This document shows positions 1-64,000 of a DNA stretch of 64,000 bases, piece by piece (the stretch's first letter is position 1; the number at the start of each line of letters is the position of its first letter). The position numbers and the translations under genes were made by a program. A model generated the notes under the pieces. It saw only the letters and a list, made by a program, of their open reading frames with translations, had not been told where the DNA came from and ran no database searches. This DNA is from Streptomyces antibioticus (GTDB lineage: Bacteria > Actinomycetota > Actinomycetes > Streptomycetales > Streptomycetaceae): contig NZ_KQ948423.1 in NCBI RefSeq assembly GCF_001514065.1, positions 891,717-955,716 of the forward strand, in the 5' to 3' direction.

Positions 1-231
1 GATGATCACAGGCACGTCCGTGATCCCGCGCAGCATCTTCAGCGCCTCGGACCCGTCCAGGTCGGGCAGACCGAGGTCGAGGATGACGACGTCGAAACGG
101 AAATGGGCGACCTCGCGCAGCGCCTCCAGCGCCGTACCGACACTCCGCACCGTGTGGGCGGCGTCGGTCAGCTGCCGGATCAGCGCCGAGCGTACGAACT
201 GGTCGTCCTCGACCACGAGCACACTTGCCAT
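1..231 (-). CDS. Response regulator, receiver domain (3' end outside window)
   Basis: Only the first 77 codons lie in the window. The product starts MASVLVVEDD and carries the receiver-domain landmarks: acidic pair D9/D10 and the phosphoacceptor aspartate D52 in the run FDVVILDLGLPD. This is the input half of a two-component response regulator, phosphorylated by a partner kinase that is not visible here; the output domain is outside the window, so OmpR-type DNA binding is likely but not shown. The ATG at 231 gives the canonical receiver beginning. It is divergent from the small secreted-protein gene at 330, with about 98 bp between them for both promoters. Confidence 0.9.
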   Translation of the reverse strand, partial: MASVLVVEDDQFVRSALIRQLTDAAHTVRSVGTALEALREVAHFRFDVVILDLGLPDLDGSEALKMLRGITDVPVII

Positions 232-329
232 GCGCCGCACCGTACGCCATGCGAGCGAGCCGCATCCGGGCCTGTGGATAACTCCCCACGCATGCGGCTG
301 CTGGTGCTCGTGAGGCAGTATGACCGGCG

Positions 330-842
330 ATGCGCAGAGGACTCGTACACGTACTGGCTTGGTCGCTCGCCACGGGCGCGGCGGTCACGCTGTCGTGGTG
401 GGGTGTCCACACGGTGATGGCGGGCACCGCCTACGACCCGCCGCGCGCCCTGCCGATCACGGTGGCCGAGCAGACCACCCAGGAGTCGAAGCCGCTGGCG
501 TCGTCGACGGCCCGGCCGTCCGCGTCGCCTTCCTCGCCGGAGAGCCCGGCGTCCCGGAAGCCGTCCGCCACTCCCACGCCGTCTCCGTCGAGAACACAGA
601 CCGCGAGCCCCTCCCCGTCCGGCGAGGTCAAGAGCTACGACACCGACGGCGGCCGGGCGGTGTTCTCGCTCGGCACGAGCTCGGCGACGCTGGTGTCGGC
701 GACTCCGGCCGCGGGCTGGTCGATGCAGGTGTGGAAGACGGAGACGTGGATCCGGGTGGAGTTCGCGTCCGGCGCGGACCGGGTGTCGGTGTTCTGCACG
801 TGGCACGACAGTGCGCCGCGGGTGGACGTGCAGACGTACTGA
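330..842 (+). CDS. Small secreted or membrane-anchored protein with Ser/Pro/Thr-rich linker
   Basis: 170 residues. An N-terminal hydrophobic segment (about residues 5-30, LAWSLATGAAVTLSWWG) looks like a signal peptide or signal anchor. A low-complexity Ser/Pro/Thr linker follows (about 50-98), then a compact C-terminal domain of about 70 residues rich in V, S and W, with one cysteine (VFCTWHDS). No family recognised. The architecture suggests an extracytoplasmic domain displayed on a flexible stalk. Codon use is typical of the host. It lies between the divergent response regulator and a convergent spermidine-synthase-like gene. Confidence 0.8.
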   Translation: MRRGLVHVLAWSLATGAAVTLSWWGVHTVMAGTAYDPPRALPITVAEQTTQESKPLASSTARPSASPSSPESPASRKPSATPTPSPSRTQTASPSPSGEVKSYDTDGGRAVFSLGTSSATLVSATPAAGWSMQVWKTETWIRVEFASGADRVSVFCTWHDSAPRVDVQTY

Positions 843-852
843 CCGGGGCCGT

Positions 853-1722
853 TCAGCGGAACACCGAGGGCGGTGGCGCGGGTGAGGCGACCGCCGCCGC
901 ATCCGCGACGGGGGCCGCGCCGCCGGTGAAGTCCAGGAGCGCGCGGCCGTGTTCGAGGCGGCCGGGGTGCGGATCGCCGGCGGCCCTGCGGGTGAGTTCG
1001 GCGATCGGCAGCGGAGTGTCGGAGGCGACCAGCACCGCGTTGCCGAAGCGTTTGCCGCGCAGGACCGTCGGGTCGGCGATCAGGGCGAGGTGCTCGAAGC
1101 GGGCGGCGGCGGTGGCGATCTGGCCGCGGAGGTGGGCGAGCGGGGGTCCGTCGGCGAGGTTGGCGGCGTAGACGCCGCCGGGCCTGAGGGCCCTGCGGAC
1201 CTCGTCCAGGAACTCGGTCGAGGTCAGATGGGCCGGGGTGCGCGCCCCGCTGAACACATCGGCGATGACGAGGTCGGCCCAGCCGTCGAGCACCTTGGCG
1301 AGCCCCTCGCGGGCGTCGACGGAACGCACCCGGATACGGGCGTTCGGGTCCAACGGCAGCTCGCGGCGGACCAGTTGGACGAGGGCCGCGTCGCGCTCGA
1401 CGACCTGCTGGGTGGAGCGGGGGCGGGTCGCGGCGGTGTACCGGGCGAGGGTGAGGGCGCCGCCGCCGAGATGCACGGCGTGCACCGGTTTGCCGGACGG
1501 GGCGACGAGGTCGATGACATGGCCGAGGCGGCGCTGGTACTCGAAGGTGAGCCGGGCGGGGTCGTCGAGGTCGACGTGCGACTGCGGGGCGCCGTCGATG
1601 AGCAGGGTCCAGGCCCGCGCGCGCTCCCGGTCGGGGATCAGCTCGGCGAGTCCGCCGTCGACGGGTTCCACCACGGGTTCGACGGTGGCGGCTGCGCGCC
1701 GGGAGCTACGGGACCTTGCCAT
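853..1722 (-). CDS. Spermidine synthase-like methyltransferase-fold protein
   Basis: 289 residues. The middle shows the Rossmann core of the spermidine synthase family: glycine loop VHLGGGALTLARY, acidic end of strand 2 in QQVVERDAALVQL, and the active-site-like strand LVIADVFSGARTP. The first ~30 residues are a basic, Ala-rich lead-in. Actinomycete proteins of this kind lack the N-terminal tetramerisation domain of true SpeE and are usually called spermidine synthase-like or fused-MFS-family proteins. Real aminopropyl transfer is therefore uncertain; some relatives are simple SAM-dependent methyltransferases. Convergent with the small secreted-protein gene, 10 bp apart. Confidence 0.85.
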   Translation of the reverse strand: MARSRSSRRAAATVEPVVEPVDGGLAELIPDRERARAWTLLIDGAPQSHVDLDDPARLTFEYQRRLGHVIDLVAPSGKPVHAVHLGGGALTLARYTAATRPRSTQQVVERDAALVQLVRRELPLDPNARIRVRSVDAREGLAKVLDGWADLVIADVFSGARTPAHLTSTEFLDEVRRALRPGGVYAANLADGPPLAHLRGQIATAAARFEHLALIADPTVLRGKRFGNAVLVASDTPLPIAELTRRAAGDPHPGRLEHGRALLDFTGGAAPVADAAAVASPAPPPSVFR

Positions 1723-1778
1723 GCGCCCATTGTCGCAAGCCGGGGGCCGTCAGGCTCGCCCAGCTCGTCCGGCGCACC

Positions 1779-2192
1779 TCAGCGGCAGTTGTCCGCCGCC
1801 TCGATCAGCCGGGCCGCCTCTCCCAGCGCCGCCCGCAGCACCGCCGGGTCCGTCGCCAGGTCGGCCTCGCCGGGGGGCAGCAGCCAGCCCGACCCCTCCA
1901 CCGGCGGCTCGGGGGTGAGCCGCAGCCCCCGACCGTCGGTCTCCGTACAGGTGCTGCCCGGCACGTCCCACGCGGCGGCCGTCCCCGGCGGGACCAAAAA
2001 GCCGAGGGTGTCTCCCCCGTCGTCGTGCAGTACGGGCCCCACCGCGTCCCCGGCGCCGCGCCGCAGGATGTCGACCGCCTCCAGCCCCTGCCGGGTCGGC
2101 ACCGTGACGAGGTCGCAGCCGACCTCCGGGACCGGTGGCGCGCTGCACTCCGTCAGCGGCGCACACACCTCGATGCTCTGGCTGGTCTCCAT
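1779..2192 (-). CDS. Hypothetical protein, about 137 residues
   Basis: Unrecognised. The reading frame is open up to 2267 but the Arg-rich first 25 codons look like upstream noise, so I place the start at the internal ATG giving METSQSIEV. The body is acidic and Pro/Gly-rich with several cysteines near the N-terminus (ECAP-like spacing around residues 9-16 and 26), then a helical tail ending in ADNCR. No signal peptide or membrane segment is evident. It is divergent from the XRE/TPR regulator and may share its promoter region. A start at 2267 (162 residues) remains possible. Confidence 0.65.
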   Translation of the reverse strand: METSQSIEVCAPLTECSAPPVPEVGCDLVTVPTRQGLEAVDILRRGAGDAVGPVLHDDGGDTLGFLVPPGTAAAWDVPGSTCTETDGRGLRLTPEPPVEGSGWLLPPGEADLATDPAVLRAALGEAARLIEAADNCR

Positions 2193-2488
2193 CCCGGCCT
2201 CCACCACGGAACCCCTCCTCGGACAAGCGGCTCGGGAGTCGGGCGGCTCCCGGTCCATGGAGTTCAACGCGCGGCGGCGTCAACGGCTACGGCACAAGTC
2301 AGCCGCAAAGGATGGCAGTTCATGGCAGATCGTGGATGAGATATCCGGTTTGTAGCCAAACACTGCGTGGCGGGTCCGATACAGCAGGTACGTTCTTGCC
2401 CGCCGGAACCAGGGTGACGACAGTGACATACCACTCAACTCGCCACGGGTCCGGCATGGTTCGACGGTTCGCACGAGAGGACCCGGCC

Positions 2489-3943
2489 ATGGCGACGTCA
2501 AAGGTGACCTCGTCCCAGTCCCCCAGGCCACCGCGGCCGAATCTCGCGTTCCGGGAGTTGCGCGGACAGCGCTCCCCGGCCGAGTTCGCCGCGGCGGTAC
2601 GACGGGCCGCGCGCGAGATCGGCGAGCGGGTCAGCTGTGACGCGCGCTATGTGGGCCGGGTCGAGGCGGGCGAGATCCGCTGCCCCAACTACGCGTACGA
2701 ACGGGTGTTCTTGCACATGTTCCCCGGCCGCACGCTCACCGACCTGGGCTTCGCGTCCCGGGCGTCCGTACGCGGACGCGGGGCGCGCGCCGCCGAGGAC
2801 GCGCCCCCGACACACGTCACGAGACCCGCGTACGCCGCGGGTGGCGCGGCGGGTGAGACATGGGGGGCGTACGAGCCGTATGACCCGCAGAACCCGTACG
2901 AGACGCACGACAACTACGAGGAGAGCGACGTGCTGCGTCGCGCATTCATGACCGGCGGGGGCGCCACCGTGGCCGTCGCCTCACTGGGCACGATCGGGCT
3001 CGCGCCCGCCGCCGCGGCGGCGGACCGGCGCGTCCGGCGCGCGGGAGCCCCCCAAGCGGACGCCCTGGAAGAAGCGGTACGGCGGATCCGGCTGCTGGAC
3101 GACCGGCACGGCGCGGACGGGCTGTACCGGCGCGCGGCGACACCGTTGCGCGCCGCCTACGCGCTGCTGGACGCCGGTGCGACCCGGCAGACCACCGCCG
3201 ACCGGCTGCACTCGGGCGCCGGTGAACTCGCCATCTCGGTGGGCTGGCTGGCGCACGACTCGGGCCGGTTCGACGACGCGCGCTCGCACTACGCGGAGGC
3301 GCTCGCGACCGCGCGAATGACCGGGGACGCCGGTCTGGAGTCGCACGCCTTCTGCAACACGGCGTTCCTCGCGCGGGACGCGGGGCGGCCGCGGGAGGCG
3401 GTGCGGGCCGCGCAGGCCGCGCAGCGGGTCGGGCGGCCGCTCGGGTCCGCCCGGCTGATGTCGCTGCTCGCGCTGCGGGAGGCGGGCGGCTGGGCGGGCC
3501 TCGCCGACCGCGCCGGCTGCGAACAGGCGCTGGTCCGGGCCCAGGCCCTCTTCGAGCGAGGCCCCTCGGACGCCGACCCCGAGTGGATGAGCTTCTACGG
3601 GGAGGCCGAGCTGGAAGGCCTGGAGGCGCAGTGCTGGTCGACGCTGGGCGACTGGCCGCGGGCGGCACGGCACGCGCATCGGGCGGCGCAGCTCCAGGAC
3701 CCGCACTTCACCCGGAACATCGCGCTGTACACGGCCGAACTGGCCGACGACCTCGCGCGCGGGGGCCGTCCCGACGAGGCGGCGGCCGCCGGGATGCGGG
3801 TGCTGGATCTGCTGGGACAGGTCCAGTCGTCACGGATCCAGTCGATGCTGGCGGGGACCACGCGCGTGCTGCTGCCGCACCGGCGGGCGTCAGGGGTGGG
3901 TACGTTCCTGGAGCGGCACGCTTCCTTGCCGCGCACGGCCTAG
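2489..3943 (+). CDS. XRE-type regulator with TPR-like C-terminus (NsdA-like)
   Basis: 484 residues from the ATG at 2489, chosen because AGAGGA lies 8 bases upstream. The N-terminal ~70 residues form a helix-turn-helix of XRE type (LAFRELRGQRSPAEF through YAYERVFLHMFPGRTL). A long Tyr/Asp/Pro-rich linker follows, then a short hydrophobic stretch (about residues 155-180) and an all-helical C-terminal half with repeated Ala-rich helix pairs resembling tetratricopeptide repeats. This layout is that of Streptomyces NsdA and its paralogs, which repress sporulation and antibiotic production; equivalence to NsdA itself is not shown. The neighbouring histidine phosphatase is convergent. Confidence 0.8.
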   Translation: MATSKVTSSQSPRPPRPNLAFRELRGQRSPAEFAAAVRRAAREIGERVSCDARYVGRVEAGEIRCPNYAYERVFLHMFPGRTLTDLGFASRASVRGRGARAAEDAPPTHVTRPAYAAGGAAGETWGAYEPYDPQNPYETHDNYEESDVLRRAFMTGGGATVAVASLGTIGLAPAAAAADRRVRRAGAPQADALEEAVRRIRLLDDRHGADGLYRRAATPLRAAYALLDAGATRQTTADRLHSGAGELAISVGWLAHDSGRFDDARSHYAEALATARMTGDAGLESHAFCNTAFLARDAGRPREAVRAAQAAQRVGRPLGSARLMSLLALREAGGWAGLADRAGCEQALVRAQALFERGPSDADPEWMSFYGEAELEGLEAQCWSTLGDWPRAARHAHRAAQLQDPHFTRNIALYTAELADDLARGGRPDEAAAAGMRVLDLLGQVQSSRIQSMLAGTTRVLLPHRRASGVGTFLERHASLPRTA

Positions 3944-3949
3944 AGCGGG

Positions 3950-4546
3950 CTAGCCCGCCAAATGGCCCGTGTCGTTCCAGCTCTCGATCGCCGGCTCCCC
4001 GTACGCCCAGCCCAGGACCGACAGCGATGTCGGGTTCAGCCTGATCCGGGCGGCGAAGTCGAGCGGCAGGCCCAGCCACCGCGCCCCTATGGAGCGCAGC
4101 ATGTGGCCGTGGGCGAAGATCAGGACGTCCCGGTCCGCCTCCCGGGCCCATGCCACCACCTCGTCCGCGCGGGCGGTGACCTCGGCCAGGGTCTCGCCCT
4201 CGGGGACGCCGTCGCGCCAGATGAGCCAGCCGGGGTTCACGGCCTGGATCTCGTCCGGGGTCATGCCCTCGTACGCGCCGTAGTCCCACTCGACCAGCGC
4301 TTCCCATGCGTCCGCGCGCTCGCCGAACCCGGCGAGTTCGCAGGTCTCACGCGCGCGTGACAGCGGGCTGGTGCGCACCTCGACGCCCGGGAGGCCGTCC
4401 AGCGGCGGCCGGTGCAGGCGCTCGCCGAGGAGTTTGGCGCCCCGCCGGCCCTCCTCCAGCAACGGCACGTCCGTCCTGCCCGTATGTTTGCCCGCCAGGG
4501 ACCATGCGGTCTGGCCGTGCCGGGCGAGCAGGATGCGCGGTGCCAT
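3950..4546 (-). CDS. Histidine phosphatase family (phosphoglycerate mutase-like)
   Basis: 198 residues from the ATG at 4546. The phosphohistidine loop [10 protein letters not shown] is at residues 6-15 (H10 the nucleophile). The second active-site arginine is in SPLSRARET, the acid in EWDYGAYEG, and the second histidine in [10 protein letters not shown]. That is a complete histidine phosphatase active site of single-domain length. Substrate cannot be told; members include small-molecule phosphatases and cofactor-dependent mutases. The frame is open for another 53 codons upstream, but that stretch overlaps the promoter of the divergent PAP2 gene and has no family match, so the family-standard start is used. 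Cytoplasmic. Confidence 0.9.
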
Positions 4547-4739
4547 GAGATGAAGGAACCTTTCGAGGAAAAAACCGGGCGGGCCGCACCCATCATCCCG
4601 CACCCTGTCCGGGGGCAACCCGTCGGTCGATCTCTGCGTCCTAGAGAGCCGGGGGCCCGCGCGCGGGGTCGAACACATACACCGTAAAGTGGTAAGACCG
4701 GGCAACCGGACGCCGCAACGAGAAGGGGGAGGCGATCGG

Positions 4740-5693
4740 ATGCCGCACGCCGAGACACCGGGCAGCGAGACGGCCCAAGGTACCCGGCTGCGCTGGTGGA
4801 CCGAGCTGCCGCTGATCCTCCTGGTGTACGCCTGCTACTCCGCGGGCCGGCTCCTGGCCCGGGGCGACGTCACCCACGCCGTCGACCACGGCCTGGCGAT
4901 CCTGCGCGTGGAGAAGTTCCTCCACATCAACGCGGAGCACCCGCTCAACCGGCTGTTCACCCGCGAGACCTGGATCGGCGTACCGGCCGACTTCTGGTAC
5001 GCGTCGCTGCACTACCTGGTCACCCCGGCGATCCTGATCTGGCTGTTCCGGTCGCACGCCGTGCGCTACCGCGCCGCCCGCACCTGGCTGATGACGTCCA
5101 CGTTCATCGGTCTGATCGGCTTCACCCTGCTGCCCACCTGCCCGCCCCGCCTGCTCTCCCCGGGCCACGGCTTCGTCGACACCATGGCCCAGTACAGCTC
5201 GTACGGCTGGTGGGGCGGCGAGGCGAGCGCGCCGCGCGGCATGGGCGGGATGACGAACCAGTACGCGGCCATGCCGAGCCTGCATGTGGGCTGGGCGCTG
5301 TGGTGCGGGGTCATGCTGTGGCGGTACGGCGGGACGCGTATCGCAAAGGCCGCCGGTGTCGCCTACCCGCTGATCACCACGATCGTGGTCATGGGCACCG
5401 CCAACCACTACTTCCTGGACGCCGTCGCGGGCGCCGCCGTCATGGGCGTCGGGCTGCTGCTCGCACCGGTCGTGCTGCGGGCCGCGGACGGGGTCAAGGG
5501 GCGTGTGGCGACGGTTCTCACGCCTGCCACCGCGGGCACTGAGGCCGCACAGGCCTCAATTGTCAGTGCCGGATGCCAGACTTCCGCGGGTGAGCGAATT
5601 CCACGGCAGCGCGAGTCACGGATCGGAGCGGGAGCCGAGCCGAGTGCCTCTCCCACGGACGCGGGGGACGGCGCTCCGGCAGCAGCTCGCTGA
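4740..5693 (+). CDS. PAP2-superfamily integral membrane phosphatase / inositol-phosphorylceramide synthase-like
   Basis: 317 residues from the ATG at 4740, with a strong GAAGGGGGAG site upstream. At least five hydrophobic segments are seen (about 20-40, 88-105, 120-140, 190-215, 225-250). Two PAP2 catalytic blocks are present: MPSLHVGWA and [12 protein letters not shown], the pattern of the PAP2_3 branch. The family removes or transfers phosphate from lipid head groups at the membrane outer face. The last ~60 residues are a polar, low-complexity tail that overlaps the start of the nuclease gene. Divergent from the phosphatase gene at 4546. Confidence 0.88.
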
Positions 5694-6780
5694 GCTGCGC
5701 GGCCCCGACGTACCGGCCAAGGCGCTGGATGCCCGCGCCCTGGCCGCCCTCGCCGCGAACCCGGGCTGCAGAAGGCGCGCGATCCTCGACGGCGCGGGGG
5801 TGAACAAGGCGACGCTGGCGAGCGCGCTGGGCTCCCCGTCGGCGTTCGGGCAGTCGCAGTTCGCGCTCACCCGGGGCAACGCCTTCGAGGCCAAGGTCAA
5901 GGCCGACGGCGGCGCGGAACTGCTGCGGCTGGTGCACGAGAAGCTGGACCGCCACGCCGAGCCCCCCGTCGACGCGCGCGTGCCCGACCTCACCGCGATC
6001 GGCCCCGAGGGCCGTACCGCCCGTACCGCGCTGGCCCTGCGCGAGGCGACCGAGGCGTACGGCGCGTGGACGCTGCTCGACCACCCGATGCTCGCCCTCG
6101 ACGTCGCGGGCTCCCCCGCCTTCTTGGAGCCGGACGCGGTGGTGGTGCACCCGGACGGCGGCTGGACCGTCGTGGAGATCAAGTCCTTCCCGATGCTGGA
6201 CGGCTCGGCGGACCCGGCGAAGGTGGGCGCGGCGGCCCGACAGGCCGCGGTCTACGTGCTGGCGCTGGAGGAGGTCGCCGCCCGCATCACCGTGGCGGAC
6301 GTCCCCGCCCCCGAGGTGGGCCACCAAGTCCTCCTGGTCTGCCCGAAGGACTTCTCCAACCTGCCCACCGCCTCCGCCGTCGACGTCCGCAAGCAGCGCG
6401 CGGTCACCCGCCGCCAGCTCGCCCGGCTCACCCGCATCCAGGACATCGCCGACGCCCTCCCCGAGGGCACCTGCTTCGATCCCGCGCGGCCCGCCGAGGA
6501 GCTGACGTCCGCCGTCGAGTCGGTCCCTGCGACGTACGCGCCCGAGTGCCTGTCCGCCTGCGAGCTGGCCTTCCACTGCCGCGACCGCTCCCGCGCGGCG
6601 GGCGCGGTGACGTCCCTGGGCCGGTCCGTACGGGCCGAGCTGGGCGCCCTGACCACGGTGCCGGACGTCCTGGCGGCCGCCCGCGGGGAGGCCGGCGACG
6701 CGGCCGATCCGACGGTCGCCGCCCTGCGCAGGGCCGCCACCCTGCGCGCGGAGGCCCTGGGAGCCGCCGCATGTCGCTGA
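5644..6780 (+). CDS. RecB/Cas4-like PD-(D/E)XK nuclease with cysteine cluster
   Basis: 378 residues from the GTG at 5644, preceded by GGGAG; a longer start at GTG 5590 is possible. The frame overlaps the tail of the PAP2 gene by 50 bp. A nuclease core is visible: FLEPDAVVVH followed by WTVVEIKSFPML, i.e. the D...E-x-K signature of RecB/Cas4-type nucleases. Near the C-terminus, PECLSACELAFHCRD holds three closely spaced cysteines, and a further CFDPARP cysteine lies upstream, which fits the Fe-S cluster of Cas4/AddB-type enzymes. First gene of a three-gene coupled unit (10-bp overlap with the next gene), so probably acts with the helicase two genes down in DNA end processing or repair. Confidence 0.85.
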   Translation: MPLPRTRGTALRQQLAELRGPDVPAKALDARALAALAANPGCRRRAILDGAGVNKATLASALGSPSAFGQSQFALTRGNAFEAKVKADGGAELLRLVHEKLDRHAEPPVDARVPDLTAIGPEGRTARTALALREATEAYGAWTLLDHPMLALDVAGSPAFLEPDAVVVHPDGGWTVVEIKSFPMLDGSADPAKVGAAARQAAVYVLALEEVAARITVADVPAPEVGHQVLLVCPKDFSNLPTASAVDVRKQRAVTRRQLARLTRIQDIADALPEGTCFDPARPAEELTSAVESVPATYAPECLSACELAFHCRDRSRAAGAVTSLGRSVRAELGALTTVPDVLAAARGEAGDAADPTVAALRRAATLRAEALGAAACR

Positions 6781-8357
6781 TCTCCACCCTCGCCCGCCTG
6801 GAAGCCGTCAGCACCGGCCGCGCCCAGCCCGCCGCGACCGTCCGCCACCGGCACCTCGCCGGCCGGCCCCTGGTCTTCGTGCCGCTCACCACCGCCGGTG
6901 AGGCCGGCGCCCCGCTCGGCGCGCTCGTCGGCACCGACCGGGACGCCCCGCGCCTGCTCGTCGTACCGCAGCCGCGCGACCGTGATCTCAGGTTCCAGTT
7001 CCTGGCGGAGCTGGCGGACGTCGTCCTGCCGTACGTGGACTCCTACGCCGAGGCGGTGGAGGCCGCCGAGCGCAACGAGACCGATCCGGAGACCGGCAAG
7101 CGGGTCAAGGTCGAGGTCGAGCTGTGCGCGGACGCCCCGCAGCTGATCGTGCCGAGCCGCGCGGGCATCGACTTCGTACGGCTGCTGGGGCGCTCCATGC
7201 GCTTTCGCCGTACGGCCGAGCAGGACCCGGAGGCCCCGCATCCGGCGCCCCCGCGTGTGCCGTTGCTGGGCCGGTGGCTGACCCACTTCGGCGAGCGGGC
7301 CCGCGTTCCCGGCTCCGCCCTGCTGCTCGCCGCGACCGAGCTGCTGTCCCGGCACTGGGCGACCGGCCAGTCCACCCTGGAGGACCAGCACCTGGGCGCG
7401 CTGCTGGCCTGGATCGACCCCCCGGCGGGCATGACCGGCGCCGAGGCGGCCCACGCGGCCGAGCTCGCCCGGGACGCCAAAGGCCAGCTGCTGCACCCGC
7501 CGGCCGGCCCGGCCACCGACCCGGCGTTCGACAACAAGCTGCTCGCCCCCGCCCTCGAGCGCTACGACCGCGCGCGTACGGCCCTGGCCGCCGCCGAGGA
7601 CGGCCTGGAGGCGGACGAGCGGCTCGGTGAACTCACCGCCGCCGAGCGGGCGATCAGGGACCTCGTCGAAAGCCGGACCCGTCCCACCTGGGACGCGGTG
7701 TGGCGCGGCCTGGACCTGCTGCGGGAGCTGCCCGAGGGCGCGCGTGTGGAGGAGCGCTGGACCCGCGACCGCTGGTCGTTCACGTCCCACCGCGACCGGA
7801 TCACCGCGGGCGAGCCCCCGCAGCCGCGCCGCGACGACGCGGTGACCGCCGCCAACAAGCTCGCCACGCGCGAGCGTGAGCAGGCCCGCCTCGAGGCGCA
7901 GGAGGCCCTCGACGACCCGCTGGTGATGGCGGGGCGGCGGCTGTCCGGGGAGGCGTTCGCGGGCGAGGTCACGGATGTCGTCATGACGTACAGCGAGGGC
8001 AAGCGCCCCAGCCCGCGCCCGCTCGTCACGCTCCGCACGGACGACCGGCCGCATCTCGGGGAGCGCGTGAAGGTGTACCGCTCGCTGGGCGGCAAGCCGC
8101 AGTCGGCCGAGTTCGTCGGCCACGACGGCGACGGCGTCGTGCTGCGCATCCTCGACAAGATGGGCCGCGGCAAGGAGCCCGAGCCGGGGTCCGTGCCCGA
8201 GAAGGGCGACCGGCTCTGCTTCACGCTCTTCGAGCACGAGCAGCGGGGCGGCGCGAAGCTCCCCGACCCGGAGAACACCCCGTGGACGCACGGCGGGCCG
8301 CCGGGTGAGGCCCCCCATGAAGCCGCCGACCCGCTGACCGCGGAGGACGTCCTGTGA
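6771..8357 (+). CDS. Unknown protein of nuclease-helicase operon
   Basis: 528 residues; no family recognised with confidence. The ATG at 6771 overlaps the stop of the nuclease gene (ATGTCGCTGA), and its own stop overlaps the GTG of the helicase gene, so translation of all three is probably coupled. The N-terminal part (1-150) is mixed alpha/beta; 150-330 is helical and Ala/Glu-rich; 360-400 is a charged probable coiled coil (KLATREREQARLEAQEAL). The C-terminal ~140 residues contain a small beta-rich section with repeated VTDVV / RPLVTLRTDDR / GDRLCFTLFEHEQ strands, reminiscent of an OB- or SH3-like fold. I infer a DNA- or partner-binding subunit; function unproven. Confidence 0.75.
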   Translation: MSLISTLARLEAVSTGRAQPAATVRHRHLAGRPLVFVPLTTAGEAGAPLGALVGTDRDAPRLLVVPQPRDRDLRFQFLAELADVVLPYVDSYAEAVEAAERNETDPETGKRVKVEVELCADAPQLIVPSRAGIDFVRLLGRSMRFRRTAEQDPEAPHPAPPRVPLLGRWLTHFGERARVPGSALLLAATELLSRHWATGQSTLEDQHLGALLAWIDPPAGMTGAEAAHAAELARDAKGQLLHPPAGPATDPAFDNKLLAPALERYDRARTALAAAEDGLEADERLGELTAAERAIRDLVESRTRPTWDAVWRGLDLLRELPEGARVEERWTRDRWSFTSHRDRITAGEPPQPRRDDAVTAANKLATREREQARLEAQEALDDPLVMAGRRLSGEAFAGEVTDVVMTYSEGKRPSPRPLVTLRTDDRPHLGERVKVYRSLGGKPQSAEFVGHDGDGVVLRILDKMGRGKEPEPGSVPEKGDRLCFTLFEHEQRGGAKLPDPENTPWTHGGPPGEAPHEAADPLTAEDVL

Positions 8358-9697
8358 CCACCGTCTCCGAGCTCTTCGACCCCGGCGCGGTGGCCGCCGC
8401 AGCCACCGACGCGATCCTCGGCAGCACGCTGCACGGCGACGCGCGCGGTGTCGTCGTCGACTCCCCGCCCGGCGCCGGCAAGTCCACGCTGGTCGTCCGC
8501 GCGGCCCTCGAACTGGCCGACGCGGGCCGCCCGCTGATGGTGGTGGCACAGACGAACGCCCAGGTGGACGATCTCGTCCTCCGGCTCGCCGAGAAGAACC
8601 CCGAGCTGCCGGTGGGGCGGCTGCACAGCAGTGACGCCGACGCGTACGACAAGGCGCTGGACGAGCTGCCGAACGTACGCAAGTCGGCGAAGGCGGCCGA
8701 GCTGGCCGGGCTGCCGATCACGATCTCCACGGCCGCCAAGTGGGCGCACGTCAAGGTCGACGAGCCGTGGGAGCACGCGATCGTCGACGAGGCGTACCAG
8801 ATGCGCTCGGACTCCCTGCTCGCCGTCGCGGGCCTGTTCCGGCGGGCGCTGTTCGTGGGCGACCCGGGCCAGCTGGACCCGTTCGCGATCGTGGGCAGCG
8901 AGCAGTGGGCGGGCCTGTCGTACGACCCCTCGGCGTCCGCGGTCACGACCCTCCTCGCGCACAACCCGGAGCTCCCCCAGCACCGCCTCCCGGTGTCCTG
9001 GCGGCTCCCGGCCTCGGCCGCGCCCCTGGTCTCGGCCGCCTTCTACCCGTACACCCCGTTCCGCAGCGGCACCGACCACGGCGACCGCGCCCTGTCCTTC
9101 GCGATCCCCTCGGACGGCTCGGGCCCGGACCGGGTCATCGACGAGGCGGCGGAGTCCGGCTGGGGCCTGCTGGAGCTGCCCGCCCGGCACACCCCGCGCA
9201 CCGACCCGGAGGCGGTGCGGGCGGTGGCGACGGTGGTACGACGCCTGCTGGACCGGGGCGGCGCGGCGACCTCGGAACGCTCCCCGGACCCGTCCCCCCT
9301 CACCGCCGACCGCGTCGCCGTCGGCACGGCCCACCGCGACCAGGCGGCGGCGATCCGCGCGGCCCTCGCCGACCTGGGCGTCACGGACGTCACCGTGGAC
9401 ACGGCGAACCGTCTCCAGGGCCGTGAGTACGACGTCACGGTCGTCCTGCACCCGCTGTCCGGCCGCCCCGACGCCACAGCGTTCCACCTGGAGACCGGCC
9501 GCCTCTGCGTCCTCGCCTCCCGCCACCGGCACGCGTGCATCGTGGTCTGCCGGGCGGGCGTGGGCGACCTCCTGGACGACTACCCGTCGACGGAGCCGGT
9601 GCAGCTGGGGACGGTGGTGAAGTTTCCGGACGGCTGGGAGGCGAACCACGCGGTGCTGGCGCACCTGGCGGAGCACCGGGTGGTGTGGCAGCCCTGA
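8354..9697 (+). CDS. Superfamily 1 (Upf1-like) helicase / AAA ATPase
   Basis: 447 residues. Walker A is PPGAGKST (38-45); Walker B is HAIVDEAYQM (about 139-148); motif III-like FVGDPGQLDPF follows. RLPVSWRLP is a motif IV-like arginine region and NRLQGREYDVTVVL matches SF1 motif V. ASRHRHACIVV near the end fits motif VI. This is the compact Upf1/DNA2-like helicase core without an obvious nuclease domain; the RecB-like nuclease is encoded two genes upstream, giving a split nuclease-helicase. The GTG start overlaps the previous stop by 4 bp. The last 72 bp recur exactly 161 bp downstream, so the gene's 3' end sits in a duplicated stretch. Confidence 0.87.
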   Translation: MTTVSELFDPGAVAAAATDAILGSTLHGDARGVVVDSPPGAGKSTLVVRAALELADAGRPLMVVAQTNAQVDDLVLRLAEKNPELPVGRLHSSDADAYDKALDELPNVRKSAKAAELAGLPITISTAAKWAHVKVDEPWEHAIVDEAYQMRSDSLLAVAGLFRRALFVGDPGQLDPFAIVGSEQWAGLSYDPSASAVTTLLAHNPELPQHRLPVSWRLPASAAPLVSAAFYPYTPFRSGTDHGDRALSFAIPSDGSGPDRVIDEAAESGWGLLELPARHTPRTDPEAVRAVATVVRRLLDRGGAATSERSPDPSPLTADRVAVGTAHRDQAAAIRAALADLGVTDVTVDTANRLQGREYDVTVVLHPLSGRPDATAFHLETGRLCVLASRHRHACIVVCRAGVGDLLDDYPSTEPVQLGTVVKFPDGWEANHAVLAHLAEHRVVWQP

Positions 9698-9858
9698 CCC
9701 ACTCCTCGCAGCCCACTCCGCACGCGCCGACGCCCACCCGCCGGGCGGAGCCCGGCACGCCGCCGGAGGCGGCCGATGAATACAGCCCGGACGGCTGGGA
9801 GGCGAACCACGCGGTGCTGGCGCACCTGGCGGAGCACCGGGTGGTGTGGCAGCCCTGA
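9626..9858 (+). repeat. 72-bp exact direct repeat of the helicase 3' end
   Basis: The 72 bases at 9626-9697 (starting CCGGACGGCTGGGAGGCG and ending with the helicase stop TGA) occur again without mismatch at 9787-9858. Between them lie 89 bases of unrelated, Pro/Ala-coding-like sequence. The second copy is not attached to a recognisable gene; it could be read only as the tail of a short frame opening at 9535. The arrangement is that of a 3'-end duplication, as left by slipped replication, or by integration and loss of an element. Confidence 0.92.
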
Positions 9859-9950
9859 TCCTTACGGGGCCCTTGCGCGGGCGCGCGACAATGGACGATG
9901 GCCCGCTTCCCGACGGAGGGGGCATCAGCGACGTACGAGGAGGAGAAGAC

Positions 9951-10328
9951 ATGGCGGAGCCCACGCCGCGTCGGAACGAACCGCGGCTACGCCCCGCGCC
10001 CCTGCTCTTCGAGCCCGCGCAGGCGGCCGCCGACCCGGAGCACTTCTTCGACCTGGAGTCCATCGACGACCCCAGGGCGCTGCTCACCCGGGCGACGGAG
10101 CTGACGCAGGCCTTCCGTGCGGCGACGGACCGTGCCGTGGAGTTCCAGGCGATGGCCGCGGCCCAGCTGGCCGACCCCCGGCGTTTCGACCGGCTGACGC
10201 CGGCGGACATCGCGGAGCGGGCCGAGTGGACCGAGGACTATGCCAAGAAGATGATCGAGTTCGGCCGGGACCTGATGCGCGGGACGGCCGAGGGTGCGGC
10301 GGAGAAGGGGCTCGCCGACCCGGCGTGA
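9951..10328 (+). CDS. Hypothetical protein, 125 residues, helical
   Basis: The ATG at 9951 has an excellent GAGGAGGAGAAG ribosome site, which decides the start. The product begins MAEPTPRRNEPRLRPAP, then is largely helical: ALLTRATELTQAFRAATDRA, then a block ending ADIAERAEWTEDYAKKMIEFG. It is acidic, has no signal peptide and contains no catalytic motif I recognise. Length and composition suit a small cytoplasmic regulatory or adaptor protein. Located just after the duplicated helicase tail, so it could be the true downstream member of that operon, although the 250-bp gap and its own ribosome site suggest separate expression. Confidence 0.75.
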   Translation: MAEPTPRRNEPRLRPAPLLFEPAQAAADPEHFFDLESIDDPRALLTRATELTQAFRAATDRAVEFQAMAAAQLADPRRFDRLTPADIAERAEWTEDYAKKMIEFGRDLMRGTAEGAAEKGLADPA

Positions 10329-10444
10329 ACCGACCCGCGTTCCGGCATATGCCAGGCGGGCAAGATACCCCTCCCCACCCCCTCCTGTCCCGATTTCCGG
10401 CAACCCTCAGAGACGGACCGCTCACGCCCGGTACATCTGGATGC

Positions 10445-11041
10445 ATGAGCGACACACGCATCGAGCCGTTCTCCGACCGCTCCGACGTCTGCGGGGTCAC
10501 TGCGGACGGTGCGGCCTGGCTCGCCTCGGCAGAGACGTATCCGCGCAGCACGCTCGCCCTGTGGGAGGAGTGCCCGGACGCCCCGGTGGTGCTGCCGTGC
10601 GGCGCCTCGTTCGACGTCGTGAGCGCGCCCGCCATCTTCGGGCGCCGGATGCTCGACCGGCTATGGGGCGACGGGCCGGGGTCGGGGCCGGTGGCGATGT
10701 TCCGGGGCCGGATGCTGCTGTTCGCGGCGCCGGGCACCGCATATCGGCTGCCGTCGCTGCTGCAGTGGGAGGAGTGCGGCCGCACGGGCGCGATCCCGCC
10801 GCTGCTGTGCCACGGCAACGGCGACGCGGTGACGCTCCCCGCGCCCCTGCCGACACGCACCGCGCCGACCGCGTTCGACAGCCGCTGGCTGGTCGCCCCG
10901 GACACCCGTCACCCCTGGTTGCCGGGCCCCGAGATCCTGCTCTGGGCAGCCGTAAGGGCGGCCCGCGCGGCCGTGCGGATATCGATTTTTCCCCCGGCCG
11001 ATCAGGATGCTAAGGTCTACGACGTCAGCAGGCGCCGCTAG
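10445..11041 (+). CDS. Bifunctional primase/polymerase N-terminal-domain-like protein
   Basis: 198 residues from the ATG at 10445. The run AAWLASAETYPRSTLALWEE followed by VLPCGASFDVV and FGRRMLDRLW is the pattern of short Streptomyces proteins annotated as Prim-Pol (bifunctional DNA primase/polymerase, N-terminal) domain proteins. A hallmark catalytic aspartate pair is not evident, so a polymerase activity is doubtful; LLFAAPGTAYRLPSLLQWEE and LCHGNGDAVTLP are the other conserved-looking blocks. The stop TAG lies at 11039-11041, inside the following tRNA-Lys gene, and the last ~15 codons therefore coincide with the tRNA promoter; the C-terminus is poorly constrained. A GGCATATGCC palindrome lies about 92 bp upstream. 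Confidence 0.68.
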   Translation: MSDTRIEPFSDRSDVCGVTADGAAWLASAETYPRSTLALWEECPDAPVVLPCGASFDVVSAPAIFGRRMLDRLWGDGPGSGPVAMFRGRMLLFAAPGTAYRLPSLLQWEECGRTGAIPPLLCHGNGDAVTLPAPLPTRTAPTAFDSRWLVAPDTRHPWLPGPEILLWAAVRAARAAVRISIFPPADQDAKVYDVSRRR

Positions 11042-11105
11042 CTCAGTTGGTTAGAGCAGCTGACTCTTAATCAGCGGGTCCGGGGTTCGAGTCCCTGGCG
11101 GCGCA
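11032..11105 (+). tRNA. tRNA-Lys (CTT anticodon), copy 1
   Basis: 74 nt. Acceptor strands GCGCCGC and GCGGCGC pair perfectly (7 bp), D arm GCTCAGTTGGTTAGAGC, anticodon arm GCTGA-CTCTTAA-TCAGC with anticodon CTT, variable loop, T arm CGGGG-TTCGAGT-CCCTG, discriminator A. CCA is not encoded. A -10-like TAAGGT lies about 20 bp upstream, inside the end of the preceding reading frame. Identical in sequence to the copies at 25147 and 31056. Confidence 0.97.
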
Positions 11106-11116
11106 CAGACGAACGA

Positions 11117-11144
11117 GAAGCCCCTCGCGGAAGCGAGGGGCTTC
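11117..11144 (+). terminator. Rho-independent-type hairpin after tRNA-Lys copy 1
   Basis: Perfect 12-bp stem GAAGCCCCTCGC / GCGAGGGGCTTC with a GGAA loop, followed by TTGTGT. It lies between the tRNA and the convergent metalloprotease gene and can serve both. Confidence 0.85.
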
Positions 11145-11170
11145 TTGTGTACCGCCGTCCTCCTGCTCCG

Positions 11171-12415
11171 CTACGGCGTGATCTTCACCGTCCACGCCCC
11201 GGAGACCGTCCGGCCCTCCACCTCCACCCGTACGTCGTCCCCCGGGACCGTGAAGGACTCGCCCAGGCTGACCGGAGCGTCCGCCAGGGGTGGGTAGACC
11301 GAGGCCTCCCAGCAGGCCTCCGTGTGCGGGTGGGCGTCGATGACCTGGATCGGGCCGCCGCCGGATGCGGCGCCGGCGCGTACCCGGTAGACCAGGACCC
11401 CTTCCTTGCAGGTTCCCGCGTCGTTGCCGGCCGGGCCGCGGGCCTCGATGGCGAGGGCGGTCTCGGGTCCGGTGCGGACCACCGCCAGCTTGGTGCCGCG
11501 CCCCAGGCCGAAGGCGGAGCGGCCCGCGACCGGCACTCCCGGCCCCGCCCCCAGCGGTTCCAGCGTCAGCCGCGTCGGCTTGCCCACGCACGCCACCTGC
11601 CGCGGGTCCAGCCACCCCAGCTTCCACTTGTGCCAGCCGAACAGGTCGGGGGCCAGCCCGAACTGGCTGCCCATCAGGTCCCAGTCGCCGACGTACGTGT
11701 CCCAGTCGCCCTTGCCGTCGACGGGGCGGTGGTAGAGATCCGGCAGGTCGAAGACGTGGCCGGTCTCGTGGGCCAGGACGAGGCGGTCCGGCGGGTGCTG
11801 TTCGAACACCGTGACGACGCGGCGGATGTCCGTGCCGTCGGCCCGCATCGGGGTGTCGAGGTTGACGACCTTCGTGGCGTCCGAGTCCACACCGGGCGCG
11901 TCCGGATCGGCGACGAAGTAGACGACGTCGTAGCGGGAGAAGTCCACCTGCCCGTCCGCGGCGGCCAGCGCGTCGCGCAGATAGGCGGCGCGGTACGACG
12001 CGTTCCAGTCACGCTCTATGACGTACGACGTCGACGGCTTCGGCATCCGGATCCAGTTCCGCAGCGGATGCGGGCGCAGCGTGAACCTGCCGTAGGAGGC
12101 CTGTTCGAAGAAGCGGCTGGTCGCGGGGAAGTGGTCGGCGGCGAGCTGGTCAGGGGTGGTGCGCGGGGTCGCGTCCGGGAAGGACAGGAACACCATCACC
12201 GCGTCCAGGGTGCGGGTGGGCCGCGGATAGGCGGCGTTCCAGGTGTCGACGCCCTCGGAGTGGTGCGCCTCGGTGCGGGTGAGCGCGCAGGCCGCCGCGG
12301 AGAACGGCTCGGCGACCGACGGGCCGGTGATGAGGGAGGTGGCGGCCAGCGCCGACATCGTGGTGAACACCGCCGCGGTGCTGCGCAGTCGGGGGCGCGG
12401 GAAGGGGCGCGGCAC
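11171..12415 (-). CDS. Secreted M6-like (immune inhibitor A-type) metalloprotease
   Basis: 414 residues. The frame is open to 12445, but GGAGG lies 5 bases before the in-frame GTG at 12415, so that start is used. A twin-Arg/Pro-rich N-terminus and hydrophobic stretch (about 18-40, ending near VAEPFSAAA) form a signal peptide. The zinc site is VLAHETGHVFDLPDLY, an HExxH followed by the third-ligand aspartate region, and a GDWDLMG turn lies downstream, as in M6 peptidases. The catalytic domain is followed by a beta-rich C-terminal part with three cysteines. It is expected to be exported and to degrade protein outside the cell. Divergent from the cdgA-like gene. Confidence 0.88.
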   Translation of the reverse strand: MPRPFPRPRLRSTAAVFTTMSALAATSLITGPSVAEPFSAAACALTRTEAHHSEGVDTWNAAYPRPTRTLDAVMVFLSFPDATPRTTPDQLAADHFPATSRFFEQASYGRFTLRPHPLRNWIRMPKPSTSYVIERDWNASYRAAYLRDALAAADGQVDFSRYDVVYFVADPDAPGVDSDATKVVNLDTPMRADGTDIRRVVTVFEQHPPDRLVLAHETGHVFDLPDLYHRPVDGKGDWDTYVGDWDLMGSQFGLAPDLFGWHKWKLGWLDPRQVACVGKPTRLTLEPLGAGPGVPVAGRSAFGLGRGTKLAVVRTGPETALAIEARGPAGNDAGTCKEGVLVYRVRAGAASGGGPIQVIDAHPHTEACWEASVYPPLADAPVSLGESFTVPGDDVRVEVEGRTVSGAWTVKITP

Positions 12416-12727
12416 GGGGACCTCCGGATGCGGTTCACGGGACACCGCACCCAGCCTGTGTGAGATTGTCGTACTACGCCCTGTTTGTCTGCACCAGAAG
12501 AGTGAGTCAGCCGAAGAACCGTCAGAATCGACACCCCGAATCGCTCACGGAACGTCACACCTGGTCGGGCGGCTCAATAAGCCGTCCAGGTGCGGGCAGA
12601 AACGATCTGTCAGAAGGGCCCGTTGTTCCGGGACACTGGGGAGTGGCTGGAAGGGGTGGGGGCCAGCCTCTATGATCGGCACACTTTCCTGCACGGACAG
12701 AGATCGAGTGCACTGCGGGAGCGAACG
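12416..12727. other. Divergent promoter region between protease and GGDEF-EAL gene
   Basis: About 310 bp without a convincing gene. It is less GC-rich than its flanks and must hold both promoters. AGTGAGTCAG at 12501-12510 resembles half of a BldD site, and family knowledge (cdgA is a BldD target in S. coelicolor) makes that plausible, but the match is weak. A frame is open through it into the GGDEF-EAL gene from 12590, but that part has no family content. Confidence 0.5.
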
Positions 12728-14557
12728 GTGAGCGGAACCTCCGAAGGGCCGGCGCCCGCGACAGACCTCGACCGGGCGGCCGTCACAGACAGTGACTTCA
12801 ACACGTCTTCTCGTACCGAACCCCAGGCGGGCCCGACGGCGTACCGGTCGGCCTTCGTGGCCGCGCCGCTCGCCATGGCCGTCGTCGACCGCGAGGGGCT
12901 GGTCGTCAGCGCCAACGGCAGCCTCGGCGCACTCCTCGGCTGCGCGCCCGAGGGGCTCGTCGGGCGGCTCGCCGCCGATCTGGTGGACCTGGCCTCCGAC
13001 GCCCGTACCTGGCACGCCTACCAGGAGGTGCTGCGCGGCCGGCAGGCCCGGCTGAGCTGCACCCGGCGGCTGAAGAACCCCGACGGCCAGTACCTGTGGA
13101 CGCAGGTCACCGTCGCGCCGCTCGGCACGGGTGAACCCGGGGTGCTGCTGTCGGTCGCCGACGTCAGCTCCCAGCGTGAACTCCAGGCCCGGCTGCGGCA
13201 CTTGCAGATGCACGACCCGGTGACCCGGCTGCCCAACCGCACGCTGTTCTTCGAACGGCTGTCGGCCGCACTGGAGGCGGAGGCGTACGAGCAGGGCGGC
13301 ACCGGCCGGATCGGCCTGTGCTATCTGGACCTCGACGGCTTCAAGGCCGTCAACGACACACTCGGGCACCGCGTCGGCGACCGGCTGCTGGCCGCCGTCG
13401 CGGAGCGGTTGACGCGATGCGCGGACGAGGCGGGCCTCACCCGGGGCAGCACGCCGCTGGTGGCCAGACTCGGCGGCGACGAGTTCGCGCTGCTCGTCGA
13501 GGACTCCACCGGCACCGACCAACTCGCCGATCTCGCCGAGGCCGTGCTCAAGGCCGTGCAGAGCCCCTTCGACATCGCCGGGCACCGGCTGTCGGTCTCC
13601 GCGTCGATCGGCGTCGTCGAACGGCACGCGGCCGGCACCACCCCCACGGCCCTCGTACAGGCCGCCGACACGACGCTGTACTGGGCGAAGGCCGACGGCA
13701 AGTCCCGCTGGACACTGTTCGACCCGGAGCGCAACGCCCACCGCATGACCCGCCAGGCCCTCGCCTCCACCCTCCGGCCGGCCATCGAGCGCGGCGAGTT
13801 CACCCTCGAGTACCAGCCACTGGTCGGCATGGAGGACGGACGGCTGCGGGGCGTGGAGGCGCTGGTGCGCTGGAACCACCCGCAGTTCGGGATGCTGACG
13901 CCGAATCGGTTCATCGCACTGGCCGAGGAGGACGGCTCGATCGTGCCGCTGGGGCGCTGGGTGCTGGCGACCGCCTGCCGCCAGGCCCGGCAGTGGCAAC
14001 TCGACCACCCGGACGAGCCGCCGATCTTCGTCAGCGTCAACGTCGCGGTCCGCCAGGTGTGGGACTCCGACCTGGTCGCCGACGTGGCCGAGATCCTCGC
14101 GGAGACCGGCCTGGCGCCGGGGCTGCTGCAACTGGAGCTCACGGAGTCCGCGGTGATGGGCTCGGCGGGCCGCCCGCTCCAGGCCCTCCAGGCCCTCAGC
14201 GACATGGGCGTCCACATCGCCATCGACGACTTCGGCACCGGCTACTCCAACCTCGCCTACCTCAGCCGGCTGCCGGTCGCGGTCCTGAAACTGGACGGGT
14301 CCTTCGTCCGGGGCTTCCAGTACGAGGGGACCGGCGCCCCGCCCAACCCTGCCGACGAGGTCGTCGTCGAGGCGATGATCCAGCTCGCCCACCGGCTGGG
14401 GCTGACGGTCACCGCGGAGTGCGTGGAGACGTCCGCGCAGGCTTCCCGGCTGCGGCGGATCGGGTGCGACACCGGTCAGGGGTGGCTGTACTCGCGGCCG
14501 GTGTCGCCGGATCGTATCTCCGAGCTGATGGCAGGTCAGGCGGTCGGCAAACCCTAG
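12728..14557 (+). CDS. cdgA: PAS-GGDEF-EAL cyclic-di-GMP protein, CdgA type
   Basis: 609 residues from the GTG at 12728, which has GGGAG 6 bases upstream. A PAS domain (about 38-145, AFVAAPLAMAVVD through VTVAPLG) is followed by a diguanylate cyclase domain with an intact GGDEF at 249-253 and a phosphodiesterase domain with intact EAL at 377-379 and DDFGTGYS at about 500. No membrane segment is seen, so it is cytosolic. Both catalytic signatures are complete, so it could make and break c-di-GMP, the signal that in Streptomyces controls BldD and the switch to sporulation. Domain order, absence of TM helices and neighbourhood match S. coelicolor CdgA (SCO2817, from memory); the symbol rests on that. 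Confidence 0.88.
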   Translation: MSGTSEGPAPATDLDRAAVTDSDFNTSSRTEPQAGPTAYRSAFVAAPLAMAVVDREGLVVSANGSLGALLGCAPEGLVGRLAADLVDLASDARTWHAYQEVLRGRQARLSCTRRLKNPDGQYLWTQVTVAPLGTGEPGVLLSVADVSSQRELQARLRHLQMHDPVTRLPNRTLFFERLSAALEAEAYEQGGTGRIGLCYLDLDGFKAVNDTLGHRVGDRLLAAVAERLTRCADEAGLTRGSTPLVARLGGDEFALLVEDSTGTDQLADLAEAVLKAVQSPFDIAGHRLSVSASIGVVERHAAGTTPTALVQAADTTLYWAKADGKSRWTLFDPERNAHRMTRQALASTLRPAIERGEFTLEYQPLVGMEDGRLRGVEALVRWNHPQFGMLTPNRFIALAEEDGSIVPLGRWVLATACRQARQWQLDHPDEPPIFVSVNVAVRQVWDSDLVADVAEILAETGLAPGLLQLELTESAVMGSAGRPLQALQALSDMGVHIAIDDFGTGYSNLAYLSRLPVAVLKLDGSFVRGFQYEGTGAPPNPADEVVVEAMIQLAHRLGLTVTAECVETSAQASRLRRIGCDTGQGWLYSRPVSPDRISELMAGQAVGKP

Positions 14558-14595
14558 CCGTCGGACGGCGGGTGAGCCGTAGTCGGCGGCCCTCG

Positions 14596-15684
14596 TCAGG
14601 CCGCCGGCAGGCCGTAGGCGTCGGCGAGCAGTTCGTACGAGCGCAGCCGCACCGCACCACTGTGCGCGTGAGACGTGATCATCAGCTCGTCGGCGCCGGT
14701 GCGCTTCTGGAGGTCGTCGAGGCCGGCGCGGACCTCGTCGGCGGTGCCGTGGACGACGTTGGAGTTCCAGGACGTGGCGAAGTCCCGTTCCACGGGGCTG
14801 AACTCGTAGGCCTCCGCCTCCTCCGGGGTGGGGACGAGGCCGGGGCGGCCGGTGCGCAGCCGGATCATGTTGAGGCTCGCGGCGAGCACCTGGCGGCGGG
14901 CCTCCTTCTCGTCGTCGGTGGCGAGGGCGGAGACGCCGATGAGGGCGTAGGGCTCGGCGAGGATCTCGCTCGGGCGGAAGGCCTCGCGGTAGAGATCCAG
15001 GGCCGGGATGGTGTTCTGGGCCGAGAAGTGGTGGGCGAAGGCGAAGGGCAGGCCGAGCTCGGCGGCGAGGCGGGCGCTGAAGCCGGAGGAGCCGAGCAGC
15101 CAGATCGGCGGGCGGTGCGGGGACTGGACGCCGCCGGGGGACGTCGACTGGATCGGGCCGGGGACCGCGTGGATACGACGGTAGGGGTGGCCGTCGGGGA
15201 AGTCGTCGTCGAGGAAGCGGGTCAGCTCGGCGAGCTGCTCGGGGAAGTCGTCGGCGCCCTCGTGGAGACGGTCGCTGCGGCGCAGGGCGGCGGCCGTGGC
15301 GCCGTCGGTGCCGGGGGCGCGGCCGAGACCGAGGTCGACGCGATGCGGGGCCAGCGCCTCCAGCGTGCCGAACTGCTCCGCGATGACCAGCGGGGCGTGG
15401 TTGGGCAGCATGACGCCGCCCGAGCCGAGGCGGATGCGCTCGGTGTGGGCGGCGAGGTGGGCCAGGATCACGGCGGGGGACGACGAGGCCACGCCGGGCA
15501 TGGAGTGGTGCTCGGCGACCCAGTACCGGTGGAACCCGCGCGACTCCGTCAGCTTGGCGAGCTCGACGCTGGTGCGCAGCGCCTCGGTGGCGGTGTGCCC
15601 GGCGCCCACCGTGACCAGGTCCAGTACGGAGAGGGGGACGGGGGCGGTGCCGTGTGCGGTGCCCCGGGTCTCGTCTGACGTCAC
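14596..15684 (-). CDS. LLM-class (luciferase-like) flavin-dependent oxidoreductase
   Basis: 362 residues from the GTG at 15684. Landmarks of the bacterial luciferase-like family: PLSVLDLVTVG at the start, RYWVAEHHSMPGVASSSPAV, LGSGGVMLPNHAPLVIAEQF, and RVDLGLGRAPGTD. These place it in the group often annotated as alkanal monooxygenase-like or MsnO8-type. It should use reduced flavin supplied by a reductase not visible here. Substrate unknown. Convergent with the c-di-GMP gene, with 38 bp between stops. Confidence 0.9.
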   Translation of the reverse strand: MTSDETRGTAHGTAPVPLSVLDLVTVGAGHTATEALRTSVELAKLTESRGFHRYWVAEHHSMPGVASSSPAVILAHLAAHTERIRLGSGGVMLPNHAPLVIAEQFGTLEALAPHRVDLGLGRAPGTDGATAAALRRSDRLHEGADDFPEQLAELTRFLDDDFPDGHPYRRIHAVPGPIQSTSPGGVQSPHRPPIWLLGSSGFSARLAAELGLPFAFAHHFSAQNTIPALDLYREAFRPSEILAEPYALIGVSALATDDEKEARRQVLAASLNMIRLRTGRPGLVPTPEEAEAYEFSPVERDFATSWNSNVVHGTADEVRAGLDDLQKRTGADELMITSHAHSGAVRLRSYELLADAYGLPAA

Positions 15685-15759
15685 GGTGTGTGCCTCCTGC
15701 TTCCGGCCGTGCGCTGTCCGTCCGGAGGTAACAGGAGGCGGGCTCCGGTTTATTCCCGG

Positions 15760-16395
15760 TCAGGTGGTGGGCTTCTCCCATACCTTGACGGTGAGGTTCA
15801 CGATGCCGGTCCCGGGATTCGTGGAATCCACGGTGACCAGAGCGACCCGCCCGTCGCTCGTGATCAGGCAGACGCTACGGCCTTCGGCGACCGAGAGGTC
15901 CGACTGGGGTTTGGTGGTGGCCAGCAACTTGCACTCGCTGAAATCGGGCTCTTCCCCTTCGGGCACGAGTGCATAGTGGTTATTTACGAGCGTCGCCTTC
16001 GCGCCGTCAAAACCGTAAGGAAAGACATCGTCACCGCCGAGCGCGGGAGGCACGAGATCGAGATCGAATCCCGCCTGCTCTGAGAGCAGAGGACCCGCCC
16101 ATTGCACCTCCGGCGATTCGGTGTGCTGCGGTGCCGCGTCACCGCCGCCGGCGCCGTCCGGCTCCTCGGTCTGTACGGCGGGCCCGGCAGCGGCCGTGAC
16201 GGTCGCCGTGGCTGTCACCGTGGCCGTCTCCCGGACCGCGGCCGGTGACGTGACGCCCGCTGCCGGAAGGCCGATGAATCCGACCGCGAAGGTGAGGGCG
16301 CCGACGCCCGCGCTGATCAGCGCGGCGAACGTCTGCCATTTATGTGATGCCCCGGGCGGGCGCGGCGGGTACGGCGGCGGCGTGAATGACGACAT
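15760..16395 (-). CDS. Membrane-anchored extracytoplasmic protein, unknown function
   Basis: 211 residues. A Pro-rich cytosolic N-terminus (SSFTPPPYPPRPPGA) precedes one hydrophobic segment (about 20-45, FAALISAGVGALTFAVGFIG). A Thr/Val repeat stalk (TATVTATATVTAA, about 58-70) leads to a ~110-residue acidic outer domain with two cysteines (SECKLL, SVCLITSD) that may pair. This is a typical Streptomyces single-pass surface protein. No catalytic motif. Codon use is slightly less GC-biased than the neighbours. No operon partner: it is 75 bp from the oxidoreductase start and about 100 bp from the racemase-family stop. Confidence 0.8.
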   Translation of the reverse strand: MSSFTPPPYPPRPPGASHKWQTFAALISAGVGALTFAVGFIGLPAAGVTSPAAVRETATVTATATVTAAAGPAVQTEEPDGAGGGDAAPQHTESPEVQWAGPLLSEQAGFDLDLVPPALGGDDVFPYGFDGAKATLVNNHYALVPEGEEPDFSECKLLATTKPQSDLSVAEGRSVCLITSDGRVALVTVDSTNPGTGIVNLTVKVWEKPTT

Positions 16396-16495
16396 GCGAA
16401 TCCCCCGATGATGGTGCAGGCCGCAATTGTCGCGCCGCCGCCGTCACCTCGTCGGCGGAATTCACACATTCCCTGGTGAAGGGAATTCCCGCCCG

Positions 16496-17227
16496 TCACA
16501 CCTGCACGATCGGTTCCTTCGTGAACAGTGCTCCCAGCCTCGGTGCGTTCACGCGGCGGTCCGCGAGGCGGAGGCCCTCCCAGACCGTTACCTGGTTGGC
16601 GGTGAGGACCGGCTTGCCGAGTTCCTTCTCCAGGGCGGGGAGGTGGGCGACCGTGTGCAGGGCGGTGTCGGGGAGCAGGAGGGCGTCCGCGTCCGGGGTG
16701 TCGGCCTGCCTCGCCAGGGCGAAGACCTCCGCCTCGCCCCAGGTGCCGACCTCGGCCGCCGTGATGATCCCGGCGCCCTTGACGCCGGTCACCTCCAGGC
16801 CGCCGGCCCGCAGGAAGTCCGCGAACATCGCGGCCACGTCGTCCGGGTACGTCGCCCCGACCGCGACCCGGCCGGCCTTGATCTCCTGGGCCGCGTGCAC
16901 GAAGGCGAAGGACGTCGAGGACGCCGGCATGCCCGCCGCCATGGCCAGGCCGCGGACCTGCTCGTGGGCGCCCTCCCAGCCGTGGACGAAACTGCCGCTG
17001 GTGCAGGCCCACACCACGGACTCGGCGCCGCCCATGCGCAGTTCCTCGACGCCGGCCGCGAGCCGTTCGGGCGAGCCCATCTCCAGCAGTGCGTCCTCGC
17101 GGTGGGCGTCCTCGCCGATGTCGGTGTGCACCACGTCGACCCGGATGTCGCTGCCCAGGAGTTGCTCGATGCGCGGATAGTCGTCCTCGGCGGAATGGCC
17201 CGGGTAGAGGAGTCCGAGTGCGGTCAT
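16496..17227 (-). CDS. Maleate isomerase / Asp-Glu racemase family protein (EutA-like)
   Basis: 243 residues from the ATG at 17227, which overlaps the stop of the upstream gene (ATGA). Family landmarks are the two half-site cysteine regions: VWACTSGSFVHGWEG (first cysteine) and, in the second half, LLLPDTALHT, where the second catalytic cysteine would be expected but a Thr/Asp context is seen. It resembles maleate cis-trans isomerase, arylmalonate decarboxylase and EutA of ectoine catabolism. The loss of the second cysteine suggests a decarboxylase-like or altered activity rather than a true racemase. Partner of the paralog encoded immediately upstream. Confidence 0.82.
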   Translation of the reverse strand: MTALGLLYPGHSAEDDYPRIEQLLGSDIRVDVVHTDIGEDAHREDALLEMGSPERLAAGVEELRMGGAESVVWACTSGSFVHGWEGAHEQVRGLAMAAGMPASSTSFAFVHAAQEIKAGRVAVGATYPDDVAAMFADFLRAGGLEVTGVKGAGIITAAEVGTWGEAEVFALARQADTPDADALLLPDTALHTVAHLPALEKELGKPVLTANQVTVWEGLRLADRRVNAPRLGALFTKEPIVQV

Positions 17228-18021
17228 GTCCAGCCTTCCTGCTGCTGTTCTTCGTCGGGCAGTACCGGTCGCAGGGGGCCCGGACGCGCCGCCGGATCGA
17301 TCAGCGCCTGATAAGGCCCCATGGCCCGGGTACCCAGTCGGCGCAGCGCCGCCCACATCGTCACCTGGTTGGCCGAGATCACCGGCAGGCGCAGTTCGGC
17401 CTCCAGCTGCGGGATGACGTCGTACGTCGGGAGGTTGGTGCAGCTGATGAACAGGGCGTCGGCGTCCCGGCGTACCGCCTTGTGCGCCATGGCGACCACC
17501 TCGCGGTACGGCACCTTCCAGATGTGCCTGGTCAGGCCCATGAAGGCGCAGCCGGTGACGGTGACGCCCGCCTCCGCGACGTACTCCTCCAGCGAGCGGG
17601 TGACCGAGACGGTGTACGGCGTCACCAGGGCGAGGCGGCGCACGCCCAGCTCGGTCAGGGCTTCGAGGAGGGCCCCGGACGTGGTGACGGACGGGACCTC
17701 GCCCGCCCTCGTCATCGCCTCGCACATCGCGCGTTCGCCCGCGATGCCGCCGACGAAGCTGCCGGAGGTGCAGGCGTAGGCGACGACCTCGGGGGTGATG
17801 GCGTGCAGGGTGCGGACGGCGTCGTGCAGCGTCTCGTGCTCGCTGACGAGACGGGCCAGGTCGAGGCTGACCTCGACGGGCACGTACGGCGTCCTGGTCA
17901 GATGGAGCGAGATGTCGTCCGGGACCCAGCGCCACAGTTCGCGGTCCAGGGCGAAGTCGAAGGGTGCCACGACGCCGACACCGCGCTGGGGGCGCGGTCC
18001 GCCGAGAAAAGAGAGGTCCAT
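17224..18021 (-). CDS. Maleate isomerase / Asp-Glu racemase family protein, second paralog
   Basis: 265 residues from the ATG at 18021 (GTG 18039 is an in-frame alternative with a worse ribosome site). It shows the same fold as its downstream neighbour, but here both catalytic-type cysteines are present: AYACTSGSFVGG in the first half and ALFISCTNLPTYDVI in the second, as in maleate isomerase (maleate to fumarate through a cysteine adduct). The two genes overlap by 4 bp and are surely co-transcribed. One paralog with both cysteines and one apparently with a single one suggests a heteromeric enzyme or two successive reactions. Confidence 0.86.
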   Translation of the reverse strand: MDLSFLGGPRPQRGVGVVAPFDFALDRELWRWVPDDISLHLTRTPYVPVEVSLDLARLVSEHETLHDAVRTLHAITPEVVAYACTSGSFVGGIAGERAMCEAMTRAGEVPSVTTSGALLEALTELGVRRLALVTPYTVSVTRSLEEYVAEAGVTVTGCAFMGLTRHIWKVPYREVVAMAHKAVRRDADALFISCTNLPTYDVIPQLEAELRLPVISANQVTMWAALRRLGTRAMGPYQALIDPAARPGPLRPVLPDEEQQQEGWT

Positions 18022-18153
18022 GGCAGGCACCGGCCTCACGGTGAGAGACGGGGGGACAACGGACCGTGCGCGCGCCCGTGTTGACGAAGGTAGGTTCGGG
18101 TGCGAGCGTGGTCAATCCGCGCATGTCAGACGCCCGTGGAGGAACGGCTTCGC

Positions 18154-19101
18154 ATGACCTCCCCCACCCTCCTCGTCCTGGACGCCGATCCCCTTCCCCG
18201 CCTCGGCCGCCTCACCGGTCGCGTCCGCATCGAGCACGCGGACGCGTCGACGCTGGCCGAGCGGCTGCCGTCCGCCGATGTGCTGCTGGTGTGGGACTTC
18301 ACCTCGCACGCCGTACGGCACGCCTGGCCCGGCGAGGGTCCGCGGCCGCGCTGGGTGCACACGGCGAGCGCGGGTGTGGACCATCTGATGTGCCCCGAAC
18401 TCGCCGCGTCCGACACGGTGGTGACCAACGCGCGCGGGATCTTCGACCAGCCGATCGCCGAGTACGTCGCGGCCCTCGTGCTGGCGATGGCGAAGGATCT
18501 GCCGAGGACGCTGGAGCTCCAGTGGGAGGGCGTCTGGCGGCACCGGGAGTCCCGTCGGGTCTCCGGGACGCGGGCCGTGGTCGTGGGCTCCGGGCCCATC
18601 GGGCGGACGATCGCCCGCATGCTCAAGGCACTTGAGGTGACGACCGCACTGGTCGGGCGCACCCCGCGCACCGGCATCCACGGCCCCGACGATCTCGACC
18701 GGCTGATCGCCCGCGCCGACTGGATCATCGCGGCGGCTCCGCTGACCGAGCAGACGTCCGGCATGTTCGACGCGCGGCGGTTCGGGGTGATGCAGCCCTC
18801 GGCCCGGTTCATCAACATCGGGCGGGGCGGCCTGGTCGTCGAGGACGCGCTGGCCGAGGCGCTCAGGCGCCGGTGGATCGCGGGCGCGGCGCTGGACGTC
18901 TTCGAGCACGAACCCCTGGGCCCCGACAGCCCGTTGTGGCAGGTGCCCGATCTGATCGTGTCCCCGCACATGAGCGGGGACACGGTCGGCTGGCGGGACG
19001 AACTCGGTTTGCAGTTCCTGGAGTTGTACGAGCGGTGGGAGGCGGGCAAGCCACTGCTGAACGTGGTCGACAAGAAGCGTGGATACGTACCCGGACACTG
19101 A
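18154..19101 (+). CDS. D-isomer-specific 2-hydroxyacid dehydrogenase
   Basis: 315 residues from the ATG at 18154, with GGAGGAA upstream. The NAD-binding loop VVGSGPIGRTIARML is in the middle. The family active-site trio is visible: Arg in INIGRGGLVVEDAL, Glu in LDVFEHEPLGPDSPLW, and His in IVSPHMSGDTVGW. Near-complete length for the family. It should interconvert a 2-keto acid and a D-2-hydroxy acid using NAD(P)H. It diverges from the racemase pair and is followed 13 bp later by the amidase gene, so it belongs to the same predicted catabolic locus. Confidence 0.9.
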   Translation: MTSPTLLVLDADPLPRLGRLTGRVRIEHADASTLAERLPSADVLLVWDFTSHAVRHAWPGEGPRPRWVHTASAGVDHLMCPELAASDTVVTNARGIFDQPIAEYVAALVLAMAKDLPRTLELQWEGVWRHRESRRVSGTRAVVVGSGPIGRTIARMLKALEVTTALVGRTPRTGIHGPDDLDRLIARADWIIAAAPLTEQTSGMFDARRFGVMQPSARFINIGRGGLVVEDALAEALRRRWIAGAALDVFEHEPLGPDSPLWQVPDLIVSPHMSGDTVGWRDELGLQFLELYERWEAGKPLLNVVDKKRGYVPGH

Positions 19102-19114
19102 CCTGGGGGTGTGC

Positions 19115-20500
19115 ATGAGGGACCTCACCGCGCTCGGCGCCGTGGAGCTCGTCGAGGGGTACCGCAGGGGCGAGTTCAGCCCGGTGGAGGTGACCCGGGC
19201 GGCGCTGGAGCGGGCCGAGGAGATCCAACCGGAGGTCAACGCGTTCGTGCGGCTGACCGGCGAGGAGGCGCTCGCGCAGGCGCGGGAGTCGGCGGACCGC
19301 TGGCGGCGCGGGGAGCCCGCCGGGCTGGTGGACGGGGTCCCGGTCACGGTGAAGGACATCCTGCTGATGCGCGGGGCGCCGACCCTGAAGGGGTCGAAGG
19401 TGCTGTCGGAGAAGGGCAGTTGGGACGAGGACGCGCCCTCCGTCGCCCGGCTCCGGGAGCAGGGTGCCGTGTTCCTCGGCAAGACCACGACCCCGGAGTT
19501 CGGCTGGAAGGGCGTCACGGACTCGCCGCTGTCCGGCGTCACCCGCAACCCGCACGATCCGACCCGCACCGCGGGCGGCTCCAGCGGCGGCGCCGCGGCG
19601 GCCGTGGCCCTCGGCGCGGGCCCCCTCGCCCTCGGCACGGACGGGGGCGGCAGCGTCCGTATCCCGGCCGCGTTCTGCGGGATCTTCGCGCTGAAGCCGA
19701 CGTACGGCAGGGTGCCGCTGTACCCGGCGAGCGCGTTCGGCACCCTCGCCCATGTCGGGCCGATGACCCGGGACGCGGCGGACGCGGCGCTGATGCTGGA
19801 CGTCATCGGGGCGCCGGACGCCCGGGACTGGTCGGCTCAGGGGCCAAGTGCCGTGTCCTACCGGGATGTTCTCCAGGAGGGCGTCCGTGGTCTGCGGATC
19901 GCCTACTCCCCTTCCTTCGGCGGCCAGGTCCGGGTGCAGCCGGGCGTCGCGGCAGCGGTCCGGCGCGGTGTCGAGGAGTTGGCGCGGCTCGGTGCCTATG
20001 TCGAGGAGGCCGACCCGGACTTCGCGGACCCGGCGGACGCCTTCCACACCCTGTGGTTCAGCGGGGCGGCCCGGGTGACCCAGCAGTTCGGGCCGCACCA
20101 GCGGGAGTTGCTCGATCCCGGGCTGCGGGAGATCTGCGGGCTCGGCGCGCGCTACAGCGCGCTGGACTATCTCGCCGCCGTCGACGTCCGCATGGACCTC
20201 GGCCGCCGGATGGGCCGCTTCCACGAGTCGTACGACCTGCTGGTGACGCCCACCTTGCCGGTCACAGCGTTCGAGGCGGGCGTCGAGGTGCCGAAGGGCT
20301 CGGCGTATCGGCGGTGGACGGGGTGGACGCCGTTCACCTACCCGTTCAACATGACCCAGCAGCCGGCCGCGTCCGTCCCGGTGGGGGTGGACGGCGACGG
20401 GCTGCCGGTGGGACTCCAGATCGTGGCCGCCCGGCACCGGGACGACCTGGTGCTGCGGGCGGCGCACGCCCTGGACGGGTTCACGCCCGCCGGAAACTGA
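19115..20500 (+). CDS. Amidase (amidase signature family)
   Basis: 461 residues from the ATG at 19115, with a G-rich ribosome site. The amidase signature is complete: catalytic Lys in PVTVKDILLM, then GGSSGGAAAAVALGAGPLALG with the cis-Ser and nucleophile Ser of the Ser-Ser-Lys triad, and DGGGSVRIPAAFCG. The product hydrolyses an amide to acid plus ammonia; relatives include aryl amidases and GatA-like proteins, so the substrate is open. Its place between the hydroxyacid dehydrogenase and the importer genes suggests that it releases a carboxylate which the other enzymes then process. Confidence 0.92.
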   Translation: MRDLTALGAVELVEGYRRGEFSPVEVTRAALERAEEIQPEVNAFVRLTGEEALAQARESADRWRRGEPAGLVDGVPVTVKDILLMRGAPTLKGSKVLSEKGSWDEDAPSVARLREQGAVFLGKTTTPEFGWKGVTDSPLSGVTRNPHDPTRTAGGSSGGAAAAVALGAGPLALGTDGGGSVRIPAAFCGIFALKPTYGRVPLYPASAFGTLAHVGPMTRDAADAALMLDVIGAPDARDWSAQGPSAVSYRDVLQEGVRGLRIAYSPSFGGQVRVQPGVAAAVRRGVEELARLGAYVEEADPDFADPADAFHTLWFSGAARVTQQFGPHQRELLDPGLREICGLGARYSALDYLAAVDVRMDLGRRMGRFHESYDLLVTPTLPVTAFEAGVEVPKGSAYRRWTGWTPFTYPFNMTQQPAASVPVGVDGDGLPVGLQIVAARHRDDLVLRAAHALDGFTPAGN

Positions 20501-20975
20501 GGGTCTCCCCCGCCGCCCCCGTCCGCCAGAGGTCGTTGCAGGCCTCGGCCATCCGCTCCAGTCCCTCCGTCACCTGTCCCCAGACGATGCCGGGCACCCA
20601 GCCCACGTCACCGTTGAGGAGGAGGTTGTTGCGCTCGTAGAAGAGGGCGAGGTCGACGACCGTGGTCCCGGCGTGGACCTCACGGTCGTAGCCGTAGGCC
20701 TGGGTGCCCAGTTCGGTCCCGGCGAAGGCGAAGTAGCAGAGGTCGCCGGGGATGGGCGTGACGGTGGGGTTCTCCAGCGGTGGCTCAGACGGTGCAAAGG
20801 GTGGGAACAGGGCGTAGATCTCGTTCCGGGCATACTTCGCGTGGTAGACGTCGCCGGCGAGCGGGAGGGCGTCCCAGACGGCCGCGCAGGTCAGCGGCGC
20901 GCGGTCGTCCAGCAGCTTTGCCGTGACGCTGATACCCCGCTTGACCAGCGAGACTTCTATGTAACGGTCAGCCAT
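20481..20975 (-). CDS. DUF3830 family protein
   Basis: 164 residues from the ATG at 20975 (an ATG at 20984 adds three codons). It begins MADRYIEVSLVKRGISVTAKL and contains AAVWDALPLAGDVYHAKYARNE, ELGTQAYGY, FYERNNLLLNGDVGWVPG; this is the DUF3830 pattern, a cyclophilin-like small beta-barrel. The family has no proven function and is found beside amidases, maleate-isomerase-like genes and importers. Its 3' end overlaps the amidase 3' end by 20 bp on the opposite strand. Divergent from the binding-protein gene, 47 bp away. Confidence 0.83.
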   Translation of the reverse strand: MADRYIEVSLVKRGISVTAKLLDDRAPLTCAAVWDALPLAGDVYHAKYARNEIYALFPPFAPSEPPLENPTVTPIPGDLCYFAFAGTELGTQAYGYDREVHAGTTVVDLALFYERNNLLLNGDVGWVPGIVWGQVTEGLERMAEACNDLWRTGAAGETLSFRRA

Positions 20976-21022
20976 GCACTCCATGGTGCATACATCGCAT
21001 GCTCTCGGGTAGCCGCGCCGCC

Positions 21023-21928
21023 ATGGCTCCACCAATAGGGAACGAGAAACACACACCCGGAACCACACGCCGATCGCTGCTCGCGGGGGTGGCGGCGCTC
21101 GGTGCGCTGGGGACCGCCGGCTGCTCGCGGGTGGCCACGGCCTCGACGACGGCCGGCGGTGATCTGCTGGACCGGATGCGGGCGGCGGGGGTGGTCCGGC
21201 TCGGTATCGCCGGTGAGATCCCGTTCGGCTACATCGACAGGAACGGCGAACTGACCGGCGAGGCGCCCGAGCTGGCCAAGGCGATCTTCAAACGGCTGGG
21301 GGTGGACCGGGTCCAGCCGGTGCCGACCGAGTTCGGCTCGCTCATCCCGGGTCTCAACTCCCAGCAGTTCGACGTCGTCGCCGCCGGGATGTACGTCAAC
21401 CCCGAGCGCTGCGAGCAGGTCATCTTCGCCGACCCGGACTACCAGATGCTCGACTCCTTCATCGTCCGCAAGGGCAACCCCAAGGGGCTGCACACCTACC
21501 AGGACGTCGTCGAGAAGAAGGCCAAGTTCGCCACCGGGACCGGGTACGCGGAGATCCAGTACGCCGTGGACGCGGGGTACGAGGAGAGCGACATCCTGAT
21601 CGTGCCGGACCAGGTCGCCGGGCTGAACGCCGTGGAGGCCGGCCGGGCCGACGTGTTCGCCGGTACGGCGCTCACCACCCGTGAGGTGGTGAAGAAGTCC
21701 GCCAAGGCCGAGGCCACCAAGGCCTTCGCGCCGCTCGTGGACGGCAAACCGCATGTGGACGGCGGCGCGTTCGCCTTCCGGCCCACCGAGACCAGGCTGC
21801 GGGACGCCTTCAACGTCGAGCTGCGCAAGCTCAAGAAGAGCGGGGAGCTGTTCCGCATCCTGCGGCCCTTCGGGTTCACCAAGGCCGAGATGACGGACCT
21901 CACGGCGAAGGAGCTCTGCGGCGGATGA
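21023..21928 (+). CDS. ehuB: ABC importer solute-binding lipoprotein, EhuB-like
   Basis: 301 residues from the ATG at 21023. The N-terminus has a twin-arginine start (TRRSLLAG) and lipobox LGTAGC with Cys34, so it is exported, probably by Tat, and lipid-anchored. The mature part is a family-3 binding protein: VVRLGIAGEIPFGYID, FGSLIPGLNSQQFDVVAAGMY, and a domain-return segment near ATGTGYAEIQYA. Sequence style and partner genes match the ectoine/hydroxyectoine binding protein EhuB, but related polar amino-acid binders are hard to exclude. It heads a four-gene operon with overlapping stops and starts. Confidence 0.82.
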   Translation: MAPPIGNEKHTPGTTRRSLLAGVAALGALGTAGCSRVATASTTAGGDLLDRMRAAGVVRLGIAGEIPFGYIDRNGELTGEAPELAKAIFKRLGVDRVQPVPTEFGSLIPGLNSQQFDVVAAGMYVNPERCEQVIFADPDYQMLDSFIVRKGNPKGLHTYQDVVEKKAKFATGTGYAEIQYAVDAGYEESDILIVPDQVAGLNAVEAGRADVFAGTALTTREVVKKSAKAEATKAFAPLVDGKPHVDGGAFAFRPTETRLRDAFNVELRKLKKSGELFRILRPFGFTKAEMTDLTAKELCGG

Positions 21929-22647
21929 CTTCAGGACTCTGGGAACTCGTCCTCAAGGGCGTGTGGGTCACCATCCAACTGCTCGTCCTCAGCTCGCTGC
22001 TGGCGGGTGCCGTCTCCTTCGTGGTCGGCATCGCGCGTACCCACCGGCTGTGGATCGTGCGCTTCCTCGCGGGCTTCTACACCGAGGTGTTCCGCGGGAC
22101 CTCGGCCCTCGTGATGATCTTCTGGGTGTTCTTCGTGCTGCCGCCCGCGTTCGGCTGGCAGCTGGTCCCGCTGTGGGCGGGCACGCTGGCGCTCGGGCTG
22201 ACGTACGGCGCCTACGGCTCGGAGATCGTGCGCGGGGCCCTCACCGCGGTCGACCCGGCGCAGAAGGAGGGCGGTATCGCGCTCAGCTTCACTCCCTGGC
22301 AGCGGCTGAAGCTGATCCTGCTGCCGCAGGCGGTGCCGGAGATGATCCCGCCGTTCTCCAACCTGCTGATCGAACTGCTCAAGGGCACCGCCCTGGTGTC
22401 GATCATGGGCATGGGTGATCTCGCGTTCAGCGGCAACCTGGTGCGGCTCGCGTTGCAGGAGAGCGCGGAGATCTACACGTATCTGCTGGTCATCTACTTC
22501 GTGATCGCCTTCGCCCTCACCCGGGTGATGCGCGGCCTGGAGAAGAAGCTGAAGGCGGGCGTCGGGAAGGCTCCGACCCGCGGGATGTCCCCGCAGCAGG
22601 AGCTGAAACGGCCCGAGACCACAGGTGTCGGAGGTGGTGTCGCGTGA
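21925..22647 (+). CDS. ehuC: ABC importer permease, EhuC-like
   Basis: 240 residues. The ATG overlaps the stop of the binding-protein gene by 4 bp. Around five membrane segments. The cytosolic ATPase-docking loop is EGGIALSFTPWQRLKLILLPQA, the EAA-type motif of polar amino-acid permeases (HisMQ/GlnP class). A polar C-terminal tail of about 30 residues follows the last helix. Forms the membrane channel with the next gene's product. Confidence 0.86.
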   Translation: MTSGLWELVLKGVWVTIQLLVLSSLLAGAVSFVVGIARTHRLWIVRFLAGFYTEVFRGTSALVMIFWVFFVLPPAFGWQLVPLWAGTLALGLTYGAYGSEIVRGALTAVDPAQKEGGIALSFTPWQRLKLILLPQAVPEMIPPFSNLLIELLKGTALVSIMGMGDLAFSGNLVRLALQESAEIYTYLLVIYFVIAFALTRVMRGLEKKLKAGVGKAPTRGMSPQQELKRPETTGVGGGVA

Positions 22648-23294
22648 AGTGGGACTGGGGAGCGGTCGGCGACTTCATGCCGCAGTTCTGGGACGGTCTG
22701 CTGGTCACCCTGCAGGCGCTGGCCCTCGGCTCGGTGATCTCCTTCGTGCTCGGCCTGGTGTGGGCGCTGCTGATGCGCGCGCCGACCCGGTGGGTGACCT
22801 GGCCGGTGGGCGCGGTCACCGAGTTCGTGCGGAACACACCGCTGCTGGTGCAACTGTTCTTCCTCTTCTACGTGCTGCCCGAGTGGGGCTTCACGTTCTC
22901 CGCGCTGACCACCGGCGTCTTCGCGATCGGCCTGCACTACTCGACGTACACCATGCAGGTCTACCGGGCCGGCATCGAGGCGGTGCCCGTCGGCCAGTGG
23001 GAGGCCGCGACGGCGCTGAACCTGCCGGTCGCCCGGACCTGGCGGGTGGTGATCCTGCCGCAGGCGATCCGCCGGGTCGTGCCGGCACTCGGCAACTACG
23101 TGATCGCGATGCTCAAGGACACGCCGCTGCTGATGGCGATCACCGTCCTCGACATGCTCGGACAGGCGCGGCTCTTCTCCCAGGAGCACTTCCAGTTCAC
23201 CGAGCCCCTGACCGTGATCGGCGTGGCCTTCATCCTCATCTCCTATCTGGCCTCCCTCCTCATGCGAGCCCTGGAGCGACGTCTTGTCCACTGA
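22644..23294 (+). CDS. ehuD: ABC importer permease, EhuD-like
   Basis: 216 residues. The GTG start at 22644 overlaps the previous stop (GTGA). About five membrane segments. The docking loop reads WEAATALNLPVARTWRVVILPQA, again the HisMQ/GlnP-type EAA motif. The N-terminal region FMPQFWDGLLVTLQALALGS is typical of this permease class. Expected to pair with the EhuC-like protein as a heterodimer. Confidence 0.87.
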   Translation: MKWDWGAVGDFMPQFWDGLLVTLQALALGSVISFVLGLVWALLMRAPTRWVTWPVGAVTEFVRNTPLLVQLFFLFYVLPEWGFTFSALTTGVFAIGLHYSTYTMQVYRAGIEAVPVGQWEAATALNLPVARTWRVVILPQAIRRVVPALGNYVIAMLKDTPLLMAITVLDMLGQARLFSQEHFQFTEPLTVIGVAFILISYLASLLMRALERRLVH

Positions 23295-24069
23295 CATACA
23301 GCCCGAGCAGAACCCCCTCGACAAGCGCGGTACCGGCGAGCTGATCCGGCTCGACCAGGTCACCAAGCGGTTCGGCGACAACACCGTCCTCGACCATCTC
23401 GACTTCTCCGTCGAGGCCGGAAAGCACGTCACCCTCATCGGGCCGTCCGGATCGGGCAAGACCACGATCCTCCGGCTCCTGATGACCCTCACCAAGCCGG
23501 ACGAGGGCACCATCACCGTCGACGGACAGCGCCTCTTCCCGGCCTCCGACAAGGAGGTCCGCGAGGTCCGCAAGAAGATCGGCATGGTGTTCCAGCAGTT
23601 CAACCTGTTCCCGAACATGTCCGTGCTGAGAAACATCACCGAGGCCCCGGTCACCGTGCTCGGCCTCTCCAAGGACGAGGCGGAGGCGCGCGCCCGCGAG
23701 CTGGTCGACCTGGTGGGCCTGGCCGACAAGTGCGACGCCTACCCGGCGCAGCTGTCCGGCGGCCAGCAGCAGCGGGTCGCGATCGCGCGGGCGCTGGCGA
23801 TGCGGCCGCAGGTACTGCTGCTCGACGAGGTGACCTCCGCGCTGGACCCCGAGCTGGTCGCGGGCGTCCTCGACGTGCTGCGGGACATCGCCCGCAGCAC
23901 CGACATCACGATGCTGTGCGTGACCCACGAGATGAACTTCGCCCGGGACATCTCGGACCAGGTCCTGATGTTCGACTCCGGGCGGATCATCGAGGCCGGG
24001 GCGCCGGAGAAGATCTTCAGCGAGCCGGAGCAGGACCGTACCCGGGAATTCCTGAGCGCGGTGCTCTGA
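23284..24069 (+). CDS. ehuA: ABC importer ATPase, EhuA-like
   Basis: 261 residues. The start is the TTG at 23284, overlapping the permease gene by 11 bp, with GGAG 8 bases upstream. All ABC motifs are present: Walker A GPSGSGKTT, Q-loop GMVFQQFNLFPNMSV, signature LSGGQQQRVAIARAL, Walker B VLLLDEVTSALDPE, and switch His in CVTHEMNFARD. It energises uptake through the two permeases. The gene ends the importer operon; no clear terminator follows. Confidence 0.93.
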   Translation: MSTDIQPEQNPLDKRGTGELIRLDQVTKRFGDNTVLDHLDFSVEAGKHVTLIGPSGSGKTTILRLLMTLTKPDEGTITVDGQRLFPASDKEVREVRKKIGMVFQQFNLFPNMSVLRNITEAPVTVLGLSKDEAEARARELVDLVGLADKCDAYPAQLSGGQQQRVAIARALAMRPQVLLLDEVTSALDPELVAGVLDVLRDIARSTDITMLCVTHEMNFARDISDQVLMFDSGRIIEAGAPEKIFSEPEQDRTREFLSAVL

Positions 24070-24134
24070 CCAAAGGTCAATTACACCTTGTGAAGGCATC
24101 GATGCGCGAGGTAGGGGCGCTGGGTCTTGACTTT

Positions 24135-24144
24135 GGCATATGCC
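24135..24144. promoter_or_regulatory. Perfect palindrome GGCATATGCC upstream of the IclR gene
   Basis: A 10-bp perfect palindrome, rare in such GC-rich DNA, 145 bp before the IclR start and 66 bp after the importer operon. The same palindrome followed by a similar AGnCGGG stretch occurs at 10344. It may be a regulator-binding site; no known consensus fits it. Confidence 0.35.
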
Positions 24145-24288
24145 AGCGGGTCAGCGCCCCTGCTGAGAGGGATGGAATCTCGTCAACAGGCCCTCACTTC
24201 AAGCCTCTTGCCCGTTATCGTGGTAGGGATCGCTGTCCGGATTACGGCCCAACTGTAGAGCGACTTAGCGAGCGCAGGGGGAACCACC

Positions 24289-25047
24289 GTGGCGCTGAAG
24301 CACGAGCCGACCGCGCCGTACCACTCGGCCCAGGACGCGCTGCGCGTCCTGGAGGCGGTGGCGCGGCACACCACCGGAATCACCGACGCCCAGCTCGCCC
24401 GGCACACCAGCATCGAACCGGAGCGGCTGACCACCCTCCTTCGCATGCTGCGCCGCGAGGGCTACGTCGAGCAGGTCGCCGACGGCGCGTATGTTACGGG
24501 CGACGCCCTGACCCGCCTCGGCTCCGCCCATGAGCGTGACCAGGCGCTGCGCGAGACGCTCCAGCGCACGCTGGACCGGCTGCGCGACTCGGTCGGCGCG
24601 GCCGTGTACTTGAGCCGGTACGTGGACGGAGAGGTGCGGATCGCCCAGTACGCGGACGGGCCGACGATGCCGGTGGTCAACGAGTGGGCGGACTTCCGCT
24701 ACTCGGCGCACGCGACGGCGATCGGCAAGAGCCTGTTGGGCCAGCTGGACCACAACAGCCGCCGCGACCATCTCTCCCGGCACAAGATGGCCCGCCTCAC
24801 CTCCCGCACGATCACCAGCGACAAGCTGCTGCTGTCCCGTCTGGAGTCCCAGCCGCCCACCGTCCCCCACCTCGACCTCCAGGAGTACGCGGTGGGCACG
24901 GTCTGCGCGGCCGTCCCCATCACCGCCGGATCGTCGGTGGGCTGCCTGGCCCTCTCACTCCCGGTCGAGCACGCCCACCGGCTCCGTCAGGCGGCGGACG
25001 CCCTGAACCGCAACGCGGCCCCGGTCCTGCTCAGCCTGGCCATCTGA
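24289..25047 (+). CDS. IclR family transcriptional regulator
   Basis: 252 residues from the GTG at 24289 with AGGGGGA upstream. The N-terminal winged helix-turn-helix (about 10-75) begins SAQDALRVLEAVARHTTGITDAQLARH; the C-terminal effector domain contains SAHATAIGKSLLGQL and AVPITAGSSVGCLALSLP, as in IclR proteins that sense small carboxylates or amino-acid derivatives. It lies directly after the importer operon with 219 bp between, so it is the likely regulator of the locus from 16.5 to 24.1 kb. The intervening DNA carries the palindrome GGCATATGCC, a possible operator. Confidence 0.9.
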   Translation: MALKHEPTAPYHSAQDALRVLEAVARHTTGITDAQLARHTSIEPERLTTLLRMLRREGYVEQVADGAYVTGDALTRLGSAHERDQALRETLQRTLDRLRDSVGAAVYLSRYVDGEVRIAQYADGPTMPVVNEWADFRYSAHATAIGKSLLGQLDHNSRRDHLSRHKMARLTSRTITSDKLLLSRLESQPPTVPHLDLQEYAVGTVCAAVPITAGSSVGCLALSLPVEHAHRLRQAADALNRNAAPVLLSLAI

Positions 25048-25146
25048 CTCCCCTACCCACCGGTGGTCAGAAGCACCCCTCAGGACCAGGTAGTATTTTC
25101 TCTGTCGCCAGCCAAGGGAGCAAAACCCGAGGTCGGCGAGGGTCAT

Positions 25147-25220
25147 GCGCCGCTAGCTCAGTTGGTTAGAGCAGCTGACTCTTAATCAGCGGGTCCGGGG
25201 TTCGAGTCCCTGGCGGCGCA
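25147..25220 (+). tRNA. tRNA-Lys (CTT anticodon), copy 2
   Basis: Identical to the copy at 11032: 7-bp acceptor GCGCCGC/GCGGCGC, anticodon arm with CTT, T arm CGGGG/CCCTG, discriminator A, no encoded CCA. The acyl-CoA ligase gene on the other strand reads through its terminator into this gene. Confidence 0.97.
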
Positions 25221-26847
25221 CTCTTGAAGGGCCTCTCGTGGGAGCGAGGGGCCCTTCGATGTTGTGCAGATCGGCTTGGGTCAGTCGGCGGTACGTCCGC
25301 TCGCCAGGTGGGCGCCACCACACCGGGTCCTCGCAGTGGACGCCCTCCCGCCTCAGCAGGGCTCGGTGGATCTTGTTCGTGGCCGTCACCGGCATCCGGT
25401 CCACGACCCGTACGAAACGGGGCGCCATCTTCGTGCCCAGGTCGGGCTGGGCGGACAGGAAGGCCGTGAAGCCCGACGCGTCGAAGCTTCCCGCCAGCGT
25501 CGCCATCACCTGGTCGCCGGTCACCGGGTCCGGGACCGCGTACACGGCGACGGCGCCGGCCCCCTCGTAGCGCGCGAGGATGTTCTCGATCATCGCGGCG
25601 GCCAGGTTCTCCCCGTCGACCCGGATGCGGTCGTCCGCCCGGCCCGCGAAGTACAGGAAACCGTCGGCGTCCCGGCAGAACAGGTCGCCGGTCCAGTACC
25701 AGCCGTTCCTGCGCCGCTCCTGCTCCGCCTCCGGGTTGCGCCAGTAGCCCTCGAAGGGATTCGGAGCCCGGTTGACCAGCTCCCCTATCGCCTCGTCCCC
25801 GTTGAGCAGCCGCCCCGCCGCGTCGAACACCGCCGCCGGGCACTCGGCCCGCGTCTCCGGGTCGAGGACGACGAGACCCGGCCCCGCCCGCCCCACCGCC
25901 CCGGCCGGCGTCCCCGGCGACCACTGCACCGCCGCCCCGCCCTCCGAGGACCCGTACCCCTCCACCAGCCGCACTCCGAACCGCCGCTCGAAGGCCGCCG
26001 CGTCCACCGCCCCCGCCTCCGTGCCGAAGCCGATCCGGAGCGGGTTGTCCCGGTCGTCCTCGCGCTCCTCGGTCGCCAGGACGTACTGCACGGCCCGGCC
26101 CACGTACGTGAAGTACGTCGCCCCGTACCGCCGTACGTCCCCCAGGAACCCCGACGCCGAGAACCGCCGCCGCAGCGCGACCCCGGCTCCAGCCGCGAGC
26201 GCGGGCGCCCAGTCGGCGATCACCGCGTTGCCGTGGAACATCGGCATGCAGATGTAGTGCACATCGTCGGCGCCGACACTGAATTGTTCGGCGAGTGAGC
26301 GTCCCGCCCCGGCCAAGCGCCCCTGGGAGCAGAGCGCGGCCTTCGGGGCGCCCGTCGAACCCGAGGTGAAGTAGAGGAGGAGGCGGTCGCGCGGGTCGGC
26401 CCGGGAGGGGTCCGGGCGGGCGCCCGTGTACGGGGCGAGCAGGACCTCGTACTCCTCGGAGTCGGTCAACAGCATGCGCACGCCGGGGAGTTCGAGGCCG
26501 CGGAGGAGCGGTTCGTACGTCCGGTCCGTGATCAGGAGGCGGCACTCGGTGTGCAGGATGTCCCGGGCCAGTTCGGGGCCGCGGCGGGTGGGGTTGATGC
26601 CGGCGACGGCGGTACGGGCGAGGGCCGCCCCGCTCAACCACAGTGGATATTCAGGGGTGTTGTCGAGCAGCACGCCGATGTGCGCGCCGCCGGACGGGAG
26701 CAGGTCGGCCAGCAGCGCCGCCCGGGCCGCCGCGCCCGCCGCCACCTCGTGATGGGTGAGCGTCCGCTCCTCGAACCACAGGCCGGGCCGGTGATCGCCC
26801 CACCGCCCCGCCACGAGTTCCGCGACCGTGCACGCCTTGGACTCCAT
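25186..26847 (-). CDS. Acyl-CoA synthetase / AMP-dependent ligase (FadD-like)
   Basis: 553 residues. AMP-binding motif LLLYFTSGSTGAPKAALCSQG (A3-type), A5-like VEGYGSSEGGAA, A7/A8 GWYWTGDLFCRDADGFLYFAGRADDRIR, and the C-terminal lysine region TATNKIHRALLRRE. It adenylates a carboxylate and passes it to CoA; FadD17-like fatty acyl ligases are the closest style. The last ~25 codons run through the tRNA terminator stem and into the antisense strand of the tRNA-Lys gene (ending RQGLEPRTR, the well-known translation of a tRNA T arm). The annotated C-terminus is thus what the DNA gives, but those residues are probably not functional. Confidence 0.88.
   Translation of the reverse strand: MESKACTVAELVAGRWGDHRPGLWFEERTLTHHEVAAGAAARAALLADLLPSGGAHIGVLLDNTPEYPLWLSGAALARTAVAGINPTRRGPELARDILHTECRLLITDRTYEPLLRGLELPGVRMLLTDSEEYEVLLAPYTGARPDPSRADPRDRLLLYFTSGSTGAPKAALCSQGRLAGAGRSLAEQFSVGADDVHYICMPMFHGNAVIADWAPALAAGAGVALRRRFSASGFLGDVRRYGATYFTYVGRAVQYVLATEEREDDRDNPLRIGFGTEAGAVDAAAFERRFGVRLVEGYGSSEGGAAVQWSPGTPAGAVGRAGPGLVVLDPETRAECPAAVFDAAGRLLNGDEAIGELVNRAPNPFEGYWRNPEAEQERRRNGWYWTGDLFCRDADGFLYFAGRADDRIRVDGENLAAAMIENILARYEGAGAVAVYAVPDPVTGDQVMATLAGSFDASGFTAFLSAQPDLGTKMAPRFVRVVDRMPVTATNKIHRALLRREGVHCEDPVWWRPPGERTYRRLTQADLHNIEGPLAPTRGPSRVRRQGLEPRTR
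25226..25257 (+). terminator. Hairpin terminator after tRNA-Lys copy 2
   Basis: Outer stem GAAGGGCC / GGCCCTTC (8 bp, perfect), extended by an imperfect inner CTCGT/GCGAG pairing. The opposite strand of this stem is translated as part of the convergent ligase frame. Confidence 0.75.
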
Positions 26848-26890
26848 GGCCGCGCACGGTAGCTGACGGACCCTCAGATGGGGAGGGTCA

Positions 26891-27412
26891 TCACGGGGTC
26901 ATCGTCACGCCGTCCACGACGACCGTGGTGGTCGAGTCGCCCCCGTCGTCGCCGAAGCCGAAGCCGAACTCGTCCGACATCTGGTTGAACGTGATCATGA
27001 ACGCGATGCAGAAGCCCGCGACCAGCCCGAGGAACGCCAGCACACCGATCATGGACGCGGCGAGGGCGGTCCGGCGCGGGGCCTTGGCCGTGGCGATGAC
27101 GGTGGCGCCCTCGGCGTAGTACACGGTGACGAAGTCGCCCTCCAGGACCGTCCCCGGGCCGTCCTCCTCCTCGAAGCGGACAGCACGGCCGTCGCGGGCG
27201 GTGAACTCGTAGACGTGGTGCAGCGTGGTGCTCACCGATGTGTCACCGCCGCCACCGTGGGTCGTCGTGTACGTCCGCAGACAGCGCGCCTCGGCCGTCA
27301 GCCCGCTGTTCCAGGCCCGGCGGAGCTGCATCGCGCGGCGCAGCAGCCGGTACGCCATGAACAGGACCAGGGCCAGGATGAGGCTGGGTGCGAGATAGAA
27401 GAAGAGCTCCAT
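26891..27412 (-). CDS. DUF3592-like membrane protein
   Basis: 173 residues with two hydrophobic segments (about 5-25 and 118-142). Between them is a small beta domain: EARCLRTYTTTHGGG, HHVYEFTARDGRAVRFEEEDGPG and VTVYYAEG, the DUF3592 pattern, where a short soluble domain sits between two helices. The C-terminal tail is Gly/Asp-rich (FGFGFGDDGGD). Function of the family is unknown. A second, shorter member lies at 49126. Confidence 0.78.
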   Translation of the reverse strand: MELFFYLAPSLILALVLFMAYRLLRRAMQLRRAWNSGLTAEARCLRTYTTTHGGGGDTSVSTTLHHVYEFTARDGRAVRFEEEDGPGTVLEGDFVTVYYAEGATVIATAKAPRRTALAASMIGVLAFLGLVAGFCIAFMITFNQMSDEFGFGFGDDGGDSTTTVVVDGVTMTP

Positions 27413-27523
27413 GGTGCTTCCCCCGAGGTCGGATACTGCTCCTCAGCGCCGACATGGTCATGACGGCGTGGAGGGAACCTACCCCGGGGGAGCGTCGGCC
27501 CAGCTCAAGCAAGGCTCAGAGAA

Positions 27524-28129
27524 TCAGAACGTGACGTCCGAGCAGGCGTAGAACGCGTTGCCGGTGTCGGCGATCGTCCACACCGCGAGGATCACGTGGT
27601 GACCGCTCAGCCCGGACGGCAGGGTGCCGCTGTGGGAGAGGGTGGACGGGGGGCGCTGGCCGTTGTAGGGGACGGTCAGGAACGGGGTGAGGTTGAGGTC
27701 GGAGCGGGCCAGGTTGTGGTTCTGGTTCCAGCCCGGCTTGGTGACGTAGTACTTGAAGTCGGTGGTGGCGTGCATGGCGGTGAACTGCCAGCGGAACGTG
27801 TAGCTCTGGCCGCCCGTCACCTTGGTCGTCGGCCAGGCGCCACCCGTCGGCTTGGTGGGCGAGCTGAGCTGGCTGAAGCGGCTCACGCCGCCGTTGCACA
27901 GCGCCCCGTCGGCCGGTCCGGAGCCGGGGAAGCCCTTGGGGCCCTCGACGCTCTGCGGCTCCCACTGGATGTCGCCGCAGTTCGTCACCGTGCCGTTCTG
28001 GCAGAGCTTCTGCCTGCTGATGGGCAGGTCGGTGTAGCCGTGGCCGCTGGCGCCGCCGGAGGAGAGCACGAGGGCTCCGGCCGTGCTGAGGCCCAGCACG
28101 GCGGCGTACCACTTGGTCTTTTTGCGCAT
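27524..28129 (-). CDS. AA10 lytic polysaccharide monooxygenase / chitin-binding protein (CHB type)
   Basis: 201 residues. The signal peptide (1-29) ends ...SSGGASG so that the mature protein begins with His30 (HGYTDLPISR). His120 (FTAMHATTDF) completes the copper-binding histidine brace and NAFYACSDV supplies the axial aromatic residue. That is an intact AA10 site, expected to oxidise and bind chitin or cellulose outside the cell. Length is that of a single catalytic module without extra binding domain. The promoter holds a DasR-type dre site, so expression probably follows chitin-derived amino sugars. From memory S. coelicolor has the chitin-binding protein CHB3 at this place. Confidence 0.93.
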   Translation of the reverse strand: MRKKTKWYAAVLGLSTAGALVLSSGGASGHGYTDLPISRQKLCQNGTVTNCGDIQWEPQSVEGPKGFPGSGPADGALCNGGVSRFSQLSSPTKPTGGAWPTTKVTGGQSYTFRWQFTAMHATTDFKYYVTKPGWNQNHNLARSDLNLTPFLTVPYNGQRPPSTLSHSGTLPSGLSGHHVILAVWTIADTGNAFYACSDVTF

Positions 28130-28157
28130 GCTGCCGCTCCCTGGAGAACGTGGGGAA

Positions 28158-28183
28158 GTTCAGTGAGGCGGTTCAGTGAGGCG
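28158..28183. repeat. Tandem 13-bp direct repeat in AA10 promoter region
   Basis: GTTCAGTGAGGCG occurs twice back to back (28158-28170, 28171-28183), 29-54 bp upstream of the AA10 start codon. Streptomyces chitinase promoters carry direct repeats of about 12 bp bound by regulators; this tandem pair may be the equivalent, or it may lie in the 5' leader. Confidence 0.7.
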
Positions 28184-28187
28184 TGCA

Positions 28188-28197
28188 GGTCTAGACC
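28188..28197. promoter_or_regulatory. DasR-responsive element (dre) core
   Basis: GGTCTAGACC, a perfect 10-bp palindrome, within CTTGGTCTAGACCTG on the minus strand; the DasR consensus is close to ACTGGTCTAGACCACT. It lies 59 bp upstream of the AA10 start. DasR represses chitin-utilisation genes until glucosamine-6-phosphate releases it. Confidence 0.85.
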
Positions 28198-28273
28198 AAG
28201 TCCCAGATTATTGCTGACGCTTGAACATGTCCATACCAATCGGCGGACCTGTTCGACGGGTCGACTCGGCCCG

Positions 28274-29407
28274 TCACGCCCCCTGCTCCCCCCGCCCCGC
28301 GCAGAACGCCACCGTCAAGTCCTTGACCAGCGCCTTGCGTTCGTAGTCGTCCAGCTCCACCAGACCACGCATGGTCAGCCGGGTCACCGTGTCCTCCACC
28401 GAGTCCACGACCGACGTCAGCACGGTCGCCCGGTGCTGGGCGTCCAGCGCGGCGATCCGGCGGCGGTGCATCGCGGCGGCGACCTCGGGGGCGTACTCCA
28501 CCCGAACCGGCTGCACCGAGAACACCTCGAGCCCCACCGGCGCCGCATCCGTCGCGACCAGCCGGGTCAGCGCGTCGGTGGCCGCGTCGACGGACGCCCG
28601 CGCCGAACCCGGCAGCTCCACCGGCACCCGCGGCAGCGCCGCCTCCACGCACTCGCGCAGATAGCTCTCGTGGTCCTCGACGCCCAGCGTGGCCCGCGCG
28701 GTGTCCCGCACCCGCCACACCACGAGCACGACCACCCGCAGCGCGACCCCGTTGCCGTCCGCGGCCGGCATCGGCTCACTGCGCCAGTGCCGCAGCCGTA
28801 CGTCCACCCGGCGGCGCAGCAGCAGCGGGTTGACCCACATCAGGCCGGTGCGCCGGACCGTGCCCCGGTAGCGGCCGAACAGCCCGAGCACCCAGGCCCG
28901 TCCGGTCCGCCCGCGGGCCAGCCCGCCGAACCCGAAGAGTCCGAGCGCACCCGCGCCCGCGTACGCCGCCCACTGCACCGGACCGAGGCCGGCGCCCGCG
29001 TACTCCGGCAGCCGCAGCGCCTCCACCGCGAGCGTCGGCAGCGCGCCCGCCCACCAGGAGGTCGCGACACAGCCGGCCACCCCGCAGGCACCGGCGAGCA
29101 CCCCCGCCGAGCCCGGCAGCACGCGCGCCGGGCGCTCGGCCAGCTCGGGGTCGACCTGGGGGGCGGGGCGCGGTGCGGGCCCGCCCGGGCGTCGGAAGCG
29201 GGGCTGCTCGCCGGTGCCCTGGCGGCGTCCGACGACCGCGGGGCTGAGCGGGACGGCCCCGGTCTCGGGGTCGTCGCGGAACAGCAGATGAACGGGGATC
29301 TCGGTGGTCGCCTCGTTCTGGATGAGCCGGGCCGGCCGGGAGACCGGCGTGGTCTCGGTCGGCCCCTCGGGTTCTTCCGTGGACGGTGATGGTGTGGTGG
29401 TGCTCAT
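28274..29407 (-). CDS. SPFH/band-7 domain membrane protein
   Basis: 377 residues from the ATG at 29407, with GGAGG 6 bases upstream. A Pro/Thr/Glu-rich N-terminus, then two hydrophobic segments (about 95-120 and 135-165), then an SPFH domain: GLMWVNPLLLRRRVDVRLRH, VALRVVVLVVWRVRDTARA, YLRECVEAALPRV, VEYAPEVAAAMHRRR. SPFH proteins form membrane rings or scaffolds that organise microdomains. The usual C-terminal coiled coil is short here. No operon partner; about 145 bp separate it from the AA10 gene downstream. Confidence 0.87.
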   Translation of the reverse strand: MSTTTPSPSTEEPEGPTETTPVSRPARLIQNEATTEIPVHLLFRDDPETGAVPLSPAVVGRRQGTGEQPRFRRPGGPAPRPAPQVDPELAERPARVLPGSAGVLAGACGVAGCVATSWWAGALPTLAVEALRLPEYAGAGLGPVQWAAYAGAGALGLFGFGGLARGRTGRAWVLGLFGRYRGTVRRTGLMWVNPLLLRRRVDVRLRHWRSEPMPAADGNGVALRVVVLVVWRVRDTARATLGVEDHESYLRECVEAALPRVPVELPGSARASVDAATDALTRLVATDAAPVGLEVFSVQPVRVEYAPEVAAAMHRRRIAALDAQHRATVLTSVVDSVEDTVTRLTMRGLVELDDYERKALVKDLTVAFCAGRGEQGA

Positions 29408-29533
29408 GGGTGCCTCCAGCCTCCGCGCCAGATGCGTCATGACAGTGGGTGGGTGTTCGGGTGTTGCGGACTGCGGGTCAGGTGGAGCGGGTCAGGTGGA
29501 GCAGGTCACGTCGTGCGGGTCACGTCGTGCGGG

Positions 29534-30868
29534 TCACTTGAACAGCCGCCGCCAGGTCTCCGGGCCCGGAGAGCCGTCCGCCGCGCCGCCCCGCCAGCCC
29601 TGGGTGCGCTGGAAGGCCTCCACGGCGCGGCGGTCCGCCTCGCCCCAGCGGGGGCCGGGACCCGTCGTGTAGTACTTGCCGAACCCCTTCTTCACCAGCT
29701 GCTTGCCGAGCAGGGTGACGTACGTGTTGTTCGCGCCGGGCCGGAAGTACGCCCGCCCGGGATAGCCGGGCACCCCGTGCGAGGAGGGTGCCGGCGGCCC
29801 CGCCGCGCCCGTGCGGATGTCGTTGCCCTTGCCCGTCACCAGCAGCGTCCAGGTCTGCGGGCCAGGGAGCCCGTCGGCGTCCTGGCCAGTCCAGCCCTGC
29901 GCCTGCTGGAAGGCCTGGGTGGCCCGCCGGTCGGTGTCCGTCCAGCGGGGTCCTGGGCCGGAGGCGTAGAAGCGGGCGGCGCCGCGCTCGACGAGCATGC
30001 GGCCCAGCTGGGTGACGTACTTGTTGTTGGCGCCGGGACCGAAGTACGCGGCGCCGGGGAACGGCACGTCGAGCGGCTCCGCCGGTTCGGTCGGCTCAGC
30101 CGGCCCGGCCGGTTTGTCGCCGCCCGCCGCGCCGGCCGCCAGGCCCTTGTAGCGGTAGGCGGTGTAGCGGGCCGAGTTGCTCCAGTACGCGTACGGGGTG
30201 GACTGCTTGCGGGCGCGCGGCGGGGTCTCCTCGTAGGCGATGTAGTAGGTGTGCGTGTAGTCGGTCCAGCCGCCGAAGATGACGACGTGCGAGCCCTTCT
30301 CGGGGTCGGCCGGGTTGTGGAAGAGCAGGATGTCGCCGGGCTGGAGGTCGTCCTTGGCGATCCGGACGCCGTACTGGTCGAGGCTGCCGGTCCATTCGTT
30401 GCCGGGCAGGTTCCAGGCCATGGAGACGAAGCCGGAGCAGTCCTGCCGGTAACCGTCGGACCAGTACTCCGACATGCTGTACGGCACCTGCGCGGCGACC
30501 CAGGTCTTGGCCCGCTTGATGATCGCGGCGCGGGTGGTGGCGGGGGCCTGGACGCCGGCGGGCCTGCCGCCCGGGCCGTGCAGCGGGGCCTTGCCGCCCT
30601 GGGGGGTGTCGGGCTCGTCACCTGCGGGAACGTTGGGGCGGGTGGGGTGGTCGGGGGCGTGGGGGGCGGCGAAGGCGGGGGCGGCCTGGGTCACGGCGAT
30701 CGCCGCGGTGGCCGTCGCGGCGAGGACGACGGCCCGGTGGGCGGCCGGGTGGCGGCCGGTGCGGGAATGCGGCAGTACGCGCCTCCAGTGATCGCATCCG
30801 GGGCAGTCGCAGTCGCTCGCGGGATCGAACTCCTCGAACGCCGGTTCGCCGAATCCCGGAGTCTCCAT
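29534..30868 (-). CDS. Secreted NlpC/P60-type peptidase with two C-terminal peptidoglycan-binding domains
   Basis: 444 residues from the ATG at 30868 (GAGGGG upstream). A hydrophobic segment (about 48-68, HRAVVLAATATAAIAVTQ) is the signal/anchor. It is preceded by a cytosolic stretch with a cysteine knot, DPASDCDCPGCDHW. The catalytic domain shows Cys in RQDCSGFVSMAW and His in KGSHVVIFGGW. A Pro-rich hinge leads to two tandem repeats (about 285-350 and 370-440), each with AYFxPGANNxYVT, GPGPRW and a helix-rich end, resembling peptidoglycan-binding-domain-1 proteins. Expected to trim or bind cell-wall peptides. The N-terminal CxCxxC is unusual for a secreted hydrolase and could bind metal. 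Confidence 0.85.
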   Translation of the reverse strand: METPGFGEPAFEEFDPASDCDCPGCDHWRRVLPHSRTGRHPAAHRAVVLAATATAAIAVTQAAPAFAAPHAPDHPTRPNVPAGDEPDTPQGGKAPLHGPGGRPAGVQAPATTRAAIIKRAKTWVAAQVPYSMSEYWSDGYRQDCSGFVSMAWNLPGNEWTGSLDQYGVRIAKDDLQPGDILLFHNPADPEKGSHVVIFGGWTDYTHTYYIAYEETPPRARKQSTPYAYWSNSARYTAYRYKGLAAGAAGGDKPAGPAEPTEPAEPLDVPFPGAAYFGPGANNKYVTQLGRMLVERGAARFYASGPGPRWTDTDRRATQAFQQAQGWTGQDADGLPGPQTWTLLVTGKGNDIRTGAAGPPAPSSHGVPGYPGRAYFRPGANNTYVTLLGKQLVKKGFGKYYTTGPGPRWGEADRRAVEAFQRTQGWRGGAADGSPGPETWRRLFK

Positions 30869-31055
30869 GCGATTCCCCTCACACTCCAGCTGGAAATGTC
30901 CGCGATTGTGCACATTCGCCAGTTTCTCAACTGTCTTCCGGACGCGCATGTTGACGGTCCGAATGATGTACGCCCGCTACTCCGCCCCAGGTGGGAGCCC
31001 CCGCGAGTGGTCACGAGCACCCTCCGGCGTCCGGTAGAGTTCTCCAGGTCAGCAG

Positions 31056-31129
31056 GCGCCGCTAGCTCAGTTGGTTAGAGCAGCTGACTCTTAATCAGCG
31101 GGTCCGGGGTTCGAGTCCCTGGCGGCGCA
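31056..31129 (+). tRNA. tRNA-Lys (CTT anticodon), copy 3
   Basis: Same 74-nt sequence as the copies at 11032 and 25147; preceded by GGTCAGCAG as is copy 1 (GCAG shared). A -10-like TAGAGT lies about 20 bp upstream. It is followed by its own terminator and then, about 100 bp on, by a second 3' half of the same tRNA. Confidence 0.97.
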
Positions 31130-31137
31130 CAGACGAC

Positions 31138-31167
31138 GAAGGCCTCTCGCACACGCGGGAGGCTTTC
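31138..31167 (+). terminator. Hairpin terminator after tRNA-Lys copy 3
   Basis: GAAGGCCTCTCGC / GCGGGAGGCTTTC, 13 positions with two weak pairs, loop ACAC. Confidence 0.75.
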
Positions 31168-31226
31168 GCATCGGCGGTACAGCAGGGGCGGCCGGGGGTC
31201 CGGGGGTTGCCCCCGGGGGATGCGGC

Positions 31227-31268
31227 ATCAGCGGGTCCGGGGTTCGAGTCCCTGGCGGCGCACAGACA
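31227..31268 (+). repeat. Truncated 3'-half copy of tRNA-Lys
   Basis: ATCAGCGGGTCCGGGGTTCG and the rest to GGCGGCGCACAGAC match the 3' half of the upstream tRNA-Lys (from the anticodon stem 3' strand to the end) plus 6-7 flanking bases exactly. The 5' half is missing, so it cannot be a working tRNA. A GC-rich hairpin follows (about 31270-31300), so the unit 'tRNA 3' end plus terminator' has been duplicated. This is what an attachment-site scar or unequal recombination between tRNA copies would leave. Confidence 0.9.
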
Positions 31269-31602
31269 GCGAGGCCCTCCGTGGAAGCGGGGGGCCTTCC
31301 GCATACCTGGTTGAACCGGACAGGCCTGGGGTCCGTATGAAACGACGGGTCACGATCGACTCACTTCGGCAACATTCGCGCACGACTGCCCACAACGGCT
31401 CCACACTCTCCCCACAGGCGCCACAATGAACGCGTATGACCGGTAAACACCGCGTTTCGCATCTTGCGATCATGACTGGCACCGTAGAAACCTGGTCCTT
31501 CAAGCTGCTGCGGATTCGCGGCAGTTGGGGGGTACGGAGCCGGTTGCCGACGTTGACGGGGTGAGGGACCCCGTTTCATAAGGAGATGCCGAGGGGGGCA
31601 TC

Positions 31603-31671
31603 ATGCAACCGGAAGGTCGCGGTTCCATGTCTATGGGTGTGGAGTATGTGGTGACTGCGGCCCACCACTGA
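31603..31671 (+). CDS. Candidate 22-residue leader peptide upstream of cslA
   Basis: ATG at 31603 preceded by GAGGGGGGC at good spacing; reads MQPEGRGSMSMGVEYVVTAA then HH and stop. It lies 84 bp before cslA on the same strand. Third-position GC (about two thirds) is below the host norm, so this may be a non-coding leader instead. No family known to me. Confidence 0.35.
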   Translation: MQPEGRGSMSMGVEYVVTAAHH

Positions 31672-31755
31672 TACGCCTGTGAAGGTCGAGGGGGACTCGA
31701 GCAGGCGTAAGGAACCGACACAGCACGCGATGGCTCGCGTGTGGGGGGATGACTC

Positions 31756-33759
31756 ATGACGTCGACGCCGACGGGCGCCCGGCAGGACTTCGACCCGTCT
31801 CAAACCACCCAGCTCAGGGTGGCCTCACAATCCCGGACGGGTACGTTTCGCCGGATCAAGAAGACGCTGCCGAAGTATGACTACGAGCACTACAGCAGGC
31901 TGGCCGGTCCCCTCACCCAGCCGGATCCGACCAAGCCGTACAAGGTGCAGTACCGCTCACTGATCTCGCAGGAGCCGCATCGCATCCGAGTGGCGCTGAT
32001 GCTGGCCGCCGCGCCGGTGCTCTCCCTGGTCCTGCTGTTCTGGCTGCTCCAGCCCGAGCACTGGACCGAACGCGACTACCCCGCCTTCGACTTCCTGCCG
32101 GCCCTCGACATCGTCATGCTCGTCTCGATCGGCCTGATCGAGTTCTTCCGCTGCATGAACGTGCTGTCGAACGCGCACGCCACCCTGGTCGCCCGCGACC
32201 CCATCCCGGTGGTGCCCGAGACCGGCACCAGAGTCGCCTTCCTGACCTCCTTCGTGCCCGGCAAGGAGCCGCTGGAGATGGTGACGAAGACCCTGGAGGC
32301 GGCGGTCAAGCTGCGCCACCGGGGCCTTCTGCATGTGTGGCTCCTCGACGAGGGCGACGACCCCGAGGTCAAGGCGGTCTGCGCCCGGCTCGGCGTGCAC
32401 CACTTCTCCCGCAAGGGCATCGCGAAATGGAACCAGGCCAAGGGCCCGCACCGCGCCAAGACCAAGCACGGCAACTACAACGCCTGGCTCGACGCGCACG
32501 GCGACGACTACGACTACTTCGCCTCCGTCGACACCGACCACATCCCGCTGCCCAACTACCTGGAGCGGATGCTGGGCTTCTTCCGCGACCCGGACATCGG
32601 CTTCGTCATCGGCCCGCAGGTCTACGGCAACTACGACAACTTCGTCACCAAGGCCGCCGAGTCCCAGCAGTTCCTCTTCCACGCGCTCATCCAGCGGGCC
32701 GGTAACCGCTACGGCGCCCCGATGTTCGTCGGTACGTCAAACGCCGTACGGATCAAGGCACTCAAGCAGATCGGCGGTCTGTACGACTCGATCACCGAGG
32801 ACATGGCGACCGGCTTCGAGATCCACCGCCACAAGAACCCGGCGACGGGCCACAAGTGGCGCTCGGTCTACACGCCGGACGTGCTGGCCGTCGGTGAAGG
32901 GCCCAGCGCCTGGACGGACTTCTTCACCCAGCAGATGCGCTGGTCTCGCGGAACGTACGAGACGATCCTCAAGCAGTACTGGAAGGGCTGGTTCTCGCTG
33001 CCTCCGGGCAAGCTCTTCAACTACACGATGATGATCATCTTCTACCCGATGTCCGCCCTCAACTGGATCCTCGCGGCCCTCAGTTGCATGCTGTTCCTGG
33101 GCCTGGGCGCCTCGGGTGTGAACATCGACCCGACCGTGTGGCTGATGCTCTACGGCAACGCCTCCGCGCTCCAGATCGGCCTCTACGTCTGGAACCGCCG
33201 CCACAACGTCTCGCCGCACGAGCCGGAGGGCTCCGGCGGTGTGGCCGGCATGGTGATGTCCGCGCTCTCCGCCCCGCTGTACGCCAAGGCCCTGATCGAC
33301 TCGGCGCTGCGCCGCAAGAGCAAGTTCGTCGTCACCCCCAAGGGCGAATCGGCCAGCCCCGACCGCTGGTTCGCGACCTTCCGCTACCACTGGTACTTCA
33401 TCGCGATCTTCGGCGGCTCGATCGGCGCCGGCATCGCCTTCGGCCACTCGCACCCCGCGATGATCACCTGGGCCATCTTCGCCCTGCTGATCACCGCGAC
33501 CCCGATCTTCGTCTGGCGGCTCACCGTGCGCCAGGAGAGGAAGCGGCCCGCGGCGCAGCCGCAGGACCCGGCGGCCGTGCCGGCCCAGCAGCAGTACCCG
33601 TCGCAGCCGCTGCCGACGTCCGCGCACACCCCGGCGCAGAAACCGAGCTGGGCATCGTCGAACACAGGCAACACAGGCAACACGAGCAACACCGACAACG
33701 GGGGCAACGATCAGACGATGCAGATCGCTCTCGGTGGACTTGGGGGACGTAAGGAATGA
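31756..33759 (+). CDS. cslA: Cellulose synthase-like glycosyltransferase CslA
   Basis: 667 residues, GT2 family. Two N-terminal membrane helices (about 78-98, 112-132) precede the catalytic domain: LLDEGDDPEVKA, ASVDTDHIPLP (DxD), SITEDMATGFEIH (TED, catalytic base) and FFTQQMRWSRGTYE (QxxRW), the full set of processive beta-glycan synthases. Four or more helices follow (370-545) and a Gln/Pro/Asn-rich cytosolic tail (STNGNTGN-like repeats) ends the protein. It makes a beta-glucan at hyphal tips needed for aerial growth in S. coelicolor. The stop overlaps the glxA start by 4 bp, so the pair is translationally coupled. Confidence 0.95.
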   Translation: MTSTPTGARQDFDPSQTTQLRVASQSRTGTFRRIKKTLPKYDYEHYSRLAGPLTQPDPTKPYKVQYRSLISQEPHRIRVALMLAAAPVLSLVLLFWLLQPEHWTERDYPAFDFLPALDIVMLVSIGLIEFFRCMNVLSNAHATLVARDPIPVVPETGTRVAFLTSFVPGKEPLEMVTKTLEAAVKLRHRGLLHVWLLDEGDDPEVKAVCARLGVHHFSRKGIAKWNQAKGPHRAKTKHGNYNAWLDAHGDDYDYFASVDTDHIPLPNYLERMLGFFRDPDIGFVIGPQVYGNYDNFVTKAAESQQFLFHALIQRAGNRYGAPMFVGTSNAVRIKALKQIGGLYDSITEDMATGFEIHRHKNPATGHKWRSVYTPDVLAVGEGPSAWTDFFTQQMRWSRGTYETILKQYWKGWFSLPPGKLFNYTMMIIFYPMSALNWILAALSCMLFLGLGASGVNIDPTVWLMLYGNASALQIGLYVWNRRHNVSPHEPEGSGGVAGMVMSALSAPLYAKALIDSALRRKSKFVVTPKGESASPDRWFATFRYHWYFIAIFGGSIGAGIAFGHSHPAMITWAIFALLITATPIFVWRLTVRQERKRPAAQPQDPAAVPAQQQYPSQPLPTSAHTPAQKPSWASSNTGNTGNTSNTDNGGNDQTMQIALGGLGGRKE

Positions 33760-35693
33760 ACGACCAGGCTGGACGCCGCCGTGCCCGTCGCCTCGCGATC
33801 GGCACGGTGGTGGTACTCGCACTGGCCGGGATGAACGGGCCGTGGCTGTACCGCGTCGGCACCGAGAAATACCACCAGTACCAGATCAACAAGCCGGAGT
33901 ACAAAGCCGCGAACGGCAAGTGGGAAATCGTCCAGTTCCCCGAGGAGTACCGGCAGAACACCATCCACGCGGCGCTGCTGCGCACCGGCAAGGTGCTGCT
34001 CGTCGCGGGCTCCGGCAACAACCAGGACAACTTCGACGCCAAGAAGTTCGACTCCCGGATCTGGGACCCGGTGAACGGCACCATCAAGAAGGTGCCCACC
34101 CCCAGCGACCTGTTCTGCACCGGCCACACCCAGCTCGCCAACGGCAATCTGCTGATCGCGGGCGGCACCAAGCGGTACGAGAAGCTGAAGGGTGACGTCA
34201 CCAAGGCCGGCGGCCTGATGATCGTCCACAACGAGAACCCGGACAAGCCGATCACCCTGCCCGCCGGCACGAAGTTCACCGGCAAGGAGAACGGCAAGAC
34301 GTTCGTGTCCAAGGACTCGATCATCGTGCCGCGCGCGAAGAAGAACTTCGACAAGGCGACCGGCAAGTTCCTCGGCAACACCCCCGGCATCTACCGGGTG
34401 TACGTGGAGGCGCAGAAGTCCGGCCAGAAGTACGCGACCGGCACCCAGGACAACTACCGCATCCAGGGGCTGACCGGCACCGACGCGCGCAACACCTACG
34501 GCATCGCGCAGAAGCTCGCCATGGACAAGAAGGACTTCCAGGGCATCAGGGACTCCTACGAGTTCGACCCGGTCGCCGAGCGGTACATCAAGGTCGACCC
34601 GATGAACGAGGCCCGCTGGTACCCGACGCTCACCACCCTGAGCGACGGCAAGATCCTCAGCGTCTCCGGCCTCGACGACATCGGCCAGCTGGTGCCGGGC
34701 AAGAACGAGGTCTTCGACCCGAAGACCAAGAAGTGGACCTACCTCGACACGACCCGGCAGTTCCCGACGTACCCCGCCCTGTTCCTCATGCAGAACGGCA
34801 AGGTCTTCTACTCGGGGTCGAACGCGGGCTACGGACCGGACAACGTCGGCCGTGACCCGGGCGTCTGGGACGTCGACACCAACAAGTTCACCAAGCTGCC
34901 CGGGCTCAGCGACCCCAAGCTGATGGAGACCTCCGGCACGGTGCTGCTGCCGCCCGCGCAGGACGAGAAGTTCATGGTGGTCGGCGGCGGCGGGGTCGGC
35001 GAGTCGGCCAAGTCCAGCAACAAGACCCGGATCATCGATCTGAAGGCGGCCAACCCGAAGTTCGTGGACGGACCGACGCTGGAGAAGGGCACCCGCTACC
35101 CGAGCTCCTCGATCCTGCCGGACGACACCGTGCTGGTGTCGGGCGGTTCGGAGGACTACCGCGGGCGCGGCGACTCCAACATCCACCAGGCGCGGCTCTA
35201 CCACCCGGACACCAACACCTTCGAGAAGGTGGCCGACCCGCTGGTGGGCCGGAACTACCACTCCGGGTCGATCCTGCTGCCCGACGGCCGGGTGATGTTC
35301 TTCGGCTCGGACTCGCTCTACGAGGACAAGGCCAACACCAAGCCGGGCAAGTTCGAGCAGCGCATCGAGATCTACACGCCGCCGTACCTCTACCGGGACT
35401 CGCGGCCCGACCTGTCGGGCGGTCCGCAGACCATCGAGCGCGGCGACTCGGGGACGTTCACCTCCCAGCACGCCTCGACGGTCAGGAAGGTCCGGCTGAT
35501 CCGGCCGAGCGCGTCCACGCACGTCACGGACGTGGATCAGCGGTCGATCGCGCTGGACTACAAGGTGAGCGGTGACAAGATCACGGTGACCGTCCCGAAG
35601 AACAAGAACCTGGTGCAGTCGGGGTGGTACATGCTGTTCGTCGATGACGACCAGGGGACGCCCAGCAAGGCGCAGTGGGTCAAGGTTCCCTAG
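33756..35693 (+). CDS. glxA: Galactose oxidase-like copper radical oxidase GlxA
   Basis: 645 residues. One N-terminal membrane anchor (about 12-30, LAIGTVVVLALAG), then a Kelch-type seven-bladed propeller. Copper-radical landmarks: Cys121 in SDLFCTGHTQL, expected to cross-link to Tyr288 in EARWYPTLTTL; ligand pair Tyr-His in GRNYHSGSILLPDGR; third His in ASTHVTDVDQR at the C-terminal domain. All are present, so the enzyme should be active, oxidising sugar or aldehyde groups on the CslA glycan and making hydrogen peroxide. Known in S. lividans to be required for glycan deposition at hyphal tips. Coupled to cslA. Confidence 0.95.
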   Translation: MNDQAGRRRARRLAIGTVVVLALAGMNGPWLYRVGTEKYHQYQINKPEYKAANGKWEIVQFPEEYRQNTIHAALLRTGKVLLVAGSGNNQDNFDAKKFDSRIWDPVNGTIKKVPTPSDLFCTGHTQLANGNLLIAGGTKRYEKLKGDVTKAGGLMIVHNENPDKPITLPAGTKFTGKENGKTFVSKDSIIVPRAKKNFDKATGKFLGNTPGIYRVYVEAQKSGQKYATGTQDNYRIQGLTGTDARNTYGIAQKLAMDKKDFQGIRDSYEFDPVAERYIKVDPMNEARWYPTLTTLSDGKILSVSGLDDIGQLVPGKNEVFDPKTKKWTYLDTTRQFPTYPALFLMQNGKVFYSGSNAGYGPDNVGRDPGVWDVDTNKFTKLPGLSDPKLMETSGTVLLPPAQDEKFMVVGGGGVGESAKSSNKTRIIDLKAANPKFVDGPTLEKGTRYPSSSILPDDTVLVSGGSEDYRGRGDSNIHQARLYHPDTNTFEKVADPLVGRNYHSGSILLPDGRVMFFGSDSLYEDKANTKPGKFEQRIEIYTPPYLYRDSRPDLSGGPQTIERGDSGTFTSQHASTVRKVRLIRPSASTHVTDVDQRSIALDYKVSGDKITVTVPKNKNLVQSGWYMLFVDDDQGTPSKAQWVKVP

Positions 35694-35706
35694 TCCGTAC
35701 GTGGTT

Positions 35707-35740
35707 GAGGGCGCCCGCCGGTGAACCGGTGGGCGCCCTC
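35707..35740. terminator. Bidirectional hairpin between glxA and the GH6 gene
   Basis: Perfect 10-bp stem GAGGGCGCCC / GGGCGCCCTC with an inner CCGG/CCGG pairing, placed between two convergent stop codons. Confidence 0.88.
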
Positions 35741-35753
35741 GTCGTCGTAGCGG

Positions 35754-36773
35754 CTACTTGCTCGCCTTCGCCAGGCCCAGCGCGTACTCCGGCCACCATT
35801 GCCCGGCCTTCGGGCCGCCCTTGCACTCGCCGTCCGACTCCCCCGGGCGCTTGACCCACACGTACGCGTCGACGAGCGGGTCCGCCGTCTTCGTCGTCGG
35901 GGTCTCGCCGAGGGCGCGGCCGGGCGGGTTGCACCAGCGTTCGTCGGCCTGGCCCTCGGTGTACGGGCCGTTGCCGTTGCGGCTGGTGTCGATGACGAAG
36001 TGCTTGCCGCCGACCTTCTCCGACAGCTGCTTGCCGTACGCGATGGAGTCCTGGGTCGCGTAGAAGTTGGAGACGTTGACCGAGAAGCCGTCGGCGCGCT
36101 CCACGCCCGCCCACTTCAGCGGCTCGAAGATCTGGTCCGGGTGGCCCCAGCCCGCGTTGCCCGCGTCCAGGTAGACCTTGGTGTTCTTCAGGGACTTGAG
36201 CTTGTCGACGGCGCCGCCCAGCAGGTCGTAGCGCTCCTCGTGGAACTCGCCCGGGGTGCAGCCGTCGACCAGGTGCAGGACCGCGTCCGGCTCCAGGATC
36301 ACCGTCGCCGGGCGGTCGCCGATGCCCGCGGCCACGCCGTCGATCCAGGAGCGGTAGGCGTTGCCGTCGGCGGCGCCGCCTTGCGAGTACTGGCCGCAGT
36401 CGCGGTGCGGGATGTTGTAGAGGACCAGCAGGGCCGTGCGGTCCGCCTTCTCGGCGGCCTCCGTGAAGCCGCGGGCCTCCTGCTCGGGGTTCTCCGGGCC
36501 GATCCACTCGCCGGTCGGCTGCTCGGCGATCTTGCGGATCTGTTCGGCGTCGGCCTTCTTGCCCGCCTTCGCGTACTCGGCGACCTGCTGGGCCGCGTTG
36601 CCGTCCGGGTTGACCCAGAACGGGTCGGTGCCCTTGGGCTGTTGAGTGATCCGGGCGCCGGAGTTGTCCTCCGGATCGTCCTTGTCCCCGGACGAGGAGC
36701 ATCCCGCGATCAGCAGCGCCGCCCCCAGCGCCATCGCGGACTTCCTCGCCCCGGCCCCCCTCATGCCGTACAT
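35754..36773 (-). CDS. cslZ: Lipoprotein endoglucanase, GH6 family (CslZ type)
   Basis: 339 residues from the ATG at 36773, which has GAGGGGGAG directly upstream; the frame is open much further but only into noise. Lipobox LLIAGCSSS, so the protein is lipid-anchored outside. GH6 landmarks: VLYNIPHRDCGQYSQGG (proton-relay Asp), ATVILEPDAVLHLVD (catalytic acid Asp), and the substrate-site DTSRNGNGP and YVWVKRPGESDG. It is expected to cleave beta-1,4-glucan. Convergent with cslA-glxA; the same trio order is known in S. coelicolor, where the hydrolase assists glycan remodelling at the tip. The symbol is by analogy. Confidence 0.9.
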   Translation of the reverse strand: MYGMRGAGARKSAMALGAALLIAGCSSSGDKDDPEDNSGARITQQPKGTDPFWVNPDGNAAQQVAEYAKAGKKADAEQIRKIAEQPTGEWIGPENPEQEARGFTEAAEKADRTALLVLYNIPHRDCGQYSQGGAADGNAYRSWIDGVAAGIGDRPATVILEPDAVLHLVDGCTPGEFHEERYDLLGGAVDKLKSLKNTKVYLDAGNAGWGHPDQIFEPLKWAGVERADGFSVNVSNFYATQDSIAYGKQLSEKVGGKHFVIDTSRNGNGPYTEGQADERWCNPPGRALGETPTTKTADPLVDAYVWVKRPGESDGECKGGPKAGQWWPEYALGLAKASK

Positions 36774-36938
36774 CCAGCTCCCCCTCGGGTGCACTCGTCC
36801 AAGTCTCAATCCTGACATAGGTGGTGTGAGGCACACGAGATCGCCCGAGCCTTGTCGGGGAGCTGTTACAGCGCCCATCGTCGAGGTAGGCGCGCGCTGA
36901 CACGGGGGCGGGCCCGGCAGGGAAGGAAGGGCGCGGTC

Positions 36939-37745
36939 ATGCACCACACCACCCGGGAACTCCGGCTGGCGGCGGCACTCGTGGAGGCGGCCGACACGCT
37001 CGCGGACGGCTTCGACGCCGGGGACCATCTGCGCCGCGTCTCCGACCACTGCGTGGAGCTGCTGGCCGCGCGGGCCGCCGGGATCATGCTGGTCGACACC
37101 GGGCAGGCGGTGTCGTTCGCCGCGAGCAGCCGCCGCGAGGAGGTGGCGCTGGACCTGTTGCAGGCGCAGCACACCGGCGGGCCCTGCCTGGACAGCTACG
37201 AGTCCGGCGAGCCGGTGCCGCCCGTCTCCATCAGGGTGGCCCACGCGGCCGCCCGCTGGCCCGAGTTCACCGAGCGGGCGCTGCGCCACGACATCGTCGC
37301 GACCTTCGCGGTCCCCTTACGCCGTCACGGGACGCTGCTCGGCGCGCTCAACGTGTTCGTGCCGACGCTGCCGGACCGGACCGGCCCGCCCGGTCCGGTG
37401 GCCGGGGACGGGTCGCCCGCCTGTGACGCCGAGCTGCTGGTGGCCCAGGCCCTCGCCGACGCCGCCGCCGTCGGGCTGCGCAACCACCGGGAGTACACGC
37501 AGTACCGCGTCCTGTCCGCGCAGTTGCAGGAGGCGCTGTCCAGCCGGGTGCGGATCGAGCAGGCCAAGGGCATGCTCGCGGAGCGGTGGGGGGTGCGGGC
37601 CGACGACGCCTTCGTGGCGCTGCGCCAGTTCGCGCGGCGGCACCGGCTGCCCCTGGACCGGGTGGCGAGCGCCGTCATCGAACGGGCCGTCGACGACGCG
37701 GCGTTGCGCGAGGCGGGCGGCCTGCCGCCCGGCGGACCTTCGTAG
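36939..37745 (+). CDS. GAF-ANTAR domain RNA-binding regulator
   Basis: 268 residues from the ATG at 36939 (GGAAGGAAGG upstream). The N-terminal GAF domain (about 20-165) includes ELLAARAAGIMLVD, GGPCLDSYESGE and ATFAVPLRRHGTLLGALNVF. The C-terminal ANTAR domain (about 195-255) contains SRVRIEQAKGMLAERWG and RADDAFVALRQFARRH. ANTAR proteins bind paired hairpins in nascent RNA and prevent termination. The GAF domain probably senses a small ligand or redox state. Starts divergently from the GH6 gene, 165 bp apart. Confidence 0.92.
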   Translation: MHHTTRELRLAAALVEAADTLADGFDAGDHLRRVSDHCVELLAARAAGIMLVDTGQAVSFAASSRREEVALDLLQAQHTGGPCLDSYESGEPVPPVSIRVAHAAARWPEFTERALRHDIVATFAVPLRRHGTLLGALNVFVPTLPDRTGPPGPVAGDGSPACDAELLVAQALADAAAVGLRNHREYTQYRVLSAQLQEALSSRVRIEQAKGMLAERWGVRADDAFVALRQFARRHRLPLDRVASAVIERAVDDAALREAGGLPPGGPS

Positions 37746-38011
37746 GACCTCGCACGACCTGCGCGTATGACTGAGTGCCGTCAGCCTATGACTTGGCGTC
37801 AGACACCCTCTAGGCCCGGACGCTCATCCGTTCTAGAGTCTTCCCCACAAGGCCCCAGCCCCCGGCCTGTCGTCCACTCACCCATGGCTGATCCAGCCTC
37901 CCGCGTCGGACGCCGGGTTACTCCCGCAGCCCGTGCGCGCGCGGTTGAGGACCAGCCCGGTCGGCGGCTTCGGGGGGAGCGGGCCGCCGACCGGGCCAGG
38001 TGCCCCGGCCC
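37746..38011. other. Intergenic region after the ANTAR gene, with a loose direct repeat
   Basis: 266 bp. At 37764-37802 the sequence GCGTATGACTGAGTGCCGTCAG is followed directly by a diverged copy, GCCTATGACTTGGCGTCAG. CTCTAGGC and CTAGAGTC follow as AT-containing islands. No gene is seen; it may be a 3' or promoter region for an unseen small RNA. Confidence 0.35.
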
Positions 38012-38692
38012 CTACAGCCCCGTGCCCGTGAGGTACGCCGACACGATCACGTTCGCCGTGTAGCTGCGGCTCGCCCGGTCGAAGGTGCCGCCGCAGGTGA
38101 CCAGGCGGAGCTCGGCCCGCCCCGACTGCCGTGTCCCGTACGCCTGTTGGGCATCGAAGTGATCGCGGGCCACGACCTGTACGTCGTCGACGGTGAACTC
38201 CGCGACCTTGCCGTCGTCCCGGATCACCCGGACCGTCTCACCGGGCTTGACGCTGCTGAGCTTGTAGAAGACGGCGGGCCGGGTCTCGGTGTCCACGTGC
38301 CCCACCATCAGCGCGGTCCCGGCGGCCCCGGGCCGGGTTCCGTCCGCGTACCAGCCGACGACGCCGGCCTGGTCGTACGGCGGCGGGTCGATCGCCCCGT
38401 CCCGGTCGAGGCCGCGGGCGACCACGGGGGCCTGCACGCCGAGGCCGGGGATGTCGATGCGCTGCGGCCGGGCGGCGCCGAGCGGGTGCACGGCGGGCGG
38501 CAGCTCGACGCCGGGCGGCCGGCCGACGGCGGCCACGTCGCCGGTGGTGGGGGCGGATATCCCGTTCCGTACGTCGGTGACCTCCCGTCCCCACAGCCAC
38601 AGGCCCAGCAGCAGCACGGCCCAGGCCACAGCCGTCAGCAGCCGGCCGCTGGTGCGGGTGCCGTGCTCGGCGGAGTCGCGGTGCTCGGACAT
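38012..38692 (-). CDS. Class F sortase
   Basis: 226 residues. Single N-terminal membrane segment (about 18-36, LTAVAWAVLLLGLWLWG), then the sortase beta barrel. Active-site His in ALMVGHVDTET, Cys in LRLVTCGGTFD followed by the Arg in RASRSYTANV. TCGGxFD and VGHVD are the pattern of class F sortases of actinobacteria. It cleaves a sorting signal and links the protein to the cell wall outside the membrane. Neighbour of a secreted Cys-containing protein (38699) and 1.5 kb from an LAXTG protein at 40216. Confidence 0.92.
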   Translation of the reverse strand: MSEHRDSAEHGTRTSGRLLTAVAWAVLLLGLWLWGREVTDVRNGISAPTTGDVAAVGRPPGVELPPAVHPLGAARPQRIDIPGLGVQAPVVARGLDRDGAIDPPPYDQAGVVGWYADGTRPGAAGTALMVGHVDTETRPAVFYKLSSVKPGETVRVIRDDGKVAEFTVDDVQVVARDHFDAQQAYGTRQSGRAELRLVTCGGTFDRASRSYTANVIVSAYLTGTGL

Positions 38693-38698
38693 GGCCGG

Positions 38699-39220
38699 TC
38701 AGTCGCTCCCGCGGCTCCGCCGGGACCTGCGCAGCACCACCGCTGCCGCCGCGACCCCGGCCAGCACCAGGCCGGTCACCGCGTGCGCGGTGCCGGGTCC
38801 GGTGGCGGAGGCGAGATGCTGCGCGGTACCGCCGCCGCCCGCGGGGACGGGGGCGACGGGCGACGCGTACGGCGAAGGCTGTGCGTCTCCCTCCACGACG
38901 GTGAGGGCGCCCGAGCGGGACACGTCCCCGCAGCTGATCTTCACGTCGTAGCTGCCGGCCTTGAGCTCGGTGCGGACCCGGGTCTCGCCGACGAGGGTGC
39001 CGTCGGCGCCGGCGAGCCGTACCTCGGCGACGAACGCCGCGGAGACCGCCGTACCGGTTCTGCTGCTCGCGCAGCCGCTCACCCGCAGGGCGACGTCGGT
39101 GCCGGGGGCGGGGGACGACGGGGTGACCGCGACACCGCCCCCGTCCGCCGCGTGTGCCGCCGGGGTGAGGAAGGCGACGCCGAGGAGTCCGGCACAGAGA
39201 GTGAGGCGTAGTGAGCCCAT
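38699..39220 (-). CDS. Secreted protein with C-terminal membrane helix, possible sortase-locus partner
   Basis: 173 residues from the ATG at 39220 (GGAGG upstream at 6 bases). Signal peptide about 1-25 (ends AHAADGG), an immunoglobulin-like beta domain (26-110) with cysteines in VSGCASSR and KISCGDVSR, a Pro/Gly stretch, then a C-terminal helix (about 143-163) and a basic end RRSRRSRGSD. It looks like a surface-protein tail, but no LPxTG or LAxTG box precedes the helix. Six bp upstream of the class F sortase gene on the same strand, so co-transcribed; probably its functional partner. Confidence 0.83.
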   Translation of the reverse strand: MGSLRLTLCAGLLGVAFLTPAAHAADGGGVAVTPSSPAPGTDVALRVSGCASSRTGTAVSAAFVAEVRLAGADGTLVGETRVRTELKAGSYDVKISCGDVSRSGALTVVEGDAQPSPYASPVAPVPAGGGGTAQHLASATGPGTAHAVTGLVLAGVAAAAVVLRRSRRSRGSD

Positions 39221-39309
39221 CGTGAACCTCCAGATAACTGGAGACTCCCCCCGCCTCGGCGGCCCCGCATCCTCAAGGGGGCCGTCGTTGCTCCGTACGG
39301 GTGGATGGG

Positions 39310-40089
39310 TCAGACGCGGTCGACGAGGTCCGCGATCGAGTCCACGACCTTCGACGGCCGGTACGGGAAGTCCTCCACCTGCTCCGGCCGGGTCAGCCCG
39401 GTCAGCACCAGGAACGTCTGCATCCCGGCCTCCATGCCGGCCAGCACGTCGGTGTCCATGCGGTCGCCGATCATCGCGCTGGTCTCCGAGTGGGCGCCGA
39501 TGGCGTTGAGCCCGGTGCGCATCATCAGGGGGTTGGGCTTGCCCGCGAAGTAGGGCTGCTTGCCGGTGGCCTTGGTGATGAGGGCGGCGACCGCGCCGGT
39601 GGCCGGCAGCGGGCCCTCGGTGGAGGGGCCGGTCTCGTCGGGGTTGGTGCAGATGAAGCGGGCGCCGGCGTTGATGAGCCGTACCGCCTTGGTCATGGCC
39701 TCGAAGGAGTACGTCCGGGTCTCGCCGAGGACGACGTAGTCGGGCTCGTGGTCGGTGAGGATGTACCCGATGTCGTGCAGCGCGGTGGTCAGGCCGGCCT
39801 CGCCGATGACGTACGCCGAGCCGCCCGGCCGCTGGTCGTCGAGGAACTGGGCGGTGGCCAGGGCCGAGGTCCAGATGGACTCGATCGGCACGTCGAGGCC
39901 CATGCGGCGCAGGCGCGCGTGCAGGTCGCGCGGGGTGTAGATGGAGTTGTTGGTGAGCACCAGGAAGGGCTTGCCGGACTCGCGCAGCTTCTTCAGGAAG
40001 GCGTCGGCGCCGGGGATCGGCACGCCCTCGTGGATGAGTACGCCGTCCATGTCGGTGAGCCACGAATCGATGGGCTTGCGGTCGGGCAT
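39310..40089 (-). CDS. HAD-IIA family phosphatase (NagD-like)
   Basis: 259 residues. Motif I is WLTDMDGVLIHEG, motif II VLTNNSIYTPRDL, Lys motif III near YFAGKPNPLMM, and motif IV MIGDRMDTDVLAGMEAG. The cap sits between II and III, as in class IIA. These enzymes dephosphorylate small phosphates such as nucleotides or sugar phosphates; the substrate is not readable from sequence. A single gene, 89 bp upstream of the start of the secreted-protein gene at 39220. Confidence 0.92.
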   Translation of the reverse strand: MPDRKPIDSWLTDMDGVLIHEGVPIPGADAFLKKLRESGKPFLVLTNNSIYTPRDLHARLRRMGLDVPIESIWTSALATAQFLDDQRPGGSAYVIGEAGLTTALHDIGYILTDHEPDYVVLGETRTYSFEAMTKAVRLINAGARFICTNPDETGPSTEGPLPATGAVAALITKATGKQPYFAGKPNPLMMRTGLNAIGAHSETSAMIGDRMDTDVLAGMEAGMQTFLVLTGLTRPEQVEDFPYRPSKVVDSIADLVDRV

Positions 40090-40215
40090 GTGCTTCGAAC
40101 TCCAGGCGTGGTGCGGGAACGGGCTGGGAGCGCCGGAACCACGGCGTACCGACGCCCCTCAGCCTAATCAGGAAGTCGCGATCCTGACCCCGCCGATCAC
40201 CCGGTACCTCCGCGG

Positions 40216-40956
40216 TCAGCGGCGGCGTCGGGCCAGGAGGAGCGCGGCGCCGGTGAGGAGGAGTGCGACGGTCGCGGCGACGGCGGGGGCCGCCGGGCCG
40301 AGGCCGGTGCGGGCGAGTTCCTCGACGGACGGGAGGCGGTCGTCCCCGGTCGCCGGGCGGTCCTCCACGGCGGCGGTACCCGTGCCGTCGGCGTCGTAGG
40401 TATCGTCGGCGTCGTCGGCGATCGCGAACCGGTAGTCGTTGGACTGGCCGACCCAGTCGCCGTCGTCGTCATGGCGTTGGACGACGGCCGCGTTGGCGGT
40501 CACCTCGTTCGGTACGGCGTCCGAGGTGAGGGCGAGGCGGACCTTGACGGTGACGGTCCTGCCGGGGCCCACGGTGAGGCCGGCGCCACCGAACGCGCCG
40601 ACGAGTTCGTCCTCGTCGGTGGTCTCGAAGCGGACGGGGCGGGGGCGACCGCCCTCATAGAACTCCAGGCGGGGTTGCGCGGCCTTGAGGGCGCGTTCCT
40701 TGTCGACGAGGACGACGACCGGGTGGATGTCCGCGCAGGTGCGGGTGGTGGTGTTGGTGAGGTCCAGCTTCCAGGTGCCGTAGCCGCCGCCGGGTGCGTA
40801 GGTGGCGGGGCCGCCGTGGATGCGGGTGGTGAGGGGGAAGGCGCGGGTGTCGTCGGGACTGTCGCAGCCGGGGGCGGCGTGCGCCGGGGTGGGGGGCGCG
40901 AGGAGAAGGGCGGCTGTCGCGGCGAGGGGGAGGGCGAGGGGCGGAAACAGTCGCAT
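40216..40956 (-). CDS. LAXTG cell-wall-anchored surface protein
   Basis: 246 residues from the ATG at 40956 (a GTG at 40962 adds two codons; neither has a clear ribosome site). Signal peptide about 1-27 ending AHAAPG. The body is beta-rich and acidic (YAPGGGYGTWKLDLTN, RTCADIHPVVVLVDK) with two cysteines. The sorting region is complete: ELARTG, a hydrophobic helix (PAVAATVALLLTGAALLL) and a basic tail ARRRR. LAxTG is the box used by Streptomyces class E sortases, as in chaplins. A class E sortase is encoded 7.3 kb away. Confidence 0.85.
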   Translation of the reverse strand: MRLFPPLALPLAATAALLLAPPTPAHAAPGCDSPDDTRAFPLTTRIHGGPATYAPGGGYGTWKLDLTNTTTRTCADIHPVVVLVDKERALKAAQPRLEFYEGGRPRPVRFETTDEDELVGAFGGAGLTVGPGRTVTVKVRLALTSDAVPNEVTANAAVVQRHDDDGDWVGQSNDYRFAIADDADDTYDADGTGTAAVEDRPATGDDRLPSVEELARTGLGPAAPAVAATVALLLTGAALLLARRRR

Positions 40957-41054
40957 GAACACATGACCATGGCGGGTGGGGGTGGGTTACGAGGGGTGCC
41001 GCACCGTGGGCGGGCGGAATCCCGCCCGATCGGAGGGTGCCGGCCCCGTCGGCG

Positions 41055-42140
41055 TCAGCCCTCCGCCCGCCCGAACAGCGGCGCCAGCAGCGACTGGGCC
41101 GCTCCCTCGGCCACCCCCCGCACCCCGCCGGGAGCGATCCGCACCGGCACCGGCTCCTCGCCCCGGGCCCGCTCCCGCAGTACCGCCCGTACCCCGCCGA
41201 CGAACTCCTCCGGCGCCGAGGCGACCGTACGTCCGCCCAGCAGGACCAGGTCGATGTCCAGCAGCCCGACCAGGTTGGCAGCCCCGACCCCCAGCACCCG
41301 CGCCGCCTCCGCCACGTCACCGCGCCGCACGGCGCCCAGGCACAGCGCCTCGATGCAGCCCCGGTTGCCGCACCCGCACACCGGCCCGTCCAGCTGGACC
41401 ACCTGATGGCCGAACTCGCCCGCGCCGGTCCTGGCCCCCCGGTGCACGGCCCCGCCGATCACCAGCCCGGCGCCGAGCCCGGTCCCGAGGTGCAGGTAGG
41501 CGAAGGAGGCGCCCTCGTCCGCGACCGCGAGGCCCAGCGCGGCGGCGTTGGTGTCCTTGTCCACGACGACCGGCAGCCCGAGCCGCGCCGCGAGCGCGTC
41601 CCGCAGCGGAAACCCGTCCCACTCCGGAAACCCCGTCACCCGGTGCAGCACGCCCCGCACATGGTCGAGCGGCCCGGGCAGCGCCACGCCCACCCCGAGC
41701 ACCGACGCCACGGACTCGGCCAGTCCCTCCGCCGCCCGGGCCACCCCCTCGACGACCGCCTCCGCACCCGCCCCCAGGTCCATCGGCAGGCACCGCTCCC
41801 CCACCACGGTCCCGTCCAGATCGACCAGCACGGCCCGCAGCTCGTCCCGGTCCAGATGGACGCCGATCGCATGCCCGGCCTCCGGCACCAGCCGCAGCAC
41901 CGTGCGCGGTTTGCCCCCGGTGGACGCACGGCGGCCCGCCTCCGCCGCGAGCCCCTCCTCCCGCAGCCGCCCGGTGATCTTGCTGACGGCCTGCGGGGTC
42001 AGCCCGGTGCGCTCGGCGAGCTCCAGCCGGCTGATGCCGTCGCCACCGGCGGTGCGCAGCAGGTCCAGCACCAGTGCGGTGTTGTGGCTGCGCAGAGCCG
42101 GGAGGTTGGCGCCGACGTTCGTCCTGTTCACGCCCCCCAT
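41055..42140 (-). CDS. ROK family transcriptional regulator
   Basis: 361 residues from the ATG at 42140. The N-terminal winged HTH (about 12-70) contains ISRLELAERTGLTPQAVSKITGRL. The ROK sugar-kinase-like domain follows, with the zinc site CGCGNRGCIEALC and the ROK signature GEFGHQVVQLDG. It senses a sugar or sugar derivative and represses a neighbouring gene. Divergent from the Gfo/Idh/MocA gene; the 27-bp operator between them decides the pairing. The frame runs on upstream to 43259 but only as antisense of that gene. Confidence 0.92.
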   Translation of the reverse strand: MGGVNRTNVGANLPALRSHNTALVLDLLRTAGGDGISRLELAERTGLTPQAVSKITGRLREEGLAAEAGRRASTGGKPRTVLRLVPEAGHAIGVHLDRDELRAVLVDLDGTVVGERCLPMDLGAGAEAVVEGVARAAEGLAESVASVLGVGVALPGPLDHVRGVLHRVTGFPEWDGFPLRDALAARLGLPVVVDKDTNAAALGLAVADEGASFAYLHLGTGLGAGLVIGGAVHRGARTGAGEFGHQVVQLDGPVCGCGNRGCIEALCLGAVRRGDVAEAARVLGVGAANLVGLLDIDLVLLGGRTVASAPEEFVGGVRAVLRERARGEEPVPVRIAPGGVRGVAEGAAQSLLAPLFGRAEG

Positions 42141-42155
42141 TGTCGCCTGTGCTTG

Positions 42156-42182
42156 CACTTTGGCAACAGCGTTGCGAAAGTG
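42156..42182. promoter_or_regulatory. 27-bp inverted-repeat operator between ROK and oxidoreductase genes
   Basis: CACTTTGGCAAC-AGC-GTTGCGAAAGTG: two 12-bp arms matching at 11 of 12 positions round a 3-bp centre. It fills the space between the divergent starts (ROK ATG at 42140, oxidoreductase ATG at 42189), so it is the probable ROK binding site for both genes. Confidence 0.88.
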
Positions 42183-42188
42183 GGGTGC

Positions 42189-43283
42189 ATGACTGGTACG
42201 ACTCCTGGCATCCCCGAGGCCCCCCTCCGCGTGGGCCTCATCGGATACGGCCTCGCCGGCTCCGTCTTCCACGCCCCGCTGATCGCGGCCACCGAGAGCC
42301 TCGCCCTCGACACGGTGGTCACCTCGAACCCCGAGCGCCAGGAGCAGGCCCGCGCCGAGTTCCCGGACGTACGTGTCGCCGCGACCCCCGACGAGTTGTT
42401 CGACCGCGCCGACGAGCTCGACCTGGTCGTCATCGCCTCCCCCAACAAGACGCACGTCCAGCTCGCCACCGCCGCCCTCAAGGCCGGCCTCCCGGTCGTC
42501 GTCGACAAGCCCGTCGCGGGCACGGCGGCCGAGGCGCGCGAGCTGGCGGCCCTGGCCGAGGAGCGGGGCCTGCTCCTCTCCGTCTTCCAGAACCGCCGTT
42601 GGGACAACGACTTCCTGACGCTCCGCAAGCTCCTCGCCGAGGGCGCGCTGGGTGACGTATGGCGCTTCGAGTCGCGCTTCGAGCGGTGGCGGCCGCAGCC
42701 GAAGGGCGGCTGGCGGGAGTCCGGCGACCCGGCAGAGATCGGAGGTCTGCTGTACGACCTCGGCAGCCATGTCGTCGACCAGGCGCTCGTCCTCTTCGGC
42801 CCCGTGACCTCTGTGTACGCCGAGGCGGACATCCGACGGACCGGCGCCTCCGTCGACGACGACACGTTCATCGCCCTGACCCACGCGAACGGCGTCCGCT
42901 CCCACCTCTACGTCTCCGCGACCACCGCCCAACTCGGCCCGCGGTTCCGGGTACTGGGCTCCGAGGCGGGGTACGTGAAGTACGGCCTCGACCCCCAGGA
43001 GGCGGCCCTGCGGGACGGCAAGCGGCCGGGGACCGACAAGGACTGGGGTCTCGAACCCGAGCCGATGTGGGGCCGGGTCGGCGCCGGGGAATCCCCGGTG
43101 ACCGGCGGCGGACGCGCCGAACCGACCCTCCCCGGGGACTACCCCGCTTACTATGCGGCCGTGGCGAAAGCCCTGCTCGACGGCGGTCCCAACCCGGTGA
43201 CCGCACTTGAGGCGGCCGCCGCCCTCGACGTACTGGAGGCGGCCCGCCGTTCGGCCCACGACGGAGTGGTGGTGAAGCTGTGA
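42189..43283 (+). CDS. Gfo/Idh/MocA family oxidoreductase
   Basis: 364 residues. Nucleotide-binding loop VGLIGYGLAGSVFHAPLI, then VVIASPNKTH, then the family's catalytic-lysine region VVVDKPVAGTAAEA (EKP-type), and QNRRWDNDFLTLR downstream. These NAD(P)-dependent enzymes oxidise sugars, inositols or related compounds. Next to a ROK regulator, so probably a sugar-linked substrate. The stop overlaps the GTG of the next gene by 4 bp, so the HbpS-like protein is translated with it. Confidence 0.92.
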   Translation: MTGTTPGIPEAPLRVGLIGYGLAGSVFHAPLIAATESLALDTVVTSNPERQEQARAEFPDVRVAATPDELFDRADELDLVVIASPNKTHVQLATAALKAGLPVVVDKPVAGTAAEARELAALAEERGLLLSVFQNRRWDNDFLTLRKLLAEGALGDVWRFESRFERWRPQPKGGWRESGDPAEIGGLLYDLGSHVVDQALVLFGPVTSVYAEADIRRTGASVDDDTFIALTHANGVRSHLYVSATTAQLGPRFRVLGSEAGYVKYGLDPQEAALRDGKRPGTDKDWGLEPEPMWGRVGAGESPVTGGGRAEPTLPGDYPAYYAAVAKALLDGGPNPVTALEAAAALDVLEAARRSAHDGVVVKL

Positions 43284-43789
43284 CGCACAACACCGAGCTG
43301 ACCCCGAAGTTCCATCCGGAACTGACCCCGCCGATCGAGGAGTTGGAGGCCCAGGAACGCCGTCTGGTCTTCCGCGGGTTCACCCATGACGACGCCTGGG
43401 CGCTGGGCTCCCTGCTGGTGGACCTGGCCCGCGAGCGCCAGGCCCCGGTCGCGATCGACATCCACCGCGCCGGCCAGCAGCTCTTCCACGCCGCCCTGCC
43501 GGGTTCCACCCCGGACAACGACGCCTGGATCAACCGCAAGCGCCGGGTGGTCGAGCGCTACGGCTCCGCGTCCTACCTGGTCGGCGCCCGCTTCCGCGCC
43601 AAGGGCACGACGTTCGAGGAGAGCTCCCGCCTGGACCCGGACGAGTACGCGGCCCATGGGGGTTCGTTCCCGATCACGGTGGAGGGCGTAGGGGTCGTGG
43701 GCGCGGTGACGGTGAGCGGTCTGCCGCAGCTCCAGGACCACAAGTTCGTGGTGGAGGCGCTGGAGGAGTTCCTGAGCAAGGACCAGTAG
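43280..43789 (+). CDS. UPF0303 / HbpS-like heme-degrading-domain protein
   Basis: 169 residues from the GTG at 43280, overlapping the oxidoreductase stop. Blocks RRLVFRGFTHDDAWALGSLLVDLA, VAIDIHRAGQQLFHAALPG and FPITVEGVGVVGAVTVSGLPQ match the UPF0303 / heme-degrading HbpS-like alpha-beta fold. HbpS relatives bind heme or corrins; many UPF0303 members are uncharacterised. Translational coupling with the oxidoreductase suggests a shared substrate or cofactor role. Confidence 0.85.
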   Translation: MTHNTELTPKFHPELTPPIEELEAQERRLVFRGFTHDDAWALGSLLVDLARERQAPVAIDIHRAGQQLFHAALPGSTPDNDAWINRKRRVVERYGSASYLVGARFRAKGTTFEESSRLDPDEYAAHGGSFPITVEGVGVVGAVTVSGLPQLQDHKFVVEALEEFLSKDQ

Positions 43790-43866
43790 ATGCCCAGGGG
43801 CGCGGGGAACTGCGCGGCCAGCCACGAACCACCCGCAGCCGCCACCCGACCCGCGCCCCAGCCCCC

Positions 43867-44724
43867 TTAGGCGTCCTTCAGTTCCTGCCGCTGCCGCCCA
43901 AGTCCCTCGATCTCCAGCTCCACCACATCCCCCGCCCGCAGGAACGGCTTGGGATCAGGCGCGCCCAGCGCAACTCCCGCAGGCGTCCCCGTGTTGATGA
44001 CGTCCCCGGGGTACAGGGTTATGAACTGGCTGACGTACCGCACCACTTCCGCCACCGGGAAGATCTGCTCGGCCGTCGTACCGTCCTGCTTCAGCTCCCC
44101 GTTGACCCACAGCTTCAGCGACAGGTTCTGCGGGTCGGGCACCTCGTCCGCCGTCACCAGCCACGGCCCCAGCGGATTGAACGTCTCGCAGTTCTTGCCC
44201 TTGTCCCATGTGCCGCCGCGCTCCAGCTGGAACTCCCGCTCGGACACGTCGTGCGCGACCGCGTACCCGGCGACATGCCCGAGCGCCGCCTCCGCCGACT
44301 CGACATAACGAGCCGTACGTCCGATGACGACGGCCAGCTCGACCTCCCAGTCGGTCTGCACCGACCCGCGAGGGACCAGCACCGTGTCGTTCGGGCCCAC
44401 GACGGTGTCGGCGGCCTTGAAGAAGATCACCGGCTCGGCGGGCGGCTGGGCGCCGGTCTCGCGGGCGTGGTCGTGGTAGTTCAGGCCGATGCAGACGATC
44501 TTGCCGATGCGGGCGAGCGGCGGTCCGATCCGCAGCCCGGTCGGGTCGAGCACGGGCAGCGTGCCCGCCTCGGCCGCGGCCCGGATCCGGCCCAGTGCGT
44601 CGGCGTCGGCGAGCAGCGCTCCGTCGAGGTCGGGGACGACACCGGAGAGGTCCCGCAGGACACCCTCGCCGTCGAGCAGTGCGGGCGTCTCCGCTCCCGC
44701 CGTACCGACTCGCAGCAGCTTCAT
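43867..44724 (-). CDS. Fumarylacetoacetate hydrolase (FAH) family protein
   Basis: 285 residues from the ATG at 44724. Metal-binding blocks typical of the C-terminal FAH domain: KIVCIGLNYHDHARETG, EPVIFFKAADTVVGPND, DWEVELAVVIGRTARYV, GYAVAHDVSEREFQ and VINTGTPAGVALG. Members split C-C bonds or hydrate/decarboxylate keto acids in aromatic-ring or sugar-acid breakdown. Convergent with the HbpS-like gene, 77 bp apart. No pathway partners adjacent, so the substrate stays open. Confidence 0.92.
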   Translation of the reverse strand: MKLLRVGTAGAETPALLDGEGVLRDLSGVVPDLDGALLADADALGRIRAAAEAGTLPVLDPTGLRIGPPLARIGKIVCIGLNYHDHARETGAQPPAEPVIFFKAADTVVGPNDTVLVPRGSVQTDWEVELAVVIGRTARYVESAEAALGHVAGYAVAHDVSEREFQLERGGTWDKGKNCETFNPLGPWLVTADEVPDPQNLSLKLWVNGELKQDGTTAEQIFPVAEVVRYVSQFITLYPGDVINTGTPAGVALGAPDPKPFLRAGDVVELEIEGLGRQRQELKDA

Positions 44725-44859
44725 GATCACAGTCTCCCTCGATCGCGATGCGCCCTCCGACGGGTGCAGCCATCGGATGACTGGTCGATCCTCCAAGCTC
44801 GGCGTCCAGTCCGCAATACCCGGTTCACGGACTGGACCGGGACCGGCACCCCGGGGAGG

Positions 44860-45546
44860 TCAGCGATACAGGAAGGCCCGTTCCACCGCGCTCCAGGTCG
44901 TGCTGGTCACGACGTAGAGCGCGGCGGCCAGCGGCACCACCGCCACGGTGAAGAGCGTGAAGAAGGACATGAACGGCATGACCTTGGTCATCGCCCCCAT
45001 GCCGGGCACGGTCTGACCGTCGGCCACCGGCATCACCGTCGTCCGCTTGGCGCGCCGGTAGTTGAACGCGGCGACGACCGCGACGAGCGCGAAGAGGGCG
45101 GCGTACACCAGCCCCGCGCCGCCGAGCATCCCGCCGTCACCGAGCGCGTCGGTCCAGCGGCCGCCGAGGGGCGCGGCGAGGAGTTCATGGGTCAGCAGCG
45201 GGTTCGTGGTGTTGGAGAACAGGTGGTAGAGGAGGAAGAAGGCGGGCAGCTGGAGCAGGCTCGGCAGGCAGCCGGACAGCGGGGACACCTTTTCCTCGGC
45301 GTGCAGTTCCAGCACCGCCTTCTGGAGTTTCTCGGGGTTCTTGGCGTGCTTCTTCCGCAGCTCGGCGATCTTCGGCTGGAGTCGGGTGCGGGCCTTCTGG
45401 CCGCGGGCCGCAGCCCGGGACAGGGGGTGGACGAGGAGTCGTACGACCGCGGTGAACAGGACGATCGCGCCGGCCGCGGCGGATGCGCCGAGCAGCGGGT
45501 GGAGGAGGTCGGCGAGCTGCTCGACCAGGGTGGCGAAGACGGACAT
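44860..45546 (-). CDS. YidC/Oxa1 family membrane protein insertase, short paralog
   Basis: 228 residues with the five-helix YidC core: TAVVRLLVHPLSRAAARGQK (positively charged groove side), LLQLPAFFLLYHLF, and LFTVAVVPLAAALYVVTSTTWS. The conserved groove arginine lies in VVRLLVHPL. The short form lacks the N-terminal lipoprotein signal and long tail of the main Streptomyces YidC. It is therefore probably an accessory insertase. Its neighbour is the DUF6412-like membrane protein; about 105 bp separate them. Confidence 0.9.
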   Translation of the reverse strand: MSVFATLVEQLADLLHPLLGASAAAGAIVLFTAVVRLLVHPLSRAAARGQKARTRLQPKIAELRKKHAKNPEKLQKAVLELHAEEKVSPLSGCLPSLLQLPAFFLLYHLFSNTTNPLLTHELLAAPLGGRWTDALGDGGMLGGAGLVYAALFALVAVVAAFNYRRAKRTTVMPVADGQTVPGMGAMTKVMPFMSFFTLFTVAVVPLAAALYVVTSTTWSAVERAFLYR

Positions 45547-45652
45547 GGGTGAGCCCTCCGGGGGTCTCGTCGGTGCCGGAACGTTCCGGGGATGGCCGGG
45601 AACGGCATGACGACCCGCGCGAGGGCAGGCAGACGGAAGGGGCGTGCGGGCC

Positions 45653-45970
45653 CTACGCGGTGGTCGCCGGGAGGGCGTGTCCGGGAGCTCGGGGCCTGGT
45701 GCGGCCCCGGGCGTCCGGGTCGCGTTGCGGCAGGAAGGCCGTACGGCGGGCGCGGTCCCTGATGGCCGTACGCACCCGGGTGGGCGGCACGGCGGGGGCG
45801 CAGCGCGCGGCGGCGAGCACGCAGAGCGCGAGGGCGGAGCCGGCCGCGGCGGTCGCGGCGAGCGCGACCGTGGCGGAGAGGCTGCCCGCGTCGAGGACGG
45901 CGAGCTGGAGGAGCAGGAGCAGCGGGAGGAACAGGGCGACGGCGGGTGCCGGCCGCGGACTGCGCTTCAC
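45653..45970 (-). CDS. DUF6412-like small membrane protein
   Basis: 105 residues. Two hydrophobic segments (about 8-28, 32-60) are followed by an Arg-rich cytosolic tail (TRVRTAIRDRARRTAFLPQRD). DUF6412 is the best match I know, by the RVRTAIRDRARRTAFLP stretch. Function unknown. Same strand as the YidC-like gene and directly upstream of it, so the two may work together at the membrane. Confidence 0.75.
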   Translation of the reverse strand: MKRSPRPAPAVALFLPLLLLLQLAVLDAGSLSATVALAATAAAGSALALCVLAAARCAPAVPPTRVRTAIRDRARRTAFLPQRDPDARGRTRPRAPGHALPATTA

Positions 45971-46018
45971 CGATCCCCCTCCCTGCCTGTCTGCCTGTCT
46001 GGGTGCGTGCTCCCTCGG

Positions 46019-46546
46019 TTATACCTGACTGGTCTCGAGCGGCTGAAGAAGCCTCCTCGGCTTGAGCAGCGCGCGGCTGACCGGATCCGCCGGGTCCGGA
46101 TCGAGTCCGGGTCCCGGCTCCATCAGAACGTCCTCGACCGGTACGAGGGTTCCGCAGGCGGGGCATTCGCCGTACGGCCCGAGTTCGGTGCCGCAGTCCG
46201 CGTGCCGGAACCAGCGCAGCCGGGCCTCGTCGTAGTGCTCGCGGCCCCAGCGGCCCAGCGAGCGGATGGTGGGCCACAGTCCGATGCCGCGGTCGGTGAT
46301 GACGTACTCGTCGCGCGGCGGCGACTCCTGGTAGCGGCGCTTCTCCAGGATTCCCTCCTCGGTGAGGGTCTGGAGGCGGGCGGCCAGGACGGCGCGCGGG
46401 ATGCCGAGGTGGACGAGGAAGTCGTTGTAGCGCCGTACCCCGTAGAGCGCGTCGCGGACGATGAGCAGCGTCCAACGCTCGCCGACGATCTCCAGCGCGC
46501 GGGCGATCGAGCATTCCTGCGTCGCGTAGTCCTTGCCCAGTGCCAT
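46019..46546 (-). CDS. HxlR family transcriptional regulator
   Basis: 175 residues from the ATG at 46546 (AAGGTGG upstream). HxlR landmarks: CSIARALEIVGERWTLLIVRDAL, RRYNDFLVHLGIPRAVLAARLQTL, REYVITDRGIGLWPTI. A C-terminal stretch with HADCGTELGPYGECPACG adds three cysteines and a histidine, a possible zinc or thiol sensor, longer than in the shortest HxlR proteins. Divergent from an MFS exporter gene; two copies of a GGTTCAATGA-type site lie between and at the start of that gene. Confidence 0.9.
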   Translation of the reverse strand: MALGKDYATQECSIARALEIVGERWTLLIVRDALYGVRRYNDFLVHLGIPRAVLAARLQTLTEEGILEKRRYQESPPRDEYVITDRGIGLWPTIRSLGRWGREHYDEARLRWFRHADCGTELGPYGECPACGTLVPVEDVLMEPGPGLDPDPADPVSRALLKPRRLLQPLETSQV

Positions 46547-46577
46547 GTCATCCACCTTAGCCAGTTTGCGACACGTT

Positions 46578-46639
46578 GGTTCAATGACCGAACTGACCCT
46601 GCTAGGGTACGGGACATGGTCAGGTTCAATGAACGAACC
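46578..46639. promoter_or_regulatory. Paired 17-bp operator for the HxlR regulator
   Basis: GGTTCAATGACCGAACT (46578-46594) and GGTTCAATGAACGAACC (46623-46639), 15 of 17 bases alike, each with GGTTC...GAAC(C/T) dyad ends. The first overlaps the likely -35 region and the second begins inside the MFS frame. A -10-like TAGGGT (46603-46608) lies between them. This fits autoregulation and repression of the exporter. Confidence 0.8.
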
Positions 46640-48016
46640 GTAACCGGTTCCCCCGCGACCACCGCTTCCGCCGCCCCGGTGCCAGCCCCCCACCCCGGCC
46701 GCACCCTCGCCCTGACCAGCGCCACCACGGCCGTCGCACTGATGACGTACACGGCGCCGATGGTCACGCTCCCCGAGACCGCCGCCGACCTGCACACCCC
46801 GCTCTCCGCCCAGGCCTGGCTCCTCAACGGCACCCCGCTCGGCCTCGCCGCCCTCCTCCTGGTGGCCGGCAGCCTCGCCGACGACCACGGCCGCCGCCGG
46901 ATCTTCACCGCCGGCACCTTCGCCCTGGGCCTCACCACGGTCCTCGGCGCGTTCGCGTCGACGACCTGGGAGTTCACGCTCGCCCGGATCGCCCAGGGCG
47001 CGGCCAGCGCGGGCCTGCTCGCCAGCAGCCTGGGCCTGCTCGTGCACGCCTTCCCGACCCCGCACGGCCGCCTGCGCGCGACCGGCGTGTGGGGCGCCTT
47101 CGTCAGCGGCGGCATAGCCGTCGGCCCCCTGGTCGCGGGCGCGATGCCCGACTGGCGGGTGGCGTACGGGGTGCTGGGCGCCGCGGCGCTGCTCCTGGCG
47201 GCCCTGGGCAGCCGCAGTCTCACCGAGTCCAAGGCCCCTCGCCCCGGCCGCCCCGACGTGCTCGGCGCCCTCACCTTCGGGCTGGCGCTGGTCGCCCTGA
47301 TCGCGGCCCTCACCCTGGGCCGGGACGGCTGGCTACGGGCCCCGGTGGGCCTGTTGCTGCTGGCGTCGATCGCGCTGGTGGCCGCCTTCACCTGGGTGGA
47401 ACGCCGTACGGCAACCCCGATGATCGACCTCGGTCTGCTGCGCCGCCCCGCCTTCCTGGCCTCCTCCGCGGGCGGCCTGTTCACCGGCCTCGCGGTGATC
47501 GGCCTCTTCAGCTTCCTGCCGGCGCTGCTCCAGCAGACCCTCGGCATGTCCGCGATGAACACGGCCTGGCTGTTCCTGCTCTGGTCCGGCCTCTCCTTCG
47601 CGGTGGCCCTCCAGGCCCGCCGCCTCGCCGGCCGTGTCCCGCCCCGCCTCCAACTTGCCCTCGGTTTCGCCCTGCACGCGGCCGGCGTCCTGACGATGCT
47701 CGGCGCCCTCTCCGCGCACTCCTGGACCCGCCTCCTGCCCGGCCTGCTCCTCGGCGGCATCGGCAGCGGCCTCCTCAACGCCGCGCTTCCGCTGGTGGCG
47801 GTGGAGTCGGTGCCGGCCGCCCGGGCCGCCATGGGGTCGGGCGCGCAGCAGACGTTCCGGTACGTCGGCTCGTGCGCCGGCGTCGCGCTGACGATCGCGG
47901 TGTCGACGTCGACGGGCGGCGGCCTGGCGCACGGCGCGGACATCGCGATGGTCGTGTCGGCGGGGCTGGCGGTGGCGGCGGCCGTGCTGCTGGGGGTGCT
48001 GCGGGAGCGGGCGTAG
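46616..48016 (+). CDS. Major facilitator superfamily drug:H+ antiporter (DHA2/EmrB-like)
   Basis: 466 residues from the ATG at 46616. About 14 hydrophobic segments. The cytosolic loop GSLADDHGRRRIFTAG (motif A) follows TM2 and GVWGAFVSGGIAVGPLVAGA is the antiporter motif C, so this is a multidrug exporter of the 14-TM branch. There is no ribosome site; the -10-like TAGGGT ends 7 bases upstream, so the message may be leaderless. The HxlR gene is divergent. Three imperfect echoes of the gene's last ~35 bp follow downstream. Confidence 0.9.
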   Translation: MVRFNERTVTGSPATTASAAPVPAPHPGRTLALTSATTAVALMTYTAPMVTLPETAADLHTPLSAQAWLLNGTPLGLAALLLVAGSLADDHGRRRIFTAGTFALGLTTVLGAFASTTWEFTLARIAQGAASAGLLASSLGLLVHAFPTPHGRLRATGVWGAFVSGGIAVGPLVAGAMPDWRVAYGVLGAAALLLAALGSRSLTESKAPRPGRPDVLGALTFGLALVALIAALTLGRDGWLRAPVGLLLLASIALVAAFTWVERRTATPMIDLGLLRRPAFLASSAGGLFTGLAVIGLFSFLPALLQQTLGMSAMNTAWLFLLWSGLSFAVALQARRLAGRVPPRLQLALGFALHAAGVLTMLGALSAHSWTRLLPGLLLGGIGSGLLNAALPLVAVESVPAARAAMGSGAQQTFRYVGSCAGVALTIAVSTSTGGGLAHGADIAMVVSAGLAVAAAVLLGVLRERA

Positions 48017-48028
48017 GCGACCGTGCCG

Positions 48029-48218
48029 CTGGAACGGGTATGGGCGACCGCGTCGGCGGGGCCGGCGGTGACGGCGGTCGTGCTGCCGGGGGTGCTGCGG
48101 GAGCGGGCGCAGGCGTCGTGCTGCTGGAACGGGTATGGGCGACCGCGTCGGCGGGGCCGGCGGTGACGGCGGTCGTGCTGCCGGGGGTGCTGCGGGAGCG
48201 GGCGCAGGCGTCGTGCTG
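48029..48218. repeat. Tandem 95-bp repeat (two exact copies) after the MFS gene
   Basis: The 95-bp unit beginning CTGGAACGGGTATGGGCGAC is present at 48029-48123 and 48124-48218. Each unit contains a near copy of the MFS gene's last bases (GTGCTGCCGGGGGTGCTGCGG then GAGCGGGCG). A third, more diverged copy of that piece ends at 48243 (GGTGTTGCGCGAGCAGGCGTAG). The unit length is not a multiple of three, so no protein repeat is kept; this is a 3'-end duplication expanded in tandem. Confidence 0.9.
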
Positions 48219-48258
48219 CCGGGTGTTGCGCGAGCAGGCGTAGGGCGTAGGACCCAGG

Positions 48259-49020
48259 TCAGCGGGGGCGCATCGAGGTCAGCTTGGCCCACACCACCAG
48301 CCGGTACCGGGACGTGTACTCCGGGGTGCAGGTGGTGAGGGTGAGGTAGTAGCCGGGTTCGGAGTAGCCGTACGCGGTACGGACCGTGGAGCGCGGGACG
48401 CGGTTCAGGACGCCCGAGTCACGGGCCGAGGTCCGGTCGAGGGTCTTGTCGACGGCGTACGTGTAGACCGCGGTCCGGGTCTCCACCTGGATGGTGTCCT
48501 TCGCGGCCAGCCGGTCGAGGTGGCGGAACGGCTCCCCGTGGGTGTTCCGGTGCCCCGCGAGCGCGAAGTTCCCGGCCTGGCCGGGCTGTTGGGTACCGGG
48601 GTAGTGGCCGACGTACCCCTTGTTGAGCACCTCCTGCTTGCCGACGCCCTCGGCGACGGGGACGCGGAGGTGGAGGCGGGGGATGGTGAGGATGGCGTAG
48701 GCCTGGGACCAACTGGGCTGTGCGGGACGGGTGATGGGCTGCCGGTGGGTGGAGGGGACCTGCGGCTCCGGCTCCCCCGAGCCCTCGGGCGCATCGCTGG
48801 GCGGTGAGGTCGACGCCCCGGTCCCCCACTCCCGCTCCAACGCCTCCACCTTCCGCTCGGCGCCGCGCCGGGCCTCCCGGTTGGTCCACCACAGCTGATG
48901 AACGACGAGGAGCAGCAGCACCACCCCTACGGTGACCAGGAGTTCACCCCCCGCCCACACCACCCGCCGCCGTCGGGCACGCCGACGCCGGGTGTCGTGC
49001 CGTACGACGGGAATGCGCAT
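48259..49020 (-). CDS. Class E sortase
   Basis: 253 residues from the ATG at 49020. A basic N-terminus (RHDTRRRRARRRR), one membrane segment (about 24-43), a Glu/Ser/Pro stalk, then the sortase barrel. Active-site His in ALAGHRNTHGEPF, Cys in LTLTTCTPEYTSRYRL with the catalytic Arg four residues after the Glu/Tyr pair. TLTTCxPxxTSxxRL is the class E pattern; class E enzymes recognise LAxTG boxes and anchor chaplins and other surface proteins. The probable substrate with an LARTG box is at 40216. Confidence 0.93.
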   Translation of the reverse strand: MRIPVVRHDTRRRRARRRRVVWAGGELLVTVGVVLLLLVVHQLWWTNREARRGAERKVEALEREWGTGASTSPPSDAPEGSGEPEPQVPSTHRQPITRPAQPSWSQAYAILTIPRLHLRVPVAEGVGKQEVLNKGYVGHYPGTQQPGQAGNFALAGHRNTHGEPFRHLDRLAAKDTIQVETRTAVYTYAVDKTLDRTSARDSGVLNRVPRSTVRTAYGYSEPGYYLTLTTCTPEYTSRYRLVVWAKLTSMRPR

Positions 49021-49125
49021 GCGCCCACCTGCCCGCTCGCCCGTCCGGTTGCCCACCTGACCTGCACCGGGCCCGCACGATAAGCGCTGCTTCTCCAAGT
49101 CACCAGCCCCATAAGCTCTTCGGCC

Positions 49126-49560
49126 ATGAGCAATCTCTGGTTCCTGGCCGCGATCCCGTTCCTCGGCGGCCTCGCCCTCATGGCCCACCAGGCCGAAGTC
49201 GCCATCACCGAGACCGTGTTGCGCCGCCTCGGCCGCCGTACCGAGGGTGTGGTGACGGGCCACCTGACGTCCCGGTCGGGGACGGACCCGTACCGCCACC
49301 CGACCGTCCGCTGGACCGACGAGAAGGGCACGGAACACGAGCACGCCGTCTCGGCCGGCTCCCGCCGCTTCGCCGAGGGCAATGTCGTCGGCGTCATCCA
49401 CAACCCCGGCGCCCCCGACACCGTGGCCCTGGACACGACAGAGCGCTACAAGACGGCCGTGTTCGGGCTGTGGCTGGGCGTCCTGCTGTGGGCGGGCGCG
49501 CTGACGGCGGTGCTGATACGGATCGCGACGCTGCTGCCGGAGTACCGGTACGGCTACTAG
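49126..49560 (+). CDS. DUF3592-type membrane protein, second copy
   Basis: 144 residues with an N-terminal helix (about 3-22) and a C-terminal helix (about 112-134). Between them is the DUF3592-like beta domain: EGVVTGHLTSRSG, HPTVRWTDEKGTEHEHAVS, GNVVGVIHNPGAPDTVAL. Similar in layout to the protein at 26891. Function unknown. Divergent from the class E sortase gene, 105 bp apart. Confidence 0.82.
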   Translation: MSNLWFLAAIPFLGGLALMAHQAEVAITETVLRRLGRRTEGVVTGHLTSRSGTDPYRHPTVRWTDEKGTEHEHAVSAGSRRFAEGNVVGVIHNPGAPDTVALDTTERYKTAVFGLWLGVLLWAGALTAVLIRIATLLPEYRYGY

Positions 49561-49776
49561 CCCGGCAGTACCTCCACCCCTTCTCATAACCGTTGGAAGA
49601 ACAGAAAGCCGGAGAGAAAGAAAGCGCTGTCTCACCTCTCGACAACCCCACACGTCACCCCTGATGCTTCGTGATGGCGCGCGGGGGGCGAGAGGTGCGA
49701 GCCACCACCACGTCTTCAGGCCAACTCCTGCTCAGGGGCAGGACCCTGGCCCCACGGAGAGGCGGAAAGACAGCCA
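49561..49776. other. Promoter region of the GH30 gene
   Basis: 216 bp without a gene. GAAGAACAGAAAGCCGGAGAGAAAGAAAGCG at about 49594-49626 is unusually purine-rich for this genome and AT-rich, and may be an untranslated leader or regulator site. The stretch just upstream of the GH30 ATG (CGGAAAGACAGCCA) has only a modest GGAAAG ribosome site. Confidence 0.45.
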
Positions 49777-51249
49777 ATGATCCGACGCAGAACGCTCCTG
49801 ACAGCCGCGGGAGGCACCCTCCTCGGCAGCGCCCTGGCGACCGGCACCGCACGCGCCGACGCCACGATCGCCGTCACCCCCGGCACCTCGTACGGCACTT
49901 GGGAGGGCTGGGGCACCTCGCTGGCCTGGTGGGCCAATGTCTTCGGCGCCCGGGACGACTTCGCCGACCTCTTCTTCACCACCAAGTCGACGACGTACAA
50001 CGGCACTTCGCTCCCCGGCCTCGGCCTGAACATCGCCCGCTACAACCTGGGCGCGTGCAGCGGGAACGCGGTCGGCGGCGAGTCGATGGTCGCGTCCCCC
50101 AACATCCCCGCGTTCAAGCAGATCGAGGGCTACTGGCAGGACTGGAACAACGAGGACCCCACGTCCTCCGCCTGGGACTGGACCGCGGACGCCACGCAGC
50201 GCGCGATGCTGACGAAGGCGGTGGCCCGCGGCGCGACCACCGAGCTCTTCGCCAACTCCCCCATGTGGTGGATGTGTCTGAACCACAACCCCTCGGGCGC
50301 CTCGGACGGCGGCAACAACCTCCAGTCCTGGAACTACCGCCAGCACGCCTCCCACCTCGCCTCGGTCGCCCTCCGCGCCAAGAACAACTGGGGCGTGAAC
50401 TTCGCGACCGTGGACGCCTTCAACGAGCCCTCGTCGTCCTGGTGGACGGCGACCGGCACGCAGGAGGGCTGCCACATGGACGCGACGGTCCAGGCGGCCG
50501 TACTGCCGTATCTCAGAAGCGAGTTGAACAGCCGCGGCCTGTCGGGCGTGAAGATCTCCGCCTCCGACGAGACCAACTACGACCTCGCCCGCACCACCTG
50601 GAACTCCTTCAGCTCCACGACGAAGGGCTACGTCGACCAGGTCAACGTCCACGGCTACCAGGGCTCGGGCGGCCGCCGCGACCTCCTCTACACGGACGTG
50701 GTCACGACCGCCGGCAAGAAGCTCTGGAACTCGGAGACCGGCGACAGCGACGGCACCGGCTACAACCTGGCCTTCAACCTCCTCTACGACTTCCGCTGGC
50801 TGCACCCGACGGCCTGGGTCTACTGGCAGGTCATGGACCCGACGGCGGGCTGGGGCGTGATCAAGTACGACGCGAGCACCCTGCAACCCGGCGCGATCGA
50901 GACGAAGTACTACGTGCTGGCCCAGTTCAGCCGCCACATCCGCCCGGGGATGCGGATCCTCGACACGGGCGTCAGCTACGCGACGGCGGCCTACGACGCC
51001 ACCGCCAAGCGCCTGGTCATCGTCGCCCTCAACACCTCCACCTCCGCCCAGACCCTGACCTTCGACCTCTCCCGCTTCACCACGGTGACGGGCGGCTCGG
51101 GCGGCCTGGTCCCCCGCTGGAACACGGTGACGACGGGCGGCGACAAGTACGCGTCGTACTCCAACACCTTCCTGAGCGGAAAGACGGTGGCCGTGCCGTT
51201 CGCGGCGAAGGCGGTGCAGACGATCCAGATCGACGGGGTGACGATCTAG
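49777..51249 (+). CDS. Secreted GH30 glycoside hydrolase
   Basis: 490 residues. A Tat-type signal peptide (IRRRTLLTAAGGTLLGSALA, ends TARADA) is followed by the (beta/alpha)8 domain of clan GH-A: catalytic acid E217 in DAFNEPSSSWW and nucleophile E320 in KLWNSETGDS. The side beta domain comes at the C-terminus (residues ~380-490), as in GH30. Features such as GYWQDWNNEDP and NVHGYQGSGGRRD suit the beta-1,6-galactanase group (GH30_5), but xylanase or glucanase activity is not excluded by sequence alone. Extracellular; plausible in plant cell-wall or arabinogalactan breakdown. Confidence 0.9.
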   Translation: MIRRRTLLTAAGGTLLGSALATGTARADATIAVTPGTSYGTWEGWGTSLAWWANVFGARDDFADLFFTTKSTTYNGTSLPGLGLNIARYNLGACSGNAVGGESMVASPNIPAFKQIEGYWQDWNNEDPTSSAWDWTADATQRAMLTKAVARGATTELFANSPMWWMCLNHNPSGASDGGNNLQSWNYRQHASHLASVALRAKNNWGVNFATVDAFNEPSSSWWTATGTQEGCHMDATVQAAVLPYLRSELNSRGLSGVKISASDETNYDLARTTWNSFSSTTKGYVDQVNVHGYQGSGGRRDLLYTDVVTTAGKKLWNSETGDSDGTGYNLAFNLLYDFRWLHPTAWVYWQVMDPTAGWGVIKYDASTLQPGAIETKYYVLAQFSRHIRPGMRILDTGVSYATAAYDATAKRLVIVALNTSTSAQTLTFDLSRFTTVTGGSGGLVPRWNTVTTGGDKYASYSNTFLSGKTVAVPFAAKAVQTIQIDGVTI

Positions 51250-51338
51250 CCGTCGTGCGAGGTGGGCCAGGGTTCCGGGGCGGGCCCTGGCCTGCAGGGA
51301 TCTCTCCCTTGTCACCGCTCGGCAGTACGGTGTCCCTC

Positions 51339-52358
51339 ATGCGCCCCGACACGCCTGCCGAGAACGTCGACCACACCGCCGAAGCGGCACGCCTGGAGCG
51401 AACCGCCGGCCTGTATCCCGAGGACGCCGAGCCCCTGCTCCTGCAGGCCGCCGCCCACCTGGAACTGTCCGGCGACCGCCCCGCGGCGACCGCGCTCTAC
51501 GACCGCCTGCTGTCGTCGTCCGCTCCGCTGGAGAGCCCGCATCTGGTACGCGCCCTCAAGGCGTCGAACCTCTGGGAGTACGGCCACGAGGCGGAGGCGA
51601 GGGCGATCATCGACGGCGTCCGCGCGGAGGCCCCCCGGGATCCGGCACCGTGGGTGATCGTGGCGGAGGCCCTGGAAGCCCACGACGAGCTGGAGCAGGC
51701 CCAGGAGACGTTCACGGAGGGAGCCGGCCTCCTCCTGACGGACGTGGCGGAGCCCCCGTACTCCACGCACCCCCTCCTGTTCGGCCGCCACCGTGTCCGC
51801 AGGATGCTCGGCGCCCCGCACGACGACTGGGACGTCCTGGCGGACACCCTCCACACGTCCCCGGTACCGCTGGACGAGCTGCACGACCCCAAGCGCGTCT
51901 GGTCCCTCGGCTCGGACAACCCGGCGGAACTGGCGGCGGAGATCTCCCGCCTCCGAGCAGAGCTCGGCACCTACCGCGAGGCCCTCTCCCGCCCCTTCCC
52001 GGTGGCGGTCCTGCACTGGCCGAAGGACGAACTGACAGAGCTGCTCACGGCATACGCGCCCCTGTCCGAGGAGTACCCCTCCCACGAGGAACACCTGGCG
52101 ACGATAGAGGCCTCCCTGCGCGAACTGGCGGCCTCCGGCACCCCGAACCTGGGCATCGTCACGGGCACGGTCCCGTCCTACGAGGCCTTCGCGGCGTCGG
52201 AGGGATCCTCCCCGGCGGACAGCGCGCTGCTCCCGCAGTACGCGACGACGCTGGCAGCCCGGGGCCGGGCGGTGGCGTGGCCGCCGCAGCGGGGGGCGGA
52301 GTGCTGGTGCGGCTCGGGCCAGGTCTACGGCGAGTGCCACGGGGTGGGGGCGGCGTAG
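51339..52358 (+). CDS. TPR-like protein with C-terminal SEC-C zinc motif
   Basis: 339 residues from the ATG at 51339. The N-terminal half is helical with TPR-like pairs (AEAARLERTAGLYPEDAEPLLL, AATALYDRLLSS, EARAIIDGVRAEAP). The end carries the SEC-C zinc site ECWCGSGQVYGECHG, a CxC...CH zinc knuckle also found at the SecA tail. Such proteins are usually cytosolic adaptors of unknown purpose. It stands alone between the GH30 gene and the convergent TOPRIM gene. Confidence 0.85.
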   Translation: MRPDTPAENVDHTAEAARLERTAGLYPEDAEPLLLQAAAHLELSGDRPAATALYDRLLSSSAPLESPHLVRALKASNLWEYGHEAEARAIIDGVRAEAPRDPAPWVIVAEALEAHDELEQAQETFTEGAGLLLTDVAEPPYSTHPLLFGRHRVRRMLGAPHDDWDVLADTLHTSPVPLDELHDPKRVWSLGSDNPAELAAEISRLRAELGTYREALSRPFPVAVLHWPKDELTELLTAYAPLSEEYPSHEEHLATIEASLRELAASGTPNLGIVTGTVPSYEAFAASEGSSPADSALLPQYATTLAARGRAVAWPPQRGAECWCGSGQVYGECHGVGAA

Positions 52359-52438
52359 CGGGCACCTGACCCGGCACAGCCGGAACGGCCAGGATGGTGA
52401 CGGCCTCGGTGATGGCAGGCCGTCACCACCGAGGGCCG

Positions 52439-53059
52439 TCAAAGACTGGCGAGCAGCCCCTCCAACGGAGCCGGCACCCGCTCCCCATCGAGCGCCTCGA
52501 CGAGAACGCGCCCGTAGCGGATCTTGCGCCCCTTCTTAGTCCCGAGAAATCGCCGGAACTGCTGCTCGGGAGCACGCCCTTGCTGAGCAGGCTGCTGCAG
52601 AAAAATCTCCAGGGCCCGCAGCTCACCCTCCCCCTCCACCAGCTCCCCCACGCGCGCCACCCCCAGGGCACGGATGAGCTCGTCCTCAAGATCCGCCGCG
52701 CAAACAAAGATCCCCTGCTCCCCCGCACCGCCCCGCTCAAATCCCCGCACGTAGTACGGCCGCTCCCGCTCATCACACAGCCCCACAAGCCGAACCCCCA
52801 GCCCAGAGGGCCCGAGCAACCCGGCATAGCGCCCCACATTCATGGCCCCACCCATGGACAACACGCACACCCCCTCCCCCTCCAGATCCCGCCCACGCCG
52901 CTCGGCGAGAGCATTGACGGCGGCAACATCACTCAGCCCCTCAACAAGCACCACAACCCGAACGGGCAACAACGCAGCGAGCTCAACCGCAGGCCCCTCG
53001 TCGCCACCACCCCCCACCCACGCAGCGACGGCATCCCGAAACGCCCCCATGTCAGTCAT
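52439..53059 (-). CDS. Stand-alone TOPRIM-domain protein (OLD-nuclease type)
   Basis: 206 residues from the ATG at 53059. The TOPRIM glutamate motif RVVVLVEGLSDVAAVNALA (about 28-46) is clear, with VCVLSMGGAMNVGRY and LVGLCDERERPYYVRGF as following strands; ADLEDELIRALG carries further acidic residues. This is the TOPRIM half of OLD-family nucleases, but no ATPase domain is attached and none is adjacent. It may be a truncated descendant or a regulator of another ATPase. It opens the lower-GC region that runs to 60.6 kb. Confidence 0.75.
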   Translation of the reverse strand: MTDMGAFRDAVAAWVGGGGDEGPAVELAALLPVRVVVLVEGLSDVAAVNALAERRGRDLEGEGVCVLSMGGAMNVGRYAGLLGPSGLGVRLVGLCDERERPYYVRGFERGGAGEQGIFVCAADLEDELIRALGVARVGELVEGEGELRALEIFLQQPAQQGRAPEQQFRRFLGTKKGRKIRYGRVLVEALDGERVPAPLEGLLASL

Positions 53060-53402
53060 AGGACGAGTCTCAGCCCACTCCACTCCGGGAGCGAGGCAAT
53101 TTCGGCGGCCCGCAAGCCGCCAAACCCACCCGGCGTGCAGGCGAGGCGCGTCGGCGCCCGGCAACGCGGGCTGACCGGAAACCGACCGTGATCGCCACCG
53201 ACCTCGGCCACCCGCCTTCCCGGGCCGCCCGCTCGCTTCTCCCCCGTGCTGGAGCGGCCCGGGTCAAGGGTGGCCCGAAGGGCCATCGGCGCAGCCGACG
53301 CGCAGCGCCCTTGAGGCGGGCCGCGGAAGCACGACACTGACGAGGAAGCGGGCGGCCCCAAGGGCACCTGCACAGCAGGCGAAGCCATGAACGCCCATCT
53401 CG
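53060..53402. other. 343-bp gene-free stretch, possible decayed gene
   Basis: No frame has convincing codon use. Several short GC-rich dyads (GGCGGCCCGCAAGCCGCC near 53103, GGGCCGC...GCGGCCC) and the rest of a once-coding composition suggest a remnant. Nothing recognisable. Confidence 0.45.
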
Positions 53403-53726
53403 TCACAGCTCAACAGGGTCACCGCTCACACCTCCGACGCCGCCCTCACCGTAGAACCGCCCTCGCTCGCAGAGGGCATCGATCTCCGCGTTCTCCGCCT
53501 CGCTCAACTGCCCGTCCAACGCAACGCTGATGACACGTCGCGCACGAGCCAGCCGCCGAGCAACATCCCAGTCGGCGACAAACTCCCCCGCGGTGCGCTC
53601 ATCGGCAGTCCCCGACGCTTGGCGGGACCCGATTCGATCAAGGGAAACCACGAACTCATTCAGGTCCTGCAGGACGGCCACGACTTCGTCGAGGGGGAGA
53701 CGGATCTCTCGGGAGGACATGTCCAT
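53403..53726 (-). CDS. Small acidic hypothetical protein, 107 residues
   Basis: The frame is open to 53804; the ATG at 53726 (MDMSSREIRLPLDEVVAVL) starts the part with good amphipathic helices. Two further helices follow (DWDVARRLARARRVISVALDG and SEAENAEIDALCERG). No family. It may pair with the helicase gene, which starts 136 bp away on the opposite strand, as antitoxin-like or regulator; that is guesswork from position. No clear ribosome site, so the start is uncertain. Confidence 0.55.
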   Translation of the reverse strand: MDMSSREIRLPLDEVVAVLQDLNEFVVSLDRIGSRQASGTADERTAGEFVADWDVARRLARARRVISVALDGQLSEAENAEIDALCERGRFYGEGGVGGVSGDPVEL

Positions 53727-53861
53727 CGCCCGATGGAACCCCAGAGGCAGCACCTGCGTCCAGGTCCGGATCTTGCTGGACGAAGCTCCTCCCCATAGCG
53801 CCACCTGCTACAACAGAGCCACTGCTGTGCGAGGTACACACGAGGGATAGGGGAACTCAGC

Positions 53862-56800
53862 GTGGCTCAGCCGGGGGATCTGTCGCAGCCTGTCGCGGGT
53901 GTCTATGAAGAACTCGTCACCCGCCGCATGCATGAGCAGATGGGGCAGTTGAACGCGGCCGGCTGGAAAGCCATCGAGGACGAGGTCAGCGAAGAATCGT
54001 CACCGCATGTCCTCGCCCGGCACATCAGTCGCGCTGTGAGACAACGCCTGAGTCAGCTCCCCCAGGACAAGCGCGTCGCCGTAGCCAACCAAATCATCGA
54101 ATCACTCGCGTCCGAACCGGTTGGCCTCGCAAACGCCGATCCTGTCGAACTGATCGCCGACGGGCCCCGGCAACTCCTCGCCTTGGCCGAGAAAGAAGCC
54201 CCCGGTGTCTACGCGATTCGTCCGCTGACACCCCTCTCAGAGACCGCCCTCATCACCAACTCCCCTGAGGACCCGAACCTCGGCAGTGAGCTGCGTGCTG
54301 AGCTAGCCACAGCGGACCGTATTGATCTGCTCTGCGCTTTTGTGAAGTGGTACGGGCTGCGCGTACTCGAAGACTCGCTGCGCGCCGCCGCGGAACGCGG
54401 CGTGCCCATCCGAGTCATCACCACCACTTACATCGGTGCCACCGACCGCCATGCGCTGGATCGACTCGTCCGCGACTTTGGTGCCGAAGTCAAGGTCAAC
54501 TACGAGATCCGTTCGACTCGCCTCCATGCAAAGGCCTGGCTGTTTCGCCGTAAGAGCGGCTTCGACACGGCGTACGTCGGCAGCTCCAACCTCTCGAAAG
54601 CCGCGCTGCTCGACGGCCTGGAGTGGAACGTGCGTCTCTCTTCTGTGGCTACTCCGGCGGTGCTCAAGAAGTTTGAGGCCACCTTCGATGCCTACTGGAA
54701 CGACATCGCTTTTGAGTCCTACGACCCGGATCGCGACGCCCGCAAGTTGGATGAGGCGTTGGGGCTGGCGGGTGGACCGACGTCCGGCCAGGACTTGAAG
54801 ATCAGCCTCTCTGGCCTTGAGGTTCGACCGCATCCGCACCAGGCCGACATGCTGGAGCGGCTGCGTGTGGAGCGCGAGGTTCGCGGCCACCGGCACAACT
54901 TGCTTGTTGCCGCCACTGGGACGGGCAAGACCGTCATGGCCGCCCTTGACTATCGCGAACTGCATAGGGAGTGGGGCGGCAAACAGTACCCTCGGCTTCT
55001 CTTTGTGGCGCATCGCAAGGAGATCCTGAAGCAGTCGCTGCGCATGTACCGCGAAGTGCTTGATGACGCATCCTTCGGCGAACCGCTCTTCAGCGGCGAG
55101 CTGCCGCGTGATTGGAAGCAGGTCTTCGCCAGCGTGCAGTCGCTCACGGACCAGCGACTCGACCAGTTCGATCCGGAACACTTCGACATCATCGTCATCG
55201 ACGAGTTCCATCACGCCACAGCTACGACGTATCGCCGCGTACTCAACCACTTCAAGCCGAAGCAGCTCCTGGGTCTGACCGCCACTCCGGAGCGTGCCGA
55301 TGGACTCAATGTGCAGGACGAATTCTTTGAGGGCCGAATCGCCGCCGAGATGCGGCTGTGGGAGGCCCTCGACAACGACCTGCTCTGCCCGTTCCACTAC
55401 TTTGGCGTACCTGACGGGACGGATCTCACCCGTCTCAACTGGCGTTCAGGGACGTACGACCAGAGCCAGCTCGGCGACTTGTTCTCTGCCGACCATGCCC
55501 GTGCCCGCATCGTTATCAAGCAGGTAAAAGACAAGGTCTCCGACCCGATGCGCATGCGGGCGCTCGGCTTCTGCGTCAGCAGGAAGCATGCCCACTTCAT
55601 GGCGAAGTGCTTCCAGGATGCGGGCTTTAAAGCTGCTGCTCTGGACAGCGAATCGAAGCCGGAAGTCCGTGACCATGTGTTGGCTCAGCTCAAGGCCGGA
55701 GAGATCCAAGTCATCTTCTCCGTAGACCTCTTCAACGAGGGCTTGGACATCCCCGATGTCGACACACTGCTCCTCTTGCGTCCGACTGGCAGCGCCACCG
55801 TCTTCCTTCAGCAGCTTGGGCGAGGGCTGCGCCGCACACCTGACAAGCCGGTGCTCACTGTGCTCGACTTCATCGGTCAGCATCGGGCCGAATTCCGGTT
55901 CGAGGAGCAGTTCCGCGCGATGACCAACCTGTCGCGCAACCGGCTGCTTGAGCACGCCGAGCGCGACTTCCCGCTGCTGCCATCGGGCTGCCAGATCATC
56001 CTCGAAGGTAAGTCCAAGCAGTTGGTACTGGACAACATCCGCACGCAGATCAAGGCGACCGTCCAGACCCTCGCCAAGGAAGCCCGGACCTTCGATACAC
56101 CGCTCCTCGCAGACTATCTGCGGGAGAGTCGCCGTGAGATCAGGGAGCTGTACAAGTCAAGCAACTCCTGGACGTCCGTTCTGCGCCGTGCTGGTCTAGC
56201 CGGACATGCTGAACAGCCGGGCGAGGAAGACCTGTTGAGGCGTGTGCATGCGTTCCTGCACGTCGATGACCTCGAGCGCGCCGAGACGTACACCCGTCTG
56301 CTGAGCGATGACGCGCCGACGTACGAGTCGCTGAATCCGAAGGACAAGACGTACGCGCGCATGCTCTTCTTCAACCTCTGGGACAAGGCCGGTGGGTTCG
56401 AGTCCTACGCTCAGGGGCTGGAGTCACTCCGGGAACAGCGCGCCCTCCGCGACGAACTGCGACAGGTATTTGCCCACGTGATGGGTCAGGCCGACCACTT
56501 CCCGATCCCTCTGGAAGGCCCACACGCACACATCCCCATGAAGGTCCACAGTGCGTACAACCGCTCTGAAATCCTTGCCGCGCTCGGAGTCGCGCGCCTC
56601 GGCGGTCAGATGCCTGGCTCGTTCGCGCAGGGTGTTCTGTGGGACGAGCAGAACCAGACGGACGCACTGCTGATCACTCTCGAGAAGAACGAGAAGGACT
56701 TCTCGCCCACTGTCCGATACAAGGACTACGCGCTCACCCCCTCCTTGTTCCACTGGGAGTCACAGAGCACGACCGCAGACACCTCGCCCACCGGGCTGCG

Positions 56801-57011
56801 CTACCAACAGCACCACCATCGTGGGAGCCATGTGCTGATGTTCATGCGGCGTTACAAGGACACCGACATCGGCAAAGCACAGCCCTGGATGCTGCTCGGT
56901 CCAGCGACCTTTGTCCGACACGAGGGCAGTAAGCCCATGGCCATCACCTGGCGACTGCATCACGACCTGCCTGCGGATGTGTGGTCGTACTCGGGCATCA
57001 CCGCGGGCTAG
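53862..57011 (+). CDS. PLD nuclease - DEAD/DEAH helicase - DUF3427 fusion protein
   Basis: 1049 residues from the GTG at 53862 (AGGGGA upstream). Order: N-terminal helical part (1-115); phospholipase D-type nuclease domain with LHAKAWLF (His222, Lys224) and YVGSSNLSKAAL; then an SF2 helicase with Walker A TGTGKT (352-357), DEFH box (447-450), LLGLTATPER (motif III), and motif VI QQLGRGLRRTPDKP; C-terminal DUF3427 (about 830-1040). This is a complete nuclease-helicase. Relatives occur in defence islands of many bacteria. It should act on DNA or RNA in the cytoplasm. Codon use is clearly less GC-rich than in the core genes, a sign of transfer. Confidence 0.92.
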   Translation: MAQPGDLSQPVAGVYEELVTRRMHEQMGQLNAAGWKAIEDEVSEESSPHVLARHISRAVRQRLSQLPQDKRVAVANQIIESLASEPVGLANADPVELIADGPRQLLALAEKEAPGVYAIRPLTPLSETALITNSPEDPNLGSELRAELATADRIDLLCAFVKWYGLRVLEDSLRAAAERGVPIRVITTTYIGATDRHALDRLVRDFGAEVKVNYEIRSTRLHAKAWLFRRKSGFDTAYVGSSNLSKAALLDGLEWNVRLSSVATPAVLKKFEATFDAYWNDIAFESYDPDRDARKLDEALGLAGGPTSGQDLKISLSGLEVRPHPHQADMLERLRVEREVRGHRHNLLVAATGTGKTVMAALDYRELHREWGGKQYPRLLFVAHRKEILKQSLRMYREVLDDASFGEPLFSGELPRDWKQVFASVQSLTDQRLDQFDPEHFDIIVIDEFHHATATTYRRVLNHFKPKQLLGLTATPERADGLNVQDEFFEGRIAAEMRLWEALDNDLLCPFHYFGVPDGTDLTRLNWRSGTYDQSQLGDLFSADHARARIVIKQVKDKVSDPMRMRALGFCVSRKHAHFMAKCFQDAGFKAAALDSESKPEVRDHVLAQLKAGEIQVIFSVDLFNEGLDIPDVDTLLLLRPTGSATVFLQQLGRGLRRTPDKPVLTVLDFIGQHRAEFRFEEQFRAMTNLSRNRLLEHAERDFPLLPSGCQIILEGKSKQLVLDNIRTQIKATVQTLAKEARTFDTPLLADYLRESRREIRELYKSSNSWTSVLRRAGLAGHAEQPGEEDLLRRVHAFLHVDDLERAETYTRLLSDDAPTYESLNPKDKTYARMLFFNLWDKAGGFESYAQGLESLREQRALRDELRQVFAHVMGQADHFPIPLEGPHAHIPMKVHSAYNRSEILAALGVARLGGQMPGSFAQGVLWDEQNQTDALLITLEKNEKDFSPTVRYKDYALTPSLFHWESQSTTADTSPTGLRYQQHHHRGSHVLMFMRRYKDTDIGKAQPWMLLGPATFVRHEGSKPMAITWRLHHDLPADVWSYSGITAG

Positions 57012-57022
57012 CCGCCCACCGC

Positions 57023-57718
57023 TCAGACTGCCTCATCGGTCCGGGCCTCAAAGTGCGTCTGTGCTTGATCGAGTACGTCGTCGGGGTCGTAGCCGTGTGC
57101 ATGTAGCCAATCCAGCAAGTCGGCCATGACCCCAATGGCAGCCTCGCCTACCGCTGTCGCACTCAGCACGCTGCCTTCACCGAACACGGCCCTTCCAGGC
57201 GGGAGTTGCCACGCTTCATACAGGTCGAGAAGCGCCTCGGCCCGCACCACACGAGGGCCACCCGTCCGCCCCAGGACGGTCGGTTCATCGGAGGTGGCAA
57301 GCTCGCACCACACCACCTTCGAGCCTTCACGAAGGAACACGCCCCAGCGATGGTTCGTCAGGGCGTCAACGAGAGCCATCCCGCGGCCTGACTCCGACGC
57401 GCTGCTGGCCGCAAGCAAGGTGGGCAATGCGCGCGTATGGGGGTCCTCCAACTCCAGACGCAGATATGGCTCACTGAGCGCCATGCGCAGCGACGCAGGT
57501 GTCCCTTCTCCGACGTGCCGGATGACGTTGGTGACCAGCTCTGACAGGCAGAGCTGCGCTACATCAACGTGATCTCGTAGCCCCCACAGGATGAGGCGGA
57601 TCTTCAACATCCTTCTCAACTGGGAGAGTTCGCTGGGCTGGGCAGCGAACTGATGCACCCAGGGCTCACGTCCCATGCAGTCGCTCACATAGATCACCTT
57701 CGACCGCCTCTCACACAT
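57023..57718 (-). CDS. ATP-binding protein, anti-sigma-factor kinase fold (WhiJ-locus type)
   Basis: 231 residues from the ATG at 57718 (frame open to 57730; another start at MGREPWV is possible). A GHKL/HATPase_c fold is visible: LCLSELVTNVIRHVGEG (N box), LELEDPHTRALP (G1-like) and SGRGMALVDALTNHRWGV (G2-like). Then a ~90-residue unrelated C-terminus. In Streptomyces such ATPase genes sit next to WhiJ-like XRE and DUF397 genes, as here. Its N-terminus has several cysteines that look like noise from the wrong start. Confidence 0.85.
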   Translation of the reverse strand: MCERRSKVIYVSDCMGREPWVHQFAAQPSELSQLRRMLKIRLILWGLRDHVDVAQLCLSELVTNVIRHVGEGTPASLRMALSEPYLRLELEDPHTRALPTLLAASSASESGRGMALVDALTNHRWGVFLREGSKVVWCELATSDEPTVLGRTGGPRVVRAEALLDLYEAWQLPPGRAVFGEGSVLSATAVGEAAIGVMADLLDWLHAHGYDPDDVLDQAQTHFEARTDEAV

Positions 57719-57875
57719 CCCGTCGCACACCGTGCTTGTCGATGACTCTCAGTGAGAGAGTTGCAGCGCCCATCCCGCCATGCAACATGCACGAAGGGAT
57801 TCCCCCTTTAGGGTGATTGGCCTTTCGAGCCCCTTCCGATGGGATGGAACATCCGCTACCTCACGAGGAGTTGGT

Positions 57876-58724
57876 ATGGCCGGATCCCCTACGGCTCGCC
57901 GTCGACGTCTTGCAATCGAGCTCAAGCGGCTACGCGAAGAGAGCAGCCTGACCTGTAGCCAGGTGGGCAAGGAGCTGGACTGGAGTAGTTCCAAAGTCAG
58001 CCGCATGGAGACGGGACAGGGGCGCGTCCAACCCTCCGACGTCGATGCCCTCTGCCGCTTCTACGAGACCACCGACGAACTGCGCGACCTCCTGAAGTCA
58101 CTGGCCAAGGAGTCCAAGACGAAGGGGTGGTGGCACGCACACGGCGATGCGATCCCCACATGGTTCTCCGTCTATGTCGGCCTCGAACAGGCGGCCGCGC
58201 ACTTGCACACCTATCAAGCCGAGTTCGTCCCGGGGCTCCTGCAAACCAGTGAGTACGCAGCCGAGCTGAGCCGAGCTTGGGTTGATCACACGCCCGAGGA
58301 CATTCAGGGCATGGTCGACGTCAGGATGCGCCGCCAGGAGCTACTCACCAGCGAGGGCGCTCCCGACTTGTGGGCGGTGGTGCACCAAAGCGCACTCCAA
58401 CACACAGTCGGCAGCCGCCAGGTCATGGGTCGCCAACTCGAACGTATGCTGGATATCCAGAAGTTGAAGAACGTGACTGTTCAAGTCCTTCCGTTCGACG
58501 CCGGCGCCTACCCGACCACGGGGTCATTCACAGTCCTCGGCTTCCCGGAGCAGGAGGACCCCGACTTGGTCTATCGAGAGGGGCTTAGTGACTCGGTCTA
58601 TCTTGAAGAGCCCAAGGACGTGGGCCTCTATACGAAGGCGTTCGACCACCTTCGGGCCTTGGCTCTCAGCCCGCAGCGATCAGCCACGCTGATTACCAGA
58701 CTCTTGGAGGAGCACTCCCGATGA
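57876..58724 (+). CDS. WhiJ-type XRE regulator with DUF5753 domain
   Basis: 282 residues from the ATG at 57876, with ACGAGGAG 6 bases upstream. The N-terminal HTH (about 10-65) reads IELKRLREESSLTCSQVGKEL and SKVSRMETGQGRV. The DUF5753 domain (about 95-280) shows FVPGLLQTSEYA and VQVLPFDAGAYP. This is the WhiJ/BldB-neighbour family that controls developmental switches. It is coupled to the DUF397 gene by an ATGA overlap and divergent from the ATPase gene, about 158 bp apart. Confidence 0.93.
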   Translation: MAGSPTARRRRLAIELKRLREESSLTCSQVGKELDWSSSKVSRMETGQGRVQPSDVDALCRFYETTDELRDLLKSLAKESKTKGWWHAHGDAIPTWFSVYVGLEQAAAHLHTYQAEFVPGLLQTSEYAAELSRAWVDHTPEDIQGMVDVRMRRQELLTSEGAPDLWAVVHQSALQHTVGSRQVMGRQLERMLDIQKLKNVTVQVLPFDAGAYPTTGSFTVLGFPEQEDPDLVYREGLSDSVYLEEPKDVGLYTKAFDHLRALALSPQRSATLITRLLEEHSR

Positions 58725-58930
58725 CCTCATCGTCGAGCGTCGAGTGGCACAGGAGCAGCTACAGCAACGGCATGGGGGGCGAGTGCTTGGAAGTTGCGGC
58801 GCTCGCTGAATCGGTCACCGTACGCGACTCCAAAGCCGCCTCCGGCAGCCCTCAGCTCATGTTCAACATCCCTACCTGGCGGAGTTTCATACGGACGCTG
58901 ACACTCGGGACGGACGAACCCACTAGCTGA
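58721..58930 (+). CDS. DUF397 small protein (WhiJ partner)
   Basis: 69 residues. The family hallmark WHRSSYSNGMGGECLEVA and VTVRDSKAAS are present, and the end is a WRSFI-type helix. Overlaps the XRE stop by 4 bp. DUF397 proteins bind or modulate the neighbouring WhiJ-type regulator. Its stop lies 8 bp inside the 3' end of the convergent membrane-protein gene. Confidence 0.92.
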   Translation: MTSSSSVEWHRSSYSNGMGGECLEVAALAESVTVRDSKAASGSPQLMFNIPTWRSFIRTLTLGTDEPTS

Positions 58931-59498
58931 CAGGCTGCAACGGGTCACGAATGATTTCTCCCGTACGCTCCAGGAACGCGGCATAAGCCCGGACCATCTC
59001 CCCCCTAACCTCTTCAAGACTAGACCAGTCCACGGCCAGGCCTACAGAGTTTGTGCCCGCCACCTGCATCAAGACGCCCACTACCTCCATCGACTTCCGA
59101 GATAGGGCGTGAGCGAGCTGATACGCCTCATTTGGACCCCAAAGGGCCAAACGGCTAGTTTTCGCCTTAAGTTCAACGGTGCACTCTCGGAGTTCACGGC
59201 CAGTCGCCTCATCAAGCCTGGCCCCACCTCGCACTTCAGGAGTGATGCGGACGACCACTTCATCCAGTACGGCATAAGCGTCCAGAAGTGCAGCAAAAGC
59301 CTGATGTCGCTGGCTACGCACCCACTGCCAGTGTTCCGCAGCGGCCTGACCATGCACCCCAGCCAACGCTGCCTCAACTGCCTTTCGCCCACCGGTTTCA
59401 GCCCCGCGCTTGGCGTACACCCCGGCGATGACAGCACCGATGACGGCGGCCGCGAAGGCGATTACTGCCCCAATGACTGTCCCCGTCACCTCACTCAT
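58923..59498 (-). CDS. Small membrane-anchored protein with helical cytosolic tail
   Basis: 191 residues from the ATG at 59498 (GAGGA upstream). An N-terminal hydrophobic segment (about 5-30, VIGAVIAFAAAVIGAVIAGV) is followed by a basic AKRG turn and a long helical domain: AAEHWQWVRSQRHQAFAALLDA, then ELRECTVELKAKTSRL. No family recognised. The pattern of a short TM anchor with long helices is seen in many defence-island genes of unknown role. Its 3' end overlaps the DUF397 stop; it sits between the WhiJ trio and the SRA-like gene. Confidence 0.7.
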   Translation of the reverse strand: MSEVTGTVIGAVIAFAAAVIGAVIAGVYAKRGAETGGRKAVEAALAGVHGQAAAEHWQWVRSQRHQAFAALLDAYAVLDEVVVRITPEVRGGARLDEATGRELRECTVELKAKTSRLALWGPNEAYQLAHALSRKSMEVVGVLMQVAGTNSVGLAVDWSSLEEVRGEMVRAYAAFLERTGEIIRDPLQPVS

Positions 59499-59599
59499 CA
59501 CGCCATCCTCGCCTGGATGTGGCGCAACCACAACGGCCACTCAGACAACTTGGGCCACTCTCAACACTCCGTGAGCTCTGAAACCACTAGCCTCGGATC

Positions 59600-60640
59600 A
59601 TGACGACGCCCACGGCCAGGTTCACGCCCGGCGACATCCTCACGCGCGCACAGATCCACCCCGTGCTCGGCGGCAGCGGCTTCGCCGGAATCTGCCCAGC
59701 CAGAGAGAAGCGGAACGTTCTCATATTCTCCGATAGCAAAATAGGTAGGCGCTACGGATATCGAGACGGATGGCTCAGCGAGGAAGACGCTTTCGGCCCC
59801 ATATTCACCTACACCGGAGCAGGAAAGCGCGGCAATCAGACGTTAGAGGGCGGCAACGCCGCCATCCTCGATCACGCGAGCATGGGACGCACTCTGCATG
59901 TTTTCATCGCCGTGGGAAATGTGCCGGGAACCGGCACGCGGACGCACAAGTACATAGGTGAATTCAAGGTCGATGACGAACACCGGCCGTACGACATACG
60001 GGAGGCCAAAGATGAATTAGGCGCCGACCGCAACGTCATCGTCTTCCGACTACGCCCCACCGGTCCATACATACGAGAAGAATCTGACACTCTGCCGCTA
60101 GCGCCCAGACCTCGCATTAGATTCCAGCGGACCGCAGGCAGCCTTGCTCGGACGTATCGACGCAAGAGGCGCCAGCGACAACCTCAGACCGAAACCGCCC
60201 GGATAGAAGCTCTCCGCGATGACCTGGCGGAAGCCTTCGAAGAGCACGAGACCGCGGCTGGGATGGACATCGGGCAGATGGAGTTATCGCTACAGAACTC
60301 AACAGATCAACTTTCTTTCGAGATTTACAATCAGACAAACCACACGATCTACCAGCCGACGGGGAGCGCGGCACCCGAGTCCATCACTCAGGCGCTAGCT
60401 CAACTCCTGCATGCACAGCACCATTTGAAGACCGCAGTCCCGGATCAGCCGCTCCACTTGATGGTGCTAGCTCCCTCGCTTCCCCGCGAGGACCTCCGCG
60501 ACTTGCTCAGTGAACACGGGATCGGCCTCGTCTACCGCACCGAGACTGGCGACTTCTCTGAGTTGATAGGTGGCATCAGCGCAACCGACGGTCATCAATC
60601 TTTCCGCTGTCTGGATTGCCCGGTTTCTGTCCCTGCCTGA
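59600..60640 (+). CDS. SRA-type (modified-base-reading) N-domain protein of unknown C-terminus
   Basis: 346 residues. Residues ~8-120 look like the SRA-type domain found in McrA-like restriction enzymes of Streptomyces: GDILTRAQIHPVLGGSGFAG, VLIFSDSKIGRRYGYRDGW, then a YTGAGKRGNQT turn and GNAAILDHASMGRTLHVF, a pattern I recall as IFSDP..GYxDGW...YTGEGQxGDQ...GN.AI..H..GR.L.LF. Residues ~180-230 are basic, then an acidic helical part and a C-terminal domain of unknown fold. No HNH or other nuclease motif is visible. G+C is the lowest in the window. It may read modified DNA for a partner, perhaps the PLD helicase. Confidence 0.72.
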   Translation: MTTPTARFTPGDILTRAQIHPVLGGSGFAGICPAREKRNVLIFSDSKIGRRYGYRDGWLSEEDAFGPIFTYTGAGKRGNQTLEGGNAAILDHASMGRTLHVFIAVGNVPGTGTRTHKYIGEFKVDDEHRPYDIREAKDELGADRNVIVFRLRPTGPYIREESDTLPLAPRPRIRFQRTAGSLARTYRRKRRQRQPQTETARIEALRDDLAEAFEEHETAAGMDIGQMELSLQNSTDQLSFEIYNQTNHTIYQPTGSAAPESITQALAQLLHAQHHLKTAVPDQPLHLMVLAPSLPREDLRDLLSEHGIGLVYRTETGDFSELIGGISATDGHQSFRCLDCPVSVPA

Positions 60641-60771
60641 GACACCCGCTTCTCACTCTGTGAAGCGATGCGGTGACAGTGCGACACTCGCACCCCGGGG
60701 GTGGCTTCAGCCCGGAAGCTCTACCCCGACCAAGGAAACGATCTCTAAGTCCGACAGTGCAGGATAGAACC

Positions 60772-61269
60772 ATGACAACCAAGGTCTACTTCGACATCAC
60801 CATCAACGACGAGCCCGCCGGCCGTATCAACTTCAACCTCTTCGACGACGTCGTCCCGAAGACGGCCGAGAACTTCCGTGCCCTCGCCACCGGCGAGAAG
60901 GGCTTCGGTTACGCCGGGTCCTCCTTCCACCGCGTCATCCCCGCCTTCATGCTCCAGGGCGGCGACTTCACCCGGGGCAACGGCACCGGCGGCAAGAGCA
61001 TCTACGGTGAGAAGTTCGCCGACGAGAACTTCACCCTCAAGCACGACAAGCCCGGCCTGCTGTCCATGGCCAACGCCGGCCCGAACACCAACGGCTCGCA
61101 GTTCTTCATCACGACCATCGTGACGGACTGGCTGGACGGCAAGCACGTGGTCTTCGGCGAGGTCGCCGACGAGACCAGCATGGAGCTCGTCAAGAAGATC
61201 GAGGCGCTCGGTTCGCGCAGCGGCACCACCTCGGCGAAGATCACCATCGCCGAGTCGGGTCAGCTCTGA
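60772..61269 (+). CDS. Cyclophilin-type peptidyl-prolyl cis-trans isomerase
   Basis: 165 residues from the ATG at 60772. The cyclophilin core is complete: [40 protein letters not shown] (catalytic Arg-Phe region), [18 protein letters not shown] and [10 protein letters not shown]. Cytosolic single-domain form, no signal peptide. Speeds proline isomerisation in protein folding. A return to host-like GC content marks the end of the foreign stretch. Confidence 0.97.
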
Positions 61270-61292
61270 CACCTGCCCCACGGCACCTGTGA

Positions 61293-61331
61293 ACGGCCGG
61301 CGCGTATGTCGTAAGTCATCGCGCCGGCCGT
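61293..61331 (+). terminator. Hairpin terminator after the cyclophilin gene
   Basis: Perfect 12-bp stem ACGGCCGGCGCG / CGCGCCGGCCGT, loop of 15 bases, 24 bp after the stop codon. Confidence 0.85.
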
Positions 61332-61509
61332 CGCGTGTCCCGCCCGGTGCGGATGGACGCCGGGCCTTCGGCTCGCCCGCACGTCACCACGTGGCTCCCC
61401 TCCTGTAGCCGACCTGTTGCCGGAACTGTGGGCTCCGCCACTGCCGTGCCACCAGGGCAGCTGCTGGACTCGCCCGACAGCCCGACCGTTGATCGCATCA
61501 GGGGGCGCG

Positions 61510-62013
61510 ATGGCACTGCTGAATCTGCTGCTCGTCCTCGTCGCCGCCGTCGTCGCTTTCGCGCTCGCCGGGTACGGGTTCGGGCGGCTCGCCGACAGCG
61601 GTGTACGGCGGCCCGAGCTGCCGGTGCTTCTCCGCGGTCTCGGCGCCCTCGCCGGGGCCGTCGCCGCGGCGCTGTGTGCGTGGGGGCTGTTCATCGTCGT
61701 GGGCGCCACCGCGACCGCTCAGGACGGCGGTACGGACTCCGCGCCGCCGCAGTCCTGTCGTACGGCGGGCTGGTGGGAGCGGCATCAGCATGGCGTCGAG
61801 ATCGTCGACTACTCGGTGTCGTATCTCCCGCTCGGGTTCGTCTGCGAGACCAGTGACGGCGGGAGCTACGACAACGGCGACGTGCCGGGGTATCTCAACC
61901 CGGCCCTTCTGGGCTTCGCCCTCGCCGGTGCCGGGTGCGTCATCTCCGCGGGGTACGTCTCGGAGATGCGCGCTCGGACGCAGCACAAGGACCGTGCGGG
62001 CGAAGCCCAGTAG
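61510..62013 (+). CDS. Membrane protein of unknown function, 167 residues
   Basis: ATG at 61510 with AGGGGG upstream. Three hydrophobic segments (about 4-24, 42-66, 125-145). Between the second and third is an outer loop with two cysteines (PQSCRTAGW and FVCETSDGG) likely to be disulfide-linked, and repeated Tyr/Asp (SYDNGDVPGYL). No family recognised. It stands alone between the cyclophilin and the DUF2267 gene. Confidence 0.77.
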   Translation: MALLNLLLVLVAAVVAFALAGYGFGRLADSGVRRPELPVLLRGLGALAGAVAAALCAWGLFIVVGATATAQDGGTDSAPPQSCRTAGWWERHQHGVEIVDYSVSYLPLGFVCETSDGGSYDNGDVPGYLNPALLGFALAGAGCVISAGYVSEMRARTQHKDRAGEAQ

Positions 62014-62029
62014 GGACATGCAGGGGCGC

Positions 62030-62434
62030 TCACGCTGTCGGCATCAGCTCCGCCTTCCCGAACAACAGCGCGTACCCCTGCGGCAGTTGGGCGAGGATGC
62101 GGTCCACCAGCTCGTCACCCGCCCAGCGCGGGAGCGCGCTCAGTACCGAGCTGACGTCCCAGCGGGCCGTCGCCGTCGTCGCGCCCTCGATACGGGCCGC
62201 CACCGATTCCACGAACTCCGCCGCCGACAGGGGGCGGGTGGCCGGGATCTGGCCGGCGACGACGCGCGCGGCCTGCTCGGGCAGTGCCCGGGCGAGGGCC
62301 ACGCGTTCGTCGCCGGTGACGTGGCCGCCGAGGGCGGACAGGACGACGCGGGTGACGCGTTCGGCCTCGGCGCGGGTCGGGTACTGGCCCGACTCCCGCA
62401 CCGCGTCCACCAGTTCGGCCCAGCTTCTCTTCAA
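62030..62434 (-). CDS. DUF2267 family protein
   Basis: 134 residues with an unusual TTG start at 62434 (GGTGG 9 bases upstream). Helical; the block EAERVTRVVLSALGGHVTGDERVALARALPEQAA is the DUF2267 signature, repeated in shorter form at ALPRWAGDELVDRILAQLP. DUF2267 proteins are common near stress genes in Streptomyces, but their job is unknown. It follows the Hsp20 gene on the same strand with a 54-bp gap, so it may be co-expressed under heat. Confidence 0.85.
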   Translation of the reverse strand: MKRSWAELVDAVRESGQYPTRAEAERVTRVVLSALGGHVTGDERVALARALPEQAARVVAGQIPATRPLSAAEFVESVAARIEGATTATARWDVSSVLSALPRWAGDELVDRILAQLPQGYALLFGKAELMPTA

Positions 62435-62488
62435 TTCCGAATCACCACCGAATCACCGTCGATCGCACGCGATCACTCGCTCAGTTGC

Positions 62489-62911
62489 TCAGTTGCTCAG
62501 CTGCTTGCGTCCGCCGTCGCCCCCGCTGATCTCGATGCGGCGCGGCTTGGCCTGTTCGGCCACGGGGATGCGCAGGGTCAGGACGCCGGCCTCGTACGAG
62601 GCGTCGATCCGTTCCGTGTCGAGGGTGTCGCCGAGGAAGAGCTGGCGGGTGAAGGTGCCGGTGGGTCGTTCGGCGACGATGGGTTCCGCGCCCTCGGGGG
62701 CGGGGGAACGGCGCTCGGCGCGGACGTTGAGGACGTTGCGTTCGACGTCCAGGTCGATCGTCTCGGGGTCGATGCCGGGGAGGTCGAAGTGGACGATGAA
62801 GTCGTCCCCGGCGCGGTAGGCGTCCATCGGCATCGCGGCCGGACGCGTGGGCCCGAAGACCTGCTGCGCGAGTCGGTCGAATTCGCGGAAGGGGTCGGTA
62901 CGCATGAGCAT
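62489..62911 (-). CDS. Small heat shock protein, Hsp20/alpha-crystallin family
   Basis: 140 residues from the ATG at 62911 (GTG at 62914 is also possible; GAGGAG lies upstream of both). The alpha-crystallin domain runs about 35-125: [52 protein letters not shown] and [20 protein letters not shown]. Binds unfolding proteins in heat shock. The near-consensus promoter with a HAIR-like operator upstream predicts HspR-type control. Confidence 0.95.
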
Positions 62912-62962
62912 CACGGGTCACTCCTCTCTTCGGGAACTGGGTGCGATGCCCTTACGGCTTCT

Positions 62963-62991
62963 TATATAGCTCGCGAGAGGAAACTTGACAA
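62963..62991 (-). promoter_or_regulatory. Vegetative-type promoter of the Hsp20 gene
   Basis: On the minus strand TTGTCA, 17-bp spacer, TATATA, the closest match to the -35/-10 consensus in the window. The -10 lies about 50 bp before the start codon. Confidence 0.85.
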
Positions 62992-63004
62992 CCCTCGACT
63001 CAGG
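62984..63004. promoter_or_regulatory. HAIR-like operator (HspR site) over the Hsp20 promoter
   Basis: On the minus strand CCTGAGT-N7-TGTCAAG against the HspR consensus CTTGAGT-N7-ACTCAAG: 11 of 14 bases agree. It overlaps the -35 box, so HspR binding would block transcription until heat or misfolded protein releases it. Confidence 0.7.
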
Positions 63005-63068
63005 TTCGGCCCCACTCGCGCTGCTGGAGTTAGCCTCAAGGTCTCTCACGAACCACCAGGAGGCAGGC

Positions 63069-63377
63069 ATGGCGAAGGCCAGGGTTCCCAGTGCGCTCGT
63101 CGCGGCGAGCGGGCTCGTCGGTGGGTACGGCGTCGCCCGCTGGACCAAGAAGCGGCCGCTCGGCGGGGCCGTGCTGGCCGTCGCCGGGGCCGCGGCCGCG
63201 ACGCAGTGGCGGCAGCAGGCCGGCGGCAAGGCGGCGGGCGCGTTGACGGCCGCGTATGTCGCCGCCTTCGCCGGGTCGCATCCGCTCGCCAAGAAGGTCG
63301 GCTCCTGGCCCGCCGTGTTCGGGGTGGCGGGGGCCGTCGCGCTCGCCTCCTGGGCCGTGGCCGACCGGCAGGGCTGA
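63069..63377 (+). CDS. Small hydrophobic protein, 102 residues
   Basis: ATG at 63069 (GGAGG upstream). Begins MAKARVPSALVAASGLVGGYG, then three hydrophobic Ala/Gly-rich stretches with WTKKRPLGG and SHPLAKKVGSWP as basic loops. It could be a membrane protein with weakly hydrophobic helices. No family recognised. It starts close to the Hsp20 promoter but on the other strand. Confidence 0.72.
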   Translation: MAKARVPSALVAASGLVGGYGVARWTKKRPLGGAVLAVAGAAAATQWRQQAGGKAAGALTAAYVAAFAGSHPLAKKVGSWPAVFGVAGAVALASWAVADRQG

Positions 63378-63393
63378 GAAGGGTAAGGCAGAG

Positions 63394-64000
63394 GTGCGGC
63401 TCGGGGTCACCGAGCATCGGGTGCGGCTCGGCCCCCACGAATATCGGCTGCTGCGCGTCGGCGGACTACGGCGGGCGCTCTGCTACGACAACGACCACTG
63501 GCTGAGTCTGTGGGTGGACCGGGGTGCCGCCGCCGAGCTGGCGGCGGCCTGGCTGCTGGCGGCGCGGTCGCCGCGCTCGCTCGTCCATCTGCCGCTGCGG
63601 CGGCGCGATGAGCGGCCCCTGGGCGCCGCGCTTCCCGAGCCGCACCGCGCCCGCGATCTGCTTCTGCTGCACCACTCCCTCCAGTTCCCGGCGTCCCGGT
63701 GGAAGGAGGTCCGGGCGAGGGCGGGCAGGGCGGGCAACGCGGGGCGTCAGCACACCGTCGAGTTCCGGCGCGCCGACTTCGCCCTCCCTCGCACACTCCC
63801 CCACGACCTCTCCCACGCCCTCCCCCACAACCGGCGCCTGCCCGACCCCCACCACGCCGGGTTCCGTGACCGGCTCCGCCTCAGCACCGCCGCCGACACC
63901 CTCGTACTGAGCGGCAGCGCCCTGCCCTTCGCGGGCGCCGCCGCGGACTTCTTCGACCTTGCCGACACCGGGCCCCACCAGGACGGTCACGTGTGTGCCG
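63394..64000 (+). CDS. Hypothetical protein, 3' end outside window
   Basis: Open from the GTG at 63394 to the window edge, 202 codons so far with no stop. It reads VRLGVTEHRVRLGPHEYRLL at the start, then RALCYDNDHWLSLWVDRGAAAELA and RDLLLLHHSLQFPASRWKEV, with strong host-type codon use throughout. Begins 16 bp after the previous stop with AAGGCAG as a ribosome site, so it is probably in the same operon. No family recognised; Arg/His-rich cytosolic protein. Confidence 0.65.
   Translation, partial: MRLGVTEHRVRLGPHEYRLLRVGGLRRALCYDNDHWLSLWVDRGAAAELAAAWLLAARSPRSLVHLPLRRRDERPLGAALPEPHRARDLLLLHHSLQFPASRWKEVRARAGRAGNAGRQHTVEFRRADFALPRTLPHDLSHALPHNRRLPDPHHAGFRDRLRLSTAADTLVLSGSALPFAGAAADFFDLADTGPHQDGHVCA

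Follow-up and report, generated by a model that had tools for sequence, protein, structure and literature searches.

The window analysed here, a stretch of 64,000 nucleotides from Streptomyces antibioticus, contains a segment of reduced G+C at about 53.5-61.3 kb. All 600-base windows from 53,500 to 61,299 had a G+C of 0.58-0.64, and those flanking the segment on both sides within 46-64 kb had 0.67-0.77, confirming the drop seen in a first-pass annotation of the sequence; each gene described there was also recovered in its place. The left edge of the site is formed by a conserved TPR/SEC-C gene (51339..52358, plus strand; named by eye from its translation) and the right edge by a cyclophilin peptidyl-prolyl isomerase gene (60772..61269, plus strand; Pfam Pro_isomerase), both lying outside the system. 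The SEC-C gene was present in 157 of 199 genomes in a scan of the genus and in 48 of 58 helicase loci, and the cyclophilin gene was likewise downstream in four further loci (L169, L182, L183 and L187). The helicase sits at a variable site beside the SEC-C gene, and comparison of the fetched loci showed that this site collects genes. The segment is not core sequence in all Streptomyces: the helicase was found in 63 (of 199) genomes and the SRA family in 37, in some of them through the SRA half only. Neighbourhood counts refer to 58 full-length Streptomyces helicases, or to 60 loci fetched besides the window, the latter without G138 and G144 (fragments) among the 63 helicase genomes.

The plus-strand gene at 53862..57011 encodes a protein that is, as judged from its sequence, a SauUSI-type enzyme, a Type IV kind already known, where 'SauUSI-type' denotes kinship by sequence and domain order. 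An N-terminal PLD nuclease is followed by an SF2 helicase motor and a C-terminal DUF3427 domain, the same order as in SauUSI of Staphylococcus aureus; PLDc_2, ResIII (124.5 bits), Helicase_C (55.9) and DUF3427 (67.4) all scored above their Pfam cut-offs, in line with the nuclease-helicase with helicase motifs described earlier. PADLOC model PDLC03659 matched residues 105-1045 with 1723 bits. HxK, Walker A, DEFHH and QLGRGLR strings were present in all 85 distinct helicase homologues, H and K being the catalytic pair of PLD nucleases. The protein matched PDB entry 7clg with an E-value of 3e-84, and its N-terminal part ahead of the aligned region is about 100 residues longer (141 versus 41); 7clg was taken as the SauUSI structure on account of its length of 953 residues and of a single mention of the code in PMC7913695. 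The PLD motif of SauUSI is given there as H-x-K-x4-E, and in the alignment to 7clg its last acidic residue was absent from the window helicase, which has R instead. The 'complete' PLD active site of the first-pass annotation is thus borne out by PLDc_2 and HxK and lacks the final E, which was treated as a motif detail and not as a defining feature. According to PMC3874153, SauUSI acts as a single polypeptide, and its C-terminal part has an SRA fold that reads 5mC and 5hmC sites (PMC7913695, PMC3874153), whereas the window locus has a second reader protein alongside.

Two minus-strand genes to the left of the helicase were judged unrelated to it. The first encodes a lone OLD-like TOPRIM protein (52439..53164; 241 aa), as previously annotated, which matched nothing but the C-terminal part of GajA models. 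In Gabija and OLD systems an ATPase is fused to the TOPRIM domain and a GajB-type helicase is the partner; the window TOPRIM, in contrast, stands alone in 241 aa without a fused ATPase, and GajB was not among the best 25 of 34 PADLOC matches of the window helicase. Its stretch (52.3-53.2 kb; G+C 0.69-0.70) lies outside the drop. The gene occurred in 138 of 199 genomes but near the helicase in only one of the 60 other fetched loci (L117, about 10 kb away) and in none of a further locus set, and it was consequently removed from the proposed island as an unrelated insertion. In the nearest relative, L169, only about 245 bp separate the SEC-C gene from the helicase. The second gene (53403..53804), for a 133-aa protein without known family, was rejected as a system part on the same kind of count (9/199 genomes, 0/60 other helicase loci).

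Tightly convergent with the helicase gene lies an AbaA-like HATPase gene (57023..57730, minus strand; Pfam HATPase_c_2 at 28.6 bits, barely above the cut-off of 27.4), next to plus-strand genes for a WhiJ-like HTH_31-DUF5753 regulator (57780..58724, Pfam; the true start may be 57876) and a DUF397 (BldB-family) protein (58721..58930, Pfam). HATPase, XRE-type regulator and DUF397 genes are reported side by side in Streptomyces clusters (PMC10294661), and fourteen XRE-DUF397 pairs are reported to have behaved as regulators, and none as a toxin-antitoxin pair (PMC10364602). The window trio has the same three gene kinds as these AbaA/WhiJ/BldB-paralogue clusters, from which it differs in its convergence with a restriction helicase. 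Of the 58 helicase loci, 24 had the trio no more than 300 bp from the helicase and 32 had it no more than 5 kb away, and in nine of 20 chosen loci it occupied the same site with no intact helicase present. It was therefore not upheld as a required part; of the two readings offered earlier, unrelated or regulator, a frequent neighbour and possible regulator fits these counts. Another of the 20 chosen loci, L162, had kept a helicase remnant.

The plus-strand gene at 59600..60640 encodes a protein in which family alignment and profiles delimit an SRA domain (about residues 1-160) and a degenerate PD-(D/E)XK-like domain (about residues 205-322). No Pfam family exceeded its cut-off in the window protein itself. 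When 24 family members, among them the window protein, were combined into a profile, this matched the ScoMcrA SRA domain (5zmn, E 3.6e-6), and seven of the 24 were matched by SAD_SRA (E up to 0.1, best 0.0035) and seven by the PADLOC Type IV model PDLC03662. The genus scan yielded 42 SRA-family places, of which 10 weaker ones, none near a helicase by position, were omitted. Two peptide patterns, taken from reader halves close to the window's clade, supplied extra relatives; the sampling therefore favours that clade and misses proteins without a reader. Merging of identical proteins reduced 92 to 85 distinct ones for the family alignment, and the tree comprised 83; neither L226, a frame-broken second copy in its genome, nor L221, also broken, entered the tree or the counts.

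At the four catalytic positions, occupied by D, E, K and Tyr in relatives, the window protein has E241, Q252, T254 and A272 (85 distinct proteins aligned). Dead and intact C-terminal halves matched each other as profiles with 99.5% probability. Pfam Tox-REase-9 weakly matched 17 of 17 intact C-terminal halves (of 49; best E 2.1e-4), the one score given for them being below the family cut-off, and the intact nuclease half, searched against the PDB, gave nothing beyond chance matches (to apolipoprotein E and a second chain, with E-values of 0.11 or worse), which leaves the motif pattern and the weak Pfam match as the basis of the PD-(D/E)XK assignment. The 'SRA-like reader without nuclease motif' of the first-pass annotation accordingly has an SRA domain of ScoMcrA type, as proposed, and also a nuclease-type domain, with a dead site, which had been missed. 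The order of a reader first and a putative PD-(D/E)XK cutter second is that of the MspJI family, described as an SRA-like reader with an Mrr-type PD-(D/E)XK domain (PMC3874153); unlike that family, the window protein lacks an intact D, E and K (E241, Q252, T254), and no entry named for the MspJI family was among the PDB profile matches. Among the relatives of the SRA half on plasmids, several carry an annotation as HNH endonuclease, the nuclease type of the SRA-HNH enzymes TagI and ScoA3IV. In contrast to ScoMcrA, TagI and ScoA3IV, the window protein matched no HNH family in Pfam, PADLOC or NCBIfam, and its fused nuclease domain is PD-(D/E)XK-like and dead. These features are best explained if the SRA protein descends from a self-sufficient modification-dependent nuclease, with an SRA reader and a PD-(D/E)XK-like cutter, which its intact relatives would still be. 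A phage origin of the gene was rejected on the basis of phage records, in which the reader half had only one weak relative, entered twice for a single Gordonia phage.

The catalytic site was lost in 34 of the 83 SRA proteins: 22 in the window's clade (clade A) plus L190, nine in clade B plus L222, and L206. Reader positions conserved in intact proteins were kept at 568 of 594 in clade A and 239 of 243 in clade B, and for the nuclease half the figures were 296 of 572 and 183 of 234, respectively. One explanation is that the SRA gene is a passenger, which landed at a defence hotspot, became superfluous next to a stronger Type IV enzyme and is now in decay; the site is indeed variable and collects genes, and dN/dS in the dead half (0.186 and 0.153) was about two to three times that of the intact groups (0.054 and 0.082). 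Values of 0.15-0.19 nevertheless mean that the dead half is still under purifying selection, its mean column identity was 75% across 12 window-clade proteins, all 22 window-clade proteins had open reading frames and the reader was conserved, all of which makes decay very unlikely.

Pairing with the helicase was frequent among the dead proteins. Thirty of the 34 had a helicase in the locus and two were cut by a contig end in genomes with a helicase at a contig end; for L222 and L206, both from draft genomes, no helicase match was found in the genome. Ten intact-site SRA proteins also adjoined a helicase. The tree contained only three changes of catalytic state and two usable independent pairs, with which the link of site death to the helicase cannot reach significance (the sign test applied takes at least six pairs to arrive at 0.05), and since L222, without a helicase match, is sister to clade B, loss may precede pairing in that line. 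Seen from the helicase, an SRA family member lay within 4 kb of 12 of the 58 full-length Streptomyces helicases, so that a modification-dependent helicase-nuclease and a base-reader do recur together, as had been suggested; 22 of 199 genomes had both, adjacent in 12 and apart in 10. The clade B genes were 45-58 bp downstream of the helicase in eight of nine cases (the ninth 368 bp by alignment end), and clade A modules occurred on at least two helicase lineages. The module is not required, because the helicase is often alone (no SRA gene within 4 kb of 46 of 85 distinct helicases) and L072 and L075 are inside the window's helicase clade yet without it. Of 40 SRA genes with a helicase, 33 shared their locus with a SEC-C gene, as did none of the 33 intact SRA genes without helicase, some of which belong to other genera that may lack the SEC-C site; genes do gather at the site, and a purely chance arrival of the SRA gene at this hotspot was judged unlikely.

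Each dead clade has a private companion. In the window this is a helical protein with a single N-terminal hydrophobic segment (58923..59498, minus strand), consistent with the anchored protein annotated previously, and such a one-TM companion stood beside all 22 window-clade SRA genes, with a more distant version by L190; in clade B, a 324-aa protein without known family was found in 11 of 11 loci. In 17 aligned loci a GAGGA-type site is nearly conserved and points to 59498 as the best start of the one-TM gene. The intergenic region between it and the divergent SRA gene (59499..59599) probably is a promoter region, and in the same 17 loci a conserved TAGCCT-like box lay six bases before the SRA start codon. 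The companions, and not the helicase, could be the true partners. The dead SRA protein might then be the sensor of a separate abortive-infection module with the one-TM or, in clade B, the 324-aa protein as effector and the helicase a mere neighbour, which would account for an own companion in every locus examined (TM 23/23, 324-aa 11/11) and for L222, where the SRA and 324-aa proteins occur in a genome without helicase match. We consider it unlikely, as the TM module was never seen without a helicase (21 of 23 in the locus, the other two cut by contig ends in helicase-bearing genomes) and the TM protein matched no Pfam family above cut-off and nothing in PADLOC.

The reading preferred here, to which we give about an even chance, is that at this locus an ATP-driven Type IV enzyme of SauUSI type is supplemented by a nuclease-dead module that reads modified bases in an accessory role. 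The SRA protein, with its reader kept and its cutting site lost, and with a small membrane-anchored partner encoded on the other strand, would bind DNA carrying a modified base that the DUF3427 domain of the helicase misses or sees poorly; by physical contact it would bring in or license the helicase, which would then move along the DNA and cut with its PLD domain, presumably in defence against phage. A precedent for a separate reader is given by EVE-domain proteins, modified-base readers of a different domain that stand alone beside SWI2/SNF2 helicase-nuclease genes, and also beside SauUSI homologues in variable regions of Streptococcus; the available part of PMC7641849, the source for both, describes no dead nuclease half in them. 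The effect could also run in the opposite direction, the dead protein covering modified sites of the host or binding the helicase and so limiting self-damage in a dominant-negative-like manner. A dead reader would presumably compete for the same modified bases, an inactive domain has been proposed as a dominant negative for DndH (PMC10853773), and the divergent gene pair would permit tuned expression; such a guard is nonetheless improbable, the 46 of 85 helicases without a nearby SRA gene indicating that none is needed as a rule.

More tentatively, accessory reading at this locus may possibly be one instance of a wider pattern, in which actinobacterial SRA plus PD-(D/E)XK nucleases repeatedly become nuclease-dead, exchangeable second readers for a SauUSI-type motor-nuclease, each with its private companion, giving a modular multi-reader Type IV system built from a disarmed rival enzyme. 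Streptomyces genetics is hampered by restriction of methylated DNA. If a disarmed nuclease does act as an extra reader, Streptomyces would have a second layer of such restriction, exchange of a small module could alter Type IV specificity, and the family would provide a clean case of a restriction nuclease turned into a regulatory or targeting subunit, with intact-site relatives at hand for comparison. One of these relatives, in L189, lies among genes that by eye are phage-like.

The best account of the core of the window is a one-polypeptide Type IV enzyme with a second, disarmed reader that has a private companion. The window was placed on a 1.1-Mb contig of the 10.1-Mb genome, and the drop in G+C noted in the first-pass annotation was borne out when G+C was computed along the window (approximately 53.5 to 61.3 kb). 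From left to right, the genes are a TPR/SEC-C gene (51339-52358; named by eye), a lone TOPRIM gene (52439-53164, minus strand), a minus-strand 133-aa gene beside it, the PLD-helicase-DUF3427 gene (53862-57011, plus strand; 'helicase'), a HATPase/WhiJ/DUF397 trio, the gene of a one-TM protein (58923-59498, minus strand), the SRA-like gene (59600-60640, plus strand) and, rightmost of those listed, a cyclophilin gene starting at 60772. The lone TOPRIM gene was present in 138 of 199 genomes of the genus, and was away from the helicase in the other loci examined. A tRNA-Lys gene is found in three copies and a partial fourth (3' part) at 11032-11106, 25147-25221, 31056-31130 and 31181-31269, which look like integrated elements with tRNA-Lys as attachment site.

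Judged by sequence, the window helicase belongs to the SauUSI kind: it matched the PADLOC family mREase_IV (PDLC03659) with 1723 bits and PDB 7clg with an E-value of 3e-84, the latter being the SauUSI structure (code named once in PMC7913695). All 85 distinct helicase homologues kept the strings HxK, Walker A, DEFHH and motif VI. The PLD motif, which in SauUSI ends in an acidic residue, has R at that place in the window helicase. In SauUSI, methylated DNA is read by the C-terminal domain, which adopts an SRA fold (PMC7913695), so the window helicase probably has its own reader. The helicase was found in 63 of 199 Streptomyces genomes; 61 of these loci were analysed (window included), and the 58 loci with a match above 850 residues made up the full-length set. 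Four Streptomyces plasmids (NZ_CP108415, NZ_CP108308, NZ_CP108576 and NZ_CP108436) matched the last third of the helicase only (coupler and DUF3427, approximately 60% identity), perhaps a split or decoy form. At locus L198, a Vsr-like nuclease gene (15402-15776, minus strand; Pfam score slightly below cut-off) was flanked by helicase and trio.

A Pfam search with the window SRA-like protein gave nothing above cut-off. A profile of 24 proteins, including that of the window, matched the ScoMcrA SRA domain (5zmn, E 3.6e-6; 5zmm, E 6.5e-6). The second half of its relatives carries T-D-L-Y-D-x6-L-Y-E-x-K-G-S and G-Q-L-x-D-Y-x-R, or close variants, a pattern that we take to indicate a PD-(D/E)XK nuclease with a QxxxY motif. 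Pfam Tox-REase-9 ('restriction endonuclease fold') weakly matched the C-terminal halves of all 17 intact proteins tried (of 49; best E 2.1e-4), one of the scores being 15.5 bits, below the cut-off of 27.3. In the window protein D241, E252, K254 and Y272 are replaced by E, Q, T and A, respectively. Six bases 5' of its start codon lies a TAGCCT-like box (59588-59593), conserved in 16 relatives; no clear ribosome site precedes the start codon in the window or these relatives, and a leaderless transcript is possible.

SRA-family proteins came from two sources: the genus scan, of which 32 out of 42 places were used, and a two-peptide-pattern scan of 84,980 species genomes (60 loci). The resulting 92 proteins (85 distinct) were reduced to 83 by excluding two broken ones. 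Among same-genus relatives of the window, the protein of L170 (a named Streptomyces) was identical to that of L070 in genome G122. D, E and K were kept in 49 of the 83 proteins ('intact'), and the catalytic site was lost in 34 ('dead'). On a tree built with the catalytic columns removed, catalytic state required three changes and helicase presence five. Clade A comprises 22 dead proteins including that of the window, all missing K254 and Y272, and the long-branched dead protein of L190 groups with it; an RCxDCP C-terminal tail (window 60605-60622) was present in 21 of the 22 and in none of the aligned family members outside clade A. Clade B, the second dead clade, holds nine proteins (E to A or S, K to R) and has L222 as sister (E lost, K retained), while L206 is dead by K to T. 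The draft genome of S. afghaniensis 772 has a clade B locus on both of two contigs (L210 and L226); in L226 the helicase and SRA matches were fragmented.

Pairing was counted over the 83 proteins, the helicase being scored as absent where the locus extended 5 kb or more in each direction and the remainder being near a contig end. The helicase was at the locus of 30 dead SRA genes and absent from none (4 near a contig end), and at that of 10 intact genes, with 33 lacking it (6 near a contig end). For two dead genes at contig ends (L180, L185), the assembly contained a helicase match at another place, stopping 3 and 66 bases away from the start of a contig, as expected from an assembly break at the locus; for the other two (L206, L222), no helicase match was found in their draft genomes. 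The helicase was present elsewhere in 3 of 18 searched genomes with an intact SRA gene and none nearby, and in the 22 of 199 genomes holding both a helicase and an SRA-family match, the two were adjacent in 12 and apart in 10. As deaths on the tree are few (an independent-pairs test yielded 2 pairs), no significance is claimed for the link between death and helicase. Most likely, the disarmed reader would add specificity to the Type IV enzyme; a guard role is a rival explanation.

Decay of the SRA gene is another rival. Of the positions conserved in intact proteins, clades A and B kept 96% and 98%, respectively, in the reader half, and 52% and 78% in the nuclease half. For the dead half, median pairwise dN/dS was 0.186 in clade A (210 of 231 pairs used) and 0.153 in clade B (22 of 36), against 0.054 (13 of 28) and 0.082 (8 of 15) for two groups of intact proteins; in all four sets, the reader half gave 0.11-0.13. 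Only pairs with dS between 0.05 and 1.5 were included, and the ratios are rough, dS being near saturation in many pairs (medians 0.7-1.2). These values indicate that the dead nuclease domain is retained rather than discarded.

Companion genes differed between the SRA clades. The one-TM gene lay beside all 22 clade A SRA genes and, as a more distant form (33%), at L190, with weaker relatives elsewhere in the genus (27-39% identity). In clade B, L222 and L226 (11 loci), the SRA gene is followed in every case by the gene of a 324-aa protein, which was absent from the other loci of the set and matched no Pfam or PADLOC family. At L222 it occupies 3262-4236, and a distant relative is on an Agrobacterium plasmid. 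From this distribution, the SRA gene makes up a two-gene module with its companion, and this module joins the helicase in several lines; the helicases with clade A modules belong to two or more separate lineages. That the pair is a separate abortive module is a further rival to the account of a disarmed reader serving the Type IV enzyme. In the literature covered (titles and abstract openings, part of the matches, few subscription papers), no report was found that describes a SauUSI-type enzyme with a nuclease-dead SRA protein as its partner; the nearest precedent found for a separate reader was EVE readers beside helicase-nucleases (PMC7641849). TagI and the SRA-HNH family (PMC6212794) and ScoMcrA (PMC7461809) were also among the literature covered.

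The SEC-C gene was present in 157 of 199 Streptomyces genomes and inside 48 of the 58 full-length helicase loci. Among helicase-bearing SRA genes, it was at the locus of 27 of the 30 that are dead and 6 of the 10 that are intact; among intact genes without helicase, some of which are from other genera, it was at the locus of 0 of 33. In 20 chosen loci without an intact helicase, all with the SEC-C gene, the trio lay within 15 kb in 9. The cyclophilin gene was also downstream in L169, L182, L183 and L187 and was not found in 80 further loci examined, so at many loci the right edge lies further away; the stretch between the two genes is variable. We infer a shared integration site.

Of two intact SRA nucleases whose surroundings were judged by eye from translations, one lies amid phage-like genes (L189, 6145-14229) and one adjoins an integrase-like gene (L199, 8695-9849); we read both as mobile-element cargo. 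A DUF6602, NucC-like protein (PADLOC 4.8e-20; 11134-11979 at L195) accompanies the L120/L195/L206 clade whether or not the helicase is there (19 loci, of which one is a duplicate). With the SRA nucleases alongside it, which are mostly intact in these loci, it is a candidate for another defence pair.
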